The notes beneath the pieces were generated by a model. It searched no databases. It was not told where the DNA came from and was given only the letters and a program-made list of their open reading frames with translations. The position numbers were made by a program, and so were the translations under genes. Shown one piece after another: positions 1 to 64,000 of a stretch of DNA of 64,000 nucleotides; the first letter of the stretch is position 1, and each line of letters starts with the position of its first letter. Origin of the DNA: Flammulina velutipes (Eukaryota; Basidiomycota; Agaricomycetes; Agaricales; Physalacriaceae); NCBI GenBank assembly GCA_011800155.1, contig CM022378.1, positions 1,612,001 through 1,676,000 on the forward strand, read 5' to 3'.

Positions 1-246
1 GCTGTGTCTGAACAGCGCGGAATGTCCCGAGCTTTAAGACCACGTGTATCACCCTGTGGATTAAGTGCAACGAGGCCGAAAGTAGATGCCGTGCTGTGCC
101 GCTTTGATGGGATTACCACATAAGTCACCCTATGGCTACAGCTAGGGAAATTAAAAGTCTACACTCCAGCTACAGCCCCGGGAAACTGCCTGCATATTAC
201 TGCTAGGGCTCCTGTTCAGAACATTCCTCACCACAACCTCCTTGAA

Positions 247-3200
247 ATGTTCTTGTCTCCATATCAGGATGCCAACTTCTGGAATCATCAACTTGGAGGC
301 TTTGAGGAACGTTACTATCCTAATCCTAATGATCTTACCTACTCGGAGCGCATACTGGGCGAGATCTATACCTCACCCCGCTACCTAAACACAATGGAGG
401 ACTCAATCAAGGCGCGCTGGACCCTCACCATGTACGAGAAGCAAAAGACTCAGGTTTTAGATCCAGATGACACACTGGAAATTGTCGTGATCCCTGCAAT
501 TCTCTACAGTGACTCCACCCTTTTGGCCAATTTCGGAGATGCCACACTATGGCCCGCATATTCGACGAATGGTCTCCTATCTGAATATATACGCCTTGTT
601 CCCAACAGTTTTTCGGTAAAACACTACTGTTACATTCCCCAGGTGATTATCTTACTCCTGGTGAAGCTTGACGTGCTAATTTTTGGTTTCAAAGCTTCCC
701 GTCGCTGATGTCTTCGCAGCGTACGAGAAAGAATTTGGTCGTCCTCCCCGCGATGATGAGCTAAAGTTCTTGCGTCGCGAGTTATTCCAGGCAATCTACG
801 GCCTTTTACTGGAAGATAAAGATCTCGAGGTCGCGTACAAGGATGGAGTGTTGCGGAAGTGCGCTGATGGTATCAGAAGACGTTTCTTCATTCAGTTCTT
901 TGGAGTAAGCGCAGACTACATGGAAAAGTGAGTGACTTGAATCTTCTGTTGCTATACTAATATCCCCCAGGGTACTCTATGGCTGTATTCGCCAACTGGG
1001 ATTGTGTGCTTGTCCTCTGTGCCTTATCAAGAAGGAGGATTTTCATGACATGGGCACAATCAACGATATGAAGAAACAAGAGAAGATGAAGAGGCAGGAC
1101 GATCATCCACGAAGATCTCGCACTGAAAGTGCACGTTCTTGGATATTCAGTCGTGGAAAAGGTCCGGATAGCAAAGGGGTAGATAACATCTTGAAAGTAA
1201 AGTCTGAAACACCAATTTGTGTACGTTTTGCTTATTTTTCTAATGTTTCCCTCTCTAATATTTCCTATAGAACGCCTTTTCCAATTTCTATCAAAAGATA
1301 CAAGACCAGGACAACGACGTCAACTTCTATCAACTTCTTTTGACTGATATCCTGCACGAGTGGGACATTGGCGTCTTCAAGACACTTTTCATTCACATCC
1401 TGCGCCTGCTTGTTCACGTCGGAAAATGGGCTGTGGACGAATTCAATCGCCGATTTCGGGAGGTCTTGCCGTTTGGTCGAGATGGCATTCGTCGCTTCCG
1501 AAAGAATGTATCAGACATGAAACAATTCGCTGCTCGTGATTATGAGGACATTGCCCAGGTGTGTATTATCGTTGTATGCTGTGGCCTTCTTCCTTAACCC
1601 TACTTCTCTTGTAGTGTATCATATCATGTATTGATGGGCTTCTCCCAGATGCCACTGAGAACCGTATCATCATGGACCTTCTGTTTGTTATCTCATGCTG
1701 GGACCGACTCGCAAAACTCCGAATCCACACTGAATCCACTCTCTACGTGTTCGAAAAAGTCACTTCCAACGTCAGCAAACACATGTACCGGTTCCTTGAG
1801 CATGTCTGTACAAATCACGATACAGAGTTGTTAGAGAAGGAGACCGAGGCTCGTAGCCGACGCGCTTTGAAGATGAAAAGGAAGAAACCCCATGACACTC
1901 ATTCTGAGTCCTCCAACAAGGCGCAATTTCATTTAGATTTCTACAAATACCACGCGATGGGACATGTCCCTGCCATGATACGAGAATCTGGCACAATGAC
2001 ACTGGGGGAAGTTAAGCATATTTTGACCTTAAAAAGTACTGAAAATATGTAAAATATTTTGGCCATCTTTTCGTGTGTCGAAATTGTGTAGAAATACACT
2101 AAAAGCCTAGAGATTTGTAAGAAATATGCTAAATTAAGGATATTTCTTGCATTCTATTTGACTTTTCTGGGTGAAAGTATGCTTAAAAAACTTTACATAC
2201 TTTTACGATATTCTAGGGTCAAAATATATTGTATTTCTCCCAGTGTGAGTAACTATAGTACAGGATTGGTGAGTTATTAAGCCTGTTTCTGTCCTGGTCT
2301 AACTCTTGTTAGTTCGAATGGGAGCATAGTCGAGTAAAAAGCACGTTCAAGATACGCACCAACAAACGCGGATACACGTGGCAAATTGTCAAGTGGGAGA
2401 AAAGAAAGAAGCGAATGTGTCTGATCATGAATCGTGGAGCTACAGATGCGACATTCCCTATCAAGAAAGCTGGACACTTGGCCACCATCTCTAGTAGTGC
2501 GCGCTACCAGATCGGAATCAAAGGCTGTGAACGAATCCCGGAGTCGATGTTCTACAACCAGCATGTGAATGATCCTGCTGTTGACGCTGCAGTGCGTATC
2601 TGACATGGTATATTTCATACACTACTGACGATGATTCAGACTTTCCATGCTGGTATGATGACTGCTGTTCTTAGTCGCCTCGGAGTCACGCCTCTCGATG
2701 GAAGTCGTTACTCGCGAAAGCAGCTTTATAATGTCGAGTTGAAAAACGGCCTCAACTTCCATAAAATTATGCGAGTTATCTACACGTCGTATGATCGGAG
2801 ACGCATGGTGGATATAGTCAGACCGGACAGCCGACCTAATGTTATCCTATATTCTCGAGACCCAAACTCCAAACATCCTTTCCTCTACGCTCAGGTCATC
2901 AAGATCATCCATGTGGAAGCACAAGTGTCTGGTTCAAACGCACCTTTCCAACGAGTCGATTTGTTGTGGGTACGCTGGTACCTCCATAACTCTGGATTGA
3001 ATCGTCCAATCAGTGGTTTCTCCAAGTGACGCCTTCACAAGGTCTACTTCCCTGCGTTGTCGACTCAGAACGCGTTCGGATTCATCGATCCAAACTCTGT
3101 CCTGCGCGGGATCCACATCATTCCCGATTTCAATTCAGGTCGAAAGGACGTGGATTACGTTGGGCAGACCATTGGAAAGTCTCAGTTCTCGGACTATAGG

Positions 3201-3645
3201 TCTTTCAACGTAAACCAGTTCGTTATTCTTGCCGTGTATCCAAATTCTTCCCTGACAAGTTGATAGGTTTGCCGACAATGATCTGATTATGCTGTTTACT
3301 GGCCTTGGCGTTGGACATCGTTCGGCATATTCTATTACTCAGACATTCCGTGACGACCTGGTCGCAACTTACGGGCAGCCTGAAGTGAAAGAGGACATAG
3401 AAGCGCCAGAAGAGGAAGCCTCAGATCAAGACGAGATGGGAGAAGGGCCTGGGGTTGAGGTTGTGGAGGACCACGATGTAGAGGACAACGAGAATGACGA
3501 TGGTGATGATGGCGATGATGGCGACGATGGCTGGTTTACTGATGTTTTGGAACTCGACTGGGATTCTGGTAATAATAGTGATATTTCTGTTCCGGACTCT
3601 GTTCCGGACTCTGATGAGGAGGTCCATCAGAGTGATTTAGAGTAA
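247..3645 (+). pseudogene. Plavaka-type (CACTA-related) DNA transposase, decayed
   Basis: Eight exons can be joined with closed phase: 247-642, 695-927, 971-1220, 1271-1558, 1615-1999 continuing at 2249-2268 once a MITE is removed, 2313-2591, 2640-3217 and 3267-3645. The product reads like the Plavaka transposases of Agaricomycetes: a 'YSDSTLLANFGDATLWPAY' block, an 'STGLFEWEHSRVK' block with the E-H pair, an 'HPFLYAQVIKI...VDLLWVRWY' block, and near the end 'ADNDLIMLFTGLGVGH'. The C-terminus is an Asp/Glu-rich tail (about 3380-3640). Two lesions are visible: the MITE at 2000-2245, and one in-frame TGA at 3027-3029 where a Trp (TGG) is plausible. The usual N-terminal region, often with a zinc finger, is not found upstream, so the first ATG at 247 is probably not the original start. 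No convincing CACTA terminal inverted repeats were seen for this element. Family assignment is by recognition of conserved blocks and was not searched. Confidence 0.8.
2000..2245. mobile_element. 246-bp CACTG-type MITE (non-autonomous CACTA-like)
   Basis: An AT-rich insert begins CACTGGGGGAAG and ends with the inverted counterpart CTCCCAGTG. The two ends align as imperfect terminal inverted repeats for about 30 bp, including the shared block ATATTTTGACC. It is flanked by a 3-bp direct repeat TGA (1997-1999 and 2246-2248). CACTG termini with a 3-bp target duplication are the signature of the CACTA superfamily. It has no coding capacity. Removing it with one TGA copy restores the transposase reading frame exactly. 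Confidence 0.85.
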
Positions 3646-3663
3646 ATAGACAATGCATACTCA

Positions 3664-3880
3664 TTTTATCACTTTGTACTAGTGTGAATGTGGCTTGATA
3701 CTTGTTCACACCTTTGCACACCCTCAGTGTATGAATGTACAGGTATGCACAACTATGCACAGGTCCTTGGGGTTATTCACAGGTATGCACAGGTCCTTAT
3801 GGTTATGCACATATATTCATATCTATTTACAGGTACTTGCAACGTTTGCACATCTATTTACTCGTCCCACACCCATATCC
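3664..3880. repeat. Degenerate short-period repeat rich in GCACA/TGCACAGGT
   Basis: The stretch just downstream of the transposase stop repeats variants of 'TATGCACAGGTCCTT' and 'TTATTCACAGG' with a period of roughly 26-30 bp, decaying on both sides. It separates the Plavaka remnant from the point where the truncated cyclin gene resumes. It may be the sub-terminal repeat region of the element, but no clear terminal inverted repeat was found. Confidence 0.5.
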
Positions 3881-3900
3881 GGCTCCGAGGTTTTTTGTGA

Positions 3901-5589
3901 TGGACGCAGGAAGGGCATGGGGCCAGTGAACTTCAAGTTCCATTCTAATAAGTTGAGAGCATGTTTCTCGGCCTTGGCCAACTCCGAGACTTTGTACTGG
4001 CCCTCAGCGAGCTGGACAAGATCCTTAGCTCTGGGCAAGATACTTTCCTCGAATTTCGTTGCGATGAAGAAGCATGTGAGACCAAGGAGCTGCAGTTTCG
4101 ACAAGGATACGTTCGGACATGTTGAGAGAAGGCGATCAACGAGGTTGACGGAGAGAAACCACGTTTCGGGCAGACAGCAGTGTATGGAATGGACCTGCAG
4201 CATCCAGTCAAGCAGGACCACACGCTTCCTCCAGTCGATATCCTTGTGATGTTCGACATAGTTGGGATTCGGTAAGGTGTTATTCTATACACTGATGAGG
4301 GCGCGAACGACACATCGAAAAGGTGTTTCACATACTTCAATCTCCCTGAGGTACTGATATATCTCTACAGCGTACTCTGCGACCATGAAAGGATCATCCG
4401 CATCATCTCCGTCAAGGTCTTCCCAGTCTTGCTCCTCTTGTACTACACTGTCTAGCTCGGCGGTGACAGTATCTGTTTCAGGTTGTGACTGCGCGAAAGA
4501 ACTGATTTGACCGGAAGAAAGAGGGCCATCATAGGGAGTCGCAGGGCGTTTGTTGAGAGCGCACACAGGCTCTTCGCGGTCAGCGACAGAGGTGGTGCAC
4601 GCGATAGATGTTATAGTGAGGACCAATTCGTTGACGGAGGGCTGGTCTCGAATGTCGGAAGGTTCCCCGGTTCCGGAAACGATGAACTTGCGACGGGTGC
4701 CAATCATCTTGATGAAGACCGCAGCACTATGGGCAATCCTGCCACCAGAGGTCGTCTGCAGCTGCGAAACTTTGTCCGAAAGGCATCCCGAGTGTTGTAG
4801 GAAGATGTGTTGGGTCAGATTCAAGGTGACTTGATAAAGCATCACGAATGCAGCGACGCGTCCCGTTTCCTTGAAAGCCGGGAAGACTTGCATTGGTGTA
4901 CAGCAGGTGCGTTGGGAAGCTGACAGGCGGGTCTTTCGCATGCGAACGATGATTGCTGACGCGAATGAGATTCGAACTGGCCATGTCATATGCTGGATTA
5001 CTTCAGGGGCAGGGTTTGGTGGGCATGTAGGGAAGACTCGAATGAAGAAATCGATGATTTCTGCATATAGAAGGAATGGGGGCATCACCACTAATTCCTC
5101 AGGATCCTCGAAATTGCAACGGCCTGGTTGTAGGATGAGAATGCGCAGACAAAGGTTTCTGTAGGGCTCACCAATGATTTTGAGTTGGTTGGTTGAGATA
5201 CGGATGCCAAATTGTGGTTGAAATGACGCGTGAAGGTGACTTTGACCCGACGGGCGAGCTTTCTGGCCATTTCCATGTCCATAGTGCGCCAACAGTGAGG
5301 TAGTGGGTACACGGGATGGAGGAGGCGAATGCGGCGTTCGTTGATCGTTGTCCTCGACATGCGTAGAGGTGCTCCGATTACAAATGGGTGACCGACTTGC
5401 AGCGCATAACAGTTTGTTTCGAGATTGGGAGGGTCCAGCAGACAATGGCATCCTTGCTACTGCTGTGGTAGGAAGAGAGACGCGTTGTAAAGTTCGCGCT
5501 TCGGAACCACTAAGAATTGTGTGGTCAGATCTATAAATGGGAATATTGTCCGGAAGACGCACTCGAGCCGTTGCAAGTAGAAAAAGCAT
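3901..5589 (-). pseudogene. B-type (mitotic) cyclin gene, truncated inside the cyclin N domain
   Basis: Two exons are supported: one ending at 4336 and one from 4284 down to about 3903 (intron 4285-4335). The junction gives 'YQYLREIENNTLPNP' followed by the cyclin box: 'RKRVVLLDWMLQVHS', 'LPETWFLSVNLVDRLLS', 'LLGLTCFFIATKFEE' and 'AEKHALNLLEWNLKF'. This is the B-cyclin CDK-binding fold. Similarity stops after 'GPMPFLR' (about 3903), so the rest of the N domain and the whole C-terminal cyclin fold are missing. The break lies next to the Plavaka remnant. The upstream 400-odd codons of the same open frame (to about 5589) are uninterrupted but unlike a known cyclin N-terminus, and their status is uncertain. 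If transcribed it would be a non-functional or very divergent cyclin. Confidence 0.7.
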
Positions 5590-5595
5590 CTTCAC

Positions 5596-6744
5596 CCAGC
5601 CATCTAAGACTACTGACAGTCAGAATCATGCATTGGGTGGAATAAACGGACGCACTGGATGATTTTCATCTTTCTTTCTTTCTCAACCACTGATACTGGC
5701 AGCTACCACATCCATTCTTGTCGGTCCCGTAGACGACTTATTGCAACCAGTTAATAGAGCGGATGAACAAGCGAGCAACGAACGCACCATCACTCTTCCT
5801 CGCCACATGCAGTCTCTAGTGCACGTCTCCTGATCTGATGATATTGCATCCAACTTGAAGCTTCGCGCTCAGAAAATGTCCATGATTTTGATGTATATCT
5901 CGTCGTTTTCGTTATCTCAACGCTTGACAGGTCGGTCGAATGGTGCGGCCTTCTCTGGTTCTCTTTGTCTGTGAGCGTAGTAGGGGACTCCATTCGACAG
6001 TTGGTGTATCATTCTCTACACCAATTTTTATCTACGCCTAAGGTTCTATGTCAGCCCGCGCGTTGTATAGGCCATTATAATACTCAACGCACCTTCAAAC
6101 AAACCCTCCCGTAGAAATCTCGAGCGACTCGGACTAGCTATTCAGTATTCCTTTGTGGTTATCCTTCACAACAGATCCAGTTGTCTACGAGCGATGTGAT
6201 CAAGCGAAATAACGGCCTTCCTTCGTTGCGCATCGTCGTAATGAAAGTAAGAAGCAAGGTGAGGGTCCGGAAATTTCCCACGCTAAATGCCGTTGCGTGC
6301 TTGGAAGTTATTTATTGGTGAATAGGACACGAAACAAACAGGAGGAAGACACTTGTGCTAGACCTGAAACCAGTACCATTCAAAATCCTTGATCATAGTC
6401 GTTACTGTAATCTATGTCTGAATTGTGGAATAGGTGTCCATCCAGGATCCCGCCGACGTCAGTCGGGTGTCGTAGAGATTTTTCCTGTGTGCTCTGATGA
6501 TATTGTTATAATGGTCCTCTATCCCCGAACAATCAGGGTGCAAGCGGGCGCAGACGTGTGGGTCATCTCCTTCGATTGACGGCAGAGGTCTAAGTACTCT
6601 GTCACAAGGAAGTAGTCCTCCAAGATTGCCTATGTAATACCAGATCCGTGTGAGATTTGGCAAGGGAGAGGGAGAGGAGTAGAGAACGCCACAGAGGGTT
6701 CGAGAATTAAGTCGTTCATTGTGAGATCGCCGAAGTGGAGGCCT
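5596..6744. other. Non-coding stretch
   Basis: No gene can be supported here. It includes a pyrimidine-rich run (TTTCTTTCTTTCTC near 5668) and, at the right, unrecognisable sequence between the cyclin and the DUF6535 fragment. Confidence 0.4.
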
Positions 6745-6962
6745 CACCATCTCATCATTGTACACCTCACAATCGTCCGGGTTGGCTCGCCACAGACGAG
6801 CATTCGGGCCTAGTTCCTCATAGATAGGGTCCTTGGTGTGCGTTTCCTCAAAGTCGAAGCTTCCTGTTTGTGAGGTAAGCATGTCAGTGACATATCTCGG
6901 CTTCCGTCAAAGCTCACCAATGAATCTGGGTTTGTTAGGTGGGATAGGAAGGCTAAATGGTG
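6745..6962 (-). pseudogene. 5' fragment of a DUF6535 gene
   Basis: The reverse strand encodes 'LPIPPNKPRFIG' (about 6920-6962), an intron starting GTGAGC and ending CAAACAG, then 'SFDFEETHTKDPIYEELG', 'NARLWRANPDDCEVYNDEMV'. This matches the N-terminal junction and first conserved block of the complete DUF6535 gene at 33105-36423 ('FDFEDKYPEDPIYEELGPNA'). Homology stops right after 'EMV', so the membrane-domain remainder is absent. It is a truncated duplicate lying just 3' of an HNH-domain gene. Confidence 0.75.
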
Positions 6963-6986
6963 TTCATTTCGGGACGTGAGGTTGTC

Positions 6987-8416
6987 TTAGATTATCCGGC
7001 ACCTGCCTACATAGCTTGTAAGCATATAATAAAAGAGAAGGAACTGGGAACCCACCGTCTGATGTACCCAATCAGCTACACGCTGGTGTGATGCTGAAAC
7101 ATCTTCAACGACCCTCGGCCTCGAATGTTTCCACATCATAGTGAGCAGGTCGAGGTTATAGTTAGGCGACGAGGAGTCCTGGTGTGTGGTGTCGCCTTGC
7201 TGTCCGTTACCATTACCTTCCTTTTTCACACCGTTGCCCTTGGCAGAGTAGACCTCCTTCATCGCCTCTTCGAGCACACTCTTGGCGGCCCCATCTTTCA
7301 ACCAGTTTTGCAACGCAGAGTACCCGTACCAAAAGTGCCAGATGACGAAGGTGGGCCAGTTTGTCAAGTCCTGTGGTAATCGAAGGAACTTATTGTTCCA
7401 CGCGCGTCGATCTTGGTACCCTCTTAGAGTATAACTTCGGTAGAAGTCTGGGTCCGTTATTTGCCATTGGACGTTTGGAAGTTTTGGATCAGGTGCCGAT
7501 TCCTCTAGTGGGTTGACCCAGATGTCGTCGAGAGAGAGAACAGCATTGGGGACCTGGGACAGGAATTGTAGTCAACGGCGGTGACTTGCATTGTATTCAC
7601 TCACGACAAGAAAGGCAAACTGCCCTGTCTCCATACCTGTATGCAATGACTTTTCGAAGAAGATCATGTTCCGGGGATCGTCAATAGTCTTGATAACTGA
7701 GTCTTCTCCTGTAGTCTCGCCCCATTGGTCGGTCGGTCGACGAGTGGTGAAAACAGATTCCATGTACTACGGAGAAATGAGTAGCGGAGAGGCAAGAAGG
7801 GCAAGACATACCTCGTCTCCTTTAGAGTGTGGCAAGATATGCATAGCTTCGCATAAGGCAGATGTAAGCGAAGATTCAGAAGAAGCCTGCGGAGGCAGAG
7901 GAATGTCGATAGGCGCGGTGGGTATGTTGACGAGGACACAGCGATAGCCGTCTCGCTCAGAGATTTGGTCTCTGATATTACTCACTCGCGCATTGTCTTC
8001 TGAGTGGATTGATGTTCGGTCATCCCCGCCTCTGATGTCGCAGAGGGTGAAATCATCACCTTGGACACGGTGAGACACAGTCCAACGCTAGTACAGATCC
8101 ACATACCGACAGTGGAGAATATGTACGTCTCATCTGCAGCCAACTCGAGAACACTCATGTCCGCATCGACCAAGGAAGATCCATCCAAGACGGACAGCTT
8201 GCCCCGCTGGCCATACACTGCCCACGCAATGTAAAGCAGCAATTTCCGGGGATGTTTTGCGTTTTGAAGTAATATAATGTGCGGGATTTCAAGCGCGAAG
8301 TGGCTGCTTTCAACAGATATCCTACCAGGGAGACCGGGCCAAGGAATCTGGAGACGAACGATGGGCAGAGACATGGTGGATCGTAGAGAAGAGGCCCACG
8401 CATCCTGTACCGTCAT
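6987..8416 (-). CDS. HNH-nuclease-domain protein, copy A
   Basis: Exons (reverse strand) 8416-8107, 8059-7812, 7766-7605 and 7553-6987 close in frame to 428 residues. The central part carries the fungal HNH signature: 'RDGYRCVLV' (Cys), 'AMHILPHSKGDEY' (His), then 'DDPRNMIFFEKSLH' (Asn...His). The C-terminal half ('DLTNWPTFVIWHFWYGYSALQNWLKDG') resembles the accessory region of the large Agaricomycete HNH family. These proteins are presumed nucleases; substrate and role are unknown. I chose the ATG at 8416 because it aligns with copy B, although an upstream in-frame ATG exists at 8443. The gene is a direct tandem paralogue of 9243-10694, with the same four-exon structure. Intron 1 differs by 4 bp between copies, which supports it being an intron. 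Confidence 0.75.
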
Positions 8417-9242
8417 TGTGATATGTATGTCATAGTTTCTCACGGTTGTTCTGTTCTGTCCTGCCGTTTCGTGAATTGAATGACATCGTTTGGGGTCTCA
8501 ATGTGTGCCGTAAACTTGGGTCAGCACCTCTATAATACCATTATATCGAATTTTCAGGTCTATTTAGGCAGAGCAGGGTGCATAGCCAATGACTATTCCC
8601 CTTCCGGTCGGCCACTAAGTGGTTGGTAGATTCGCTAGGATACGTTCGTTTACTGCATTCATTTCACACCAGGTTCATACTGATAACGGATATTATTTAG
8701 AGCCATTACTAGTATAGATACCTCTCCCTCAGGAGTGCGCGTTCAATATTCGACGGCCCATACGGGCACGTCCTTAGTATTTTGTATATATAGTATGACC
8801 TGTCCCATTTCAATAACGCAAGTGTAGGCTTTCTGCAATTGATCGAACGCCGCGACGGGAACGTATATCAGGACCTCCACTGCTTCCTAACTCATTCCGA
8901 TTTAGGTTCCTATGCAGATCCCTCCGTTGGTTATCGATATTATCCGGACCCGGATTTTGGTACGCTTCTGAATTTATAGTCATTCTTCGTAAATCGATTA
9001 TATTCATCTATACATATCTCCTCCGACGTTTACATTGCTCGTCTAGGCATCCTTCCGTATCACGTCGTCGTGCGCCACATCGACCAATACATATTTGGGC
9101 GTATTTCCAAATCATGTTCGACATGATCCGCTCGTCAGTACTAGAAGGTATATGGTTATTTCTAACACGTCTCTTCGTTGCTTGGTACACTGGCGTTCAT
9201 CTTTCTTGTGCCTTGGGGCCTTGAGCGTCGGTTGAGTTCATT
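8417..9242. other. Intergenic region between the two HNH copies
   Basis: No gene supported. The first bases upstream of both copies share the string TCATAGTTTCTCACGGT, showing that the duplication extends slightly into the 5' flank. The rest is unrecognised and without long open frames. Confidence 0.4.
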
Positions 9243-10694
9243 TTATTCCTCCCGCCTACATACTAGCCTGTGAGCATATAATAAAAGAGAAGGACACTGG
9301 GAACCCACCGTCTGTTGCTGTTGTACCCAATCAGCTACACGCTGGTGTGATGCTGATACATCCTCAACGACCTTCGGCCTCGAATGTTTCCACATCATAC
9401 TGAGCAGTTTGAGATTATAGTTAGGCGACGATGAGCCGTGGTGTGTGGTGTCGCCTTGCTGCCCATTACCATCATTTTCCTTTGTCGCACCGTTTCCCTT
9501 GGCATAGTAGTCCTCCTTCATCGCTTCTTCAAACACGCTCTGGGAGACCCCATCTTTCAACCAGTTGCGCAGCGCAGAGTACCCGTACCAAAAGTGCCAG
9601 ACGACGAAAGTTGGCCAACTTGTCAAGTCTTGTGGTAGTCGAAGGAATTTGTTGTTCCACACGCGTTCATCTTTGTATGCTATCGTGAAAGTATAGCATT
9701 GGTAGAAGAACGGATCCATTATTTGCCATTGGACGTTAGGAAGTTTTGGATCAGGTGCCGACTCTCGATCGTCAACCAAGATGTCGTCGAGAGAGAGAAC
9801 AGCATTGGGGACCTGCGACAGGAATTGTAATCAACTGTGGTGACTTCAATTGTAGTCACTCACAACAAGAAACGCAAACTGCCCTGTCTCCATGCCTCTA
9901 TGTAATGCGTCTTCGAAGAAAATCATGTTCCGGGGATCGTCAATAGTTTCGATGACTGATTCTTCTCCTATGGGTTTTCCCCATTGGTCGGTTGGTTGAC
10001 GAGTGGCGAATACAGACTGTATGTACTATGGAGAAATGAGTATCGCTGACGCAAAGAGGGCAGGACATACCTCGTCTCCTTTAGAATGTGGCAAAATATG
10101 CATAGCTAGGCACAATGCAGCTGAAAGCGTAAAAGGAGGCAGCGGGGGCGTTTGCAGGTCAATGTTGACAGGGATAGGAGAGAGGGTGGGTAGGTTGACG
10201 AGGACACAGCGATGGTCATCTCGCTTAGAGATTTGGTCTCTGATGTCACTCACTCGCGCATTGTCTTCTGAGTGGATTGATGTTCGGTCATCCCCGCCTC
10301 TGATGTCGCAGAGGGTGCAATCCCCACCTTGGGCACGGTAAGTCACACACGTAGCACTAGCAATACAGATCCACATACTGACAGGGATGAATGTGTACGT
10401 CTCATCTGCAGCCAACTCGAGAATAGTCATGTCCTCATCATTCAGGGAAAGTCCATCCAGGAGGGACAACGTGCCCTGCTGGCCATACACTGCCCACGCG
10501 ATGTAAAGCAACATTTTCCGGGGATATTTTGCATTTTGACGTGGTATACCGAGCGGGATTTCAAGTGTGAAGTGACTACTTTCAACAGTTATTCCTCCAG
10601 AAAGACGGGGCCAAGGAATCTGAAGACGAACGATGGGCAGAGACATGGTGGATCGTATCGAAGACTCAAGAGGCCATCTCGCCACTTCCGCCAT
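9243..10694 (-). CDS. HNH-nuclease-domain protein, copy B
   Basis: Exons 10694-10379, 10327-10071, 10025-9864 and 9812-9243 (reverse strand) join to 434 residues. The N-terminal region ('MSLPIVRLQIPWPRL') is followed by 'RDDHRCVLV', 'AMHILPHSKGDEYIQSV' and 'DDPRNMIFFEDALH', the Cys/His/Asn/His pattern of the fungal HNH fold, then a Trp-rich C-terminal region ('SWPTFVVWHFWYGYSALRNW'). It is closely similar to copy A throughout and both appear intact, so this looks like a fairly recent tandem duplication. Function beyond 'putative nuclease' cannot be told from sequence. The start is the first ATG; a second at 'MSLPIV' is possible. Confidence 0.75.
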
Positions 10695-11077
10695 GAGACG
10701 TCATAGTTTCTCACGGTGAAATTAAATAAGATCAATGCGACCAGAACCACCCACCCAATCGTGACGGAATGGAAAGGTCAGTGAAAGATCAGAACAAAAA
10801 TTGTGCCCGGAAGCACCGAACATTATAAAGCCTTGGAGAGGTTGGCTGGATCAGAAGGAACAGTGGCGCAGTTTCTCGATCCGCGTATGTAGACACGTGA
10901 TCGTATCAGGGGCTTCCTTGATTCTTGCTTGGAACCATCATCGTGAAAAGGCGAGAGAGCCTCGATTGGCTGGGCTGTAGTCTCCACTGAACATCCTCAT
11001 TAGCGCCCCATTCAACTCCGGATACAACACTTGCTTCTTGACCTGAGACCAGGATATCAACAAACCAAGTCGACTCA

Positions 11078-11761
11078 ATGAATTCTAATACTGCATTGAC
11101 TCAAGATCCACAGGGAGCTATACCCCGTGGTATGTCCACTATCCCTCCAAAGCAATCTTCTCCTCCTTTACTTGCGAATCACCAACCCCCAGTCGACCGC
11201 CGCCACTCACTCGCGTATAGGGAACGCATGATAGCCAAGCTATTGGATACCTTACGCAACAAGAACGAACTATACTCTACAGTGGAAGAACCTTTGCGCG
11301 AGGACTATCTTGATGCTTGTCGATTGCATGCACTGTAGTGAGTCAGTACCCTATGCTGAGAGTTCGAGACATGCTTCCCTACTAACTGCATAGTGGGCTT
11401 TGTGACGTCGCAGATTCCTGCAACTGCAATCCGTTTCTTTCTATGAAGGCCCGTCTAAACGCCAAATATCACCTCATGAAGGCAAAATCAAAGCTAAAGG
11501 TATGTGAGCCATATGGAACCAATTGCAATGAGATACTATCCATCTGTAGCACGCGAGCGACGTTGAACTCAAGCGCCACGAATTACAAGACAAAGTCCAA
11601 GCCCTTGAGCATCCAGGTAATTGGTTGCAACCCCTTTTCAGCTAAAGAATACTCATCGACGAATAGTACCCAATGAGACTCTGATTGAAGAAGCGAAGAT
11701 GGCGCTGGCGCGTTTTGAAGCTAAACAGAAAGCCAAGCGGGATGCGCGCACGATGAGGTGA
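11078..11761 (+). CDS. Hypothetical small protein, four exons
   Basis: Exons 11078-11337, 11394-11499, 11550-11616 and 11667-11761 close in phase to 175 residues, each intron with GT-AG ends and a CTAAC/CTGAC-like branch region. The N-terminal third is Pro/Ser-rich and probably disordered. The rest is charged and helical ('YRERMIAKLLDTLRNKNELY', then a Lys/Glu/Ala-rich tail 'EEAKMALARFEAKQKAKRDA'). It has no recognisable domain, signal peptide or membrane segment. The clean multi-exon frame is the evidence that it is a gene. Confidence 0.55.
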
Positions 11762-12813
11762 AACTCTTCAAGTTGTACAACATGTATTTTCCTTCGTGCC
11801 ACCAAAGAAGGCAGAATGGAAGCCTAAACATTGTAGCAGGGTTAGCAGTGAGGGCCCAATAGCTCAGTGAAGGTCATCTTGGACCAGAACCCATGGGCCT
11901 TGGTGCGTGGGAGTGAGTGGAGCAAGAGGCTGAACGACGAACAGGACGTCGCAGTTAACGTGAGCCACTCGATGACTAATCCACGACCTCGTCCAACTAA
12001 CCAAAGATTAGCAGTCACATTCCTCTTCGACAGAAACATTCTTCCGAGCGTTCAGGACGGTCTAGAGGAAAGGTGAAGAACTTAATTGATGGATACATGG
12101 AGATAGGTGTACATTCTGAATCAACCTAAGGCTTACTGCACGACTCTACACATCCTCATCATTAGATGAACACGGACAAGCTATAGGAACACGACTCACC
12201 GAAGAACGGTCGATGATTGAAGCAAACACTAGGAATATGTTGCCATCCAGCGGATACGTAGGAATTCGAGACGAGGAGAGAAAGCCGAAGGATCAAATGG
12301 TTTGAACAAGCCAGGTATTATTCTAGCACAGGAAGAGGCCCAGGAGATGTCAGGGCGGCGGTAAACTACAATAGCGCCATGCGTTCGTGGTCAAAGAGTG
12401 AACACGTGGCAGTCAAAGACTGATCCTTGGCAGCTGGGAATTGTGTTCAATCGAGCAAAATTTGAGGCGCATTTGATGCCTCGACAATAGCAGGCGACCT
12501 CAAGAGCAGCGTTCATAATGTCGAGGATGGGTGGTGGGAATAAACAAAGGCCAAAGTGACGGTCACACATGTCACCCTCTCTTCTCTCTCACCACGACGC
12601 CACATTTCCTGCTAATCCTTGCTTCACTTATATCTCTCAAGCTCAGCCAGGACTCTATGTCTTACAACGAGATGTCTATCAGAGAGTACTTTGTTGCAGA
12701 TGGTATATCTGATTGTCCAATTCAAAGAGACTCGATAGTATTTGACCGAGAGCTTTGTACAAATATCGTCGCCTCCCAGATTTACTGCCCTCACAAACCC
12801 CCCACTTCTAACG
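11762..12813. other. Intergenic stretch
   Basis: Short overlapping frames on both strands but none with coherent splicing or recognisable protein sequence. I see nothing that can be supported. Confidence 0.35.
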
Positions 12814-13292
12814 ATGCTCGAGTCGTTTATCTGCTTCATTTGCTCTATCCTCTGCTTCATCGTCTCCCGTCTTAACCCGGAATATCTCTACGTTACCACC
12901 GTAACGCCAACCTGCTCGCCGAAACCTAGTACCAAACCCCGTCGTACCTACGGAACTCGTGAACCTTGGTCTGGTTTTACGCCAGAGGCGAAGGCTAAGA
13001 AATACAGGAAGGAAACGAGAGCCGTAAGTTCTTTCCTCCATTGATCACCGGGATGTATCATTAAGATGCCCTCCTTCAGGCTTCAGTATCTGTTGACAAG
13101 GACACTCAGACCTCATGTCCCGCTCCCGCTCGCAAAATCCCGACTGTCTCAGCGCAACCGACAACTCCCGCTCCCGCTCGGGAATCAACGTCGAAGGCCA
13201 AGTCTACATCCAGCCAACCAGATGTCCTCCAAGTCTTCCGTCGTACGTTCCGTCGCATACTCAGCATGACAAGCCACTCATTTGTCGAGTAG
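12814..13292 (+). CDS. Hypothetical small protein with N-terminal membrane anchor
   Basis: Two exons, 12814-13023 and 13080-13292, give 140 residues. The protein opens with a hydrophobic segment ('FICFICSILCFIVSRL', residues 4-19) that could be a signal anchor, followed by a basic Pro/Ser/Thr-rich region and a short basic end ('VFRRTFRRILSMTSHSF'). No family recognised. It lies 32 bp upstream of the coiled-coil gene on the same strand, so its 3' end and the neighbour's promoter must overlap. It could instead be a 5' exon set of that gene, but no in-frame splice joining the two was found. Confidence 0.45.
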
Positions 13293-13324
13293 AATTTCAG
13301 TATGACATACAAGGGACCGCCTGC

Positions 13325-14617
13325 ATGGCTCAAATGATCCTTGATAGACACGAGGTACGATCTCTGCTATTCACTTAGTGTCCGCAATACTTACTCAACT
13401 CAGACGCCGCGCTCCCGCAACCACCGCATCAGCAAAGTTGACTCAACTCTACGCCTTCGTCCTCGCAAATCGACGATATGCCATCATACTACCCAAGGAG
13501 AAGTTAACTACGCCCATCGCGCCCAACAAACCATTCTCATGAAACGCAACCTGGACCTTTCTGAAGAAAACGCAGCACTCCAGGCCCAACTCGACGCCAA
13601 ATGTGCAGAAGTATCGAACTTGGAAGCCGCCCTCGAGGACCAGGTCGAACGCACCGAATACGCTGAGGGAAAAGTGGAGGGCCTGCTCGAACGTTTCGAA
13701 CAGATGGAAGATTCCTACACTTCTGCCATCGCGCGCGTCAAGGTGCTCACGGCTGAGATTCTCGAAATTCGTCAGGAGCGGGATGATGCTGCCGAAATCA
13801 TTGAAGAGATGGTCAACAGTCTCGACCAGTTGGCTGACGAAAACGAGAAAGCCGACACCGATGCTGCTTCCCGTCTCGAGCAGAAGAACGATGCTATCGC
13901 TCGCAAGGACGAAAACATCAGAATACTTCGAGCCGATCTCGAAGTGAAGGTCAAAGAATTAGCTGCTCTGCAAGAGGTATGTTCTTATGTTTCCACGTCG
14001 AATGCAGGCTGACCCGCAATCAGGATTACTCCGACGCTATGATTATAGCCAACGATGTCCGCTTCTTCCAAAATAAGCTGGCCGTAGTGTCTAAACGCTA
14101 CAATTCCGCGCTCCAGATGATTGAAGGAGTTACGTACGAACGCGACCACATCTTCGCATACGCCCAGGATATTATTCAAAACCTCTCTCTTCACGCACAA
14201 GAAGCTCTTCAATATCGTGAGCACATTATTGAGCAACAGGCCATTTACCTCCACACTCTGCTGTCAATGTTCCAGTCTCAAAAGGGCGGATCCGGAGAGC
14301 CTTTCCCCTACCCATCCGAGGCACCCTATGCACTCAAAGAACATCACTTCGAGGAGCAGTACCCGTTCCAGGAAGCCTCTCATTTCGAGGAATCATACAC
14401 ACACGAAGCCCCTCACCTTTCTGAAGAATCCCACACTAAAGCGGAACCCACCCAATTTGAAGACCCCTCCACCCCCCAAGTGTCTTTTGACTTTGGGCGA
14501 ACGAGCGTGTTCGGCATCGCGCCCTCAGACGTCCGGACAGTGGCATCTCCAGAGGAGCTAGCCAAGCGGGAGATCAAACCTCTTCCTCGCCGCCGAAACG
14601 CCGAAACCACTGCTTGA
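13325..14617 (+). CDS. Coiled-coil protein of unknown function
   Basis: Exons 13325-13354, 13404-13976 and 14024-14617 join to 398 residues. Residues about 70-205 form a long Glu/Leu-rich heptad region ('NLDLSEENAALQAQLDAK', 'LERFEQMEDSYTSAIARVKV', 'EMVNSLDQLADENEKAD'), a coiled coil. A second helical block follows ('DVRFFQNKLAVVSKRYN'), then a disordered Pro/Glu/His-rich tail with repeated 'HFEE' motifs. The look is of a structural or scaffold protein; sequence gives no enzyme motif. The start is uncertain: an in-frame ATG at 13115 would lengthen exon 1 but overlaps the previous gene's last exon. Confidence 0.6.
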
Positions 14618-15397
14618 ACGTCATTCTCATCACCTCCGGAAGGTGAGCTCTATTCAAATTCTCTACTTTTTCAAGTCGCTTATGTTCTTTCCAGACATAG
14701 ACACGCAAACGCCACTGCATCTACACCTACTACCGGCTCCAAGACGAGGCCTATACAAACTACATAGCCTACATCCGCATCCTTGATGCACCTCGTCTCC
14801 TGGACCATCCCGTACGAAGAACACTCCCGTAACCCACCCTACCGAGAGATAGCGATGCCCACATTCCGCTATATCTCTCGAAGTCAACGACAGGAGCAGG
14901 ACGCGTACGCGCGGTGCCTAGTGCAGGAGCCCAAACCTAAGCCACTCCTTGCCAAGCTCTGAGGGCCGCACCACATCGGTGGCGTGTCGTCGTTGAAAGT
15001 CTCTTTCTCCGTGTTCTTCGTGTGATTTGTTGGGATTCTTTGAACGATTACCTATGCGCATGGGTAATTGGTTAAAGAGTCTCAGCAGTGGTGTGTCTCC
15101 TTCCTGGCAATTTTTTATTCCTCATTTATTGGATCTTTTCGCGGTCACATTCTACAGTAGTATTCGGACTGTAAAATTAGATACCTTTGTCGCTCTATCT
15201 CATTATCGCCACATGCTCAGTGTATTATTGTATCTCTTTCTAGTGCAAACGCACTGTTGGCTTAATTATACGTAGACCGATTGAGAGTTACATAGTGTGG
15301 CGCAGCAAAATTCCTCGAGCGTATTTCTTAACGCTTATCGTTCTGCTTTAATCTTGCAAGAAACCTTTATAAGAGTAGAAACTGAACGTATCCTTAT
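14618..15397. other. Intergenic, 3' region of the coiled-coil gene
   Basis: No coding sequence supported. The right end (from about 15300) begins to resemble the upstream part of the last DUF6535 exon. Confidence 0.35.
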
Positions 15398-15843
15398 GTG
15401 TCTATACGAGCTGACGAGCACCAGAGCCGCTTTAATCCACTCGAATATCATGTGCGGCCTGCGACGATTGCACCAATGACAGTCCCTCCGGTTCTGACGC
15501 GCCTTCAAGGCGCGGTGTCGAGGATTGCATCTCCGCACTCATCACATCCATCCGGTAAAGATGAAGGTCTGCGGGGTGTGGTATGATGGTTGCCGTCCTG
15601 CTGGATTCGGACACTTTGCCGCACATTCAAATTTATATCCACTGTCTTATTCTCGCGCCGCCTCTTTTTATATGATACCTCGCCGTTCTTCGTGGTTTGA
15701 TAGATTTACTACTGTGTTAAGGATGTACTTGGGCTACATGACCTCGAGGATCAGAAACCGGTAGATATACTCAAGCTGAGGATGACAATGCACAGATTGG
15801 CCTGGCTATGTAGCTGAATAGACAATTTCTCAACATCCTTAGA
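15398..15843 (+). pseudogene. Stray 3' end (last exon plus 3' UTR) of a DUF6535 gene
   Basis: The frame 'ADEHQSRFNPLEYHV...TVPPVLTRLQGAVSRIASP...LRGVV' ending about 15586 matches the last exon of the complete DUF6535 gene ('DEHQSRSNPLEHHV...VPPLLTRLRGAVSRIASP...VRGVV', 33105-33404, reverse strand). Similarity continues past the stop through the matching 3' flank, including 'ATCAGAAACCGGTAGATATA' and 'CAGATTGGCCTGGCTA', to about 15843 (counterpart about 32870-33104). No upstream DUF6535 domain is present. It is therefore a truncated duplicate of a gene tail, in inverted orientation to its full-length relative. Confidence 0.75.
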
Positions 15844-15979
15844 GGTTAGCTTGGGTGACCATTATTGGAGTAATAAAGACAACCACTTTATTATGGACCT
15901 CGAGAGTATCAAGAACAAGAACACACAGATCGCTACAACAGTAACAAAATTATATTACAAGTATATGCCATGACTTTCA

Positions 15980-17802
15980 TTACGCTGCACATTCCCAAGT
16001 TCCATTCAACCTCTGCACGCTGAGACTCTCCAAAGTGACCAGTCCATCACCAAGCAAGACGTCCAGCCTCTCAGGAATCGCCTCATCGTCCCAAAACACG
16101 TTGCTGACAGCACTAACAACGCCACCGTTCGCAAATAACTCGATCAGCGACCTGTCCACAATGACATGCAGTGAAATCGCATTGTTCCCGTCCTCTCTCT
16201 CTTCCGCCATCAAGATATTGCTGTACCTATCCGCAAAGAATACATCATTATCCGCCCATGAACGTCCCGCAGCCCGACGATCGACATAAACGGCAACGGG
16301 TGCTCCACTAGACAGTATAATTGTCAGTCCAAATCCAACAAAAGAAAGCACACGGATTCCACTCACAATACAGCGCCCATTTTCACCACCTGGTCACCTG
16401 CAACGACACGCAGCTCCGCAGTCGTATTAGCGGTCACACTGGCATTTCCTGGTACCAAGAACGTCGCCCGAATATCAAAAGCGCCATCCCAAGCCCCAAA
16501 GTCCACACTCTGATTCTCTTGCGTTGGCCCAGTGACATTGGCCAGCTCCCCCGCAGCTATAGGCTCAACCGACACAGGCGTCTGCGCCAACACATAGTCG
16601 CCAAAAAAGGGGTTGTATTGCACATACTGCAGCGTGAGCTCCCGCGCCACAGTAGTCGCCGAGCGCCACGGAGCAGTCGGAACCACATTCGTGTACTGCC
16701 AGTTCGATGCCCAGCCTATGGCAGTGGTGGTGTTTGCCTCACCAACCTCGTAGAACGTCTGCGCGGCATAGTAGTCCTTCCCGAAATCGAGGATGCGCGC
16801 GGCATTGTCGCGTGGAGTAAATGTCGTACCGTTCCAATCGCCGAAGAAATACTCCATAGCGGAGCCGCCAAGAGGTGCGCCTGGGTTGATAGAGATCCAC
16901 AAAACCCAAGTTTTGTTGCCATCGTTGGGTCCGCCGATAGTAGGCACTTCGAAGAGACCTAGAACGGGTGTTAAGTGTGTGGCTTGAATGGCTGAAGCTG
17001 AAATTTACCTGGACATTCATACTGATACCCAAGTAGCCCGTGGAGGCCAAAGCGACTGAGCTCGGTCCACGTCTTGAGATCTGGGGAGGAATAGAACAGG
17101 ATTTCATAGGCCTGCGAGAGCGTGACAGTCATCACCCAAAGCGACGTCTGCGAGTCCCAATGGACCTTCGGGTCTCGGAACTGAGTGTTGTTGAGATCGA
17201 TAACAGGGTTGTTCTCGTATTTGGTAAACGTGTAGCCACCATCCGTCGAGTACGCAATGTCCTGAGTCTGCTTTTCCGGGGTGTGCAGAGTATAGATGGC
17301 GACAACGCGATCCTCGCGAGGTACGCTCTCGTTAAAGAGACCCGACGTGTTATCAACATCGACGACGGCTGAGCCAGAGAAGATACCCTCTCCTGGATTT
17401 TCAGGAGCGATAGCCGGGGGATGATTCGTCCACGTCCAAAGGTCTGGCGTTGTGGCGTGACCCCAATGTCTAAAACACGCTCAGATCTTCCACGCGAAAG
17501 GGGGAGAAGATTAAACTCAACTGATTGCCCGCAACAGGGTCTGTGGGGTTGTACTGGTAGTACAAATGCCAGAGACCGTCTCCCGGATGACGGAACAGGC
17601 CGTTCGGGTCGTTCATGAAGTTGACACTTGGGGAAAAGTGCACCTGGGGACGATTTGGTTCGTCGTACGAAGAGACGCCAGATTCAGTCCCATTCGAAGA
17701 CGCGCAAGAGCTTGCATTGGAATTTTGGCGAGAAGAGATGTCCATGTTAGAAGCTACGGAAGCGGAGATGGCAAACGCTGCAAGAAGTAGACGCCGAGAC
17801 AT
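15980..17802 (-). CDS. Secreted glycoside hydrolase family 32 (invertase/inulinase-type)
   Basis: Exons 17802-17522, 17469-17009, 16958-16367 and 16307-15980 (reverse strand) close to 553 residues. An N-terminal signal peptide ('[16 protein letters not shown]') leads into the five-bladed propeller. 'FMNDPNGLF' holds the nucleophile Asp, 'FRDPKV' is the RDP motif binding fructosyl, and 'YECPGLFEV' holds the acid/base Glu. The C-terminal beta-sandwich ends '[14 protein letters not shown]'. All catalytic residues are present and the length is normal, so an active extracellular beta-fructofuranosidase acting on sucrose or fructans is expected. Inulinase and invertase cannot be told apart here. 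Several N-x-S/T sites suggest glycosylation. Confidence 0.92.
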
Positions 17803-18226
17803 GTTGGGCGTGTCAGTGATCCCAGCAGAAGGCTGGTTTTATGAAGGAAACAGTCATGCGGTTGGCGCCCGGCTCAAGGTTTGGGCAACGTCGCGGTCAG
17901 CGTGATACCAAGGCGGATCGCTGGGGTTGGACCGACGATCGACCGATCCATGCACGTGTTTGCCCATGGGGGTGGAGTCTTCCAATTACAATACTTGTAC
18001 AATTTAAATGAACTTATGAAGGCCACAATTGACTTTTGAATGGATAAGAATGGACGGATAATCAGATGAACAAGGAGGTTTATGATTGCCGGAACCTATG
18101 GAACCTATGCCTTGACTGATACCCTCAGATAGCAAGTAATATATACTGAAGTAAATTCTTTCGGTACATCATGTTTATACAAGTAAGAACTCGTTCCCAA
18201 TCCTTTCGTTCAACTTCTAACGACTC
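17803..18226. other. Intergenic region upstream of the GH32 gene
   Basis: Contains the promoter of the GH32 gene (reverse strand) and the 3' flank of the unrecognised gene to the right. No specific site can be assigned. Confidence 0.35.
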
Positions 18227-19471
18227 TCAGCGCGTGTTGAATTCCTCTTCCACGTCCACCATCATCTGACGCCACGCCTCCTTGAATTCTTCGGTGTACT
18301 CTCCTTCTTCGCTGATAGCTTCAATCATTGGAGTCTCTATTCGAGAGACTAACGCGATTGGTCCCTTGTAATACTGTCCGCTCAGAATGTCAGCTACCTC
18401 GATCTCAGGTGTGTGCCCCCGCACGTATTGGTGAAAACGGGCCCAACGTCCACTGGCACCGATGCACCAAACCGTATTCAGCTGTGGCGAGCCGTGGAAT
18501 ACGAACTGTGCCTGCTGCACGATCTGAGGCTGAGCGGCAACGACAGCTTTCTCAGCAGCTTTCTCGGAGATGTCCCAGTCGATGCGTTCCTTGTTTCTCT
18601 GCCTTTGGCGTCGAGACCTTTCCGCCGCCGTACCTTCGGCCTCTTCTTCATCATCAACCGGAAGCGACCAGTCGGGGGACTTGAGCTCGATAAGAATAGC
18701 GGGAGTAGCCTCTTGTGCAACGTCTGCATCGTCTTGAAGTTGCCTGTCTCTGGCAGAGGCGCGCTTCTCCCTGACTTTTACAATGCCGTCGACAATCCGG
18801 TAGATCGTCACTGGTCTGCGACCTGAAGACGTGGAGGCAGAAGTGGAGGCGTTGGAAACCTCACTATCGGGGGCGCGAGGGGCTTGAACCGGTGCAGCCG
18901 CGCCGCGCTTCGATTCGGTTGCGTAGCGAGCAGGCGGCACCCTTTGCCGCTTACCCTGCGGTTTCGTCCAATAGTGGCCCAAACCATCTGCGAACCAAAG
19001 TCATTCATAATATCACCAACATTCACGAATGTACCGACATTCTGCCATACTCTTCAGCTCCCTATGGTGTGTGTGCGCAATCTGGAAAGGTAATACAACT
19101 GACGGTTCGACAACCGTGTTGAAGTCGTCGGCTAGATTATCGTCCTCAACCTGGTCCTCGTCTTCTTCGTCAAATTGGGTAAGAGGGTCGTATGGAGTGT
19201 CGGTATCAGCTTCAGATCGAAAGATGAGCTCGTCTTGTGGGCTAACTTCGAAGGTAAGTCGCCCAGAAGAATAAAGGGCGCAAACATGGGAGAGAAGACT
19301 TGGGTAACCGAGCCAAACTCCGTAGTAGGGTAATTCCCTCGACTGCAGTTTGCAAGTGAAAAAGCGTTGAGTTAAGGTTTCCTGGTGGCTCGACAGGTCA
19401 ACGGTGTAAGTCGACGGCCAATCCGTTGCAAGGCTAGGATCTAATGTCCACATGAAGGGAGATTCGGCCAT
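18227..19471 (-). CDS. Unrecognised gene 'A', intact copy (unit 1)
   Basis: Two exons, 19471-19039 and 18987-18227 (reverse strand), give 397 residues. The donor is GTCGGT; the same phase works in the second copy, which supports the junction. The N-terminal part is compact ('SRELPYYGVWLGYPSLLSHVC'), followed by an acidic run ('FDEEDEDQVEDD'). The second exon starts 'GLGHYWTKPQGKRQRVPPARY', then a disordered basic stretch, 'VTIYRIVDGIVKVREKRASA' and a helical Lys/Arg/Glu region before a folded-looking end. No domain is recognised. It is divergent from gene 'B' (19843) with 371 bp between starts, and the pair has been duplicated together. Confidence 0.65.
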
Positions 19472-19842
19472 GAAGGGCGATGGTTGGTACAGGAGCGCTG
19501 GAGGGACAGACAGCACTTTTTAAGTGTGCTTTCTGTACGATCCGTGCAAGGGACGACAAGAACAATGAGAAAAAAGGGATGGAATGCCCAAAGACTCGGA
19601 GAACATTGTACAATGTAGACATGGGTTGCACCGAAAAGGGCGGACCAAGGATACCAAGGATGCAACGTGCGCAAGGGTCACCTGCGATGGGTGTTCCTTC
19701 TCAAGATCACAAAGTAACATCGATGAAGACGACTGGCTGAAAAAGGAGAACAATAACGACGAAAGGTCACGTGCTCAACGGAATCACGGCCCGATGTAAT
19801 ATAAGAGCCAACGCGGGGTTGCTTCACACCATCGCTCACAGC
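19472..19842. promoter_or_regulatory. Shared promoter of divergent genes A and B (unit 1)
   Basis: 371 bp between two divergent start codons. A TATA-like AATATAAGAG lies about 43 bp upstream of gene B (19797-19806). The second unit keeps a stronger version, TATTATAAAAT, at the same place (about 21781). The retained head-to-head arrangement in both units suggests shared control. Confidence 0.5.
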
Positions 19843-20538
19843 ATGGAAGGTGTCTTGTTTACTCCTCCTGGCGGTCGTAGAAGCTACAAACCCGGCGTAA
19901 GTCCTTCTCGCCACTTGCTTATCATCAGCTTAAACCACGGCCACTCCACAGGACTTTATTCGTCTTTGTGAACAACAACCAATTCCACTCCACGACCTCC
20001 CAGCCTACCTTTCCGACCCATATATCAATCCTGCATACATCAAACCGAAACTATGGCTCGGCTGGTATCTTGACGACGACGCCTTGTTCGCCATCGTCGA
20101 AAAGCATTTCCCAGAATTCGTTCGTCGCGATTTCAAAGGTGTCATTGACAAGCGCGGCTCCTCCATACACCTGCCCTCGCTTTTGAAGTTGCGCCTTCAG
20201 ATACCCGACGACTTTGCTGACCTCGTTGACATTGTCGAAGCCGGGCTCCCAGACCCAAAAGACAAGCGATATTGGGTCATCAGCGTGGGGAATAACAGGA
20301 AGGGATATATACGCCAAGATTACTTGGAAGGTATCCGAAAGATAATGGGCGGGGAGACTGAGGAGGATCCGAAATGGTATCTTTGCAAGTACGACTGGAA
20401 ATGGAAACGTGAGTGACATTCAAGTTGTTGCGTTTGACGATTCGGCAATCTTACGTTCTTCCAGGAAGGTCATCCGTACCCCCCAAGAATCGGCACCTGT
20501 ATCCAGCTAGCGCTACTGTTAAGTCGATTAATGCTTGA
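19843..20538 (+). CDS. Unrecognised gene 'B', copy 1
   Basis: Exons 19843-19896, 19952-20408 and 20465-20538 join to 194 residues. The first exon encodes only 18 residues ('MEGVLFTPPGGRRSYKPG'). The main exon is a compact, Trp/Tyr/Asp-rich domain ('YIKPKLWLGWYLDDDALFAI', 'KRYWVISVGNNRKGYIRQDY', 'DPKWYLCKYDWKWKR') with no signal peptide or membrane segment, so probably cytosolic or nuclear. No family recognised. It is nearly identical to copy 2 (21836-22536), including introns, which argues for recent duplication and conserved coding sequence. Confidence 0.65.
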
Positions 20539-20728
20539 CTCTCGTGTATTGCTTCCTCGATTGTAATTTCTGTAATTTAAATGGCACATCTAACAACGGA
20601 CGTTTACGCGCTGATTATTGAATAACGCCAAGATAAAGAGCCCCAGATTATACAGCTCGACTTTCGGGATACATTTACTGACGTTTCTGTAAGAGCCCAA
20701 AGAACTTCCCCTTCTAGCGTCAAATATA
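20539..20728. repeat. Duplicated FET3 tail and tandem-duplication junction
   Basis: From about 20585 to 20715 this matches the sequence at 22610-22742, which is the 3' flank and last dozen codons of FET3 (reverse-strand 'KGKFFGLLQKRQ' plus stop). At about 20716 the match ends, some 13 bp of unrelated sequence follow, and from about 20729 the sequence matches the interior of gene A's second exon. This is the physical junction of the tandem duplication. Confidence 0.8.
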
Positions 20729-21649
20729 GCTTTCTCAGCAGCTTTCTCGGTGATATCCCATTCAGTACGTTCCTTGTTCCTCTGCTTCTGACGTCGAGCC
20801 TTTTCTGCCGCCGTACCCTCGAACGATTCTTCCTCATCATCGGCCGGAAGCGACCAGTTCGGGGACTTGAGCTCGACAAGAATAGCGGGAGTGGCCTTCT
20901 GTGCAACGTCTGCATCGTCTGGAAGTTGCCTGTCTCTCGCGGAGGCGCGCTTCTCCCTAACTTTCACAATGCCGTCGACAATCCGGTAGATCGTCACTGG
21001 TTTGCGACCTGAAGAGGTGGAGGTGTTGGAAACTCCGCTATCGGGGGCGGGCAGGGCTTGAATCGGTGCCGCAACACCGCGCTTCGGTTCGGCTCCGTAG
21101 CGAACAGGTGGCACCGGCTTCCGCTTACCCTCTGGTTTCTTCCAATAGCGGCCCATGTCATCTGTAAACCAAAGTCATTCATAATATCACCGACATTGGA
21201 AAATGTACTGACATTCAGCCATCTTCTTCAACTCCCTATGTTGTGTTTGCGCAAACTGAAAGGGTAATGCAACTGACCCTCTGACATTGGCAGCTGCATC
21301 GAAGTCGTCATCAACCTCATCCTCATCCTCATCGTCCTCGTCGTCCTCGTCAAATTGGGTGAGAGGGTCGTATGGAGTGTCGGCATCAGCCTCAGATCGA
21401 AAGATGAGCTCGTCTTGAGGGCTGACTTCGAAGTTGAGTCGCCCAGAAGAATAAAGGGCGCAAACATGGGAGAGAAGACCTGGGGAGCCTAGCCAAACTC
21501 CGTAGTAGGGCAATTCCCTCGACTGCAATTCACAGGTAAGAAAGCGTTGAGTTACGGTCTCCTGGTGGCTCGAGAGTTCAACAGTAGGTCGACGGCCAAT
21601 CCGTTGCAAGGTTAGGATCTAAGGTCCACAGGAAGGGAGATTCCGCCAT
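20729..21649 (-). pseudogene. Gene 'A', second copy, broken at both ends
   Basis: Paralogue of 18227-19471. Near the start (about 21585) two bases are missing relative to copy 1, so the frame from the aligned ATG (21649) hits a stop after about 20 codons. The rest of exon 1 is open only in the shifted frame. The same splice position joins 'AEY' to 'DMGRYWKKPEGK'. The second exon matches copy 1 up to 'ITEKAAEKA' and then runs into the duplicated FET3 tail, giving an unrelated end 'FDARRGSSLGSYRNVSK...' to 20590. The last roughly 100 residues of copy 1 are therefore absent. An internal start could still express a partial protein. Confidence 0.7.
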
Positions 21650-21835
21650 GGAGAGAGATGGTTGGTACAGGAGAACTGAAGGGACAGAGGACGGTTAAGT
21701 ATGCTTTCTGAGATCTAGACGATGATCGGGAAGAGAGAAAAAAGTGATGGAACACCCAATCACCGGAGTCACGGCCCGATGTATTATAAAATCAAACTTG
21801 ATTTGCTTAACACCACCACCGCCACCGTTCACAGC

Positions 21836-22536
21836 ATGGAAGGTGTCCTGTTTACTCCTCCTAGCGGCGGTAGACGCTACAAACCAGGCGTAAGTCCTTC
21901 TCGTCACCTACTGATAATTGGCTGTTAAAACATGACCACTCAACAGGATTTCATTCGTCTTTGTCAACAACAACCAATCCCACTTCACGATCTCCCAGCC
22001 TACCTTTCCGATCCATATATCAATCCCGCATACATCAAACCGAAATTATGGCTCGGTTGGTATCTTGACGACGACGCCTTGTTCGCCATCGTCGAAAAGC
22101 ATTTCCCGAACAATGTCCGTCGAGATTGTTTGAAGGGCGGCATTGACAAGCGCGGCTCCTCGATACAACTACCCGCACTCTTGAGGTCGCGCTTCCAGAT
22201 ACCCGACGACTTTGCCGACCTCATTGATATGGTCGAAGCCGGGCTCCCAGACCCGAAAGACAAGAGGTACTGGGTCATCAGCGTGGGGAATAACAGGAAG
22301 GGATATATAGGTCAAGACTACCTGGAAGGTATCCGAAAGATCATGGGCGGCAAGACTGAGGAGGATCCGAAATGGTATCTTTGCAAGTACGACTGGAAAT
22401 GGAAACGTGAGTGACATTCAAGTTGTTGCGTTTGACGATTCGGCAATCTTACGTTCTTCCAGGAAGGTCATCCGTACCCCCCAAGAATCGGCACCTGTAT
22501 CCAGCTAGCGCTACTGTTAAGTCGATTAATGCTTGA
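21836..22536 (+). CDS. Unrecognised gene 'B', copy 2
   Basis: Exons 21836-21889, 21947-22406 and 22463-22536 join to 195 residues, one more than copy 1 (extra codon in 'RRDCLKGGIDKRG'). Exon 3 and the 3' flank are essentially identical to copy 1 ('RRSSVPPKNRHLYPASATVK'). The frame is intact even though the divergent partner in this unit is broken. A TATA-like TATTATAAAAT lies about 50 bp upstream. Immediately downstream, a (CAT)n-like run near 22592 precedes the 3' end of FET3, which converges on this gene. Confidence 0.65.
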
Positions 22537-22699
22537 CTCTCGTGTATTGCTTCCTCGATTGTAATTTCTGTAATTTAAATGGCACATCTAATCATCATCA
22601 TCATCATCTAACAACGGACGTTTACGCGCTGATTATTGAATACCGAATAACGCCAAGATAAAGAGCCCCAGATTATACAGCTTGACTTTCAGGATACAT

Positions 22700-25092
22700 T
22701 TACTGACGTTTCTGTAAGAGCCCAAAGAACTTCCCCTTCTTCCCCTTCTCCTCCACTTGTTGTCTTACTTCATGTTCAATCTCCTCTTCCGTAAGATTCC
22801 CTCCCATTGAATACCATACTACAGCGATCATTCCCAGCACTGCCGACAGTACACATCTTGGACAAAGTTAGAAGGTGTTATCAAGAAATACAAACAATCG
22901 CACCCAAACATCGCACCAATGCCCTTAGGGCGCCATCCAAGTTTCTGGGGATACGGCCCACCACGTAAACCGCTGAGATCAGTCGTCGACGCATGCCCCG
23001 CAGCGTTCCCAGAAACTGGAACGTCCAAAGCCGCACAGTTGTCATACATCTTCTGAGGGACGTTGTTCCTCTCTTGAGCCAGGAGCGGGGCCTCGATGAG
23101 CTGTATGGCTAGTCCGACTTCCAAATGCCATTCGATATGACCTGTAAAAGTAAATGCGATTGTGAGGGACTGGTCAGATAGATAGCGTACAATGCATGAA
23201 CCACACCCCCGGGTTATCTGCCACGATACGCATCGTTGCGGATCCCATGGAAGATATATGGATAGTATCTCGCCGCATCGGGTTCAGCTGACCCTCGTCT
23301 ATGGGCGGATTAAGGGCGGGATCGTCAGAAGTGAAGTCCTCCGCTCGTCCCATGATCCAGAATTTGTGTCCATGTAAATGGCTACATAGAGTCAATCAAT
23401 AACTTTATCGAAGGCAAGGCTCGCACGCACAAAGGATGTTTACCCGCATCGCCATTCTTTACCACGATATCAAGTACGTCCATATGCTCGATCACGAAGC
23501 TATTGGGGCTATACGCCTCTTGGACGGTAGCATTGGAGCCGAGGGTCAAGGCGCTGAACACTGAAGGGACAATTGGGGTATTAAAGGTCACCATATTGAA
23601 CATCGCGTGATTAGTCCCATCGTCCATGGTATCGAAGAGGACTTCAAGCTCGATCGTCTTCGTCACTCGAGGAGGAGTAGATATTTCCATGGGCACCAAC
23701 CCCGTATCGTTGACGAGTGCGTACTCATCGACAAAGCCTAGGTCAGTCGTATCAGCAGAGTTCGAGTAGGTGATGGATGAGGTGACGTCTAAAGATGTTC
23801 GTTGTTAGATATGGATGGATAGTGACAAGGGCGAACGAACTGGGATTGAGTGCTGGTGGCACAGTGTCGAACATATCTGTATCCATATTGGCATGGATAG
23901 CCCAGTTTGCGTTGGTATCGTTACGTGCGGTGACGAGAACAGAATATCGTTGTGCCACAGTCAAGCTGATCAAGTCCACTGGGGACTCTTCGATGTCGGT
24001 CTAAAGGAAAATGTTTAGAATGAAGCCTAGAAACACATGTCATTGTGGCGTACCCCGTCAACCTCGATCTAGGGAACATATATTAGTAAGAGGTTGTGTT
24101 AAACGAATGAGATCTCACAATTCGCATATCATGTCCATCTATCCAGAAGAAGAACATAGCGAATGCGGACGTGTTGACCACCCTCAGACGGTAAGTCTTT
24201 CCCGCCTCAAATGGCAGAGTTGAATTCTCGTTGAAACCAACAGATCCCGTCGTAGTCGAGGTTCCGGATTTTGGGCCAAGATAAGCACCATCTTTAGCAA
24301 AGTAGACTAGGCCAGATTCTATAATGGGACGTCAAAACCTACATGATACTCGTGCTTCAGAGTGAAGCAACTTACCGGGTACTGGCTCGGCACCACCGGG
24401 GTTGGAGATGCTGATGAATTGGTCCAGGAGGACGGCATGCTCGTCGTGATACCAGTCTCCCAAAACCACAGTGAACTCTTCGTCGTAGTCATAAACCTCT
24501 GTCGGAGGGTGTAGTACGACCGGAGCACGTAGTCCGTCAACGTATTGGCCCTACACGAGGGCGTAAGTGGTGTGATGAAGAAGTAAAACAGATGGACCTA
24601 CGTGTGAATGGGCATGCACCCAATACGTTCCCCACTGACCTGATGTATCAACTGGCACAACATAGTCAAAGTTACCACCAGGAGGGATGCCACTAGTGGC
24701 GGTGTTAAGTGATTAGGACGGAGGATATAAATAAGAAGCCCACCATTCCGTTACTCCGATCGCACCATCCATCCACGACGACGAGTTGAAAAACATCCCA
24801 TGGTGATGAAGCGTCGCCGGCTTTTCCAGAGAGTTGGAAACATGCACCAGCAGCGAGTCGTTCGTGGAGACTTCGATGGGAGGTGGCCTAACAACATGCA
24901 AATTATTAGCCGCGCCGAGGTTGATGCGAGAAAAATAGAAAGCACGTACGGCCATGTCCCATTAACACCAATAGCTCGTCGGTCGAACAGACCATCTGGG
25001 TTGACGTTGTCGACGTAAGTTAGGTTCCACCATATTTCGTGAACACCAGCTAACGCTGGAGACACGAGTGCTAGTGCGAGCAAGGCTTCCAT
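22700..25092 (-). CDS. FET3: Fet3-type multicopper ferroxidase
   Basis: Eleven exons on the reverse strand give a complete Fet3. It has a signal peptide ('MEALLALALVSPALAG'), then 'TLHHHGMF', 'WVHAHSHGQYVDGLRAP', 'HPFHLHGHKFW' and 'FMHCHIEWHLEVG', the four copper-binding blocks. A C-terminal transmembrane helix ('VLSAVLGMIAVVWYSMGG') precedes a basic cytosolic tail ending 'FFGLLQKRQ'. The ferroxidase-specific residues correspond: Glu in 'GGAEPVPES' (yeast E185) and Asp in 'GDAGKHPF' (yeast D409). The enzyme oxidises Fe(II) to Fe(III) at the plasma membrane and hands it to Ftr1. It is divergent from FTR1, with starts 491 bp apart. Its last codons are duplicated at about 20700, in the neighbouring tandem repeat. 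Confidence 0.95.
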
Positions 25093-25432
25093 GCTGGTAG
25101 TACCGGAATGAGGGCGAGAAGTACCGTTGGACGTTGAGGGGTTATTGCTGTCTTTTTACGTTGCCTGACTGGATCATGATTGTGCTGAGGACCTTCTAGA
25201 CAGCGTGGAACGGCTGGGAACGGACAGACTGACAGCGCGGGACGAGCGCTATTATTGGAACTGTCAGTCATCAGTGGAACCATTTTCTGTCTTTTTCTTG
25301 CTGTATTCTCCATTGTGGTGCAAATAACGAGCAGAGCGTGCTATAGGTACAAGTTCGCAAGTCCCAGCGGTAGCACGAGTTGGTGGAGAAAGAGCAAGAG
25401 ACGCTGCTCACCGAAGGTTGAACTGAAAAATC

Positions 25433-25469
25433 TTATCTGATACGTTATCTGATTAATTGAATCTTATCA
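25433..25469. promoter_or_regulatory. Cluster of iron-GATA factor sites between FET3 and FTR1
   Basis: Within 37 bp there are two copies of TTATCTGAT (25433-25441 and 25445-25453), i.e. ATCAGATAA on the reverse strand. This fits the ATCWGATAA consensus known for fungal iron-repressor GATA factors (Urbs1/SreA type). A third TTATC lies at 25464-25468. The cluster is about 115-150 bp upstream of FTR1 and about 340 bp from FET3. Repression of both genes under iron sufficiency is inferred. Confidence 0.75.
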
Positions 25470-25583
25470 AGATATTTTTGGCAGACGCCACCTGTTTTGC
25501 TTACGGCCTAGAATCCCTTCTTGCGGACGTAAATACGACAGTTCTTCCGTTGCTTTGGTTCCGACTCGTTCAGTTTCTACCCC

Positions 25584-27200
25584 ATGGCAAAAAACTTGTT
25601 CTCTGTCCCGATTTTCTTCATTGTCTTTCGGGAGACTCTCGAGGCCGCCATCATCGTTTCTGTCCTGCTTGGTCTTACAGAACAAATCGCCCTAACAAAT
25701 ACGCGAAAGGGAAGAAATGAGACTGACGCGAGCGAAGATAACAGCAACGACGATGTACGAGCTACTGAGCTTGAGGACAGCCTCGCCGACCGAAAGAGGC
25801 TGGTAAAGAGGATGCGTATCCAGGTTGGTGTTCTCATCAATTGCGCTCGGAAAAGCTGAACGTTTTATCAAGGTTTTCGCTGGTGCTGGACTAGGCTTAT
25901 TAATCGCACTGGCGATTGGTGCTGCGTACGCCACATTCATTTACACCAACTCTGTTCTCAACTAACATGTCGTCAGATTCATTGCCGTCTGGTTTACAAA
26001 AGCTTCCGACCTCTGGAAAAAGTCCGAGGAAATTTGGGAAGGTCAGTCTGCGGAACGTTAGACAACTTCGCTGTAGTACCTTACACCACTCACAGGTGTC
26101 TTTGAGCTCATAGCGTCGCTCATGATATTTGTCATGGGTATAACCATGCTCAAGATGGATAGAGGTAAGCTTCATTCTACACCAATATTGCCATGTCGCT
26201 CAGACACCTTCCTCTAGCCAAGGCCAAGTGGCGCATCAAGCTCGAACGCGCCTTTGACGGGAAGAGTAAGACACTAATCGCCCGATGACGCGACATTGAA
26301 CTCACCAACATTCCTACCAGAGACACATGGAGGAGGCGAAGCAGGGAAGTGGGTCCTATTCGTCCTTCCTCTCATCACCGTTCTCCGTGAAGGTTAGTCA
26401 ACCACGTCGACATCGTTCATGTACCTGACTATCCAACCAGGAATGGAGGCAGTCGTGTTCGTCGGTGGTGTATCCCTCGGCCAACCAGCCACGTCGATTC
26501 CCATCGCTGCCATTGTCGGTCTCATCGCAGGACTCATCTGCGGCTTCGTCATCTACTCATTTGCCAGTCGCACCAGTAAGTCCAACTTCTCTTCCATCCC
26601 TGACAATCACTTCAACTCCCACTAGCCTTGACCGTCTTCCTCATCGTCATGACCAACCTCCTCCTCCTTATCGGCGCGGGACTCTTCTCACGGGCTGTAG
26701 GAGCCTTTGAAGAGAACGCGTATAATTCTCTTCTCGGGAGCGACGCTGACGATGCGGGCGGTAACGGTCCTGGGTCATATCGCGTCCAAGGCAATGTATG
26801 GCATCTCGACTGCTGCAATCCCAACGACAACATCGGCGGTCAAGGCTGGTCCGTGTTCAATGCTCTCTTCGGCTGGTCAAACAACGGATCTTGTACGCTT
26901 CAGTTCCTTTTCAGTAAGGATTGAAGTACTGACGATCCTTTGCGTAGTGGGCACGATCCTCTCCTACGTGTTCTACTGGATCGCAGCCATCGGTACGTTG
27001 GTGTTCCTCAAGTGGAAAGAGGTAAGTACTCTTTGGAAATTAGTCTATCCATTGCCTGACTCGTTTGGTAGGGCCGCGTCAAGTTCTTCGGTCTCCAGTC
27101 AGCGGCAGCAAAGAGACGAACTGCTCGGAGGGAAGCCACCCATTCAGAGAAAGAAGCCGACGAGAGCTCCAGCCATAGCCCTCATGAACTCCCAAAGTAA
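25584..27200 (+). CDS. FTR1: High-affinity iron permease
   Basis: Ten short exons join to a multi-pass membrane protein. The first helix carries 'FRETLEAAIIVSVLLG' (R-E-x-x-E) and the fourth 'LREGMEAVVFVGG' (REGLE-type), the two iron-translocation motifs of Ftr1. A loop with 'VWHLDCCNPND' and a last helix ('LSYVFYWIAAIGTLVFLKW') follow, then a charged cytosolic tail. One exon boundary splits the REG|MEAV motif. Ftr1 works only in complex with Fet3, with which it shares the upstream promoter. All introns are 45-60 bp and phase closes throughout. The acidic cytosolic loop ('DASEDNSNDDVRATELED') is a plausible regulatory or degradation region. Confidence 0.95.
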
Positions 27201-27278
27201 GATATACGTGTTGAATGCAAATGCAATTCGGGTTCAATATACGAATTCATTACGATCCAATTTCACTACACGAAAATA

Positions 27279-27983
27279 TCAGCCCAACGCTTGCAGAATA
27301 TCAAGTTTCCTTACCTCCACCGACACGACATTCAGCGTGACGCCATAACAATCTTGAGGTTCATATCCCAACGTTTCCTCGTTCCCAGTCACATCAACGT
27401 CATAAACCACGTCGTTCTGACCTCTTTCCTTGTACGAGGGACATAGTGACCAGGCGTCCACACGCTCGTGCACCGCTAGCTGTCCGTCGACAATGGAAAA
27501 CGATGCGCCGGGAGTGACGGGCCATGGGGGATATCTAGATGTAACCCAGCGAAGCTTACGCCGGCTCTCTACTTCGGTCGCATTGGTGATCGATTCGCCG
27601 GAGGCGAGGTTGGCGATAAGCAGTCCATCCAGGAATGAAAGGGTGGGGAAGTCGTTGTATGGGTACGATGCGAATGTCTAGAGAAGGTTAGCCGGATGGG
27701 ACTACGGTTCGAGAAACGTTGACATACGGATGTGACTTGGAAGCTCATGCCAGTCGTCGCACCTGTGGACGTTTAATAAAAAGTTGCTTGTCCTGACGAC
27801 TCTCATACCATTTTGACCAAGAACCAGTGGGACACCCGTCCCGTTTGCGTTCGGGAGTGTTGTGTTGTGGGCGGCAAGGGTGAATTTGGAGAGCGTAGAG
27901 CTCTGTTCAGTTGACATCGTCGATTCTGCCAATACAGAGACCGCGAGAAGAGGAGCTAACAGCAGGGAGAGAAGGGACAGCAT
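27279..27983 (-). CDS. Small secreted protein of unknown function
   Basis: Exons 27983-27809, 27762-27728 and 27677-27279 (reverse strand) give 202 residues. A strong signal peptide ('MLSLLSLLLAPLLAVSVLA') precedes a beta-rich domain: 'FTLAAHNTTLPNANGTGVPL', 'MSFQVTSTFASYPYNDFPTL' and 'VDAWSLCPSYKERG...QDCYGVTLNV', with two cysteines that could pair. Several N-x-T/S sites are present. Similar uncharacterised secreted proteins occur widely in Agaricomycetes (from memory, not searched). The middle exon is only 35 nt. It converges on FTR1, whose stop is 78 bp away. Confidence 0.7.
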
Positions 27984-28607
27984 GGGGCAATGATGTTTCG
28001 TCCGTCGGGTCTTGCTTATAAACAGTTGGTGTCCGTATACGCGGTGATAGCACGCGTCGAAGTTGCTCGTATCGGTGGCGAGCGGCATTTGTGAGCGATT
28101 CAAAGATATCTTAGGTGAATGTCAGTCTTGGCCGTGCCTTCGAATCCTTTGACTCACAGATTGCAGTCAAAGCCGTCAAGACGGTGCGTATTCACACTGT
28201 AATCATACGTTCGACTAGGTTCATTGCGTCGCTGGGGTCGAGATGTCGTCAACAGCGATGAATTCAATCGTCGGCCTCGGTTGTTGTTGTTGGTGTCGTT
28301 GAACAATAACGCTGGTATTGCTGGTGCGGTCGGAGACGGCGTGTTGTCTACTTGTGCAAATGCAATCGGACTATGGTGATGGTAGGAGGACAAGAATGAT
28401 TGTAATTATCGAATTCGACCAAGTGGCACGTGGCTCAGTGTGGCGTCATACTATTCACACATAAAACTGAACATTTTAGATATTCGTCATATATTGTGCC
28501 AATATCATTATGACCTTATGAATATTTACAATGTCGGAGCGCTCGCGTAAGATAAGGATTTTACTTGACTTCGCATTCGCAAGTGCACATACAGTAATAG
28601 GATCACA
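27984..28607. other. Intergenic stretch
   Basis: Promoter side of the secreted-protein gene, then about 500 bp without a supportable gene; the open frame at 28154-28393 (reverse) is low-complexity and has no splice support. Confidence 0.35.
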
Positions 28608-29557
28608 TTATTTGGCAACGTCCCGGGGCAGCGCATCAGTCCTCGGAGAGAACAGATACACACTTTCCCGGACAGCAAGCTCGTAGGATGGTGGGGGGAC
28701 CGTCTCTCCAAATTCCGCATTTCCCTCCACATCATTACGAATTACCGTCACCGCAGTGGCCCCGTCGAATCCGTATCTCGCAAAGGCTGCCCTGAGTCCC
28801 AATGCAACTAGACTTGCTATAAACATAGTAACAAACAAGAAACAAACACTTTGCCATCGGCTACTCTGCCACTGTTTCATGCACCATTGAGATGCTTCAG
28901 TAACTGGGGTATCCTCCCTTTCTTCCGACGGACTAATTACAGCCATGCTGTAGTGGAATCCTTGAGCGCTGCCCCAGGAAGAGACGCACGAAGTCATGAT
29001 AACGTCCTGTAAATCGAAGGAGTAAGTCTTAGGGTAGTGCGAAATAGGCATTTACTCACCTTTTCTCCGTATGTTATAACGATCTGAAGAATCTCAATCG
29101 CACCGAGTAGACAAACTATCACTGCCATGACGGAGAAGAATCGTCTTGTCAGAAAAAGTATGCGGTACGAGAGCAAACCTATCACCTGAAAATGCATGAT
29201 CGGTGAGCTCTACTAGTTGTGTCTTAGAGTTACTGAACTTACTCCGCATGCAATCAGAGCCCCTTGCAGGCAGGCCACGATCGTGGTATGTTTCTTCAGC
29301 ACCGGATAGCCTGAGATTTGCTTTCGGCAGATGAACGTATAGGACAATCTAAGAACGCCCCAGGTAAGAGTCGAGAATCCGATGATCCCTACGGCTGTGG
29401 GAAAGGGCCGCCTTACACGCTCTATGGTAGACGGACGTCCGGGGGAAGGCTGATGGTGGGATGACATTATCAGAAGAGCCATTAGGATGACTGAAATACA
29501 GAAAAACGAAAGATCCGACTTATATACATGAAGCCCTCCGAATTTCCACGCTTCCAA
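28608..29557 (-). CDS. Multi-pass membrane protein, unrecognised
   Basis: Three exons on the reverse strand are joined by GTAAGT...TTTTCAG (about 29196-29250) and GTGAGT...TTTACAG (about 29008-29060). The protein has about five hydrophobic segments ('FFCISVILMALLIM', 'AVGIIGFSTLTWGVLRLSY', 'TTIVACLQGALIACG', 'FFSVMAVIVCLLGAIEILQI', 'VCFLFVTMFIASLVALGLRA') and a cytosolic tail with 'PPPSYE', a PY-type motif that recruits WW-domain ubiquitin ligases of the Rsp5 family. The start is unclear: the first ATG in frame is at 29482 inside the first helix, so an upstream exon is probably missed. No family recognised. Confidence 0.6.
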
Positions 29558-30260
29558 GATAAGCCGACGCGTTCAATACGATCACATGGTCATGATTAGG
29601 GGTAGGGTTCCTGGCGATAGAGGCGTGGTGTACTGCAATAGCCTAAACGGGCAAGCGTAAGGTGTTGAAGAGATGAAGATAAGGTATGAGTCAAGGCCTC
29701 AAGAGATCTGTCGCACCTTGGCGGTCGCTTCGAACCGCTGCTCCCGCAATAGTAATTGTCCGCCACACATTTTGGTAAGTCAGTAGACACTGATACAAGA
29801 GGAGTGTATGTACTGCATTCACTACATGTACATATGTGGAATGATACATAAGATGTGTGAAGAGCCGTCCATGTCTGTCTATGTTTGACCCGCATTGTGA
29901 TCGCGCCTAGAGCCAAGCACGTCACTCATGCTGAGTTGGTCTGGCAAGACGAACGCCTGTCTCCACTTGAGACTTTCCAAACATCCATCACTTACTCAAC
30001 ACTGTCGAAGCGGGACTGTTCTGCCCAACTTTCTGTGGTACCTACGAATCGACCAACTATGCGCCACCTCATCTGATTTGCCTCCGTCCAGACTTGTAAT
30101 AACTCGGGTATTATTTAGATTGAGCGTTCGGCCATTCAGCGTAACGCAATACTAGGCTGGAGTCTTCGAGGTCGTTCACTGGGAAAGTAAGTGATAGTAA
30201 AGTAAAGCGAGGTATACAAAACAATAGCGAATAAACAAAGTACAAATATTCCACGGTCTG
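29558..30260. other. Intergenic stretch
   Basis: About 700 bp between the membrane-protein gene and the 3' end of the F-box gene. Nothing recognisable on either strand. Confidence 0.35.
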
Positions 30261-31845
30261 CTAATAATCAACATCCATCTTATTCGGCCCATACTCAAGC
30301 CACTCATCCTCATCCGGATTGGTAGCATGCCTAAACACGACTCGAGACCACTCGCTCGCATCCAGACACTGAGGAGCCAAACGAAACTCGTCTTTCGCAG
30401 ATCGGGGAAGCGAAAGCTCCATCTCGGGCCACCTCCGCACCTTCTCCGTCCACCGATAACTCAAACATATCTTCACATCTATCGCAGCGGCGTGACTCCC
30501 GGCCGTCATCACAACCTTCTGCACCTCCGGCATCACGACATCATCCTGCGGCCTCCCCGCGAGTGGATAACTCGCTGTCCACAGCAGGTACTTGTCCGGA
30601 TTGTCGAACCGAACCACTTGCACCTTCCGAAGGCGCTGCATGAACTGGAATGGCGCGGGTAGGTGATCCATACCCTCAGCCCCCTTCAAGGGGAACCGTA
30701 TGGGTGCAGGACCAAGCCTCATATTGGCCAGCCTCAAGTCCTTGATTTGTTCGAGGGGAAGGCAGCGCGCGATGCTCTCAAAAGCATCCATCGTGTCCGC
30801 GTGGACCTCTACATCGTGTGGCCAGACGGGGAGGTCCGGGTTGAGGTTCTCGATCTCGAGTTTCTTGAGTGCGGGAACTCGGACGTGGTCAACGAAGACG
30901 ATCAGCTCACAAACTGTCGTGTACAGCAAGGAAAGAGTCTCCAGGTGGGGAAGTTCGACGTCGACAATATCGTCCCCGTCGTCGTCGTACGGCAGTGCTC
31001 CGTTGATTTGGAGCGCTGTGAGGGTATCTTTGCTCATGGCGAGCAGGGAGCACAGTTGGGCCGTCGAAGGTCGCGCTTTCAATGGGATACCAGCAATGGT
31101 AATCGTGGAAAGATTGCGTCCAGGGTATCTCGCCCAGTCGCAGACGGTGCCAAGCAACGACATCTCCCGCAAATTCGGGAACGAGGCAGTGATAGAGTCT
31201 TCTGCCTCCACGAACGGCGTGAGAGCGAGCTGCTCCGAACTGGTATCGGGAGGGAAATTCTCTTCGAATTCCTGTCCGATGGATTTGAAGGGGCATTCGA
31301 TGAACAACGATCGGAGGAGTGGAAAGGAAATGCCGGTGAAAATGTCTGTCAAGATCGCATGATGCAGCCAGGCAGCGCTCTTCGTGTGGAAATGAGCAAC
31401 GCGCTCACGATGGGGCGTTATAAGGGAGGCAAGGAGATTCATGCGGGTATGGAATGCTGAACGTCCGCTTTCAGAGACAGAAATATCGATAGTGATGCTC
31501 AGAGGACGTTGTCGAGAGCGTCGAAGCATGAGAGAAATTCTGGGAAAGATCCTGAAAGGCCTGGGTATCTTAGTTGTACCGCGAACCCGCTGGTAATAGT
31601 TGATGGAATCTTCATCCACGAATATATGTGTCCACAAGGAGGAGTCTGCGATGGCGAGATTTCTCCAACGCTGCGAGACTTGGGAGAGTGCGAAGAGGGT
31701 GGCCACATCTAGGCCTGAAGCTGCGAAAGCGAAAATCATCAAGAGACAATCGTCAATCACAAGCTTTTCGATAAGCGAGGAAATCATGCTGAGAAATGAT
31801 GAGTACATGTCCTAAAAGAACAGGAAGAAATGCATACCTGGCCAT
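30261..31845 (-). CDS. F-box protein, paralogue 1
   Basis: A long exon (31788-30261) plus an 8-nt first exon (31845-31838, ATGGCCAG) separated by a 49-bp intron give 511 residues in closed frame. The N-terminus 'LIEKLVIDDCLLMIFAFAAS...LFALSQVSQRWRNLAIADSSLW' is an F-box, which binds Skp1 in SCF ubiquitin ligases. The rest is an LRR-like succession of 'FPLLRSLFIECPF', 'FPNLREMSLLGTVCDWARYP', 'LPHLETLSLLYTTV' and 'VPALKKLEIENLN', the usual substrate-binding layout. The substrate is unknown. The same 8-nt first exon is found in paralogue 3 (48219) and, with a mutated start, in paralogue 2. Confidence 0.8.
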
Positions 31846-33104
31846 CGCAGGAGTAAGGTAAAGTGAAAGTGGGCGATGGACGAAACGGTGAATCCTTAAA
31901 GGACGCAGCTCGATTGTGCTTTACACAGGCGCGCGCGCGATCGTGCATTGTTCTTGAGGGCCATGTTGATACAATGGACATCGTCTTTTGGTGGCCCAGG
32001 AACATGTGGAGACGAAGAGCCGACGTCCTGGTTATCTTGTAGCGCGTCAATTGGCTGGAACTCAAGTTAGCCGAGTTCTTTGAGATCCCTTTAGATAATT
32101 CTCTTTACCTCTTCAGTGTGTCACCCCTTTTCCCACTTGAGATCAAGCTGACAGCAGGAATTCTTGCGGGGCAGATTATGAGTCGACGTGGTATATCCTG
32201 TATTGGACGAGTACACCTGATTACGTTTAGTGACTCGTAAATCTAAAGGTGCAATGAACAACCCACAAATCACGGCAGAGCCTGTAGCGAAGGTCAACGT
32301 AGATGAAACCATTCGCCGTTGAGAGCGTATTGCGATGCATGTGGGAGGGGGGGATAAACATAGTAAACAATCTTCTCATCCTACGACGCCGATATGAGAA
32401 TAAACACATTTGTAGGACTTGAAGAAAACTCACCAAATGATATTCACCACCCAACCATTCCTCTTCTTGATGTTATCCAAGCCGTAGACTAAGAATTAGA
32501 CTTGGCGGACGAGCCGTACAATTTTTTCTCGGGCCTGCGTCCTGTATTCTCGTAACGGCCAGACAGAGGATTCTTCCATAGGTGTTGAATTGAACGCAAA
32601 TCATGTTGAAGGTCCTTCACAGCCCTTCGTTGGAATATAGCGACGAATTGGAAAGACGACGCGCGCGTTTGCGACCTTAGCACACCTAGGCAGGCCTTAG
32701 CGTTGAATCGTGGTATAGAGAGTTTCAGTATACCTGGCATGACCACCATAGCTCCAGGCTACGCGATTTGAGTGGTGACTTTGCGACATGATGGTAAGAA
32801 GGAAGTTGGGACCCACTGTCATACATGGCAACAAACAAGCCTAATTTGGAAGAGAGAATTTTGGATCTGAGGAATGTTGAGCAATCGTCTATTCAGCTAT
32901 GTAGCCAGGCCAATCTGTGTATTGCCACCCTCAGAATATATCTACCGGTTTCTGATGCTCAAGATCATGTACATACTGAAACCTTGACACAGTGGTAAGT
33001 CTGAATAACGATGAGGTATCATATAAATAGAGGTGGCGGGAGGATAAGATGTATATAAATTTGGACTTACGGCAAAGTGTCCGAGCCCAGCAGGACGGCG
33101 ACCA
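31846..33104. other. Intergenic; right part is DUF6535 3' flank
   Basis: From 31846 to about 32860 no gene can be supported; several short frames are incoherent. From about 32870 to 33104 lies the 3' flank of the DUF6535 gene, duplicated in inverted orientation at 15587-15843. Confidence 0.45.
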
Positions 33105-36100
33105 TCATACCACACCCCGCACAGCTTGATCTGGATGCGACGAGTGAGGAGATGCGATCCTCGACACCGCGCCTCGAAGACGCGTCAGAAGCGGAGGGAC
33201 TGTGGTTGATGCGATCGCAGGCTGCACATGATGTTCGAGTGGATTAGAGCGGCTCTGGTGCTCGTCAGGTCGCTCAGACGCATATGCAACTTCCGATAAC
33301 GTGCTTGGTGTCGAGACGACTTGGGGCACGTGTGGTTCGATATCGGTTATCCTGAGTCGCTCAGCCCTTTCTGGGACACATTCCGCTTGCTCCGGATAAT
33401 TCTGCTATAGCCACTTGATTAGTAACGTGGAAATGAAGGTCAAGCAAAATACACACGTCGAGTGAAGCGAAGAATCCATCCAGGGCGTTCAACGCACTTT
33501 CCATTCTGTCATAAAGCGCCTGGACTGCGTCGTCTTTCTGCAGACTTGCATCCGATGGACGTAGACAAGGCCAGTCCCGAAGGTCCATGCGCATCTGGTA
33601 AGCCCGGTCTAACCAGATGGGATGAGTGGGCACGATGCTCGCCAAACCCACAAGTGTCTTTTCGTGAAACGGCGTTTCAAATGTATTGACTGTATAGAAC
33701 CTTTCGCCCAGTGCAAGAACCCTGCAGACCGTGAAAAGGCGATCCGGCTCCGCAAAGAGGTAGTCCATGCAATGAAGGGTAACCCGTGGAGGGAGAGTCC
33801 CACGAGCAAGGCCAGACGCGAATGCGATAATGACAGAATATGCTGCAAATTGATTGTCCAATATGATCCGGGGGACAGTCGGAGTGGAGAACAATGAGTG
33901 AAGGCAAAACGTGAGGTACAGATATTCGACATCCCTGTCGAACATACCGCACAAAATGGATGAAATCGTACCGCCGTGGAAAGACGGTGTTTTCAGTGAC
34001 AAGCATAAATGCGAGAGGAGCAGGAAGAGAAATTCGTTGCTGGAAATGATCTTGTGTATAGCAATCAGTCTCTGGTAAATTGCACAGATAAGACGACAGC
34101 AGTTCATCGTAACAGCCTTTGTCGCTTCGGGTGCGTCCAGCCAACCGTCAGGGGATATACGGAGTACAGTGATCTCTGCCTTGCGACAAAGAGCTTGATA
34201 ATCCTCTGGAGGAAGTCCGGTCGGGCGAAGCGTGCAAATTCCACACCAGACAAACGTGATATTGTACACGGCGCGTGTGGTGTCATCATGACCGCTGGAG
34301 AGTATGGAAAGAAGGAGGTCATTGATCCTGAGCAATCCCCGTAGTGGCTCAGACAGGATGTCATACTCAGACGGCAGTTGAAAAAGGAGAGTAACTACGA
34401 ACTTGAACAGTCGGACCGTGCCATGGGTAATATCCACCCCGGCGGAAAATGGGGCAGCTGCCAGCTCGCCAATCCTAAAATTTTCGAGGGCGAGGCCACA
34501 CAGCTTCAGAGCAAGATCTATATCCTCCAACATGCTTTTCAAACTTGACGATTGTAAACATCTGTCGAAGAGGTGTTGCCAGAGCGCGGGTGGAAAGAGA
34601 ACAGGATCGGTAGCATGTCGCTTGAGTACAGTCACCAGTAAATCTGTTTCTGACCACTGATGCCTGTCGGTTAAGATCGCCTGGTCGCGTCGTGAATAAC
34701 GCACGGTAGCGGACTTAACGGGACGAAACGGTGGGTGTGCCCACTCTCTGCCAAAACACCACATTTGACCCTCCGTTTCGGGGTTGTAGCAGTATGTACG
34801 TCTGTAAGCACGCAGAAGTCTCTCAGTTCGATTGACTTGCTCCGATAAGATATCGCAGGCTTGACCATGGCTTTTAGGAGTGGCCTGCTCTATATCTGAA
34901 GCAAGTGGGGTCAACTTGTTCAAGACCTTATGCTTGCCAGATAGACATCCCACGGACTGCAGTATGACACTCTTGGTCGGTGGATTGGAAGTGACATGGT
35001 ACAACCACAAGAGCGCGTCACACGCAATATCTTCCGCGACGTCGTCGCCAGTGGCAGTGATGCGTTCTGCGTCCTTAAGTGTCGTGAAGACGGTTCTCCG
35101 CGCATAAGTGGAAGTGAAAGTGGGGAAAGCTTTGCGAATAGATGTCACTGCCGAGGCAAGAGCTGTGGCCAACGATAGTCGGAGGCTACGCGTGTGATCG
35201 ACGATGGCAGTTAGGACTGCGCCGGTGGAACCGAATAGAAATTGGATGGGACGAAACAGGTTCTTCAACAGAGAGGATGTCATGATGAATCCCAGGATGG
35301 GACGCATCAGAGCATTAAGGGTGTCTGAGAATGGCGTGCGATAGGGACATTGCACGTAGAGGATGGGAAGGATGTTCGATACCGCATACAGGACATAGAT
35401 AACAATTGTAATCGCCCCAATGACACACGCCAGGGGAATATTGAGAGGGATGAGCAGGACAACAAGTCCGGCTAGGAACATCCCCAACGCAACGTGGAGG
35501 ACAACGGGGAGTATGCCGATGATAGTGAGGACACGCCACTTGCGCAAGCCTTCGAACCGATAATGACGGATAAGGCTGCGGTCGCGAGGAGTACCAGATG
35601 TCGCGGACATGTACTGGTGAAGCCATTGCTTGACAAGCACTGCCATCAGCGCCGTGCCAAGGCTGAGTGTTAGGCTGGTGAACCAGAGTGCGTTGACCCA
35701 GACGTCAAAGCCGGATGGCCCAGAGGTCAACTCGGTGGAGGGGACGTTGTCGATGGAAGTTCCGTTGATCAGCGCTCGCTGAAGCGTAATCATCTCGACT
35801 AGAAGCGATGTGGAGACGGCGGGGAAGTTGTTCGATAGGGCCTGTGATGTTTGAGCAACAAAGGTGGTGAGGACGGCGGAGAAGAGACCAGCCTAATAAC
35901 GCATAAATTAACATGTTGATACGCAGGTCGCAAACTCTACGTACGAAAACCAAAAGCAGATCCAGGCCATCTCGAGCCTCGTTGACCATATCGTTATCGT
36001 AGACTTCGCATTCGTCCATGTTCGCTCTCCAGACACGAGCGTTCGGTCCTAGTTCCTCGTAGATGGGATCCTCGGGATACTTGTCCTCGAAATCAAATTT

Positions 36101-36423
36101 GCCTGCTCAAGATGTTAGTCTCGCTAGCCGCAATACCAAGTAGATTACATACCAATATACTTGCGTTCTTCAGCTGGCGCTGTCAACCCGAATCTTTTCC
36201 TGGGTGGTACGGCTGGATGAACTGGACTTGGTGATCTGGAAGACCGTCTTCGGAAAGCGGAACGAGCGACGGGAGACTGTCGTCTACGAGGACTGCGGGG
36301 ACGGTGCTGATTGTCGTCGTTATCGATGAAGGATATTTGTTCGGTTACATCACGACGTTCCGCCTCCGTACGACGAGACGGACTTTGTCGAGATCCCAGA
36401 GAACGTGAACGTCTCGGGGGCAT
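33105..36423 (-). CDS. DUF6535-domain membrane protein, full length
   Basis: Exons 36423-36153, 36102-35945, 35892-33457 and 33404-33105 (reverse strand) close to 1054 residues. A disordered Arg/Ser-rich N-terminus precedes the DUF6535 block 'YPEDPIYEELGPNARVWRAN', 'DNDMVNEARDGLDLLLVFAG' and membrane segments ('ALWFTSLTLSLGTALMAVLV', 'VLTIIGILPVVLHVALGMFL', 'GLVVLLIPLNIPLACVIGAI'). A long helical, repeat-like C-terminal region follows, with a Ser/Pro-rich last exon ending 'AVRGVV'. The family is expanded in Agaricomycetes and its function is unknown. The last exon is supported by its duplicate at 15398, and the first junction by the fragment at 6745-6962. Confidence 0.85.
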
Positions 36424-36997
36424 GCTTCACAGCACAGTGGTAGTATCTCTGCTGATGCGAAGATAAGAAGCGATGCAAATGCAGTGACATATATATATAT
36501 GCGTTTGTGTGGACAGTGGACACGGTCATATGTCGGTTGACGGCTTTCCACGGCAGACTATCTCTCTCGGCATGAGCTGTCTGCATGTCTGCATAGATAG
36601 TACGACTATCTTGAGCACGGATTGAACGCCGTTGCTGTAATACATTAGCACAGAAGGCGCCTAAGTACTTGGAAACACTCACTGGGCAGTAAGAGCAACA
36701 TATATATCCAAGAGAATGGGTGCCAAAGAGGGTCCTATACTCCAGACAAACCAACATTAATGAAAGTTCGTCGAGAGCTAAGGCCGTAAAAAGGATTGAA
36801 TATTCAAATTGACTGGTCGAGGTGATGGTGGTAGAAGAGTAAACGGCACAACCAAATTTGGTGTTGATAGCACATAAACACATCCTGATTTACATTTGAC
36901 CGAGAATCAAATACCGGAGCGCTCAGCTAGCAGATGGCGAGTTTAAAACGATTATAAACTACGAAGAAAAACAGAAGACACGTGTCAGAATCCAAGT
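36424..36997. other. Intergenic stretch
   Basis: Promoter side of the DUF6535 gene and 3' flank of F-box paralogue 2. It contains a short AT dinucleotide run (ATATATATATATGCG near 36489). No gene supported. Confidence 0.4.
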
Positions 36998-38251
36998 TCA
37001 CCGAAGTAAAATATCCAAAAGTCCCCTCTCCACATCCTGCTTCCAAGCCGCCAGCACACGCTCAGAATCCTTCATACCACCCGTCCACATAAAATACTTC
37101 TTCCCAAACACAAACAGCATCTTCCGAATCCCCGTCCCAAGCCGACGCACAAACTCCAAAGATTCAGAATGAGCCAACAACCCATACGACGCTTCCGGCC
37201 CAAACTGCACATTGCACAGCGTCACGCTCTGCAGTCTGGCCACCGGAAAGTGGCGCGAGATACGTTTGAACACAGCCAAGGTCTCTCTGTAAAGTTCAAC
37301 CTGCACTTCGGGACGCTGGCATGGGGTGACATTCCCGATGTTAAGTGTCTTGAGGGCCGGTAGGCGGATGTGGTCCACGAATACGGAGAGCTCGTGTGGT
37401 AGCGTGTACACGATAGACAACGTCTCCAGGTGAGGCATCTCGAGGATATCAACGTCTCCTCCTTTCTTGCACGGAAGCGCTTTTTCGATTCTCAGCACTT
37501 TGAGGGTATCCTGGCTCATGGCGAGCATCGAGCGCAGCTGAACATTGGTAGATCTGTCGGCGAAAGGAATATCGGAGAGGATCAACGTGGTAAGGTTTCG
37601 GCTTGCGAACCTGGCCCAGTCGCAGAAAGTCCTAAGGAGGCAAAGTTCCTTGATATTGGGAGCTGCTTGACCGTCGACGAAGGGAGCCAGATTGACTTTC
37701 CGTAGAGGAAAGCTCGAAGGAAATCCGAGTTCGATTCCGCCGGCCTCACTCGGACGTGGACACTGAATATCCAGAGATCGGAGGAGAGGAAGAGACTCGG
37801 AAGTGAAGATTTTCAGGAGATGACCGTGGTATTTCCACGAAACGCTCTTAGCTTTGAACCTCGCGATGCGGGTACAATGGGGCGAAAGCAGGCGGACAAG
37901 TATGTCAATGTGGAAGGAATGGAATGCTTTGAATTCCGGAATCCTGATACGAATGTCGAGAGTGTGCTGACGCGAGCGTTGCAGCATCAGAGCGACCACG
38001 GGGAAGACAGTCGATGGGCCACTAGGACCCGCCCCGCTTCCGCGAACGTACTCCAAATGGCGGATAGATTTCTCGTTGATAGAGATCTGGGACCACATCG
38101 CCCCGTTCGAAATGGCAAGAAGCCGCCAGCGGCGCGATACCTGGGAGACGGCGAATAGTGTTGCCAAATCCCATCCAGAACCGGAACCAACGTGATCAAA
38201 GATATGCAAGAGACAATCATCCACCAGGATGTCCTCAATGCCCGACGTCAT
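36998..38251 (-). CDS. F-box protein, paralogue 2
   Basis: A single exon from the ATG at 38251 gives 417 residues: F-box 'IEDILVDDCLLHIFDHVGSG...LFAVSQVSRRWRLLAISNGAMW', then LRR-like segments 'LPLLRSLDIQCPR', 'APNIKELCLLRTFCDWARFA' and 'MPHLETLSIVYTLPHELSVF'. It parallels paralogues 1 and 3 but is shorter at the C-terminus. Upstream, the family's 8-nt first exon is still recognisable (38306-38299) but reads GTGGCCAG instead of ATGGCCAG, with its intron (GTATGC...CCTAG) intact. Translation probably starts at the methionine just after that splice site. It is likely an SCF substrate receptor of unknown target. Confidence 0.75.
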   Translation of the reverse strand: MTSGIEDILVDDCLLHIFDHVGSGSGWDLATLFAVSQVSRRWRLLAISNGAMWSQISINEKSIRHLEYVRGSGAGPSGPSTVFPVVALMLQRSRQHTLDIRIRIPEFKAFHSFHIDILVRLLSPHCTRIARFKAKSVSWKYHGHLLKIFTSESLPLLRSLDIQCPRPSEAGGIELGFPSSFPLRKVNLAPFVDGQAAPNIKELCLLRTFCDWARFASRNLTTLILSDIPFADRSTNVQLRSMLAMSQDTLKVLRIEKALPCKKGGDVDILEMPHLETLSIVYTLPHELSVFVDHIRLPALKTLNIGNVTPCQRPEVQVELYRETLAVFKRISRHFPVARLQSVTLCNVQFGPEASYGLLAHSESLEFVRRLGTGIRKMLFVFGKKYFMWTGGMKDSERVLAAWKQDVERGLLDILLR

Positions 38252-38306
38252 CCTAGGAAATGTTGAGCACGAAGCTTTCGGCGCAGAATAGTGCATACCT
38301 GGCCAC

Positions 38307-39229
38307 GGCAAAGGGAAGGAAGAGGAGTTGACCACCCAAATGAAGACCTCTTCAAATAGTGTCGGAACGCGCGCGCGCTGTCCGCAAGACCCATTGTTTG
38401 AACAACAACAAAGGGGATCCCGTAACGCCAAAAACGACAGCATCGAGTGGCTCGACGTGAAGCTTCAGTCGTTACAGTCGTGGTACTCCACTGTAGTCGA
38501 CATTCTCGCGATGCGGCTTGCGACCAGGCAAATTAGCTATGGGCCGCCTCGTTAGGACTAGATGTCGTTGAAAGAGACGGGATTGCTCACCTGGGGTTAT
38601 TTTTGCAGTTCATGAATCGTTCTTTTTCCACCACCACCGTCGTAGCCATGCCAGCGCGCAAGGCAATGCGGACGTCCGAGCCATGGCAGCACCTCGTGCG
38701 TTCGCAGACTCGGAAGAGATTTCTCAGACAGGGACATTACGCCTTTCAGAGTCTTTGAAAAAGGTTCTTTGTGAGGATTCAGCTTTCGGCATCGCAACCG
38801 CAGTACTATTACTCACCTACCACTCTCTTCAACGTAAGGTCATACCCTTGCTGCCTTGAATTCAACAGAGAAGGATTTCCCTGAGCCACTATATCGAACG
38901 GGCGGGGACGTTCGGAGATCTTCGTTGACGATAATTACAGAGGCCAGCATGAGGCTGAGAGAGGCGAATCCAGTTTTGTAAACCGAGCATCATGGAAGTT
39001 TGAGGTTGGAAGTTTGGACCTACACTTACCCACATGCCATAAGTACCAAACAACGCCACGTGCATGGACTACTTCCGTAGATTGGTGTGGACATTTCAGC
39101 TCTGGATCATAATCCAAGTGAGCTTTCCTAACGATGGCGTCTGTTCAAGACTCAATATGTAACATTACAAGTATCTAACGTTGCGCCACATTCACGAAGT
39201 CTTGTTACCCTTATCCGCAAGCGGTCCTT
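38307..39229. other. Intergenic stretch
   Basis: No gene supported. Its right end holds an out-of-frame remnant of the neighbouring small gene's C-terminus ('VKGPLADKGN' around 39190-39230, reverse strand). Confidence 0.4.
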
Positions 39230-39695
39230 TTACCACCTCTTCCCAGAGGACTCCTCGCGATTCTTATCCGAGCTCGCATGATCTGTATCGTTGTCCGCTC
39301 GACTTCCCTTGTGCTGATGATCAACCGTCTTTTGCTGGAGGTCGTGCGTCGAATCTGTGTTTCTGTCCGCCTGATGCCGTACATTAGAGACTAAAGTGGG
39401 ATAGTACTGTCGAAATACCCACCTTGACTCCTGCTTCGGACGAGGTTGCGGCATCTTCGCTCCAACCGGGGGCGTTGCCTACAGGCGCTGACTGGTTTCT
39501 GTGGCTTGGGACGACAGTCAGTATACTAAGTGTGGCGTTCTGAAACAACGCATTTACCTGTAAAACCTGGTATTGATATTGTCAGCCTTTCTTTACTATA
39601 TAGAGACGGGTGAAAGCGTACCTGGTGCGAGAAACAGACGCCATCGAGGCAGTCGAAAGCTTTGCATTTCTAAATAGCGTTGTTGAAAGAGACAT
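39230..39695 (-). CDS. Small basic, probably mitochondrial protein, paralogue 1
   Basis: Exons 39695-39622, a 9-nt micro-exon 39566-39558 (GTTTTACAG), 39498-39423 and 39370-39230 (reverse strand) close to 99 residues. The N-terminus 'MSLSTTLFRNAKLSTASMAS' has the Arg/Lys/Ser/Thr composition of a mitochondrial presequence. A conserved block 'GWSEDAATSSEAGVKADRNT' and a His/Lys/Asp-rich end follow. The frame stops at TAA 39230 right after 'GKRW'. In the next frame the sequence continues 'VVKGPLADKG...', matching the end of paralogue 2, so one base has been gained or two lost near 39238. No function known. Confidence 0.7.
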
Positions 39696-40010
39696 GGTGG
39701 TGGTGATGGTAAGGAAGTATGAAAGGTGAAAGACGTGAACCGCCGTCGGTTTGTCTGTTTTACTTGGGACGGTAATTATTTGCGTCATTGTGGGTCATTG
39801 TGGATCCTTAATAATGATGGGATCGCGACGGTGGCGTATGTCGTCAGCGATCACCGTGATGAACGTGTTCATGTGCGCCACATGAGAGTCTGGGTATCGA
39901 ACGGAGGTGCGTTGCCACTAAGATTCAGAAGTGTCAAAAATGTGATGGTATTACAAAATGGAATGGATGATGAAGGTTTTACAGATGTCCACGATTTCTC
40001 CTTCCAGTGT

Positions 40011-40488
40011 TCATGAACGCCGCCCCTTGCCCGCAAGCGGACCTTTCACGTCGTCCTTATCGAACGACGGTTCGCTATTCTTGTTGATCTCATTTTCTAG
40101 ATCCTCGTGCTGATGCTTGACCGTCTCCTCCTGAAGCTCATGCGGCGACTGCTTATTTTTGTCTGCCTAACGTCAACACCATTACATTTAGCAAGGATCG
40201 GCACGGATAGAGAAGGTAAACACCTTTACGTCGGCCTCAGAGGGCGTAGCTAGCGACTCACTCCAGTGATGCGGCTCCTTCTTAGGAGTTGATTGGGTTT
40301 GGTTACTGAGACGAATGAGAATGAAGTGTGGCGCAGGCTCCTATAAATATACCTTAAGAACCTGAGCGATACAGTTAGTCATCAAATGCAAAGATTTGGA
40401 ATAAGACATACCTGATTCGCGAAACAGATGCTACTAGCGGAGCAGCTGAAAATCTTGCTGTCCTTGATAAAACTGTAGAGAGCGACAT
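40011..40488 (-). CDS. Small basic, probably mitochondrial protein, paralogue 2
   Basis: Same four-exon plan as the gene at 39230-39695, again with a 9-nt micro-exon (GTTCTTAAG). The product opens 'MSLSTVLSRTARFSAAPLVA', then 'HHWSESLATPSEADVKADKN', 'HELQEETVKHQHEDLE' and ends 'KGPLAGKGRRS'. Presequence-like start, no transmembrane segment. Conservation of exon structure and of the SEA-VKAD block between the two copies is good evidence that both are real genes. Role unknown. It is transcribed towards paralogue 1 as a direct tandem duplicate. Confidence 0.7.
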
Positions 40489-40760
40489 GGTGGTGGGAAG
40501 AAGAAAGGAGCTCGAGCTCTGGGCATATATGTCGGTTTCTGCTTGACAATGTGCGTCATAACGAACCGCGTGGCCTGGATTCTAATTGGCATCTCATGAC
40601 ATCTTACACATTCCGTTCTGGGTTGTTCTAGCTACCTTCCGGCGCTAATGTCGGGATAGGACATCCCGCGGTATCCCGCTGCATTCCTCAGCACAATTGC
40701 GACGGAATCCACAGTAAATTATTGATAACTATACCGTCTATACGTACAGACGATGTGTTT

Positions 40761-41433
40761 CTATTTCGCGTCCGCGACCTCACCGCATAGCTTACATTTC
40801 CTGAGGTCTGGGTTAGCCATCCACTTTTCAATGACGGGTTTTAGTTGCACTCCGAGATCGTAGACGTGGAAAGCCTCCTCGTAGATAATCGTCGGCTCAG
40901 CATGGCCTCCCTTTTCGCAATACCATCGAAGGCGATCTAAATCATGTTGGAAGAAAGAATCATGGAACGGAGAATGCAACGGACCCAATGATTCTGCAGG
41001 CCGTTCGCGTTCCAATACGACTCCTATGGTGTCGGCGAAACGTACGGGATTATGTGGAGTGTTAGCTAGTTTAACGTGAGGTAAGCGGCATCTTGGCGAA
41101 GCATTGTAAACGAATACCTGGTAGTAGAAACATGTCTCCTTCCTCAATTCGTATATCTCGGAATTGGCCGTCATCCACTGTCCTTAGTAGCATACCACCT
41201 TTATGTTGGTAGAACCATTCCTTCCCAAGATATGAGAATATGTCTCCCTCGCGAGATGTATCGCGTACCTCTGTCTCGTTTACATGATAATCCTTTCTTT
41301 CATTGGGACCACCGACCGCCATAACGATGAAATCACCACCTTTATACAGGCAGAAATTATTGACCGGAGGTTGAAGAAGGTCTTTGTTCTTCTCGAGCCA
41401 TGCTGGGAAGTTTATTGGCGATGCAAGAGGCAT
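40761..41433 (-). CDS. BNA1: 3-hydroxyanthranilate 3,4-dioxygenase
   Basis: Exons 41433-41269, about 41220-41118 and 41065-40761 (reverse strand) close to about 190 residues. This cupin enzyme opens the ring of 3-hydroxyanthranilate to give the precursor of quinolinate in de novo NAD synthesis from tryptophan. Family motifs: '[26 protein letters not shown]' (His and Glu iron ligands), '[21 protein letters not shown]' (third ligand His), 'GVVLERERP' and 'LGPLHSPF'. The C-terminus has one 'CKLC' pair. The first intron is 48 bp, in frame and stop-free. Retaining it would insert 16 residues between two iron ligands, so it must be spliced for activity. The start is the ATG that gives the family's normal N-terminus. 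Confidence 0.92.
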
Positions 41434-41688
41434 AGTGAGAGGAAAGGATATGTCGAGATCGCTGAGCAATCTCCGTCGATCAGTCCGGTGAGAATCACGC
41501 GCGACGCACGTGACCCTACACGTGTAGCGGACCGCCGAATCCGATGAACGCTCTTTGAAATTCTCATCTCTCTTTCTCGCTTTTCATCGGCCTCGACGAC
41601 AACGAGACGCCATCTTTGTCTATATACCTCTTTTTCTCCGGTGAAAAGGCTTTTGACGCTCACAAAAAACTCTCGGAAAGACGTTCTT

Positions 41689-42599
41689 ATGGTGGCCACA
41701 GTCTCTGCCAATGTCGGACATTACAGAGCGCATAACGAGGACAAAAGCCGCTCTGAAAAGGCCAAAGTCCTTCATGTACGCCACTACAGCTTGTCCTAGG
41801 ATGACTATCGCTGAAAACCGTTTTTGTAGTGGTCGAGGCAGCTACAGATGCGGCTGCAATACGCAAAGCTCAAGGTCGAGCATGGCTGGGTATGTCTTTG
41901 CGTCGCTGGCTTTGCATGTCCCCTCATATTTTGCAGACGAAACAGAGTCTGAATGAAGTCGAAAATCTTTACTTCCGCCACTCCCATAAACGAGGGAGGC
42001 CACTGCAGCCGGCGCCAACTCTGTCTACCACCACCGCCTCGTACTCTAACGAATCCTTTACGAATGTCGATACCCAGAACGCGCCCGTCAATCAATCTGT
42101 CCTTTCTTTTAGATCCAACTTGGCTCGCCAGCCCACTTTGCCTGATATGCCTGCCGCCGGCAACAGTACCGTGGCCACCACCTCCTCGAAATCCCCCTCT
42201 CCCCAAGCGATTTCGCCATTGGCGCCTTCGCCTTTTCCCGCGGATGCTCTGCCTACCAGATCAACTCCTTCCATTCGCGTCAGTCCCCCACCAGCTACGA
42301 AACCGCAAGAGACGTCCAAACCTCAAATGGTGAGTTCGCTGGCCCATTTCAAGTAATCCCGACCGTAACTTTGTTGATAGCCATGGCCGTCACCCACTCT
42401 TACGCCAAAGAGACTACCACCTACCACCTCCAAAGCGCCGACATCTCTGGCAGAGCTGTTCCCAAGCCAGACGCTGACCTACGATTCGTTTTGGTCCACG
42501 CACACGTCGGCGAGAGGGGGCTTCACGTCTCGGGGCAGCATGGGGAACGTGGGCGTCATGAACGGAGGCCTCGACACGGCGCTTCCACAGCAAATGTAG
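41689..42599 (+). CDS. Unrecognised Ser/Pro-rich protein with conserved N-terminal helix
   Basis: Exons 41689-41775, 41830-41889, 41937-42329 and 42381-42599 close to 252 residues. The first 75 residues are dense and helical ('LQMRLQYAKLKVEHGWTKQ', 'SLNEVENLYFRHSHKRGRP'); the remainder is Ser/Thr/Pro-rich and disordered ('SPSPQAISPLAPSPFPADAL'), with a Gly/Met-rich end ('GSMGNVGVMNGGLD'). No domain named. It is divergent from BNA1 with 255 bp between the starts. The ATG at 41689 was chosen because only it keeps phase with the second exon. A further 3' intron at 42596 is possible. Confidence 0.6.
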
Positions 42600-42826
42600 G
42601 TTTGAAGAAGGGCTCGGTTTATACGCGCATTGTTACATTATAGCAGCTTATTTTTATTAACACCTGAATTCTTGTCGTAGGCGGTGTGGCGCTCTTTTTG
42701 GACTCTGCTAACATGGTAAGTATCGGTACTTCTTTCTCCGAGCGCAATCGTTGCATAGTTGGACATCTCGTGCGCGTTTGGCTATTTGTTTGGATCTGAA
42801 GCTTTCGAAGTCGTCGACTGACCGTC

Positions 42827-44701
42827 ATGTCGGAAGGACTAGTCAGTGTAGAGCTGGAGGCGCTCTCCAACTTTACTGCCAACGACGCCATTGTGAACGG
42901 TTTACATATCTCCAACGGGAGCGTCCCAGCAGAATTGGCAAGTCTGCTAGCAATTGTTTGTCGGGCACGGCGCCCTTCGTCGCCTGCTGTCAGTCCTTTC
43001 TCATCGTTCGATTTTAAACATCACACTCACTTACGACGCGTACTAGTCTTATATCCGCGATTCGACTATTCGCACCATCGAAGAAGCTGCATTCTTGATC
43101 AAAGAAGGGAACGCATGGAACATATTTGGAGAAGATGCAGACGCATATCCTGTTCGAACGAGTGACGAACTTGTTCATTACGACCGCCTTGGTACATTCA
43201 TCAGACTCACTTCTCTCTTGGCTGTCCCTCCAGCGGAAACCTTCAAATCAGGAAGTGTTGCCGCGCATTTCCATAGTCAAATCCAAAGCATCATCTCATG
43301 GGACTACGAAGGGGAACTGGAATTCGCTGTCGATGCCGCCTACCTCATTGACATGAAGATCGTCCATCCAGATGGTGACCCGGTTAAATATAGCATGAAG
43401 GGCGACTTCTTCGTTCGAACTTGCGACGAGAAAATACCCTTTCTTTTCGGTGGAGTCGACTCGAACTGTGATCTTGACGACAAGTTCCGAATGCTACTCT
43501 TGGTCTACAGCTTTATGAAACTATGGCGCTCGGTTGCTCTGCCATTCACCCTAACTCCATTGGCTATCTTCCTCGACAAGGAGCTCATCGCGGAAACCCA
43601 CATTTTTTATCTCGCTACCGACGCGGAGGTTAGTACTGTCTCATCCCCTACTGACCAGGTTTGACGATGAACAGATTCGATGTCACAGAATTGACTATGA
43701 CCTTAAATCGCACAAGAGTTTGGCACACTTTGTTCTCTTCCTCAGAAATTATCTGGACACCATGAAACCGCTCTGGACTGATCATGCAAAACTACAAAAA
43801 CTACGACAAGCGATAGATGCCGTACGGGTGGAGATAGGTCATCTGGTCTCACACAGAGTGTCTCTCAATGACGGCGAGGACGACAACGAGCCATCAGATG
43901 GAGGAATAGGTAGAATAGACTGTGATATCGCCAAGTTGGATACACCTACCGATACCTGGCAGCGTCTTCTAACGGTGAGCGCTCAACCGCAACAACATGA
44001 TGGAGGTTCAAATTATATCTCTCTAGAACCGCAGAGCAATTCTTGTCACAAAACAGAATAAACCTATTCTTGTCGCGAAGATTGTCGAAGAGGAAGAGTG
44101 GACTATCCTCAACAGACTGCAAGGCGTTCCCGGCGTAGTATCAATTACGCGTCACCACGCTCTACCGGACGACTTTCACCTCGTCCTGATGCCGTGGATG
44201 GGCTGTTCGATCGACGGCTACCTATACTTCACGAGGAACCCTTCTCCCGACTCGCGCCTTGTGGCCCTCTCGTTCCTCCGCTCCCTTTCACGCATCCATT
44301 CCCGCCGCATTGCGCACCTAGACCTCAAACTTACCAACGTCCGTGTTGCCATCGATGATGTTTCTGATGGCACGGTCAGCATTATCGACTTTGGACACAG
44401 TGCCATACTGGACAACGACAGCAATTTCATTGAAGGCGAGACGGGGACATATGGATGGAGCGCACCTGAAGTGATGTCTGGGGAACCTTACGATGCGTTC
44501 TTTGCGGATACCTGGTCGGCTGGTCGCATTATCAGTTACTACGCTGCTCATGGGCCTCCGCAGAGTGTGGATAAATGGCTGGAGGATCTTGGGCATGATA
44601 TGCAGGCGGAGGAGCCGAAGAACCGGACAGCACTTTCGACGGCGATCCGCTGTTTGGAGCTGGATGCTGAAAATCGGAGGGCAACGTATGCATCTCTCTA
44701 G
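42827..44701 (+). CDS. Protein-kinase-domain protein with N-terminal extension
   Basis: Exons 42827-42988, 43047-43628, 43675-43974 and 44027-44701 close to 572 residues. The N-terminal half is an unassigned domain ('YIRDSTIRTIEEAAFLIKEG', 'HFVLFLRNYLDTMKPLW'). The C-terminal 225 residues are a kinase: 'PILVAKIVEEEEWTIL' (beta-3 Lys), 'HLDLKLTNV' (catalytic loop, D and N present), 'IIDFGHSA' (DFG), 'YGWSAPEV' (APE). Histidine replaces nothing essential, but HRD is HLD. It looks catalytically competent. It is convergent with a PHO80-like cyclin gene at 45047, and both are copied in arm 2 of the inverted duplication, where the kinase domain is lost. Confidence 0.8.
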
Positions 44702-45046
44702 AGGTTTACATCGGCTCGGTATGAAATCATGCTAGGGGCTATTATGCGTCCTTAGCGGGAATCTGGCGGAAAAAGTTGGGTTTCCTGGTGCAGTGTGGTA
44801 TGGATATGGTATGTATTGTCAATCTTTGTTACTATAACTATTATGAATAACTCTCTCAGCGTATGTACTGAATCTTTGCGTCGCTCTGGACGACCCCTTC
44901 GATACCCCCTTCTCTCGACGGAGTTTCCTCCGATATCCCGGGAGGCTGCGCGTTGCGCCCAGTGGATCTCATTGTGCGAGTCCACGATGTCTGGCCACTG
45001 CTCTAACCCGTAATTCCATCTGCTCTAGTTCGGATCGGTCATGGTC
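44702..45046. other. Convergent 3' ends of kinase and cyclin genes
   Basis: 345 bp between two stop codons facing each other. It has a recognisable, diverged counterpart at 59676-60077 in the other arm ('GCGCAAGGCGCAGCCTCCCG'-type segment). Nothing coding. Confidence 0.5.
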
Positions 45047-45939
45047 TCACGCAGATATAGAGTGGGTGCGGAAATGGTGGCGTCCGGGTAAATGAAATGA
45101 TTTGACTAGTTTGTGCAAGGGCGAGAATCGCTTCGGCGGAGCCTCTGGCCAAGGGGATGATGGGGTTCGAGGGGACGGTGATTCGACTGAGGAAGTCGGA
45201 CTCGAGGGCACGAGTGCAGGTACTGGTGAGCGCGGTGCTACGGCTACGGCTGGTGCAGCACGAAGCGGTGGGACGGCGTACTGAGGGAGTGACCGAGGGA
45301 TAGATTTGGCCAAAATACGCGAACGCTGGATCAGGAGGTCTGCCTCGGATACGCTCAAGTCGTAGCCTAGCGCTGCGAGCATGTCTCTTTCGAGGGTATC
45401 GATGGACGATAGGGAGATGCCGCTGCACCAGGACCAATGGATGTTCTTCATGGAACAATCAACTAGATACTAAATGAATGATGATTAGCATGGAGATCGC
45501 AGCGAGCTCAGAGAGCGACAAACCTTTGTAGCGAGCATCACGGCCCCTAGGAAGACTCGTTCACGAGGACAGTCCTCGAAACGTATGTCGGCAAAGTAAC
45601 GCTTCGCTCTACTGACATAGACGAGTGCAGTGGTCAAGACTGGCATTGTGATCGATGCTCGGGTGAACACATTTGTGAAGAAATCATTGAGGAACATGTT
45701 CTCCATGTCGAAGAAAGGGACGGGAATATAGAATGGGTTTGAATGGGTGTTCAACGCGAATGCACCGTCCTTGAGGTAGTCTGGACAGGAGTCAGCCACG
45801 AAACAGAGTTGAAGGCGATGTACAACAAACCTATTATGATACTCAAATCATCATTCCGCATGAAATCGTCGAGCAGAGATGTATGCTTCGAAGCATCGAC
45901 GAGGGAAGCGGAGCGAGTTGCGATGGTAGTGGAAGACAT
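45047..45939 (-). CDS. PHO80/PCL-like cyclin, intact copy
   Basis: Exons 45939-45831, 45780-45524 and 45469-45047 (reverse strand) close to 262 residues. The cyclin core reads 'FFTNVFTRASITMPVLTTAL', 'YVSRAKRYF', 'CPRERVFLGAVMLATKYLVD', 'KNIHWSWCSGISL' and 'LERDMLAALGYDLSVSEADL', the layout of the Pcl/Pho80 family, which activate Pho85-type CDKs. The C-terminus is a Pro/Ser-rich tail with many SP sites, possible CDK targets. A near-identical inverted copy at 58785-59675 carries a frameshift. The upstream region 45940-46130 contains the unoccupied counterpart (45983/45984) of the retrotransposon insertion found in that copy. Confidence 0.85.
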
Positions 45940-46065
45940 GGTTGTGGTAAGTTGAGAAGGTGTGTTGATTGAAAATAAGGACTGCTGTGCCGCTTCTTAA
46001 AGACAATTGAAAGGAGCTAGTATTGATGATCGAGCCGCTAGACATGATTCACTTACAAGAGTTCA

Positions 46066-46649
46066 AGCACCTCATCCGTGGAGCCAAACAAGCTACCTCA
46101 GAAGGTAAATCGTATTCCTGCAGTCAATAAGTACTGACTCGTTCTGTCGTAACCTTGGAGAAGTATAAGGAAATTGACAGAATCACGTGGATGAGAATGG
46201 TTGCATGTAAAGATGCACGAGGGTGTGCAGTGGTTCTACCAGTTTCTTACAGCATCCCACGTCATGCATCGCGATCAAGAGGCGGTGTGGTGGACTTGCG
46301 CCACATTGCGAGACATCAATCGGCTATAATTACTTTAGGAGCTCAAGTCTCATCCGCGGGGACAAAGGATTTGTTCAATTTACTTCACATCGGAAGCTAA
46401 GCGTTAAGCTCTTCAATGGAAGACACATAACTTGAACTAGCTTAAGGTAAAGGATGACATATCTGAATAGACAAAAGTGGCGTCTTGTCGTTGACGATTG
46501 CTAAACTATTATATCATTCGTCATGTACGATGATCAAGAGGCAGTGTAATTGGCTAGCGCCACACATTGTCTCAGCATGAAGTACGTAGGTGTGGATGCG
46601 GAGACAGCCGGCCACTCTGAATACCACCACGCAAACTCAGAAATAATCT
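46066..46649. repeat. Inverted-duplication arm 1, promoter-distal part with GCGCCACA modules
   Basis: This stretch is the inverted counterpart of about 50790-51310. It contains two modules marked by 'GATCAAGAGGC(A/G)GTGT...GCGCCACA...TTG' near 46268-46306 and 46524-46561, spaced about 260 bp. The same module appears four times in the other arm. No coding content. Confidence 0.6.
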
Positions 46650-46957
46650 GTGTTTGTATGTACAGGAGAGATAACATCATGCGAGTAAGGTACACTGACT
46701 CTCTTGGATATCGCGAATGCACGGGCAACAAAGATAAGACTAGCATGTGTCGTAAATCAGTGACGGGCTGAACAATGAGAAGAGCTCACGGCAGGCGATA
46801 AAGGACGTCGCACACGACGAAGACGTGTCAACAAGTGCGTTAATTGAGTCGGAAGGTCCGTGTCGGAGATGCGTAAACCATTGGCAATAGCATCGTCGGC
46901 AGTAAACTATTGAGCCCACGCAACTCTATTGTCAGTGCCAGAAGACAACTCGCCATG
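46650..46957 (-). pseudogene. Fragment of the kinase gene's N-terminal exon
   Basis: The reverse strand matches the first exon and first intron of the kinase gene at 42827 ('ADDAIANGLRISDTD', 'RRVRRPLSPAVS' against 'ANDAIVNGLHISNGS', 'RARRPSSPAVS'). A one-base deletion after the first dozen codons breaks the frame, and nothing of the later exons is present. The ATG would be at 46957. Its inverted twin is at about 50470-50690. Confidence 0.65.
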
Positions 46958-48218
46958 ATGGAAGCAATGAATGCCCGATCATAATCTGAAATCTGACTCT
47001 TTCGGCACCTCGACTGTGGCGTAATGTAATTCTCTTGAATGAACAGTGCACCATCGAAGGCTACAGTTTGCCAAAGTTCTTGCCGCGAATAGATATTCTT
47101 CCGGTCGAGCAAGAACCGAAAGTTGTAAGTGAGGGATTTGCCGAGATGCACGTGGCACCGGCTGGTCTGTAGACAGGTGTAGGTCCAAACTTCCAATCCT
47201 CCTCCCATCTGAAAGTTCAGAAACTGGTGCTCAGATAGCCACCCCCGCCGCTCGCGACTGTCCTGCTCTTACGCTGTCCTTGGAACTATCGCTGCATGCG
47301 TGACGAAAGCAATCAAAAACCCGTGGCGACATTTGCAGAAACCGGTTTTCTGATGAACCGCCCAGGACTCTTATAGCCCGCCGGACTCCTTGCCTCTCTA
47401 ATGCGACCTAGCAGAAGGCCGTGAAGGGCCCATATCCTCCAAGTAACGGGGGTCGCGCCAACTCCATTTTCGATGTCCAGCGCATACTATCGAGGCAGCA
47501 ACCCATCGTCTGTTCGGGACGACCCCTCGGCGTTGGCCTGGAGCACAATACCAAAGCATCACTCGCCACGTACCTACAAATTCCAATCACGGACGAGGGT
47601 AGGGAAGATCACGGGATAAGGGCACTCAATTTGGGCCTCACAAAGTTGGGTAGCGTTTGGTAAGTCGGTACCCGCAAGTCCAGCATTTTTCCCAACCGAG
47701 TCTAATAATCATTTTAGGATGAGGAGGAAACCCATTCGAGAGTTGTGAACTCCAAATGCTTGCTCTGTCAATGACGGTAGCATGCAAACGATAATTTTGT
47801 GAGTCGCTAAGCGTATCTCAACTCTTACTAGTCGCTGAGCGCAGACATAGGTGTGCTCGTCCAACTTTTTTCATAGGATAGATTACACCAACTCATCGCG
47901 TCAGAATACCTTTTAAAACAAACTTGGAATGGGATCCTTGTTCCAAGGGGAAGGAGTGGTATAAAGAGGCAAGAAAAAATGTCAAGGCCATCCGAAAGCA
48001 CTCGTCTGACTTCTGTCCCAGCAATTGATATCAAATTCACGTCGCGTCGGACCTGCACTGGACTTTTGCATCGCCCACCCCGAAAAGATATCTATTGTCC
48101 GTTGTGGGCATAGACGAACAATGAAGAAGCGCGCGCCCCTCCAATTTATAACACAATCGAGAGGCGTTATTCAAGGCTTCATCGTTCCCTCCCACTACCA
48201 CCTACCCTATACTCTGCG
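46958..48218. other. Spacer of the inverted duplication, left part
   Basis: About 1.26 kb between arm 1 and F-box paralogue 3. A reverse-strand open frame to 47208 ('YSRQELWQTVAFDGALFIQE') has no splice or family support. The right end is the promoter of the F-box gene. Confidence 0.35.
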
Positions 48219-49798
48219 ATGGCGAGGTAAGCATGTCTCCTGATCATTCCTTCAGTTTGTGCTCATCAGTTCTCAGCGTGTCTTGCTCGTTGATTGACCG
48301 GATTCTGGTTGATGATTGTTTTCTGGAAATCTTCCGCTTCGCAACTTCAGGTTGGGATACGAAGACATTATTCTCCATCTCCCAAGTCTCAAGCTACTGG
48401 AGGAACTTAGCCCTCGCGAACGCTTCCTTGTGGACCGAAGTATTTGTGGACGAGTCTTCAATCAACTATTCAGAACATGTCCGGGTTCGCAGGGCACCTC
48501 ACATCCCCCTACACTACCAGCTCTTTCCCCGAGTTCACATCATGCTCGAGCGCTCGAGAAATTGTCCCATCAGCGTTAAAATCGACATCCCCGTTGCCGA
48601 AAATGGGCAATCAGTGTTCCACCCCCGGGCTGGTCACCTTGCAAACCTTCTATACCCCCACCGTGGCCGCGTCGTCTTCTTCCATACAAAGAGCGCCCAT
48701 TGGGCTCATCACGTCGCCTTGGCGCAGATCTTCACTGGGGATTCCTTTCCCTTGCTCCGATCCATTTCCATCGAGTGTTGCTACAAATCCATTCGCCAGG
48801 AATCCTACGTAACGTTTCCTCCTGATATTCGTCGAGTCGAGCTCGGTCTTACGCGTTTCACGAATGCGGAAGACTCTGCCATCCCGACATTTCCCAATTT
48901 ACGGGACCTGTCGTTCCTCGGCACCCTCTGTGACTGGGGAAAATACCCCGGACGCAATCTTAGCACGATTACCCTCGCTAAGATCCCATTCGGCGAACGA
49001 CCTTCAATCGCACAACTGTGCTCCATACTCTCCATGAGCAAGAATACTCTTACAGTGCTGCAAATCCACGGATCACTGCCATACGAAGATAAGCACGGCG
49101 GCGTCATCGACGTTGTACTTCCGCACCTGGAGACTCTTTCCTTGTTTTACGCCATACCTGACGAGCTAGTTGTCTTCTTCAACCGCGTTCGAGTCCCCGC
49201 CCTCAAGAAACTGGACATTCGGAACCTCAATATTGAAGTACCTCTTGGGCCGGTTGCGTTGGCGGTCTACGCGGAGACGTTGACGGCCTTCGAGAGCATG
49301 ACGCGCCGCCTTCCCCTCGAACAGATTGAGCATTTGAGGTTGGGTGGTCTGTTACTAGGATCTCCGCCGAGGTTACCGGAGGGAGTGGTTGCCACTATAG
49401 ATCTCCTACCTGCCCCATTCCAGTTCATCCAGCGACTCCAGATGACGCAGGTCGTGCAGCTTAACGATCCTGGGAGGTACCTGCTGTCGGCTGCCTGTTA
49501 TCCGGCTGTGGGGAGGCCACTCAGTGTTGTGCTGCCGAATGTGCAGAGGTTCGTGTTGACGGCTGGAGATGACGACGGCGCGATGAATGTGAGGGCTTTT
49601 TTGAATGTTCGCTGGGGGCTTCAAATAAAGCCGTGGAGCGAGATGGAGATTTCCGTTCCAGCGTCTATGATACAGAGATTCCGTGCTTCTCCCATGTGTA
49701 TGGATATGAGCAGGTGGACTCGTGTGGTGTTTAAACATCTCGTTGACCCGGCGAAGGATCAGGTCTTTGAGTATGGGTCGAAAGATATGGATCATTAG
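48219..49798 (+). CDS. F-box protein, paralogue 3
   Basis: An 8-nt first exon (48219-48226, ATGGCGAG), a 50-bp intron (48227-48276) and one long exon to 49798 give 509 residues. The F-box reads 'LIDRILVDDCFLEIFRFATS...LFSISQVSSYWRNLALANASLW'. LRR-like segments follow: 'FPLLRSISIECCY', 'FPNLRDLSFLGTLCDWGKYP', 'LPHLETLSLFYAIPDELVVF' and 'VPALKKLDIRNLN'. It is closest to paralogue 1 along its whole length, including the end ('RVVFKHLVDPAKD' against 'RVVFRHATNPDED'). It sits in the spacer of the inverted duplication. Predicted SCF adaptor; target unknown. Confidence 0.8.
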
Positions 49799-50099
49799 AC
49801 TATTTACTTAGTTCATTGGTTATGATGTCTTGTATATAAATCAATCTCATGTATCCTAGGCATGCAATTCGCACGCTGGTAGGAACACGATCTGGCCATC
49901 GACGTGGAAGACTTCCAACCACTTTCCGCAAAATGTGGCGCACCGCCAGGTTGGCATTTGACTCCGACCAAAAAGAAAACAACCGTTGAGATCCGAAGCA
50001 GCGCAAGCTGGACTATGATTTTGTCTCCTTTCCAAATAATGATAAAGTCAATACACAAACCACACATGACACAGTGTGCTTCTGGCATTGTGCTTGTCA

Positions 50100-51130
50100 T
50101 TTAGAGTGTCATGCCGAGATATGTGGCGCAATCTCATTACACTGCCTCTTGATCATCGTACATGACATGGGATACAGTAACGTCTTGTAAAGATTGTCAA
50201 CGACCGACCGCCATGTTCGCAGAAATGCCGTCCTTCTCTTTTAAGCTTTTTTCAAGTTATGACAGGACATCTGTATTTTATTGAAGATCTTAGCGCTTAG
50301 CTTCCGATGTGAAGTAAATTGAACAAATTCTTTGGCCCCGCGGAGGAGACTTGAGCTCCTAAAGTATTTATAGTCGATTGATGTCTCGCGGTGTGGCGCA
50401 ATTCTTTTGTACTGCCTCTTCAACACGATGTATGACGTGGGATGGCGTTAGAGACTATTGTAATCGCTTTACGTTGCTGCCGACGATGCTATTGCCAATG
50501 GTTTACGCATCTCCGACACGAACGTTCCGACTCAATTAATGCACTTATTGACACGTCTTCGTCGTGTGCGACGTCCTTTATCGCCTGCCGTGAGCTCTTC
50601 TCGTTGTTCAGCCTGTCGCTGATTTATGACACATGCTAGTCTTATCTTTGTTGCCCGTACATTCGCGATATCCAAGAGAGTCAGTGTACCTTACTTGCAT
50701 GATGTTATCTCTCCTGTACATACAAACACATATTATTTCTGAGTTTGCGTGGTAGTATTCAGAGTGGCCGGCTGTCTCCGCATCCACACCTACGTACTTC
50801 ATGCTGAGACAATATGTGGCGCTAGCCGATTACACTGCCTCTTGATCATCGTACATGTCATGAGATATAGTGTCGTCCTATGTAGATTGTCACCGACCGA
50901 CCGTCATGTTCTGCAGAAATACCATCCTTCTCTTTTAAGCTTTTCTCAAGTTGAAACAGAACAGCTCTGTAGTTGTTGAAGACTTTAGATTCCGACATAA
51001 ACTAAATTGAACAAATTCTTTGGCCCCGCGGATGAGACTTGAGCTCCTAAAGTAATTATAGCCGAGTCATGTCTCGCAATGTGGCGCAAGTCCACCACAC
51101 CGCCTCTTGATCGCGATGCATGACGTGGCT
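50100..51130. repeat. Four GTGGCGC modules in arm 2
   Basis: Conserved modules centred near 50122, 50395, 50817 and 51080 share 'TGTGGCGC(A/T)A', followed by a cytosine-rich 'CTGCCTCTTGATCATCG'-type segment. Between the modules are repeated blocks including 'CCTTCTCTTTTAAGCTTTT' and 'ATTCTTTGGCCCCGCGGA'. Two full units (about 50105-50410 and 50800-51095) align along about 290 bp. Arm 1 holds only part of this array. Confidence 0.6.
50470..50690 (+). pseudogene. Second fragment of the kinase gene's N-terminal exon
   Basis: Reads 'ADDAIANGLRISDTN', 'RRVRRPLSPAVS' and continues into the matching intron, as in the fragment at 46650-46957 but in opposite orientation. No later kinase exons follow. 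It is one of four places in the window carrying this exon. Confidence 0.65.
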
Positions 51131-51239
51131 GGTAGAACCACTGCACACCTTCGTGCATCTTTACATGCAACCATTTTCATCCACGTGATCCTATCAATTT
51201 CCTTATACTTCTCCAAGGTTACGACAGAACGAGTCAGTA

Positions 51240-51387
51240 CTTATTGACTGCATGAATACGATTTACCTTCTGAGGTAGCTTGTTTGGCTCCACGGATGAG
51301 GTGCTTGAACTCCTATAAGTGAATCATGTCTCGCGGCTCGATCATCAATATTAGCTCCTTTGAATTGTCTTTAAGAAGGGGTACAGC
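51240..51387 (+). promoter_or_regulatory. Distal promoter of cyclin copy 2, severed by the retrotransposon
   Basis: The sequence from 'TTATTGACTGCA' to 'TTGTCTTTAAGAAGGGG' matches the region upstream of the intact cyclin copy (46130-45984, reverse strand) base for base with few differences, then stops at C51387 where the retroelement starts. The match resumes at A58741. Confidence 0.8.
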
Positions 51388-51569
51388 TTTCTCGCCGGCT
51401 TCTTACGTCGGTAGCGCTCGAACTCGATTTGCTTCCAACAACGACTGACATTCAACAGGACCTATCTACAGGTAGTGGGGAAGGGGAACTACGGGTATCC
51501 AGCTCCTGGCAGGAAACCCGTTGAGACCCTGGGGTGAGACTTCGAACGTAAACCATCTAAGACAACCCA
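51388..51569 (-). repeat. Split direct repeat B2 (element 3' end)
   Basis: 182 bp, from 'TTTCTCGCCGGCTTC' to 'CTAAGACAACCCA' on the + strand. It matches B1 (51857-52038) throughout by eye. Its outer edge at 51388 is the element's boundary with host sequence. Confidence 0.9.
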
Positions 51570-51672
51570 TGTATGGTACTTCGAAGACTCTGTAGACAGA
51601 TATTGTTAATGATCAGTAGTTCTGTGGACTTAGTTAATATCTCGGAGTTTAATTGTGGTTGGGGTGGGTGGG

Positions 51673-51856
51673 GAAAAGAAAGAAAGACGGCTGGTACAGC
51701 CCAGTCAGTCGAGGCTCGCGACACGAATCGCCTTTTCGCGATGATGGTTCCGAGCAAGAATCAAGGAAGCCACGAGTTCGATCACGTGACTACAGACGCG
51801 TCGAGAAACTGCGCCACTGTTCCTTCCGATCCAGCCAACCTCTCCAGTGGCTTTAT
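51673..51856 (-). repeat. Split direct repeat A2
   Basis: 184 bp, + strand 'GAAAAGAAAGAAAGACGG' to 'CAGTGGCTTTAT'. It matches A1 (58557-58740) throughout by eye and abuts B1 without spacer. Confidence 0.9.
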
Positions 51857-52038
51857 TTTCTCGCCGGCTTCTTACGTCGGTAGCGCTCGAACTCGATTTG
51901 CTTCCAACAACGACTGACATTCAACAGGACCTATCTACAGGTAGTGGGGAAGGGGAACTACGGGTATCCAGCTCCTGGCAGGAAACCCGTTGAGACCCTG
52001 GGGTGAGACTTCGAACGTAAACCATCTAAGACAACCCA
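51857..52038 (-). repeat. Split direct repeat B1
   Basis: 182 bp matching B2 (51388-51569). It lies between the 3' end of the recombinase gene and A2. Confidence 0.9.
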
Positions 52039-52111
52039 AAATGAGCTTCGGCGCGTCTAGATGGTATCGGAGACAAACCCAAAAGAGCTACGCTCTAGCC
52101 GAGAGCGATTG

Positions 52112-53185
52112 CTAACCCACTATCCTGACGTTCCTGTTCTTCTTGGATCTCGACTTCTTCTCGTCGAGCAGCTCGACGTGTAGAACTCCGAGCTTTTCCA
52201 AGTGGCGCCAGTATGCGAGGAAAGCGTCCGACGACCACCTCCCCATCGCCTTTACCACCTCTGTGTCCACTCCGGCGAGCAGAAAGTACGTGGTACCTCC
52301 AATGCGGAAGGAGTGGCCAGTAACTCTCCCGAAACCTGCTGCTTCCCAAATCTGGTTGCATCGCTTCAGGAATGCCTTCTTCGTGAGGACTTTCCTCTCG
52401 CCTGACGGCAGGAGGTACGACGCAAGTGGTGTGTCCGCTGTTATCCGGTTGGTGCCGACGTGTAGGCATTTCGCGTCAACTGGGTCGTCGCTTCCTCCTT
52501 GTTTGCACAGGCTGACGTCTTCACCGTTGACTTGTTCCGTCTTGGTTTTGGGTAAGTGGAGGGTGAAGGAGCCATGAGGGGAGAATGCGGGGTGGATGTC
52601 CTTTCCAGTGGGGAAGGAGGTGGGGTCGAAGACGTCGACTCTGCTGTTTGTTGGCAGAATCTCTCCTAGCCTGATCTGCCCCATGAAACCGCTATTGGCA
52701 TGGAATTTTACCGAAACGTCGAAACCCTGCGTGGTATCCAGCCCCGCGTTCAACGCTTCCAGCATCTCCTTCGTAATCGGTCTTCTCTTCCCTTTCCTCG
52801 AGGTAGCTGGCGTCGCCTTGACGAGCCCTTTCAGCGTCTGCTTGAGTAGGTTTCCTGACGCGTAGTGGTAGTTGTACTGGATATGGAAGGCTCGTACACC
52901 ATGTAGCTTGGCTCCGATCGTCGAGCCCGCCACCTTGCCTTTGAATGTATTGGCGAAGTTGCATAGAGTAGTTTCGCGTGCAGGGAACCAGTCCTTCTCT
53001 GGTAGGTTGATCTCTCGAAGATAGTGAATGAACTGCCTGAGTCCTTTCTTGTGCTGGTTCGTCGTGCTCTTGGCCCAAGATTCGCGGATCGTGTCCGACG
53101 TCGTCCTTAGAAGCTTGAACGGCGTCTCTTGGTACTGCTCCTGAGAGTGCTGGGCACGACGGTAGACAAATTTGGACCTGGCCAT
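52112..53185 (-). CDS. Tyrosine recombinase of the retrotransposon
   Basis: A 357-residue single open frame. A helical N-terminal core-binding domain ('TTNQHKKGLRQFIHYLREIN') is followed by the catalytic domain with the tyrosine-recombinase residues: Arg in 'MGQIRLGEILP', Lys in 'LHLPKTKTEQ', the His-x-x-Arg box 'GHSFRIGGTTYFLLAGV', Trp in 'MGRWSSDAF' and the nucleophile Tyr in 'LAYWRHL'. All appear present, so the enzyme is predicted active. It would integrate a circular cDNA copy by strand exchange. It is separated from the RT gene by 90 bp and has no visible intron. Confidence 0.9.
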   Translation of the reverse strand: MARSKFVYRRAQHSQEQYQETPFKLLRTTSDTIRESWAKSTTNQHKKGLRQFIHYLREINLPEKDWFPARETTLCNFANTFKGKVAGSTIGAKLHGVRAFHIQYNYHYASGNLLKQTLKGLVKATPATSRKGKRRPITKEMLEALNAGLDTTQGFDVSVKFHANSGFMGQIRLGEILPTNSRVDVFDPTSFPTGKDIHPAFSPHGSFTLHLPKTKTEQVNGEDVSLCKQGGSDDPVDAKCLHVGTNRITADTPLASYLLPSGERKVLTKKAFLKRCNQIWEAAGFGRVTGHSFRIGGTTYFLLAGVDTEVVKAMGRWSSDAFLAYWRHLEKLGVLHVELLDEKKSRSKKNRNVRIVG

Positions 53186-53275
53186 GGTGATAGTAAGAGG
53201 GAGAGCGTAGTTTCCTCTTTAGGAAATCGCAGTCCAGCCTGCTCAAGACTTCTGAGTATCTATTTATTCGGGTAT

Positions 53276-55170
53276 CTACTGTTTATTTACTCTAGGGTCT
53301 TGAGGCGAAACGTGCTCGTTTACGAAAGGTTTTAAATGCTGCGGAATACTGGGAGGGTGACCAAAAATGTCCTTTTTCGGTCCAAACTCTCCTCTCGAGG
53401 GCGCGTCTGCCAGATTGTCCTTCGTCGAAATCCAATCCACTGTGAGCCATATCTTGCTCTGCTGCATCAGCGCGACTATCTGGCGCAGGATGGCATTCTG
53501 TGGCGACCCTTTTGAGTGGCCTGCTCTCAGCGCGCCTACCACTCCCTGGTTATCCGACCGCAAACGTATATGGCAGTCAGCGAATCCTGCAGCGATGAGG
53601 GCGCGAAGCGTCAGCTCGATGACGACCATCTCCGCCCATCCTATCTCTCTCCCTTCGGTTTTCCAACCCTTCTTGAACTCCCATGCTAGCCATTTTCCGT
53701 CTAGGATAAAGCCCATGCCCCAGCCCGTCGAGGCGTCTACCATGAGACTCATGTCTAAGGCCTCCTTGAGTTCGACGCACTCAATGCCTACGAACTCTTT
53801 TCGGAGCTCTTGCGTCCACCAGGTTACGTCTTCCCGGAGCGGGGCGGTGACTTTGTGTTTGGTGAATCGTGAAGAGGTGTTCTTGAAGGAGGCGCGGAAT
53901 TTATAGAGTTCTGTCATGCGCGACCTGCCGTGCGGGACTACGAGGCAGACGTGGTTGAGGGTTCCGATGAGGGACTCGGTTTTGTCTAGCGCCATCTTGT
54001 TTTCTGAGGTCCACGGTGCCAACTTCCCAAGGTACTTCTCTTTCTTCTCTTGAGGGAGTTCGACCGTCTTGTTCGCTAGAGACCAGAAGAAACCGATATA
54101 GGTGAAAGCGGTTGCGAAGGGCACGAATTTTGAGGGGGCCCACGGCCAGCCTAGCTCTTTCGCCGTGTTCCAGATAAGGGATTCGTCGTAACTGAAAATG
54201 TTGGTGCCGTCCGCTGCTTTTCCCTTCGGATACCTAAAGAAGACGAAATCGTCTACCCATTTGATGAGTGCTTCTACGCCTCGAAACAAGAGGATGGCGA
54301 CCATAGCGTCTGCGATGCGTCCCCAGATTCCTGGCGCTGGGGAGGCCCCGAAGTTCAAACATGCGTCGAGGTGGATGAGGAAGCCGAGGAGTATGGCAGT
54401 GAAAACTCGAACCGACGGGTGGGTGGGAACGTTTCTAAATGCTCCTTCCACGTCGAAAACGGCTGCCTCGGTGCCGGGAGGGGCTCCCGCTACCAGTAAA
54501 TAGCATTCCGAGAAAGTTCCCCATTGGCACTGGAACTTCTTTGAGTCAATAACGTCGTTGATTGAGGTCGTTTCGGGATCAATGGGAATGAGGTCCTCGG
54601 GTTTCGGGTCGTAATTTTCGACTGAGTAAAGGGAATCGGGCGGTGAGAATGAGGAAAGATCAATGCAATTTTCAGTGTTTCTAGGGTATGAGTGGTTGAC
54701 GATGACTCGGAGTTTTCCTGGTCTCGTTTCTGCTACGCTGAGAGGCGCCGTTCTGAACGGGCCTTATTTTCAGTTAGATAGGTTTCGTCGACCGAAAAAA
54801 ACCCAATGCTCCTCACCGATAAGGGATTCCAAGAATGCTGGTTCATAACCAGGTGAGAGTCTGCAAGCTGCTATTTCTTCTCCGTATTTCTTCTGGAGGA
54901 ACTGATGGTGCGACGGGTCTTTGTAATGATTCTCTGGAGTAAACGTTTTTGTAAGCCTGAAATTTTCGAGGCCCATGAAGAAGCCGTGTTCGATGCCTAC
55001 GTGCCACCATCCATGAGTGACACACTCCTTACGGATGAGGAATACTCACCAATAGGAATGTCCGCATACTGTTTGAGGACGCCTGCGTCCCGCAACGCTT
55101 CCCGCCACACCGCATGCCTGAAGGGGGTGACGATCGGGAAGAGCTCGCTCCTAAGCGTGTTCTTGAGCAT
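53276..55170 (-). CDS. Reverse transcriptase-RNase H of the retrotransposon
   Basis: Exons 55170-55050, 54996-54817 and 54762-53276 (reverse strand) close to 595 residues. RT motifs: 'AAVFDVEGAFRNVPTHP' (first catalytic Asp), 'ASPAPGIWGRIADAMV' and 'KWVDDFVFF' (DD pair; Trp stands where Tyr is common). RNase H: 'LMVDASTGWGMGFIL', 'GWAEMVVIEL', 'RLRSDNQGVVGAL' and 'STKDNLADAPSR' supply the D-E-D-D set. No methyltransferase domain is seen after RNase H, as expected for Ngaro/PAT rather than DIRS1. The two introns (54997-55049 and 54763-54816) have clean GT-AG ends; without splicing the protein would stop early. The start overlaps the Gag stop by 20 nt in another frame. Confidence 0.85.
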
Positions 55171-58100
55171 TGTGACTTCCCGTGCCGCACCTCGAGCACT
55201 TATGCTCGAATCGGCAGTTGGGGCCAGCACGCGTGCAGACTTTGCTCGTCCCGTTCCACTGATGGCAATAAGAGCGGCCGTCTTTGTCGAACCACTGCTT
55301 TCCCTCTTTCCTGTTGAGCCAGGCGGGGACCGTGATGTCACAATCGTAGATCTTGTGCTCGCGGGAGCCACAACGAATGCACTTGTCGCCGGAGGTACCA
55401 CCAGTTTTGGCGCCTTGCCTAGAGTTTCCCGAGCGCGAATCGCGGCGGGAATCTTGGCGGGAGTCTCGCGAAGATTGGCCAGAGCGAAAGGAGTCCGATG
55501 GAGTTCCTCCCGACCTCTGCTGGTGCGACGGTATCTTTTTCTGCATGGCGGCGATCTCCGCTTTGAGGTCAAGCTGCGATTTCTTGATAGCCTCATTCTC
55601 CCGTTTCGCGTGGACGTCGCTGATACTCGAAAGGGAGGCCCAGTCGACCGGGGAGGTCCACAGCTTCTCCAGCCATGTCCATTCCCTCCGACCGGCGTCG
55701 TATTCCCTGATCGCTGCGAAGTTGTTCTGCCAGTCCGAACGACTCTTCAGACTGTCGAAGTGTGTTTCGAGGTCGTCGATATACGCTGCCGTGAGCTCTG
55801 GAGATGCTAAGCAAAGGTGCTCCTTGAGGGTTTTCACAAAACGGCTGGAGCTGTCGATCCATTGGTCGAGTGTAAGGTCCCTCTCGTTACGGGAGCGGTA
55901 GGCCATTTTGCTGCCTCCGCCCACCTTGACGACGATACCCTCCGCAAGAGTGTGCTCCCTCTGCGTCTTGGCTCCAAAGCCCGCACTTCGAGCTTCCTCT
56001 GCGGCCTCCTTTGTGAAACCCCAGAGCGAAGGGTACTCCTTCAGACCTTTCTGGAGATTCGCGATCTCACCCTGCGGGGGCTTGATGTCCAGAGGCAAAA
56101 AGGTGCGTCGAGCTCCGATCCCGAAGACTCGTGGGGCATTCTCCATTCCGATGGCCTCGCTCAGACTGAGGGGGCCGTCAACTCCTTCCTCTGGACCAAA
56201 AACGTCCGAGGTTAAATCTCTGTACAGCCTGGTCTCCCAGCGCTTGAACGCGCGAACTTCGTCGCTGACTGCGTTCGGCGGGTATAGGGAGCGGATGGAC
56301 ATCCGTGTCTTGTAGTCGATGTGGGCGGCTCCAGCGGCGCGCTGTGCGGGTCGAGTGGCGCTCGTGTCCGGCATCAGCCCGGGAGCGGTCCCCATGCCCT
56401 GCCCAAAGGTCTCCTGGGAACGCGGGGGAACGACCCCACCTTGTGCGGGAAGCCATCGCGAGGGCAGCCCAGCATGATAAAGGTCTCTGAGTGTGCGTGG
56501 GAGCCCAGGGGAGAGGGAGGCAGCTGCCGCATAGGAAGGGCGGCGGCTGCGACGCTCAGTAGCGTTAGCCGCTGGAGGTTGTTTCTCCTCCTTGGGCGGA
56601 TACGGCGTGGGGGCAGCACTCCGACGCCCTGTGGAAATGACTGCCGGGGAGAGCAGACTCTCCGCCCTGCGGACAGAGTCCTGGTAACGGCTATGAGCCG
56701 AGGAAGCAGGTGTGTCCGGGTGAATACAGCCCGGGCGAGTGGGGTTCCACGCGTCAAACCAATCCGTCATGGAGTGGATGGACGACAGTGGGGGCTGAGA
56801 CCCACCACCTTCCGTCGCTGGGGTGCGCGCGCAGGGCGCTGCTGCGCTCACCGGCGTGGGCGGGATCTCCTTGGTCCTCTGAGACGAGACCGGGATAGCC
56901 AGCGCAGGCGCCGACGCGGGGGCTGGGGTCGCCACCGACTTGGATCCTTTGGACAGGCGCGCGGTCTCCCTGAGCGCAGGTGTAGAGGGGTTGAGCCCAC
57001 CAGCTGACGCCGATGGGACACCCGTACGCCTACCCCCAGAGGGCCCGTTGGTCACCCGTTCCGCTAGGATATCCACGTCTGAGCGGATCTCCTCTAAGAT
57101 CTTCCCCGCCTGCTTGTGCGACTTTCGGAGGAGACCAACGTCTACCTCCAAACCATGGGCACTGTGCTTGTCCACATAGGCAACAACCTCTTCACCTGAA
57201 GAGGGAAAAAACTCCGTCAGCTCTGACTTCGCACCGAAGAGAGGAGAACAAGGAGGGGAGAAGGCGACGCCACACGCGCACGACTCAGAAAAACTGCTCC
57301 CTCCGCACCACATGCGGAGAGGAGGTGCTCGGGTGCCACACACCACGAGCGGCGCCACACGCCAAAACAGGGTAACCGTCCGGTGGAACACACCGTCCGG
57401 CAGCGCCACACGCTTCCGCGCTCTCCTGGTGCCACACACCAGAAGAAAGGTAGAAAAAAAAGGGTACTCACCAACTTTAACAAAGCACTCTGTGGCCCAC
57501 AGGGCATCGTGCGCTGCGAGGAGGAGGACAGCAACCTGCTCCTCCCTACCCATCGCCTTCCCAAACTGGACCTTGACGTCCGCGTTCAGGGCATCGACCT
57601 CGGCTTGCCACGCAGTGCGCTTGGTCCGATAGTCGGCCAGCATCCCAGCGACAATCTTCGCAGGGGGAAAGGGATCAGCAGCTGGAGAGGCCATGCCGAC
57701 CGACGGAGGAGGATTCCAACCTCGAGGGCCAGGAGGGGGGCTCTGGGCCACCTCCTTGCTCTTTCCCTTCTCTGCAGCAGGAATGCGCGAGGAGAGCCCA
57801 GCGCTGGAAGGAGTGCGCTGGGTGGCGGGGCGCTTGGCGCGGCCCGCAGAGGGGAGTTGAGACGCCTGACGCTTGCGGTCGTGTGGCGCCGCCGCCGGGG
57901 TCTGTCCGAGGAACTCGTCAAGCTGCGCCTTGAAGACGCCGCCAGCCCCCCCGCTGGAAACGGGGGAGGAGACGAGGGAAAAAGACCCGTCGACCTCCGA
58001 GCCTGGGCGACCGGGCGTGGAAATGACACCTTCTGAGTGGGCGGGAGTCATCTTTGCTGTCGGACGCGCCACAGGGCTGGGCGCGAAACCGGACGCGAGA

Positions 58101-58510
58101 AGAGGGTGCGTAGGTGACGTGGCCCGTGCGCGGCTGGCAGGGGTCCTAGCCGCGGGACCCGAGGAACCGGGAACCGACGTCTTGGGTGTTGGGTGCGACC
58201 TGGGCACCACGCCCGGCGTCGCAGTGCTCTTGCCCGACGAACTCGAAGGGCGGGCGACGGGAGGCAACTGGGCGAGAATGGGGGATAGCCGAAAAGCGTT
58301 GGGATCGACCTGATTGGGTACCGAGGAGGGCGGGGGCATGGCCCGCGCGTCGACGAACTCGAGCGCAGTAGGGCGCGACGTTCTTCCCGGGTCAGGTAGC
58401 GAATGCGATGCAGAATTCGACTGGAGGGGGGCAAGGGACCCCTCGGGCTCGTGGGCGTGATTGGCGCCGCCCCGAGCGTAGCGACCATTACGGGTTCGCA
58501 ACGTGCTCAT
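55151..58510 (-). CDS. Gag-like protein of the retrotransposon
   Basis: The frame is open for 1119 codons. It contains a likely 276-bp intron (57196-57471, GTGAGT...CTTCAG), in frame and stop-free, whose removal gives 1027 residues and joins 'ECFVKVG' to 'EEVVAYVDKH'. The N-terminal half is Pro/Ser/Ala-rich and disordered. The middle is helical and capsid-like ('VRAFKRWETRLYRDL', 'FVKTLKEHLCLASPELTAAY'). The C-terminus carries a CCHC zinc knuckle ('CIRCGSREHKIYDC') and a second Cys/His cluster ('CRFEHKCSRCGTGSHN'). It would package the element's RNA. GC content and codon choice are higher than in the host genes around it. Confidence 0.85.
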   Translation of the reverse strand: MSTLRTRNGRYARGGANHAHEPEGSLAPLQSNSASHSLPDPGRTSRPTALEFVDARAMPPPSSVPNQVDPNAFRLSPILAQLPPVARPSSSSGKSTATPGVVPRSHPTPKTSVPGSSGPAARTPASRARATSPTHPLLASGFAPSPVARPTAKMTPAHSEGVISTPGRPGSEVDGSFSLVSSPVSSGGAGGVFKAQLDEFLGQTPAAAPHDRKRQASQLPSAGRAKRPATQRTPSSAGLSSRIPAAEKGKSKEVAQSPPPGPRGWNPPPSVGMASPAADPFPPAKIVAGMLADYRTKRTAWQAEVDALNADVKVQFGKAMGREEQVAVLLLAAHDALWATECFVKVGEYPFFSTFLLVCGTRRARKRVALPDGVFHRTVTLFWRVAPLVVCGTRAPPLRMWCGGSSFSESCACGVAFSPPCSPLFGAKSELTEFFPSSGEEVVAYVDKHSAHGLEVDVGLLRKSHKQAGKILEEIRSDVDILAERVTNGPSGGRRTGVPSASAGGLNPSTPALRETARLSKGSKSVATPAPASAPALAIPVSSQRTKEIPPTPVSAAAPCARTPATEGGGSQPPLSSIHSMTDWFDAWNPTRPGCIHPDTPASSAHSRYQDSVRRAESLLSPAVISTGRRSAAPTPYPPKEEKQPPAANATERRSRRPSYAAAASLSPGLPRTLRDLYHAGLPSRWLPAQGGVVPPRSQETFGQGMGTAPGLMPDTSATRPAQRAAGAAHIDYKTRMSIRSLYPPNAVSDEVRAFKRWETRLYRDLTSDVFGPEEGVDGPLSLSEAIGMENAPRVFGIGARRTFLPLDIKPPQGEIANLQKGLKEYPSLWGFTKEAAEEARSAGFGAKTQREHTLAEGIVVKVGGGSKMAYRSRNERDLTLDQWIDSSSRFVKTLKEHLCLASPELTAAYIDDLETHFDSLKSRSDWQNNFAAIREYDAGRREWTWLEKLWTSPVDWASLSSISDVHAKRENEAIKKSQLDLKAEIAAMQKKIPSHQQRSGGTPSDSFRSGQSSRDSRQDSRRDSRSGNSRQGAKTGGTSGDKCIRCGSREHKIYDCDITVPAWLNRKEGKQWFDKDGRSYCHQWNGTSKVCTRAGPNCRFEHKCSRCGTGSHNAQEHA

Positions 58511-58556
58511 GACGAGTCGGAAAAGCTGGGAACGAGTGGCGATAGCCTTCGACGAC

Positions 58557-58740
58557 GAAAAGAAAGAAAGACGGCTGGTACAGCCCAGTCAGTCGAGGCT
58601 CGCGACACGAATCGCCTTTTCGCGATGATGGTTCCGAGCAAGAATCAAGGAAGCCACGAGTTCGATCACGTGACTACAGACGCGTCGAGAAACTGCGCCA
58701 CTGTTCCTTCCGATCCAGCCAACCTCTCCAGTGGCTTTAT
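58557..58740 (-). repeat. Split direct repeat A1 (element 5' end)
   Basis: 184 bp matching A2 (51673-51856). Its outer edge at T58740 is followed directly by host sequence AGTCCTTATT, which resumes the interrupted cyclin promoter. Confidence 0.9.
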
Positions 58741-58784
58741 AGTCCTTATTTTCAATCAATCCACCTTCTCAACTTACCAAAACC

Positions 58785-59675
58785 ATGTCTTCCACTACCA
58801 TTGCAACTCGCTCCGCTTCCCTCGTCGATGCTTCAAAGCATACATCTCTACTCGACGAGTTCATGCGCAATGATGATTTGAGCATCATAACAGGTTTGTT
58901 GTACATTGCCCTCAACTGCGTTTCCTGGCTGACTCCTATCCAGATTTTCTCAAGGACGGGGCATTCGCCTTGAACACCCATCCAAACCCATTCTATATTC
59001 CCGTCCCTTTCTTCGACATGGAGAACATGTTCCTCAAATGATTTCTTCACAAATGTGTTCACCCGAGCATCGATCACAATGCCAGTCTTGACCACCGCAC
59101 TCGTCTATGTCAGTAGAGCGAAGCGTTACTTTGCCGACATACGTTTCGAGGACTGTCCTCGTGAAAGAGTCTTCCTAGGGGCCGTGATGCTCGCTACAAA
59201 GGTTTGTCGCTCTCTGAGCTCGCTGCGATCTCCATGCTAATCATCATTCATTTAGTATCTAGTTGATTGTTCCATGAAGAACATCCATTGGTCCTGGTGC
59301 AGCGGCATATCCCTATCATCCCTTGATTCCCTCGAAAGAGACATGCTCGCCGCGCTAGGCTATGACTTGAGCGTATCCGAGGCAGACCTCCTTACCCAGC
59401 GTTCGCGCATTTTGGCCAAATCCATCCCTCGGTCACTCCCGCAATACGCTGTCCCACCGCTTCGTGCCGCACCAGCGGTAATAGCACCGCGCTTGCCAGT
59501 ACCTGCGCTCGTACCCTCGAGCCCGACTTCCTCAGTCGAATCACCATCCCCTCGAACGCCATCATCCCCATGGCCAGAGGCTCCGCCGAGGCGATCGTCA
59601 CCTTTCCACAAACTAGTCAAATCATTTCATTTACCCGGTCGCCACCATTTCCGCACCCACTCTGTATATGTGTGA
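58785..59675 (+). pseudogene. PHO80/PCL-like cyclin, inverted copy with frameshift
   Basis: Inverted duplicate of 45047-45939 with the same three exons. Exon 1 and the first intron match. In exon 2, 'DMENMFLK' is followed at once by a stop because an extra A lies in the run at about 59036-59038 (CTCAAATG against CTCAATG in the intact copy). The remaining cyclin core and Pro/Ser-rich tail stay open in the original frame and are nearly identical to the intact copy. Together with the retroelement 44 bp upstream of its ATG, this copy is probably dead. It must have been frameshifted recently. Confidence 0.85.
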
Positions 59676-60077
59676 GATTACGCCCGTTCTGAACCAGAGG
59701 ATCTGGAATTACGGTTAGAGCACAGGCCAAATACCGTGGCTATACAAACAGGACTCACACAATGAGATCCACCGGGCGCAAGGCGCAGCCTCCCGAATTA
59801 TTGGAGGAAGGAGACTCCGTCAACAGAAAGGGCACGGAGGGGTCACCCAGAGCGACGTCGAGATTCAGTACATACGGCTGAGAATGTTATTCGCAGTAAT
59901 TATAAATTCAGAGCGAAATAATACATATAAACATCACACCTTCAGCACCGAGAAATCCAAAGTATCCCGTCTCAAGACTCGGAATGTTCGCCACCAAGAT
60001 TATAGACATACCCCCCGGTGTATGGACAGAAATCTCTAGACAGACACAGTAGTCGCACTCCGGTCTTCAACATCGAG
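59676..60077. other. Diverged copy of the convergent intergenic region
   Basis: Counterpart of 44702-45046 in inverted orientation, with partial similarity only and no coding content. Confidence 0.45.
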
Positions 60078-60640
60078 CTATAAACTACGAATCACCGCCG
60101 AAAGTGCTGTCCGGTGCATAGGCTTCTCCGCCTGCATATCTTGTCCAAGCTTCTCCTCGTCGTCCTCGAGAGACGCTACCTTGTGTGACACCAGATCGCC
60201 TATCTCCAACCGTACCGCATCTATCGCTTGTCGTAGTTTTTGCAGACTTGAATGGTCAGTCCAGAGCGGTTTCATAGTGTCCAGATAATTCCTAAGGAAG
60301 AGAATAAAATGCGCCAATCTCTTGTGCGATTTAAGGTCGTAGTCAATTCTGTGGCATCCAGTTTGAACATAAAACTATGCCCCGTAATTTAGTAAAATGC
60401 TGGAAGAAAAAGAAGAAACACACTGTAGGAGATAGTAAAAGGCGTCGAACGCGCCGAAGACTTCTTAATAGGCTCGCTAATATTGCTGGAACATCCGAAT
60501 TGAAAATATGTAACCCATTGGCAGTGACATCGTTGAAGGAGAAGCCGTTGAGCGTCTCCAACCGTATAGTGACCAGTTCTCACGACATGACTGTACAAAT
60601 AAAGTGTGAGACTCTCAAGTCCAAACACATGGCCAAACAA
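60078..60640 (-). pseudogene. Kinase gene copy in arm 2, lacking the kinase domain
   Basis: Remnants of the gene at 42827-44701 in inverted orientation. The N-terminal exon ('FNDVTANGLHIFNSDVP', about 60440-60560) is present but exon 2 is gone. Exon 3 is retained ('AHFILFLRNYLDTMKPLW', 'LRQAIDAVRLEIGDLVSH') and then jumps straight to the last residues ('LGQDMQAEKPMHRTALSAVI'), deleting the whole catalytic core (VAK to APE). A poly-A/T-like run ('CFFFFFQ', about 60400) sits at the exon 1 end. Confidence 0.75.
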
Positions 60641-60744
60641 ATTGCGCCACATGACTACTTACGTGCAGTAATTCAACATGGACGTGTTTCACAGGTATGT
60701 ATGGTATATGGATAGATCTAACGTACAACAGGTAGTTAACTTAG

Positions 60745-62826
60745 TTATGTAGTCTCAAATCTCTTCAACGCTGCCGGCCTGCCCGTAACCCTCCTGCCCT
60801 TCGCCATTCTCTCAGCGAGAGCCTCGACGAGCTCCGTAGTCTCGTCATCTTCCTCCAACGTCTTCCGAATAAGATACTCCATGTTGATCCCTCCTGGTCC
60901 GTCCTGTGATGAATTCCTATGCCGCATACTCGGTACAGGGAACATCCCACCGGGCGTAGGTGGCTGGCTGCTGTTGAACATTGGTATGTGTTCATTCATG
61001 AGATCAGATTTACGACTATTGATAAAAGCCGTAAGCACATCAACACATAAAGACACAAGGGACAATACGCACGCATCGTCGAAGCTCCTAATATTTCTCG
61101 TAATCTGCTGAACACCGAGTGCATCGCCTCCAAAGCGCCTGGGTATCCCATCCTCTGCCAGTGTAAGCTCTGTCGCAGACTCTGCCTCCTCGCGTAGAAT
61201 CTGGAACACCCGTTGCATTCTCCCCACGGCCAGTATCTTGTTCTTGATCTGCTGCCGTCGGGCAGCGACGTCAGCTGGGCTCGCCTCCTCATCTGCTTCT
61301 TCCTTGTCCTCCTCCTCACTTTCCGAATCTGAAATGAGTTCATCCGAGCTGCACACGCTCAGGACCGCTAACAGCATCTCCGCAATCTTCGCTCCGACGA
61401 ACGGCAAACTCCAAGTGAAAGCATCCATGAAGTTGGGTAACCAGTACGGATGAGAGCTTGAGTTGTACTGGCGGATGGTAATATTCTTGTTGGCGTACTT
61501 GATGACAGCCCCACGATTGTGGTATACATCCAGGTAGTTTGGAGCTGAAAAGATGGTGATGACAGATGGGAATTTTTTCGAGGGCGTCTTCTTGTGCATG
61601 GTGTAGCCAGCATCCTGCGCCTCGTGGCCCCGTATTATACCAAGGAGGTTGGTGCGGTCAAGGAATTGACACGCAGCGTCGTATCTATAAATCAGTCAGG
61701 CGTAATTTCAAGCAGGAAATTTTCGACGCACGTATAGAAATATGAACATCCACGTGTTGCGTTGTTGAGATAGGTTGTTCCCGCTGCCAAAGTCAACCCC
61801 GCCGTCGAAGGCTCTTGTTCGCGACCGTAGTTTTGTACGGGATCAGACCAGAGCAGGTCGCAGAGCAGGCCGTGCGAGCCTGGCTCTTCGAAGCGGTTGA
61901 TTTTGTTGATGTCGTCCAGAGTCATTAACGCCGGGGATATTCCTCCATGGACACAGAAAAATCTGTTGTCGACCACTGCAGCTATAGGTAGTGCTTGGAA
62001 GGATGTTATACACGCCTCGTATACTGCTTCAGAGTATTTATGAAGACCTAGGAGGATTTTAGATCACTATCAGGAGTGTAGTTGGAGGACGAACATTCGC
62101 GTTTAAAAGTAAAGTATTCCGTGAGATGGCGGCATTCGTGGTTGCCGCGTAGTAACACAAACTTGGTAGGGTAGCACAGCTTTAAAGAGTACAGGTATAA
62201 AAGACACTGAGGAGAATGAGTAGGTGCCATGATGACAGTCGTGTGGCGCACCTCAATGCCAAAACATCCGCGATCCACATAATCCCCGAGAAAAAGATAG
62301 CAGTTTTCGTTGAGAGACCCGCCGACATCGAATAGCTTCATGAGGTCGTACTTTGCGACGCGTCAGTGGGCGTCGGTAGGCGTAAAGTGCAACATACATA
62401 TTGACCGTGTATGTCTCCGCATACTGCGAAAGAAGATGAGGATGGATTAGATAGCGCTGCAATTCCACGCACTTGTTACTGGGCTCGTTACTTGGACGAG
62501 ATTCGACTCTTTGCTGAGCAGCTGCGTCGCTGTCTGGAGGATGAACAAGGCCTGGCTCTCCGTAAGTCGTCCTTCGCGGAAAAAGTGGTCCCGTAGGAGA
62601 TGTGGATTCGGTCTGGATACGCCGTCGCTGTCCGTAATGTAGAATTTATCGTCCGGGGGCGTCGTCGGCGCTGGCGGTGGCACCTGTAAATCATCAACTT
62701 GACGATTCAACATTACTTCAAACAACAACGCACGTTGGGAACCTGTCGTTCTCTTAGATTTTTCGACAGCAGCGAACGCGAGTTCTGCGGGACCTCAACG
62801 ACGGGCGACAACGGTGTTCCCTGCAT
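60745..62826 (-). CDS. CNA1: Calcineurin A (PP2B catalytic subunit)
   Basis: About nine exons on the reverse strand give roughly 570 residues. Start region '[16 protein letters not shown]', then '[20 protein letters not shown]'. Phosphatase motifs: 'ICGDIHGQY', '[14 protein letters not shown]', '[15 protein letters not shown]', 'FCVHGGISP' and '[18 protein letters not shown]', all metal and catalytic residues present. The B-subunit-binding helix region is '[20 protein letters not shown]'. The calmodulin-binding segment is '[20 protein letters not shown]', and an autoinhibitory-type C-terminus '[20 protein letters not shown]' follows. The enzyme is the Ca2+/calmodulin-activated Ser/Thr phosphatase acting on Crz1-type factors. 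An acidic insert ('[17 protein letters not shown]') lies between. The first ATG at 62826 is chosen because its exon joins in frame to '[14 protein letters not shown]'. Confidence 0.93.
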
Positions 62827-64000
62827 TGCGATATTGGAAAAGGATACACGAGCGTTCTTAATAACATGCGGGAGCTGTTTGGTAATGTTAGGTCACACCG
62901 CGCTACTCGCTGCCAGTCGTCGTTGACGGCGACGACAGCGAAAAGGCAGTGAACACCGCCGGCGCTCAGTGGACATGATGGTGGTCATTTGGAGAGAGGT
63001 AATTCCTTGAATGAATTTCGCGGCCATCCAAGGCTGTGCGCACGGGCCATGACGCATCCCACGAGGCCTCTTTTTCGCTTCGACGACCCCTGGAAGACCC
63101 GTACGGGCACTGCAACTGATTGACGCTTTCCAATGGATTTTTCGACGAGTCCATTCAATGTGTGGTATGAGATGGAGAGCTGTGTAGGTTCTCGCTGTAC
63201 AGCGGAGATGTCATGTGGAAATGTGCCCGCAATCTGAAAACTCCGGCACTGCATGAAACATAACTCACTTTCAGGAATGAGAATCAAAGAGAGTTATTAG
63301 ACGTACGCCACAAATTAGAGGTTATGCTGGATCCATTTTTGGTTGATTTTGATGGTGATCAAACAGTGCCTGAAATGGGAGGCTCTTTTGACCTCCTGCT
63401 GTGGTGATCGGACATTGGTCACTCACCAGTATACTGCGTAGATACTGTCTTTCGTACCCAGACAGTTGTCATGGCCTGATCAAACGGAATATTATCTCCT
63501 CACCCGTATCAGTTTGCTATCTAAATAGCGCTCACGTTGGTATGTAAAGGGTGGTTTGAATCGTTGGCCGCGCCAGAGTCCCTCATATCTCTTAGTTTCT
63601 TCTCTACCAGTTCCTCAGATAAGGGATGGAGGTAAAACATCATTATCCTACACTGCCACATCCGGAACACCTCGTAAGTATATTTTCCTGAAGAAAACCG
63701 TCCTCAGTCGGGACTTGAGCGCTTGAGCTTGAGCTCGAATTCTAGTGCGGTGGCTGCTCTAGATATAGTGAGGCGAGCCGACGGCATCACAGCGATCACT
63801 TAGGTAATCGCCTACCCGTAGTTTTGTCACTTACCATGACCTTACAAACGGCTTTCATTTGACTCGTCTCTTCCTATGTCGGGGAGCAGTTCAATTAATA
63901 GAAGCAGATGCCTATAGTGAACCTCTACTGCCAGAGGAAGTACGTGGACGCTAAAATCGTCTAACTAGAGGACCAAACATATCCTGACATGATCGTCAAG
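62827..64000. other. Upstream region of calcineurin A; no gene supported
   Basis: Promoter side of the calcineurin gene, then about 1 kb with only short frames. An ATG at 63626 followed by a good donor (GTAAGT at 63675) could be the first exon of a gene running off the right edge, but nothing downstream confirms it. Confidence 0.3.

Follow-up and report, generated by a model that had tools for sequence, protein, structure and literature searches.

The closest described systems are the Ngaro retrotransposons of the Agaricomycotina (Muszewska et al. 2013, PMC3783388), basidiomycete elements of A-pol-B-A-B order that, like the element analyzed here, encode a reverse transcriptase (RT) with RNase H and a tyrosine recombinase (YR) and no methyltransferase. 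The available part of that survey distinguishes four Ngaro clades, allows for a YR frame separate from pol, and describes most families as genome-specific and most elements as incomplete, whereas in the genome analyzed here seven elements retain both repeat pairs; the words 'intron' and 'splic' are absent from its main text as available. The Ngaros of Cafeteria burkhardae (PMC8547959) have the same A1-[ORFs]-B1A2B2 plan with Gag, RT/RNase H and YR, and the accessible portion of that report also describes isolated repeat remnants and variants without ORF1, and gives no base-level empty site; unlike them, the present element has a fungal host, no virophage targets and an intron-split pol. DIRS1-like elements, in the part of PMC3266345 available, are also YR retrotransposons that store their circle junction internally and integrate without target-site duplication, whereas the element considered here has direct instead of inverted repeats and no methyltransferase. 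Finally, Penelope-like elements (PMC3846280, in part) are retroelements whose ORFs can carry spliceosomal introns through retrotransposition, but they form another class, with a GIY-YIG endonuclease, while the introns described below lie in the pol of a YR retrotransposon itself.

The window (the whole stretch of 64,000 nucleotides analyzed here) contains at 51388-58740, on the minus strand, a complete tyrosine-recombinase retrotransposon of 7353 bp, which we regard with high confidence as a recently inserted element of Ngaro type. Its parts, in the direction of reading, and the related locus nearby are as follows.

58557..58740, minus strand: A1 repeat of 184 bp at the 5' terminus of the element, identical to A2
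55151..58510, minus strand: ORF1, Gag-like protein (open frame, tblastn relatives)
57196..57471, minus strand: possible gag intron of 276 nt (3n), GTGAGT...CAG (reading of splice sites and frame)
55050..55170, minus strand: pol exon 1 (frame and splice sites)
54997..55049, minus strand: pol intron 1, 53 nt (frame and splice sites)
54817..54996, minus strand: pol exon 2 (frame and splice sites)
54763..54816, minus strand: pol intron 2 of 54 nt, carrying a CTAAC motif that resembles a branch point (frame, relatives, protein continuity)
53276..54762, minus strand: pol exon 3, reverse transcriptase and RNase H (catalytic residues, Foldseek)
52112..53185, minus strand: ORF3, tyrosine recombinase (PF00589, catalytic residues, Foldseek)
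51857..52038, minus strand: B1 repeat, 182 bp (repeat comparison)
51673..51856, minus strand: A2 repeat, 184 bp (repeat comparison)
51570..51672, minus strand: A2-B2 spacer, with a C-rich motif at its start (comparison of elements)
51388..51569, minus strand: B2 repeat of 182 bp at the 3' terminus of the element, identical to B1
45023..46400, minus strand: empty twin of the insertion site, an inverted duplicate of both flanks, with its junction at 45983/45984 (flank comparison)

The order in minus orientation is thus A1-Gag-RT/RH-YR-B1-A2-spacer-B2, with B1 directly abutting A2 and a 103-bp spacer parting A2 from B2. The initial annotation had proposed this full order, with equal-length, apparently identical repeat pairs, and it proves exact in its coordinates and in the repeats, which were aligned base by base as it had suggested: the two A copies (51673-51856 and 58557-58740) agree at 184/184 positions and the two B copies (51388-51569 and 51857-52038) at 182/182, both without gaps. 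A search for further genomic copies, also suggested there, revealed another six elements built to this plan in the 38-Mb genome, and the repeat pairs of all seven elements, 2781 columns together, contain just 5 mismatches and 2 gaps. Despite these near-identical repeats, synonymous changes among the three RT lineages under comparison are close to saturation or past it. Between the RT of the window and that of L047 or L048, dN is 0.12 with synonymous sites saturated, and by these substitution estimates the RT lineages are under strong purifying selection.

The repeats had been read as a sign of recent insertion, and the inverted duplicate of the insertion locus, which lies empty in the same window, supports this view independently of them. 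The duplicated flanks match in 1273/1379 alignment columns (about 8% divergence) and the repeats differ at 0/366 positions; hence, the duplication of the flanks probably predates the insertion by a wide margin. An old, fixed Ngaro copy, with repeats kept identical by gene conversion and not by recent reverse transcription, is the alternative that survives best, though we deem it improbable. It would suit a genome in which the families look low-copy, the copy number of the other families being judged solely from searches with the window's proteins, and yet all seven elements have near-identical repeats. In a DNA search of the assembly the window's family has a single full copy, a count that is a lower bound but would be surprising for an active copy-and-paste element, and L055 carries an extra identical A-spacer-B unit, suggesting that the repeats of such elements recombine. 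Gene conversion, however, would have to act on both A and B in every element, and it sits poorly with an empty twin locus and with the open coding frames of the window element. Less probable still is that the twin marks a precise excision instead of the pre-insertion state. Excision of a circle is conceivable for a tyrosine recombinase, but here it would require insertion before the duplication followed by scarless loss in one copy, against the same contrast between undiverged repeats and diverged flanks.

Compared with its empty twin, the element joins both flanks base to base: nothing is duplicated or deleted, and no core base is shared. Ngaro elements are not known to produce target-site duplications, and none is seen here. 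The DIRS1 model (PMC3266345, as far as available) requires the circle junction and the target to be identical over 3 bp, whereas the window element shows zero shared bases when the twin is taken as the pre-insertion state; a mismatched core resolved after heteroduplex formation could give the same product. Guidance of the target by homology was considered and rejected: an 8-base word common to target and circle junction was sought post hoc, is shifted by 9 bases relative to the crossover point, and has its equal at 28 of 4000 random sites. In the search for a second empty site, the B2-side flank of L051 has a 77% relative on C7 while its other flank matched nothing else, and the L055 flank yielded short matches only.

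The enzymes of the element agree with its assignment. In an alignment with 17 relatives, D104, D172, D343, E378, D404 and D453 of the RT/RNase H are invariant and D171 is kept in at least 90%. A Pfam scan of the RT gave no match, NCBIfam only weak matches far below cut-off, and comparison with PDB sequences none; Foldseek matched its model to the XMRV, MMLV and Ty3 RTs with probability 1.00, albeit at a low TM to query (0.33-0.37 in the best eight) and with a model of low confidence at residues 1-54, 56-78 and 110-146. The recombinase, with Cre as its best Foldseek match, reaches PF00589 at E 1.7e-4, below the curated cut-off, and in the corresponding alignment with 17 relatives K226, H302, R305, W328 and Y336 are invariant and R183 is present in at least 90%. 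Together they form the R-K-H-R-W-Y catalytic set of tyrosine recombinases, on the same strand as pol. No methyltransferase was matched by Pfam in the three frames scanned. Pol ends about 40 residues beyond the final catalytic residue of RNase H, and the YR start codon comes some 90 nt after its stop, which leaves no space for such a domain and points to Ngaro rather than PAT or DIRS1.

Layout and lack of a methyltransferase had pointed to PAT/Ngaro elements, and the choice narrows to Ngaro with the split direct repeats in A1-ORFs-B1-A2-B2 order, the missing room for a methyltransferase and the co-orientation of YR and pol; the class is assigned on these features, the tree covering rows from this genome and 10 homologues. 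The named RT/RH and YR homologues are agaricomycete proteins (e.g. Lentinula, Tricholomella, Mycena). PAT elements likewise have split direct repeats, and the available part of PMC4157794 records a derived PAT lineage without methyltransferase, so that this argument is not absolute. Nevertheless, a PAT or DIRS1-type element is very improbable given direct instead of inverted repeats, no space for a methyltransferase between RNase H and YR, and a co-oriented YR; no inverted repeats of at least 25 nt (seed 12), as in DIRS1 termini with their ICR, occur within 50000-60500. A Ty3/Gypsy-like LTR retrotransposon whose repeats have been rearranged is extremely improbable, for all the similarity of the RT/RNase H to retroviral and Ty3 enzymes, given the presence of a YR, the interleaved A-B-A-B layout and the absence of target-site duplication.

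The element is an ordinary Ngaro in its parts and belongs to a known kind; what is unusual is the nearby empty twin of its landing site and the introns of its pol. Three open genes with their catalytic residues had been claimed, and the residues are indeed conserved, but pol is not one open frame. The 495-aa open RT/RH frame lacks the first ~100 residues, which are encoded by two upstream exons; unspliced, 55150-54764 contains in-frame stops, and removal of the two introns (53 and 54 nt) yields a 595-aa protein. The first ATG of exon 1 gives a 20-nt overlap with the end of gag. Intron 1 occupies the same position in L047 and L048 and is absent from L050 and L051, while intron 2 agrees in position and phase in all four, so that one intron position is kept in 5/5 related elements of the genome. 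The introns are taken to be real because the frame needs them, relatives share their position and homologous proteins run continuously across the predicted joints. Their retention in pol implies that the RNA copied by the reverse transcriptase is probably unspliced.

We lean slightly towards a broader reading, in which this Ngaro clade would have kept spliceosomal pol introns over many retrotransposition cycles (at least one of their positions being shared by RTs ~55-60% identical, with apparently intronless relatives in existence), the copied RNA would have to escape splicing (as an unspliced sense or an antisense template), and the recombinase would join circle to target without a shared core base. 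If so, escape of the template RNA from splicing, a property hitherto stressed for Penelope elements, would extend to this clade. Goodwin and Poulter (2004) reportedly may mention introns in fungal elements, and we therefore do not claim to be the first to describe them. Among the matches listed, none apart from the Penelope paper deals with introns of YR retrotransposons in its title or the opening of its abstract.

Replication might proceed as follows. The inner end of A1 is a pyrimidine-rich tract, probably a promoter or upstream region, and transcription would run from the A1/body boundary to near the spacer/B2 boundary, giving a body-B1-A2-spacer RNA without both termini. Part of the transcripts would be spliced to produce RT/RNase H, and an unspliced one reverse-transcribed. 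The B1/A2 boundary is presumed to be an internal copy of the circle junction, and this stored copy of the joined ends would allow a circle with a B2/A1 junction to form, which the Cre-like YR would recombine with the target, making no duplication. The locus unites a base-resolved empty site, pol introns that constrain the template RNA and several long-separated lineages with almost identical repeats, a combination that makes such a model (which RNA, which junction, which core) testable. Near the A2/spacer boundary, an exact CCCACC occurs in 6/7 elements, whereas L053 has a variant of it; because close relatives are among the seven, they do not count as independent cases. A self-priming spacer hairpin, prompted by the C-rich spacer start and the GGGT/GGTT-like starts of several B repeats, was discarded when folding of six elements gave no common structure, and the motif is retained as a feature of the primary sequence.

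GC content is 57.4% in the element and 49.4% in the rest of the window; horizontal arrival was entertained on this ground and set aside, GC being uninformative when it is likewise higher than in the flanks for four of the five further elements measured (L055 being the exception). The Gag frame is open for 1145 aa from 58588, with its first ATG at 58510, and shows by eye CCHC and CCCH-like zinc motifs at its C-terminus; a Pfam scan gave no match, and tblastn finds relatives in L047 and L048 and, more weakly, in L050, L051, L053 and L055. Though open, this frame may contain a third intron, the 276-nt candidate listed above: in L048 the reading frame shifts near the matching place, where a similar 3' splice site can be seen by eye and the 5' site was not identified. 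The Gag of L047 is shortened, without its N-terminal ~800 residues, and in this it is comparable to the ORF1-less variants described for Cafeteria in the available part of PMC8547959.

A main result of this analysis is that the window carries a genuine, complete and recently inserted Ngaro element (51388-58740, minus strand). Ngaros are an already known kind of tyrosine-recombinase (YR) retrotransposon, and the points of interest here are the retention of introns and a flush empty site. The A repeats (51673-51856 and 58557-58740, 184 bp) and the B repeats (51388-51569 and 51857-52038, 182 bp) are identical and ungapped when aligned base by base, at the positions initially annotated, and chance cannot explain 366 identical base pairs in two interleaved pairs. 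No inverted repeats of at least 25 nt were found in 50000-60500. The minus-strand order (A1, Gag-like ORF, pol, YR, B1, A2, 103-bp spacer, B2; 7353 bp overall) is the one originally proposed, with the addition of the spacer between A2 and B2.

The initial annotation also described three open genes with their catalytic residues. The residues are present, but pol is not a single open frame: unspliced reading of 55150-54764 meets in-frame stops. The YR frame matches Pfam PF00589 below the curated cut-off (E = 1.7e-4); an alignment with 17 relatives shows no variation at K226, H302, R305, W328 and Y336, and has R183 in at least 90% of sequences. Its predicted structure (mean pLDDT 83.9) has Cre as best structural match (E = 2.7e-9, TM 0.59/0.67). 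The reverse transcriptase/RNase H (RT/RH) frame has no sequence match in Pfam or PDB, its catalytic Asp/Glu residues are conserved across 18 aligned sequences, and its model (mean pLDDT 77.6) matches the XMRV, MMLV and Ty3 reverse transcriptases with probability 1.00 and low TM. The roles of these motif residues are presumed. The protein database holds at least 246 RT relatives at E <= 0.001 (scoring covered the 7991 candidates that share most words) and 421 YR relatives. Among the best 120 RT and the best 120 YR relatives listed, the named species are presumably all agaricomycetes.

Removal of two predicted introns restores pol to a single 595-aa frame:

Predicted introns in pol of the window element
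55049-54997, minus strand: pol intron 1, 53 nt, GTGAGT...TAG
54816-54763, minus strand: pol intron 2, 54 nt, GTGAGG...CTAAC...AAG

Comparison with four related loci of the same genome (pol identity 72% for L047, 78% for L048, 53-57% for L050 and 55-58% for L051) reveals that position 2 is interrupted in all five elements, at the same codon and phase, and position 1 in three of the five; a third position is shared by L050 and L051 only. The inserts at the compared positions start with GT and end with AG. The predicted joints are borne out by homologous proteins that are continuous there. In a motif scan of the best 120 of the 246 RT relatives, 58 continue across position 2, four start at or near it and 58 lack a usable motif match, a group in which the motif rule places P0002 though it is continuous when read. 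When four of these sequences were read directly, P0004 and P0010 ran on without a break at positions 1 and 2, and P0002 did so at position 2. The closest relative among the matches listed, P0001 (82%), begins at position 2. The continuous homologues would lack introns, because many are metagenome predictions (sources jgi, lgn and ena) and such predictions are usually unspliced; NCBI entries such as P0010 may instead be spliced gene models. The gag gene holds a 276-nt interval, a multiple of three, with splice-like ends; the L048 frame shifts near its counterpart, and L053 has a splice-like interruption at a different place. Since introns persist in lineages with recent movement, the copied RNA was probably unspliced or antisense. 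Both options are discussed for Penelope elements in PMC3846280.

The recent insertion initially suggested is supported by the identity of both repeat pairs and by an empty twin of the target site with a flush joint. An inverted duplicate on the same contig matches the right flank (58741-59699) at 93% and the left one (from about 50985 to 51387) at 92%; these matches meet directly at C13:1657983/1657984 (window 45983/45984). The joined flanks align with the duplicate over 1379 columns (1273 identities, 19 gap positions), with no gap, duplication or deletion at the joint. Placement is unambiguous: the element's last base is not the same as the base preceding the insertion point, nor is its first base the same as the base following that point. 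In its strict form the DIRS1 model (PMC3266345) entails an identical 3-bp core; if the twin is the pre-insertion state, this joint therefore departs from it, although the same joint would also arise from a mismatched core that was resolved after heteroduplex. The neighbouring gene, which is weakly cyclin-like (PF08613, E = 0.031, under the cut-off), has its first ATG 44 bp from A1.

Regarding replication, A and B would best be read as the stretches that the RNA lacks at its two ends. A, which closes with a pyrimidine tract, would lie upstream of the transcription start, and B downstream of the RNA 3' end; these transcript ends are inferred. The RNA would then carry body-B1-A2-spacer, and B1A2 would be the stored copy of the circle junction.

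The further genomic copies that the initial annotation proposed seeking do exist as relatives. The genome (38.1 Mb, 23 contigs) yields at least 12 YR and 21 RT matches, and a DNA search finds at least one full copy of the element's own family. Five of the nine loci taken (L047, L051, L053, L054 and L055) have the full layout; L050 has no repeats in the stretch taken and L052 only an A remnant. A sixth same-layout element, L048/L049 on contig C5, has its YR gene split by about 48.6 kb (C5:582110-630750). The two ends of this insert, the parts that were read, are direct repeats (about 1.74 kb, TG...CA ends) that agree at 99.4% and point to a probable LTR retrotransposon, either large or nested; A1 and A2 of the split element still agree at 175/175 positions. 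Over seven elements, 14 repeat pairs show five mismatches and two gaps in 2781 columns, a count that leans towards identity as pairs were found by similarity. Comparing the window RT with either the L047 or the L048 RT gives saturated synonymous sites and a dN of 0.12 in each case, and L047 and L048 differ by a dS of 2.6. The RT lineages are old and the present copies look young. In an RT tree of 25 rows, with long-branch warnings elsewhere in the tree, the window element groups with L047, L048 and P0001 (100/100).

Four closely similar RT copies (L031, L032, L033 and L034; end branches 0-0.08) lie far from the Ngaro RTs, with no YR match among the matches listed at these loci. In L047 (1665-6622, minus strand), where A1 is identical to A2, the N-terminal ~800 residues of Gag are missing and the remainder follows just past A1, which resembles the ORF1-less Cafeteria Ngaros. 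In L055 (2108-8992) the A-spacer-B unit is repeated in tandem (A1-ORFs-B-A-sp-B-A-sp-B) with no difference between the copies, and the extra unit would reflect either unequal crossing-over or an assembly effect. Solitary A remnants occur in the window (10825-10979, 85%) and in L052 (2693-2864, 90%); no B repeat was detected beside either, and both end about 16-22 nt short of A's inner end.

The region around the element looks duplication-rich. An inverted duplication (85-88%; 43679-46905 and 50474-51387/58741-60358) surrounds the insertion site and has two copies of the weakly cyclin-like gene, the element being in one copy of the duplication only. Other duplicated stretches, direct and inverted (68-88%), lie at 18533-22740, 7002-10664 and 30273-31953/48116-49792, and one of them carries an F-box-like gene (48233-49798).
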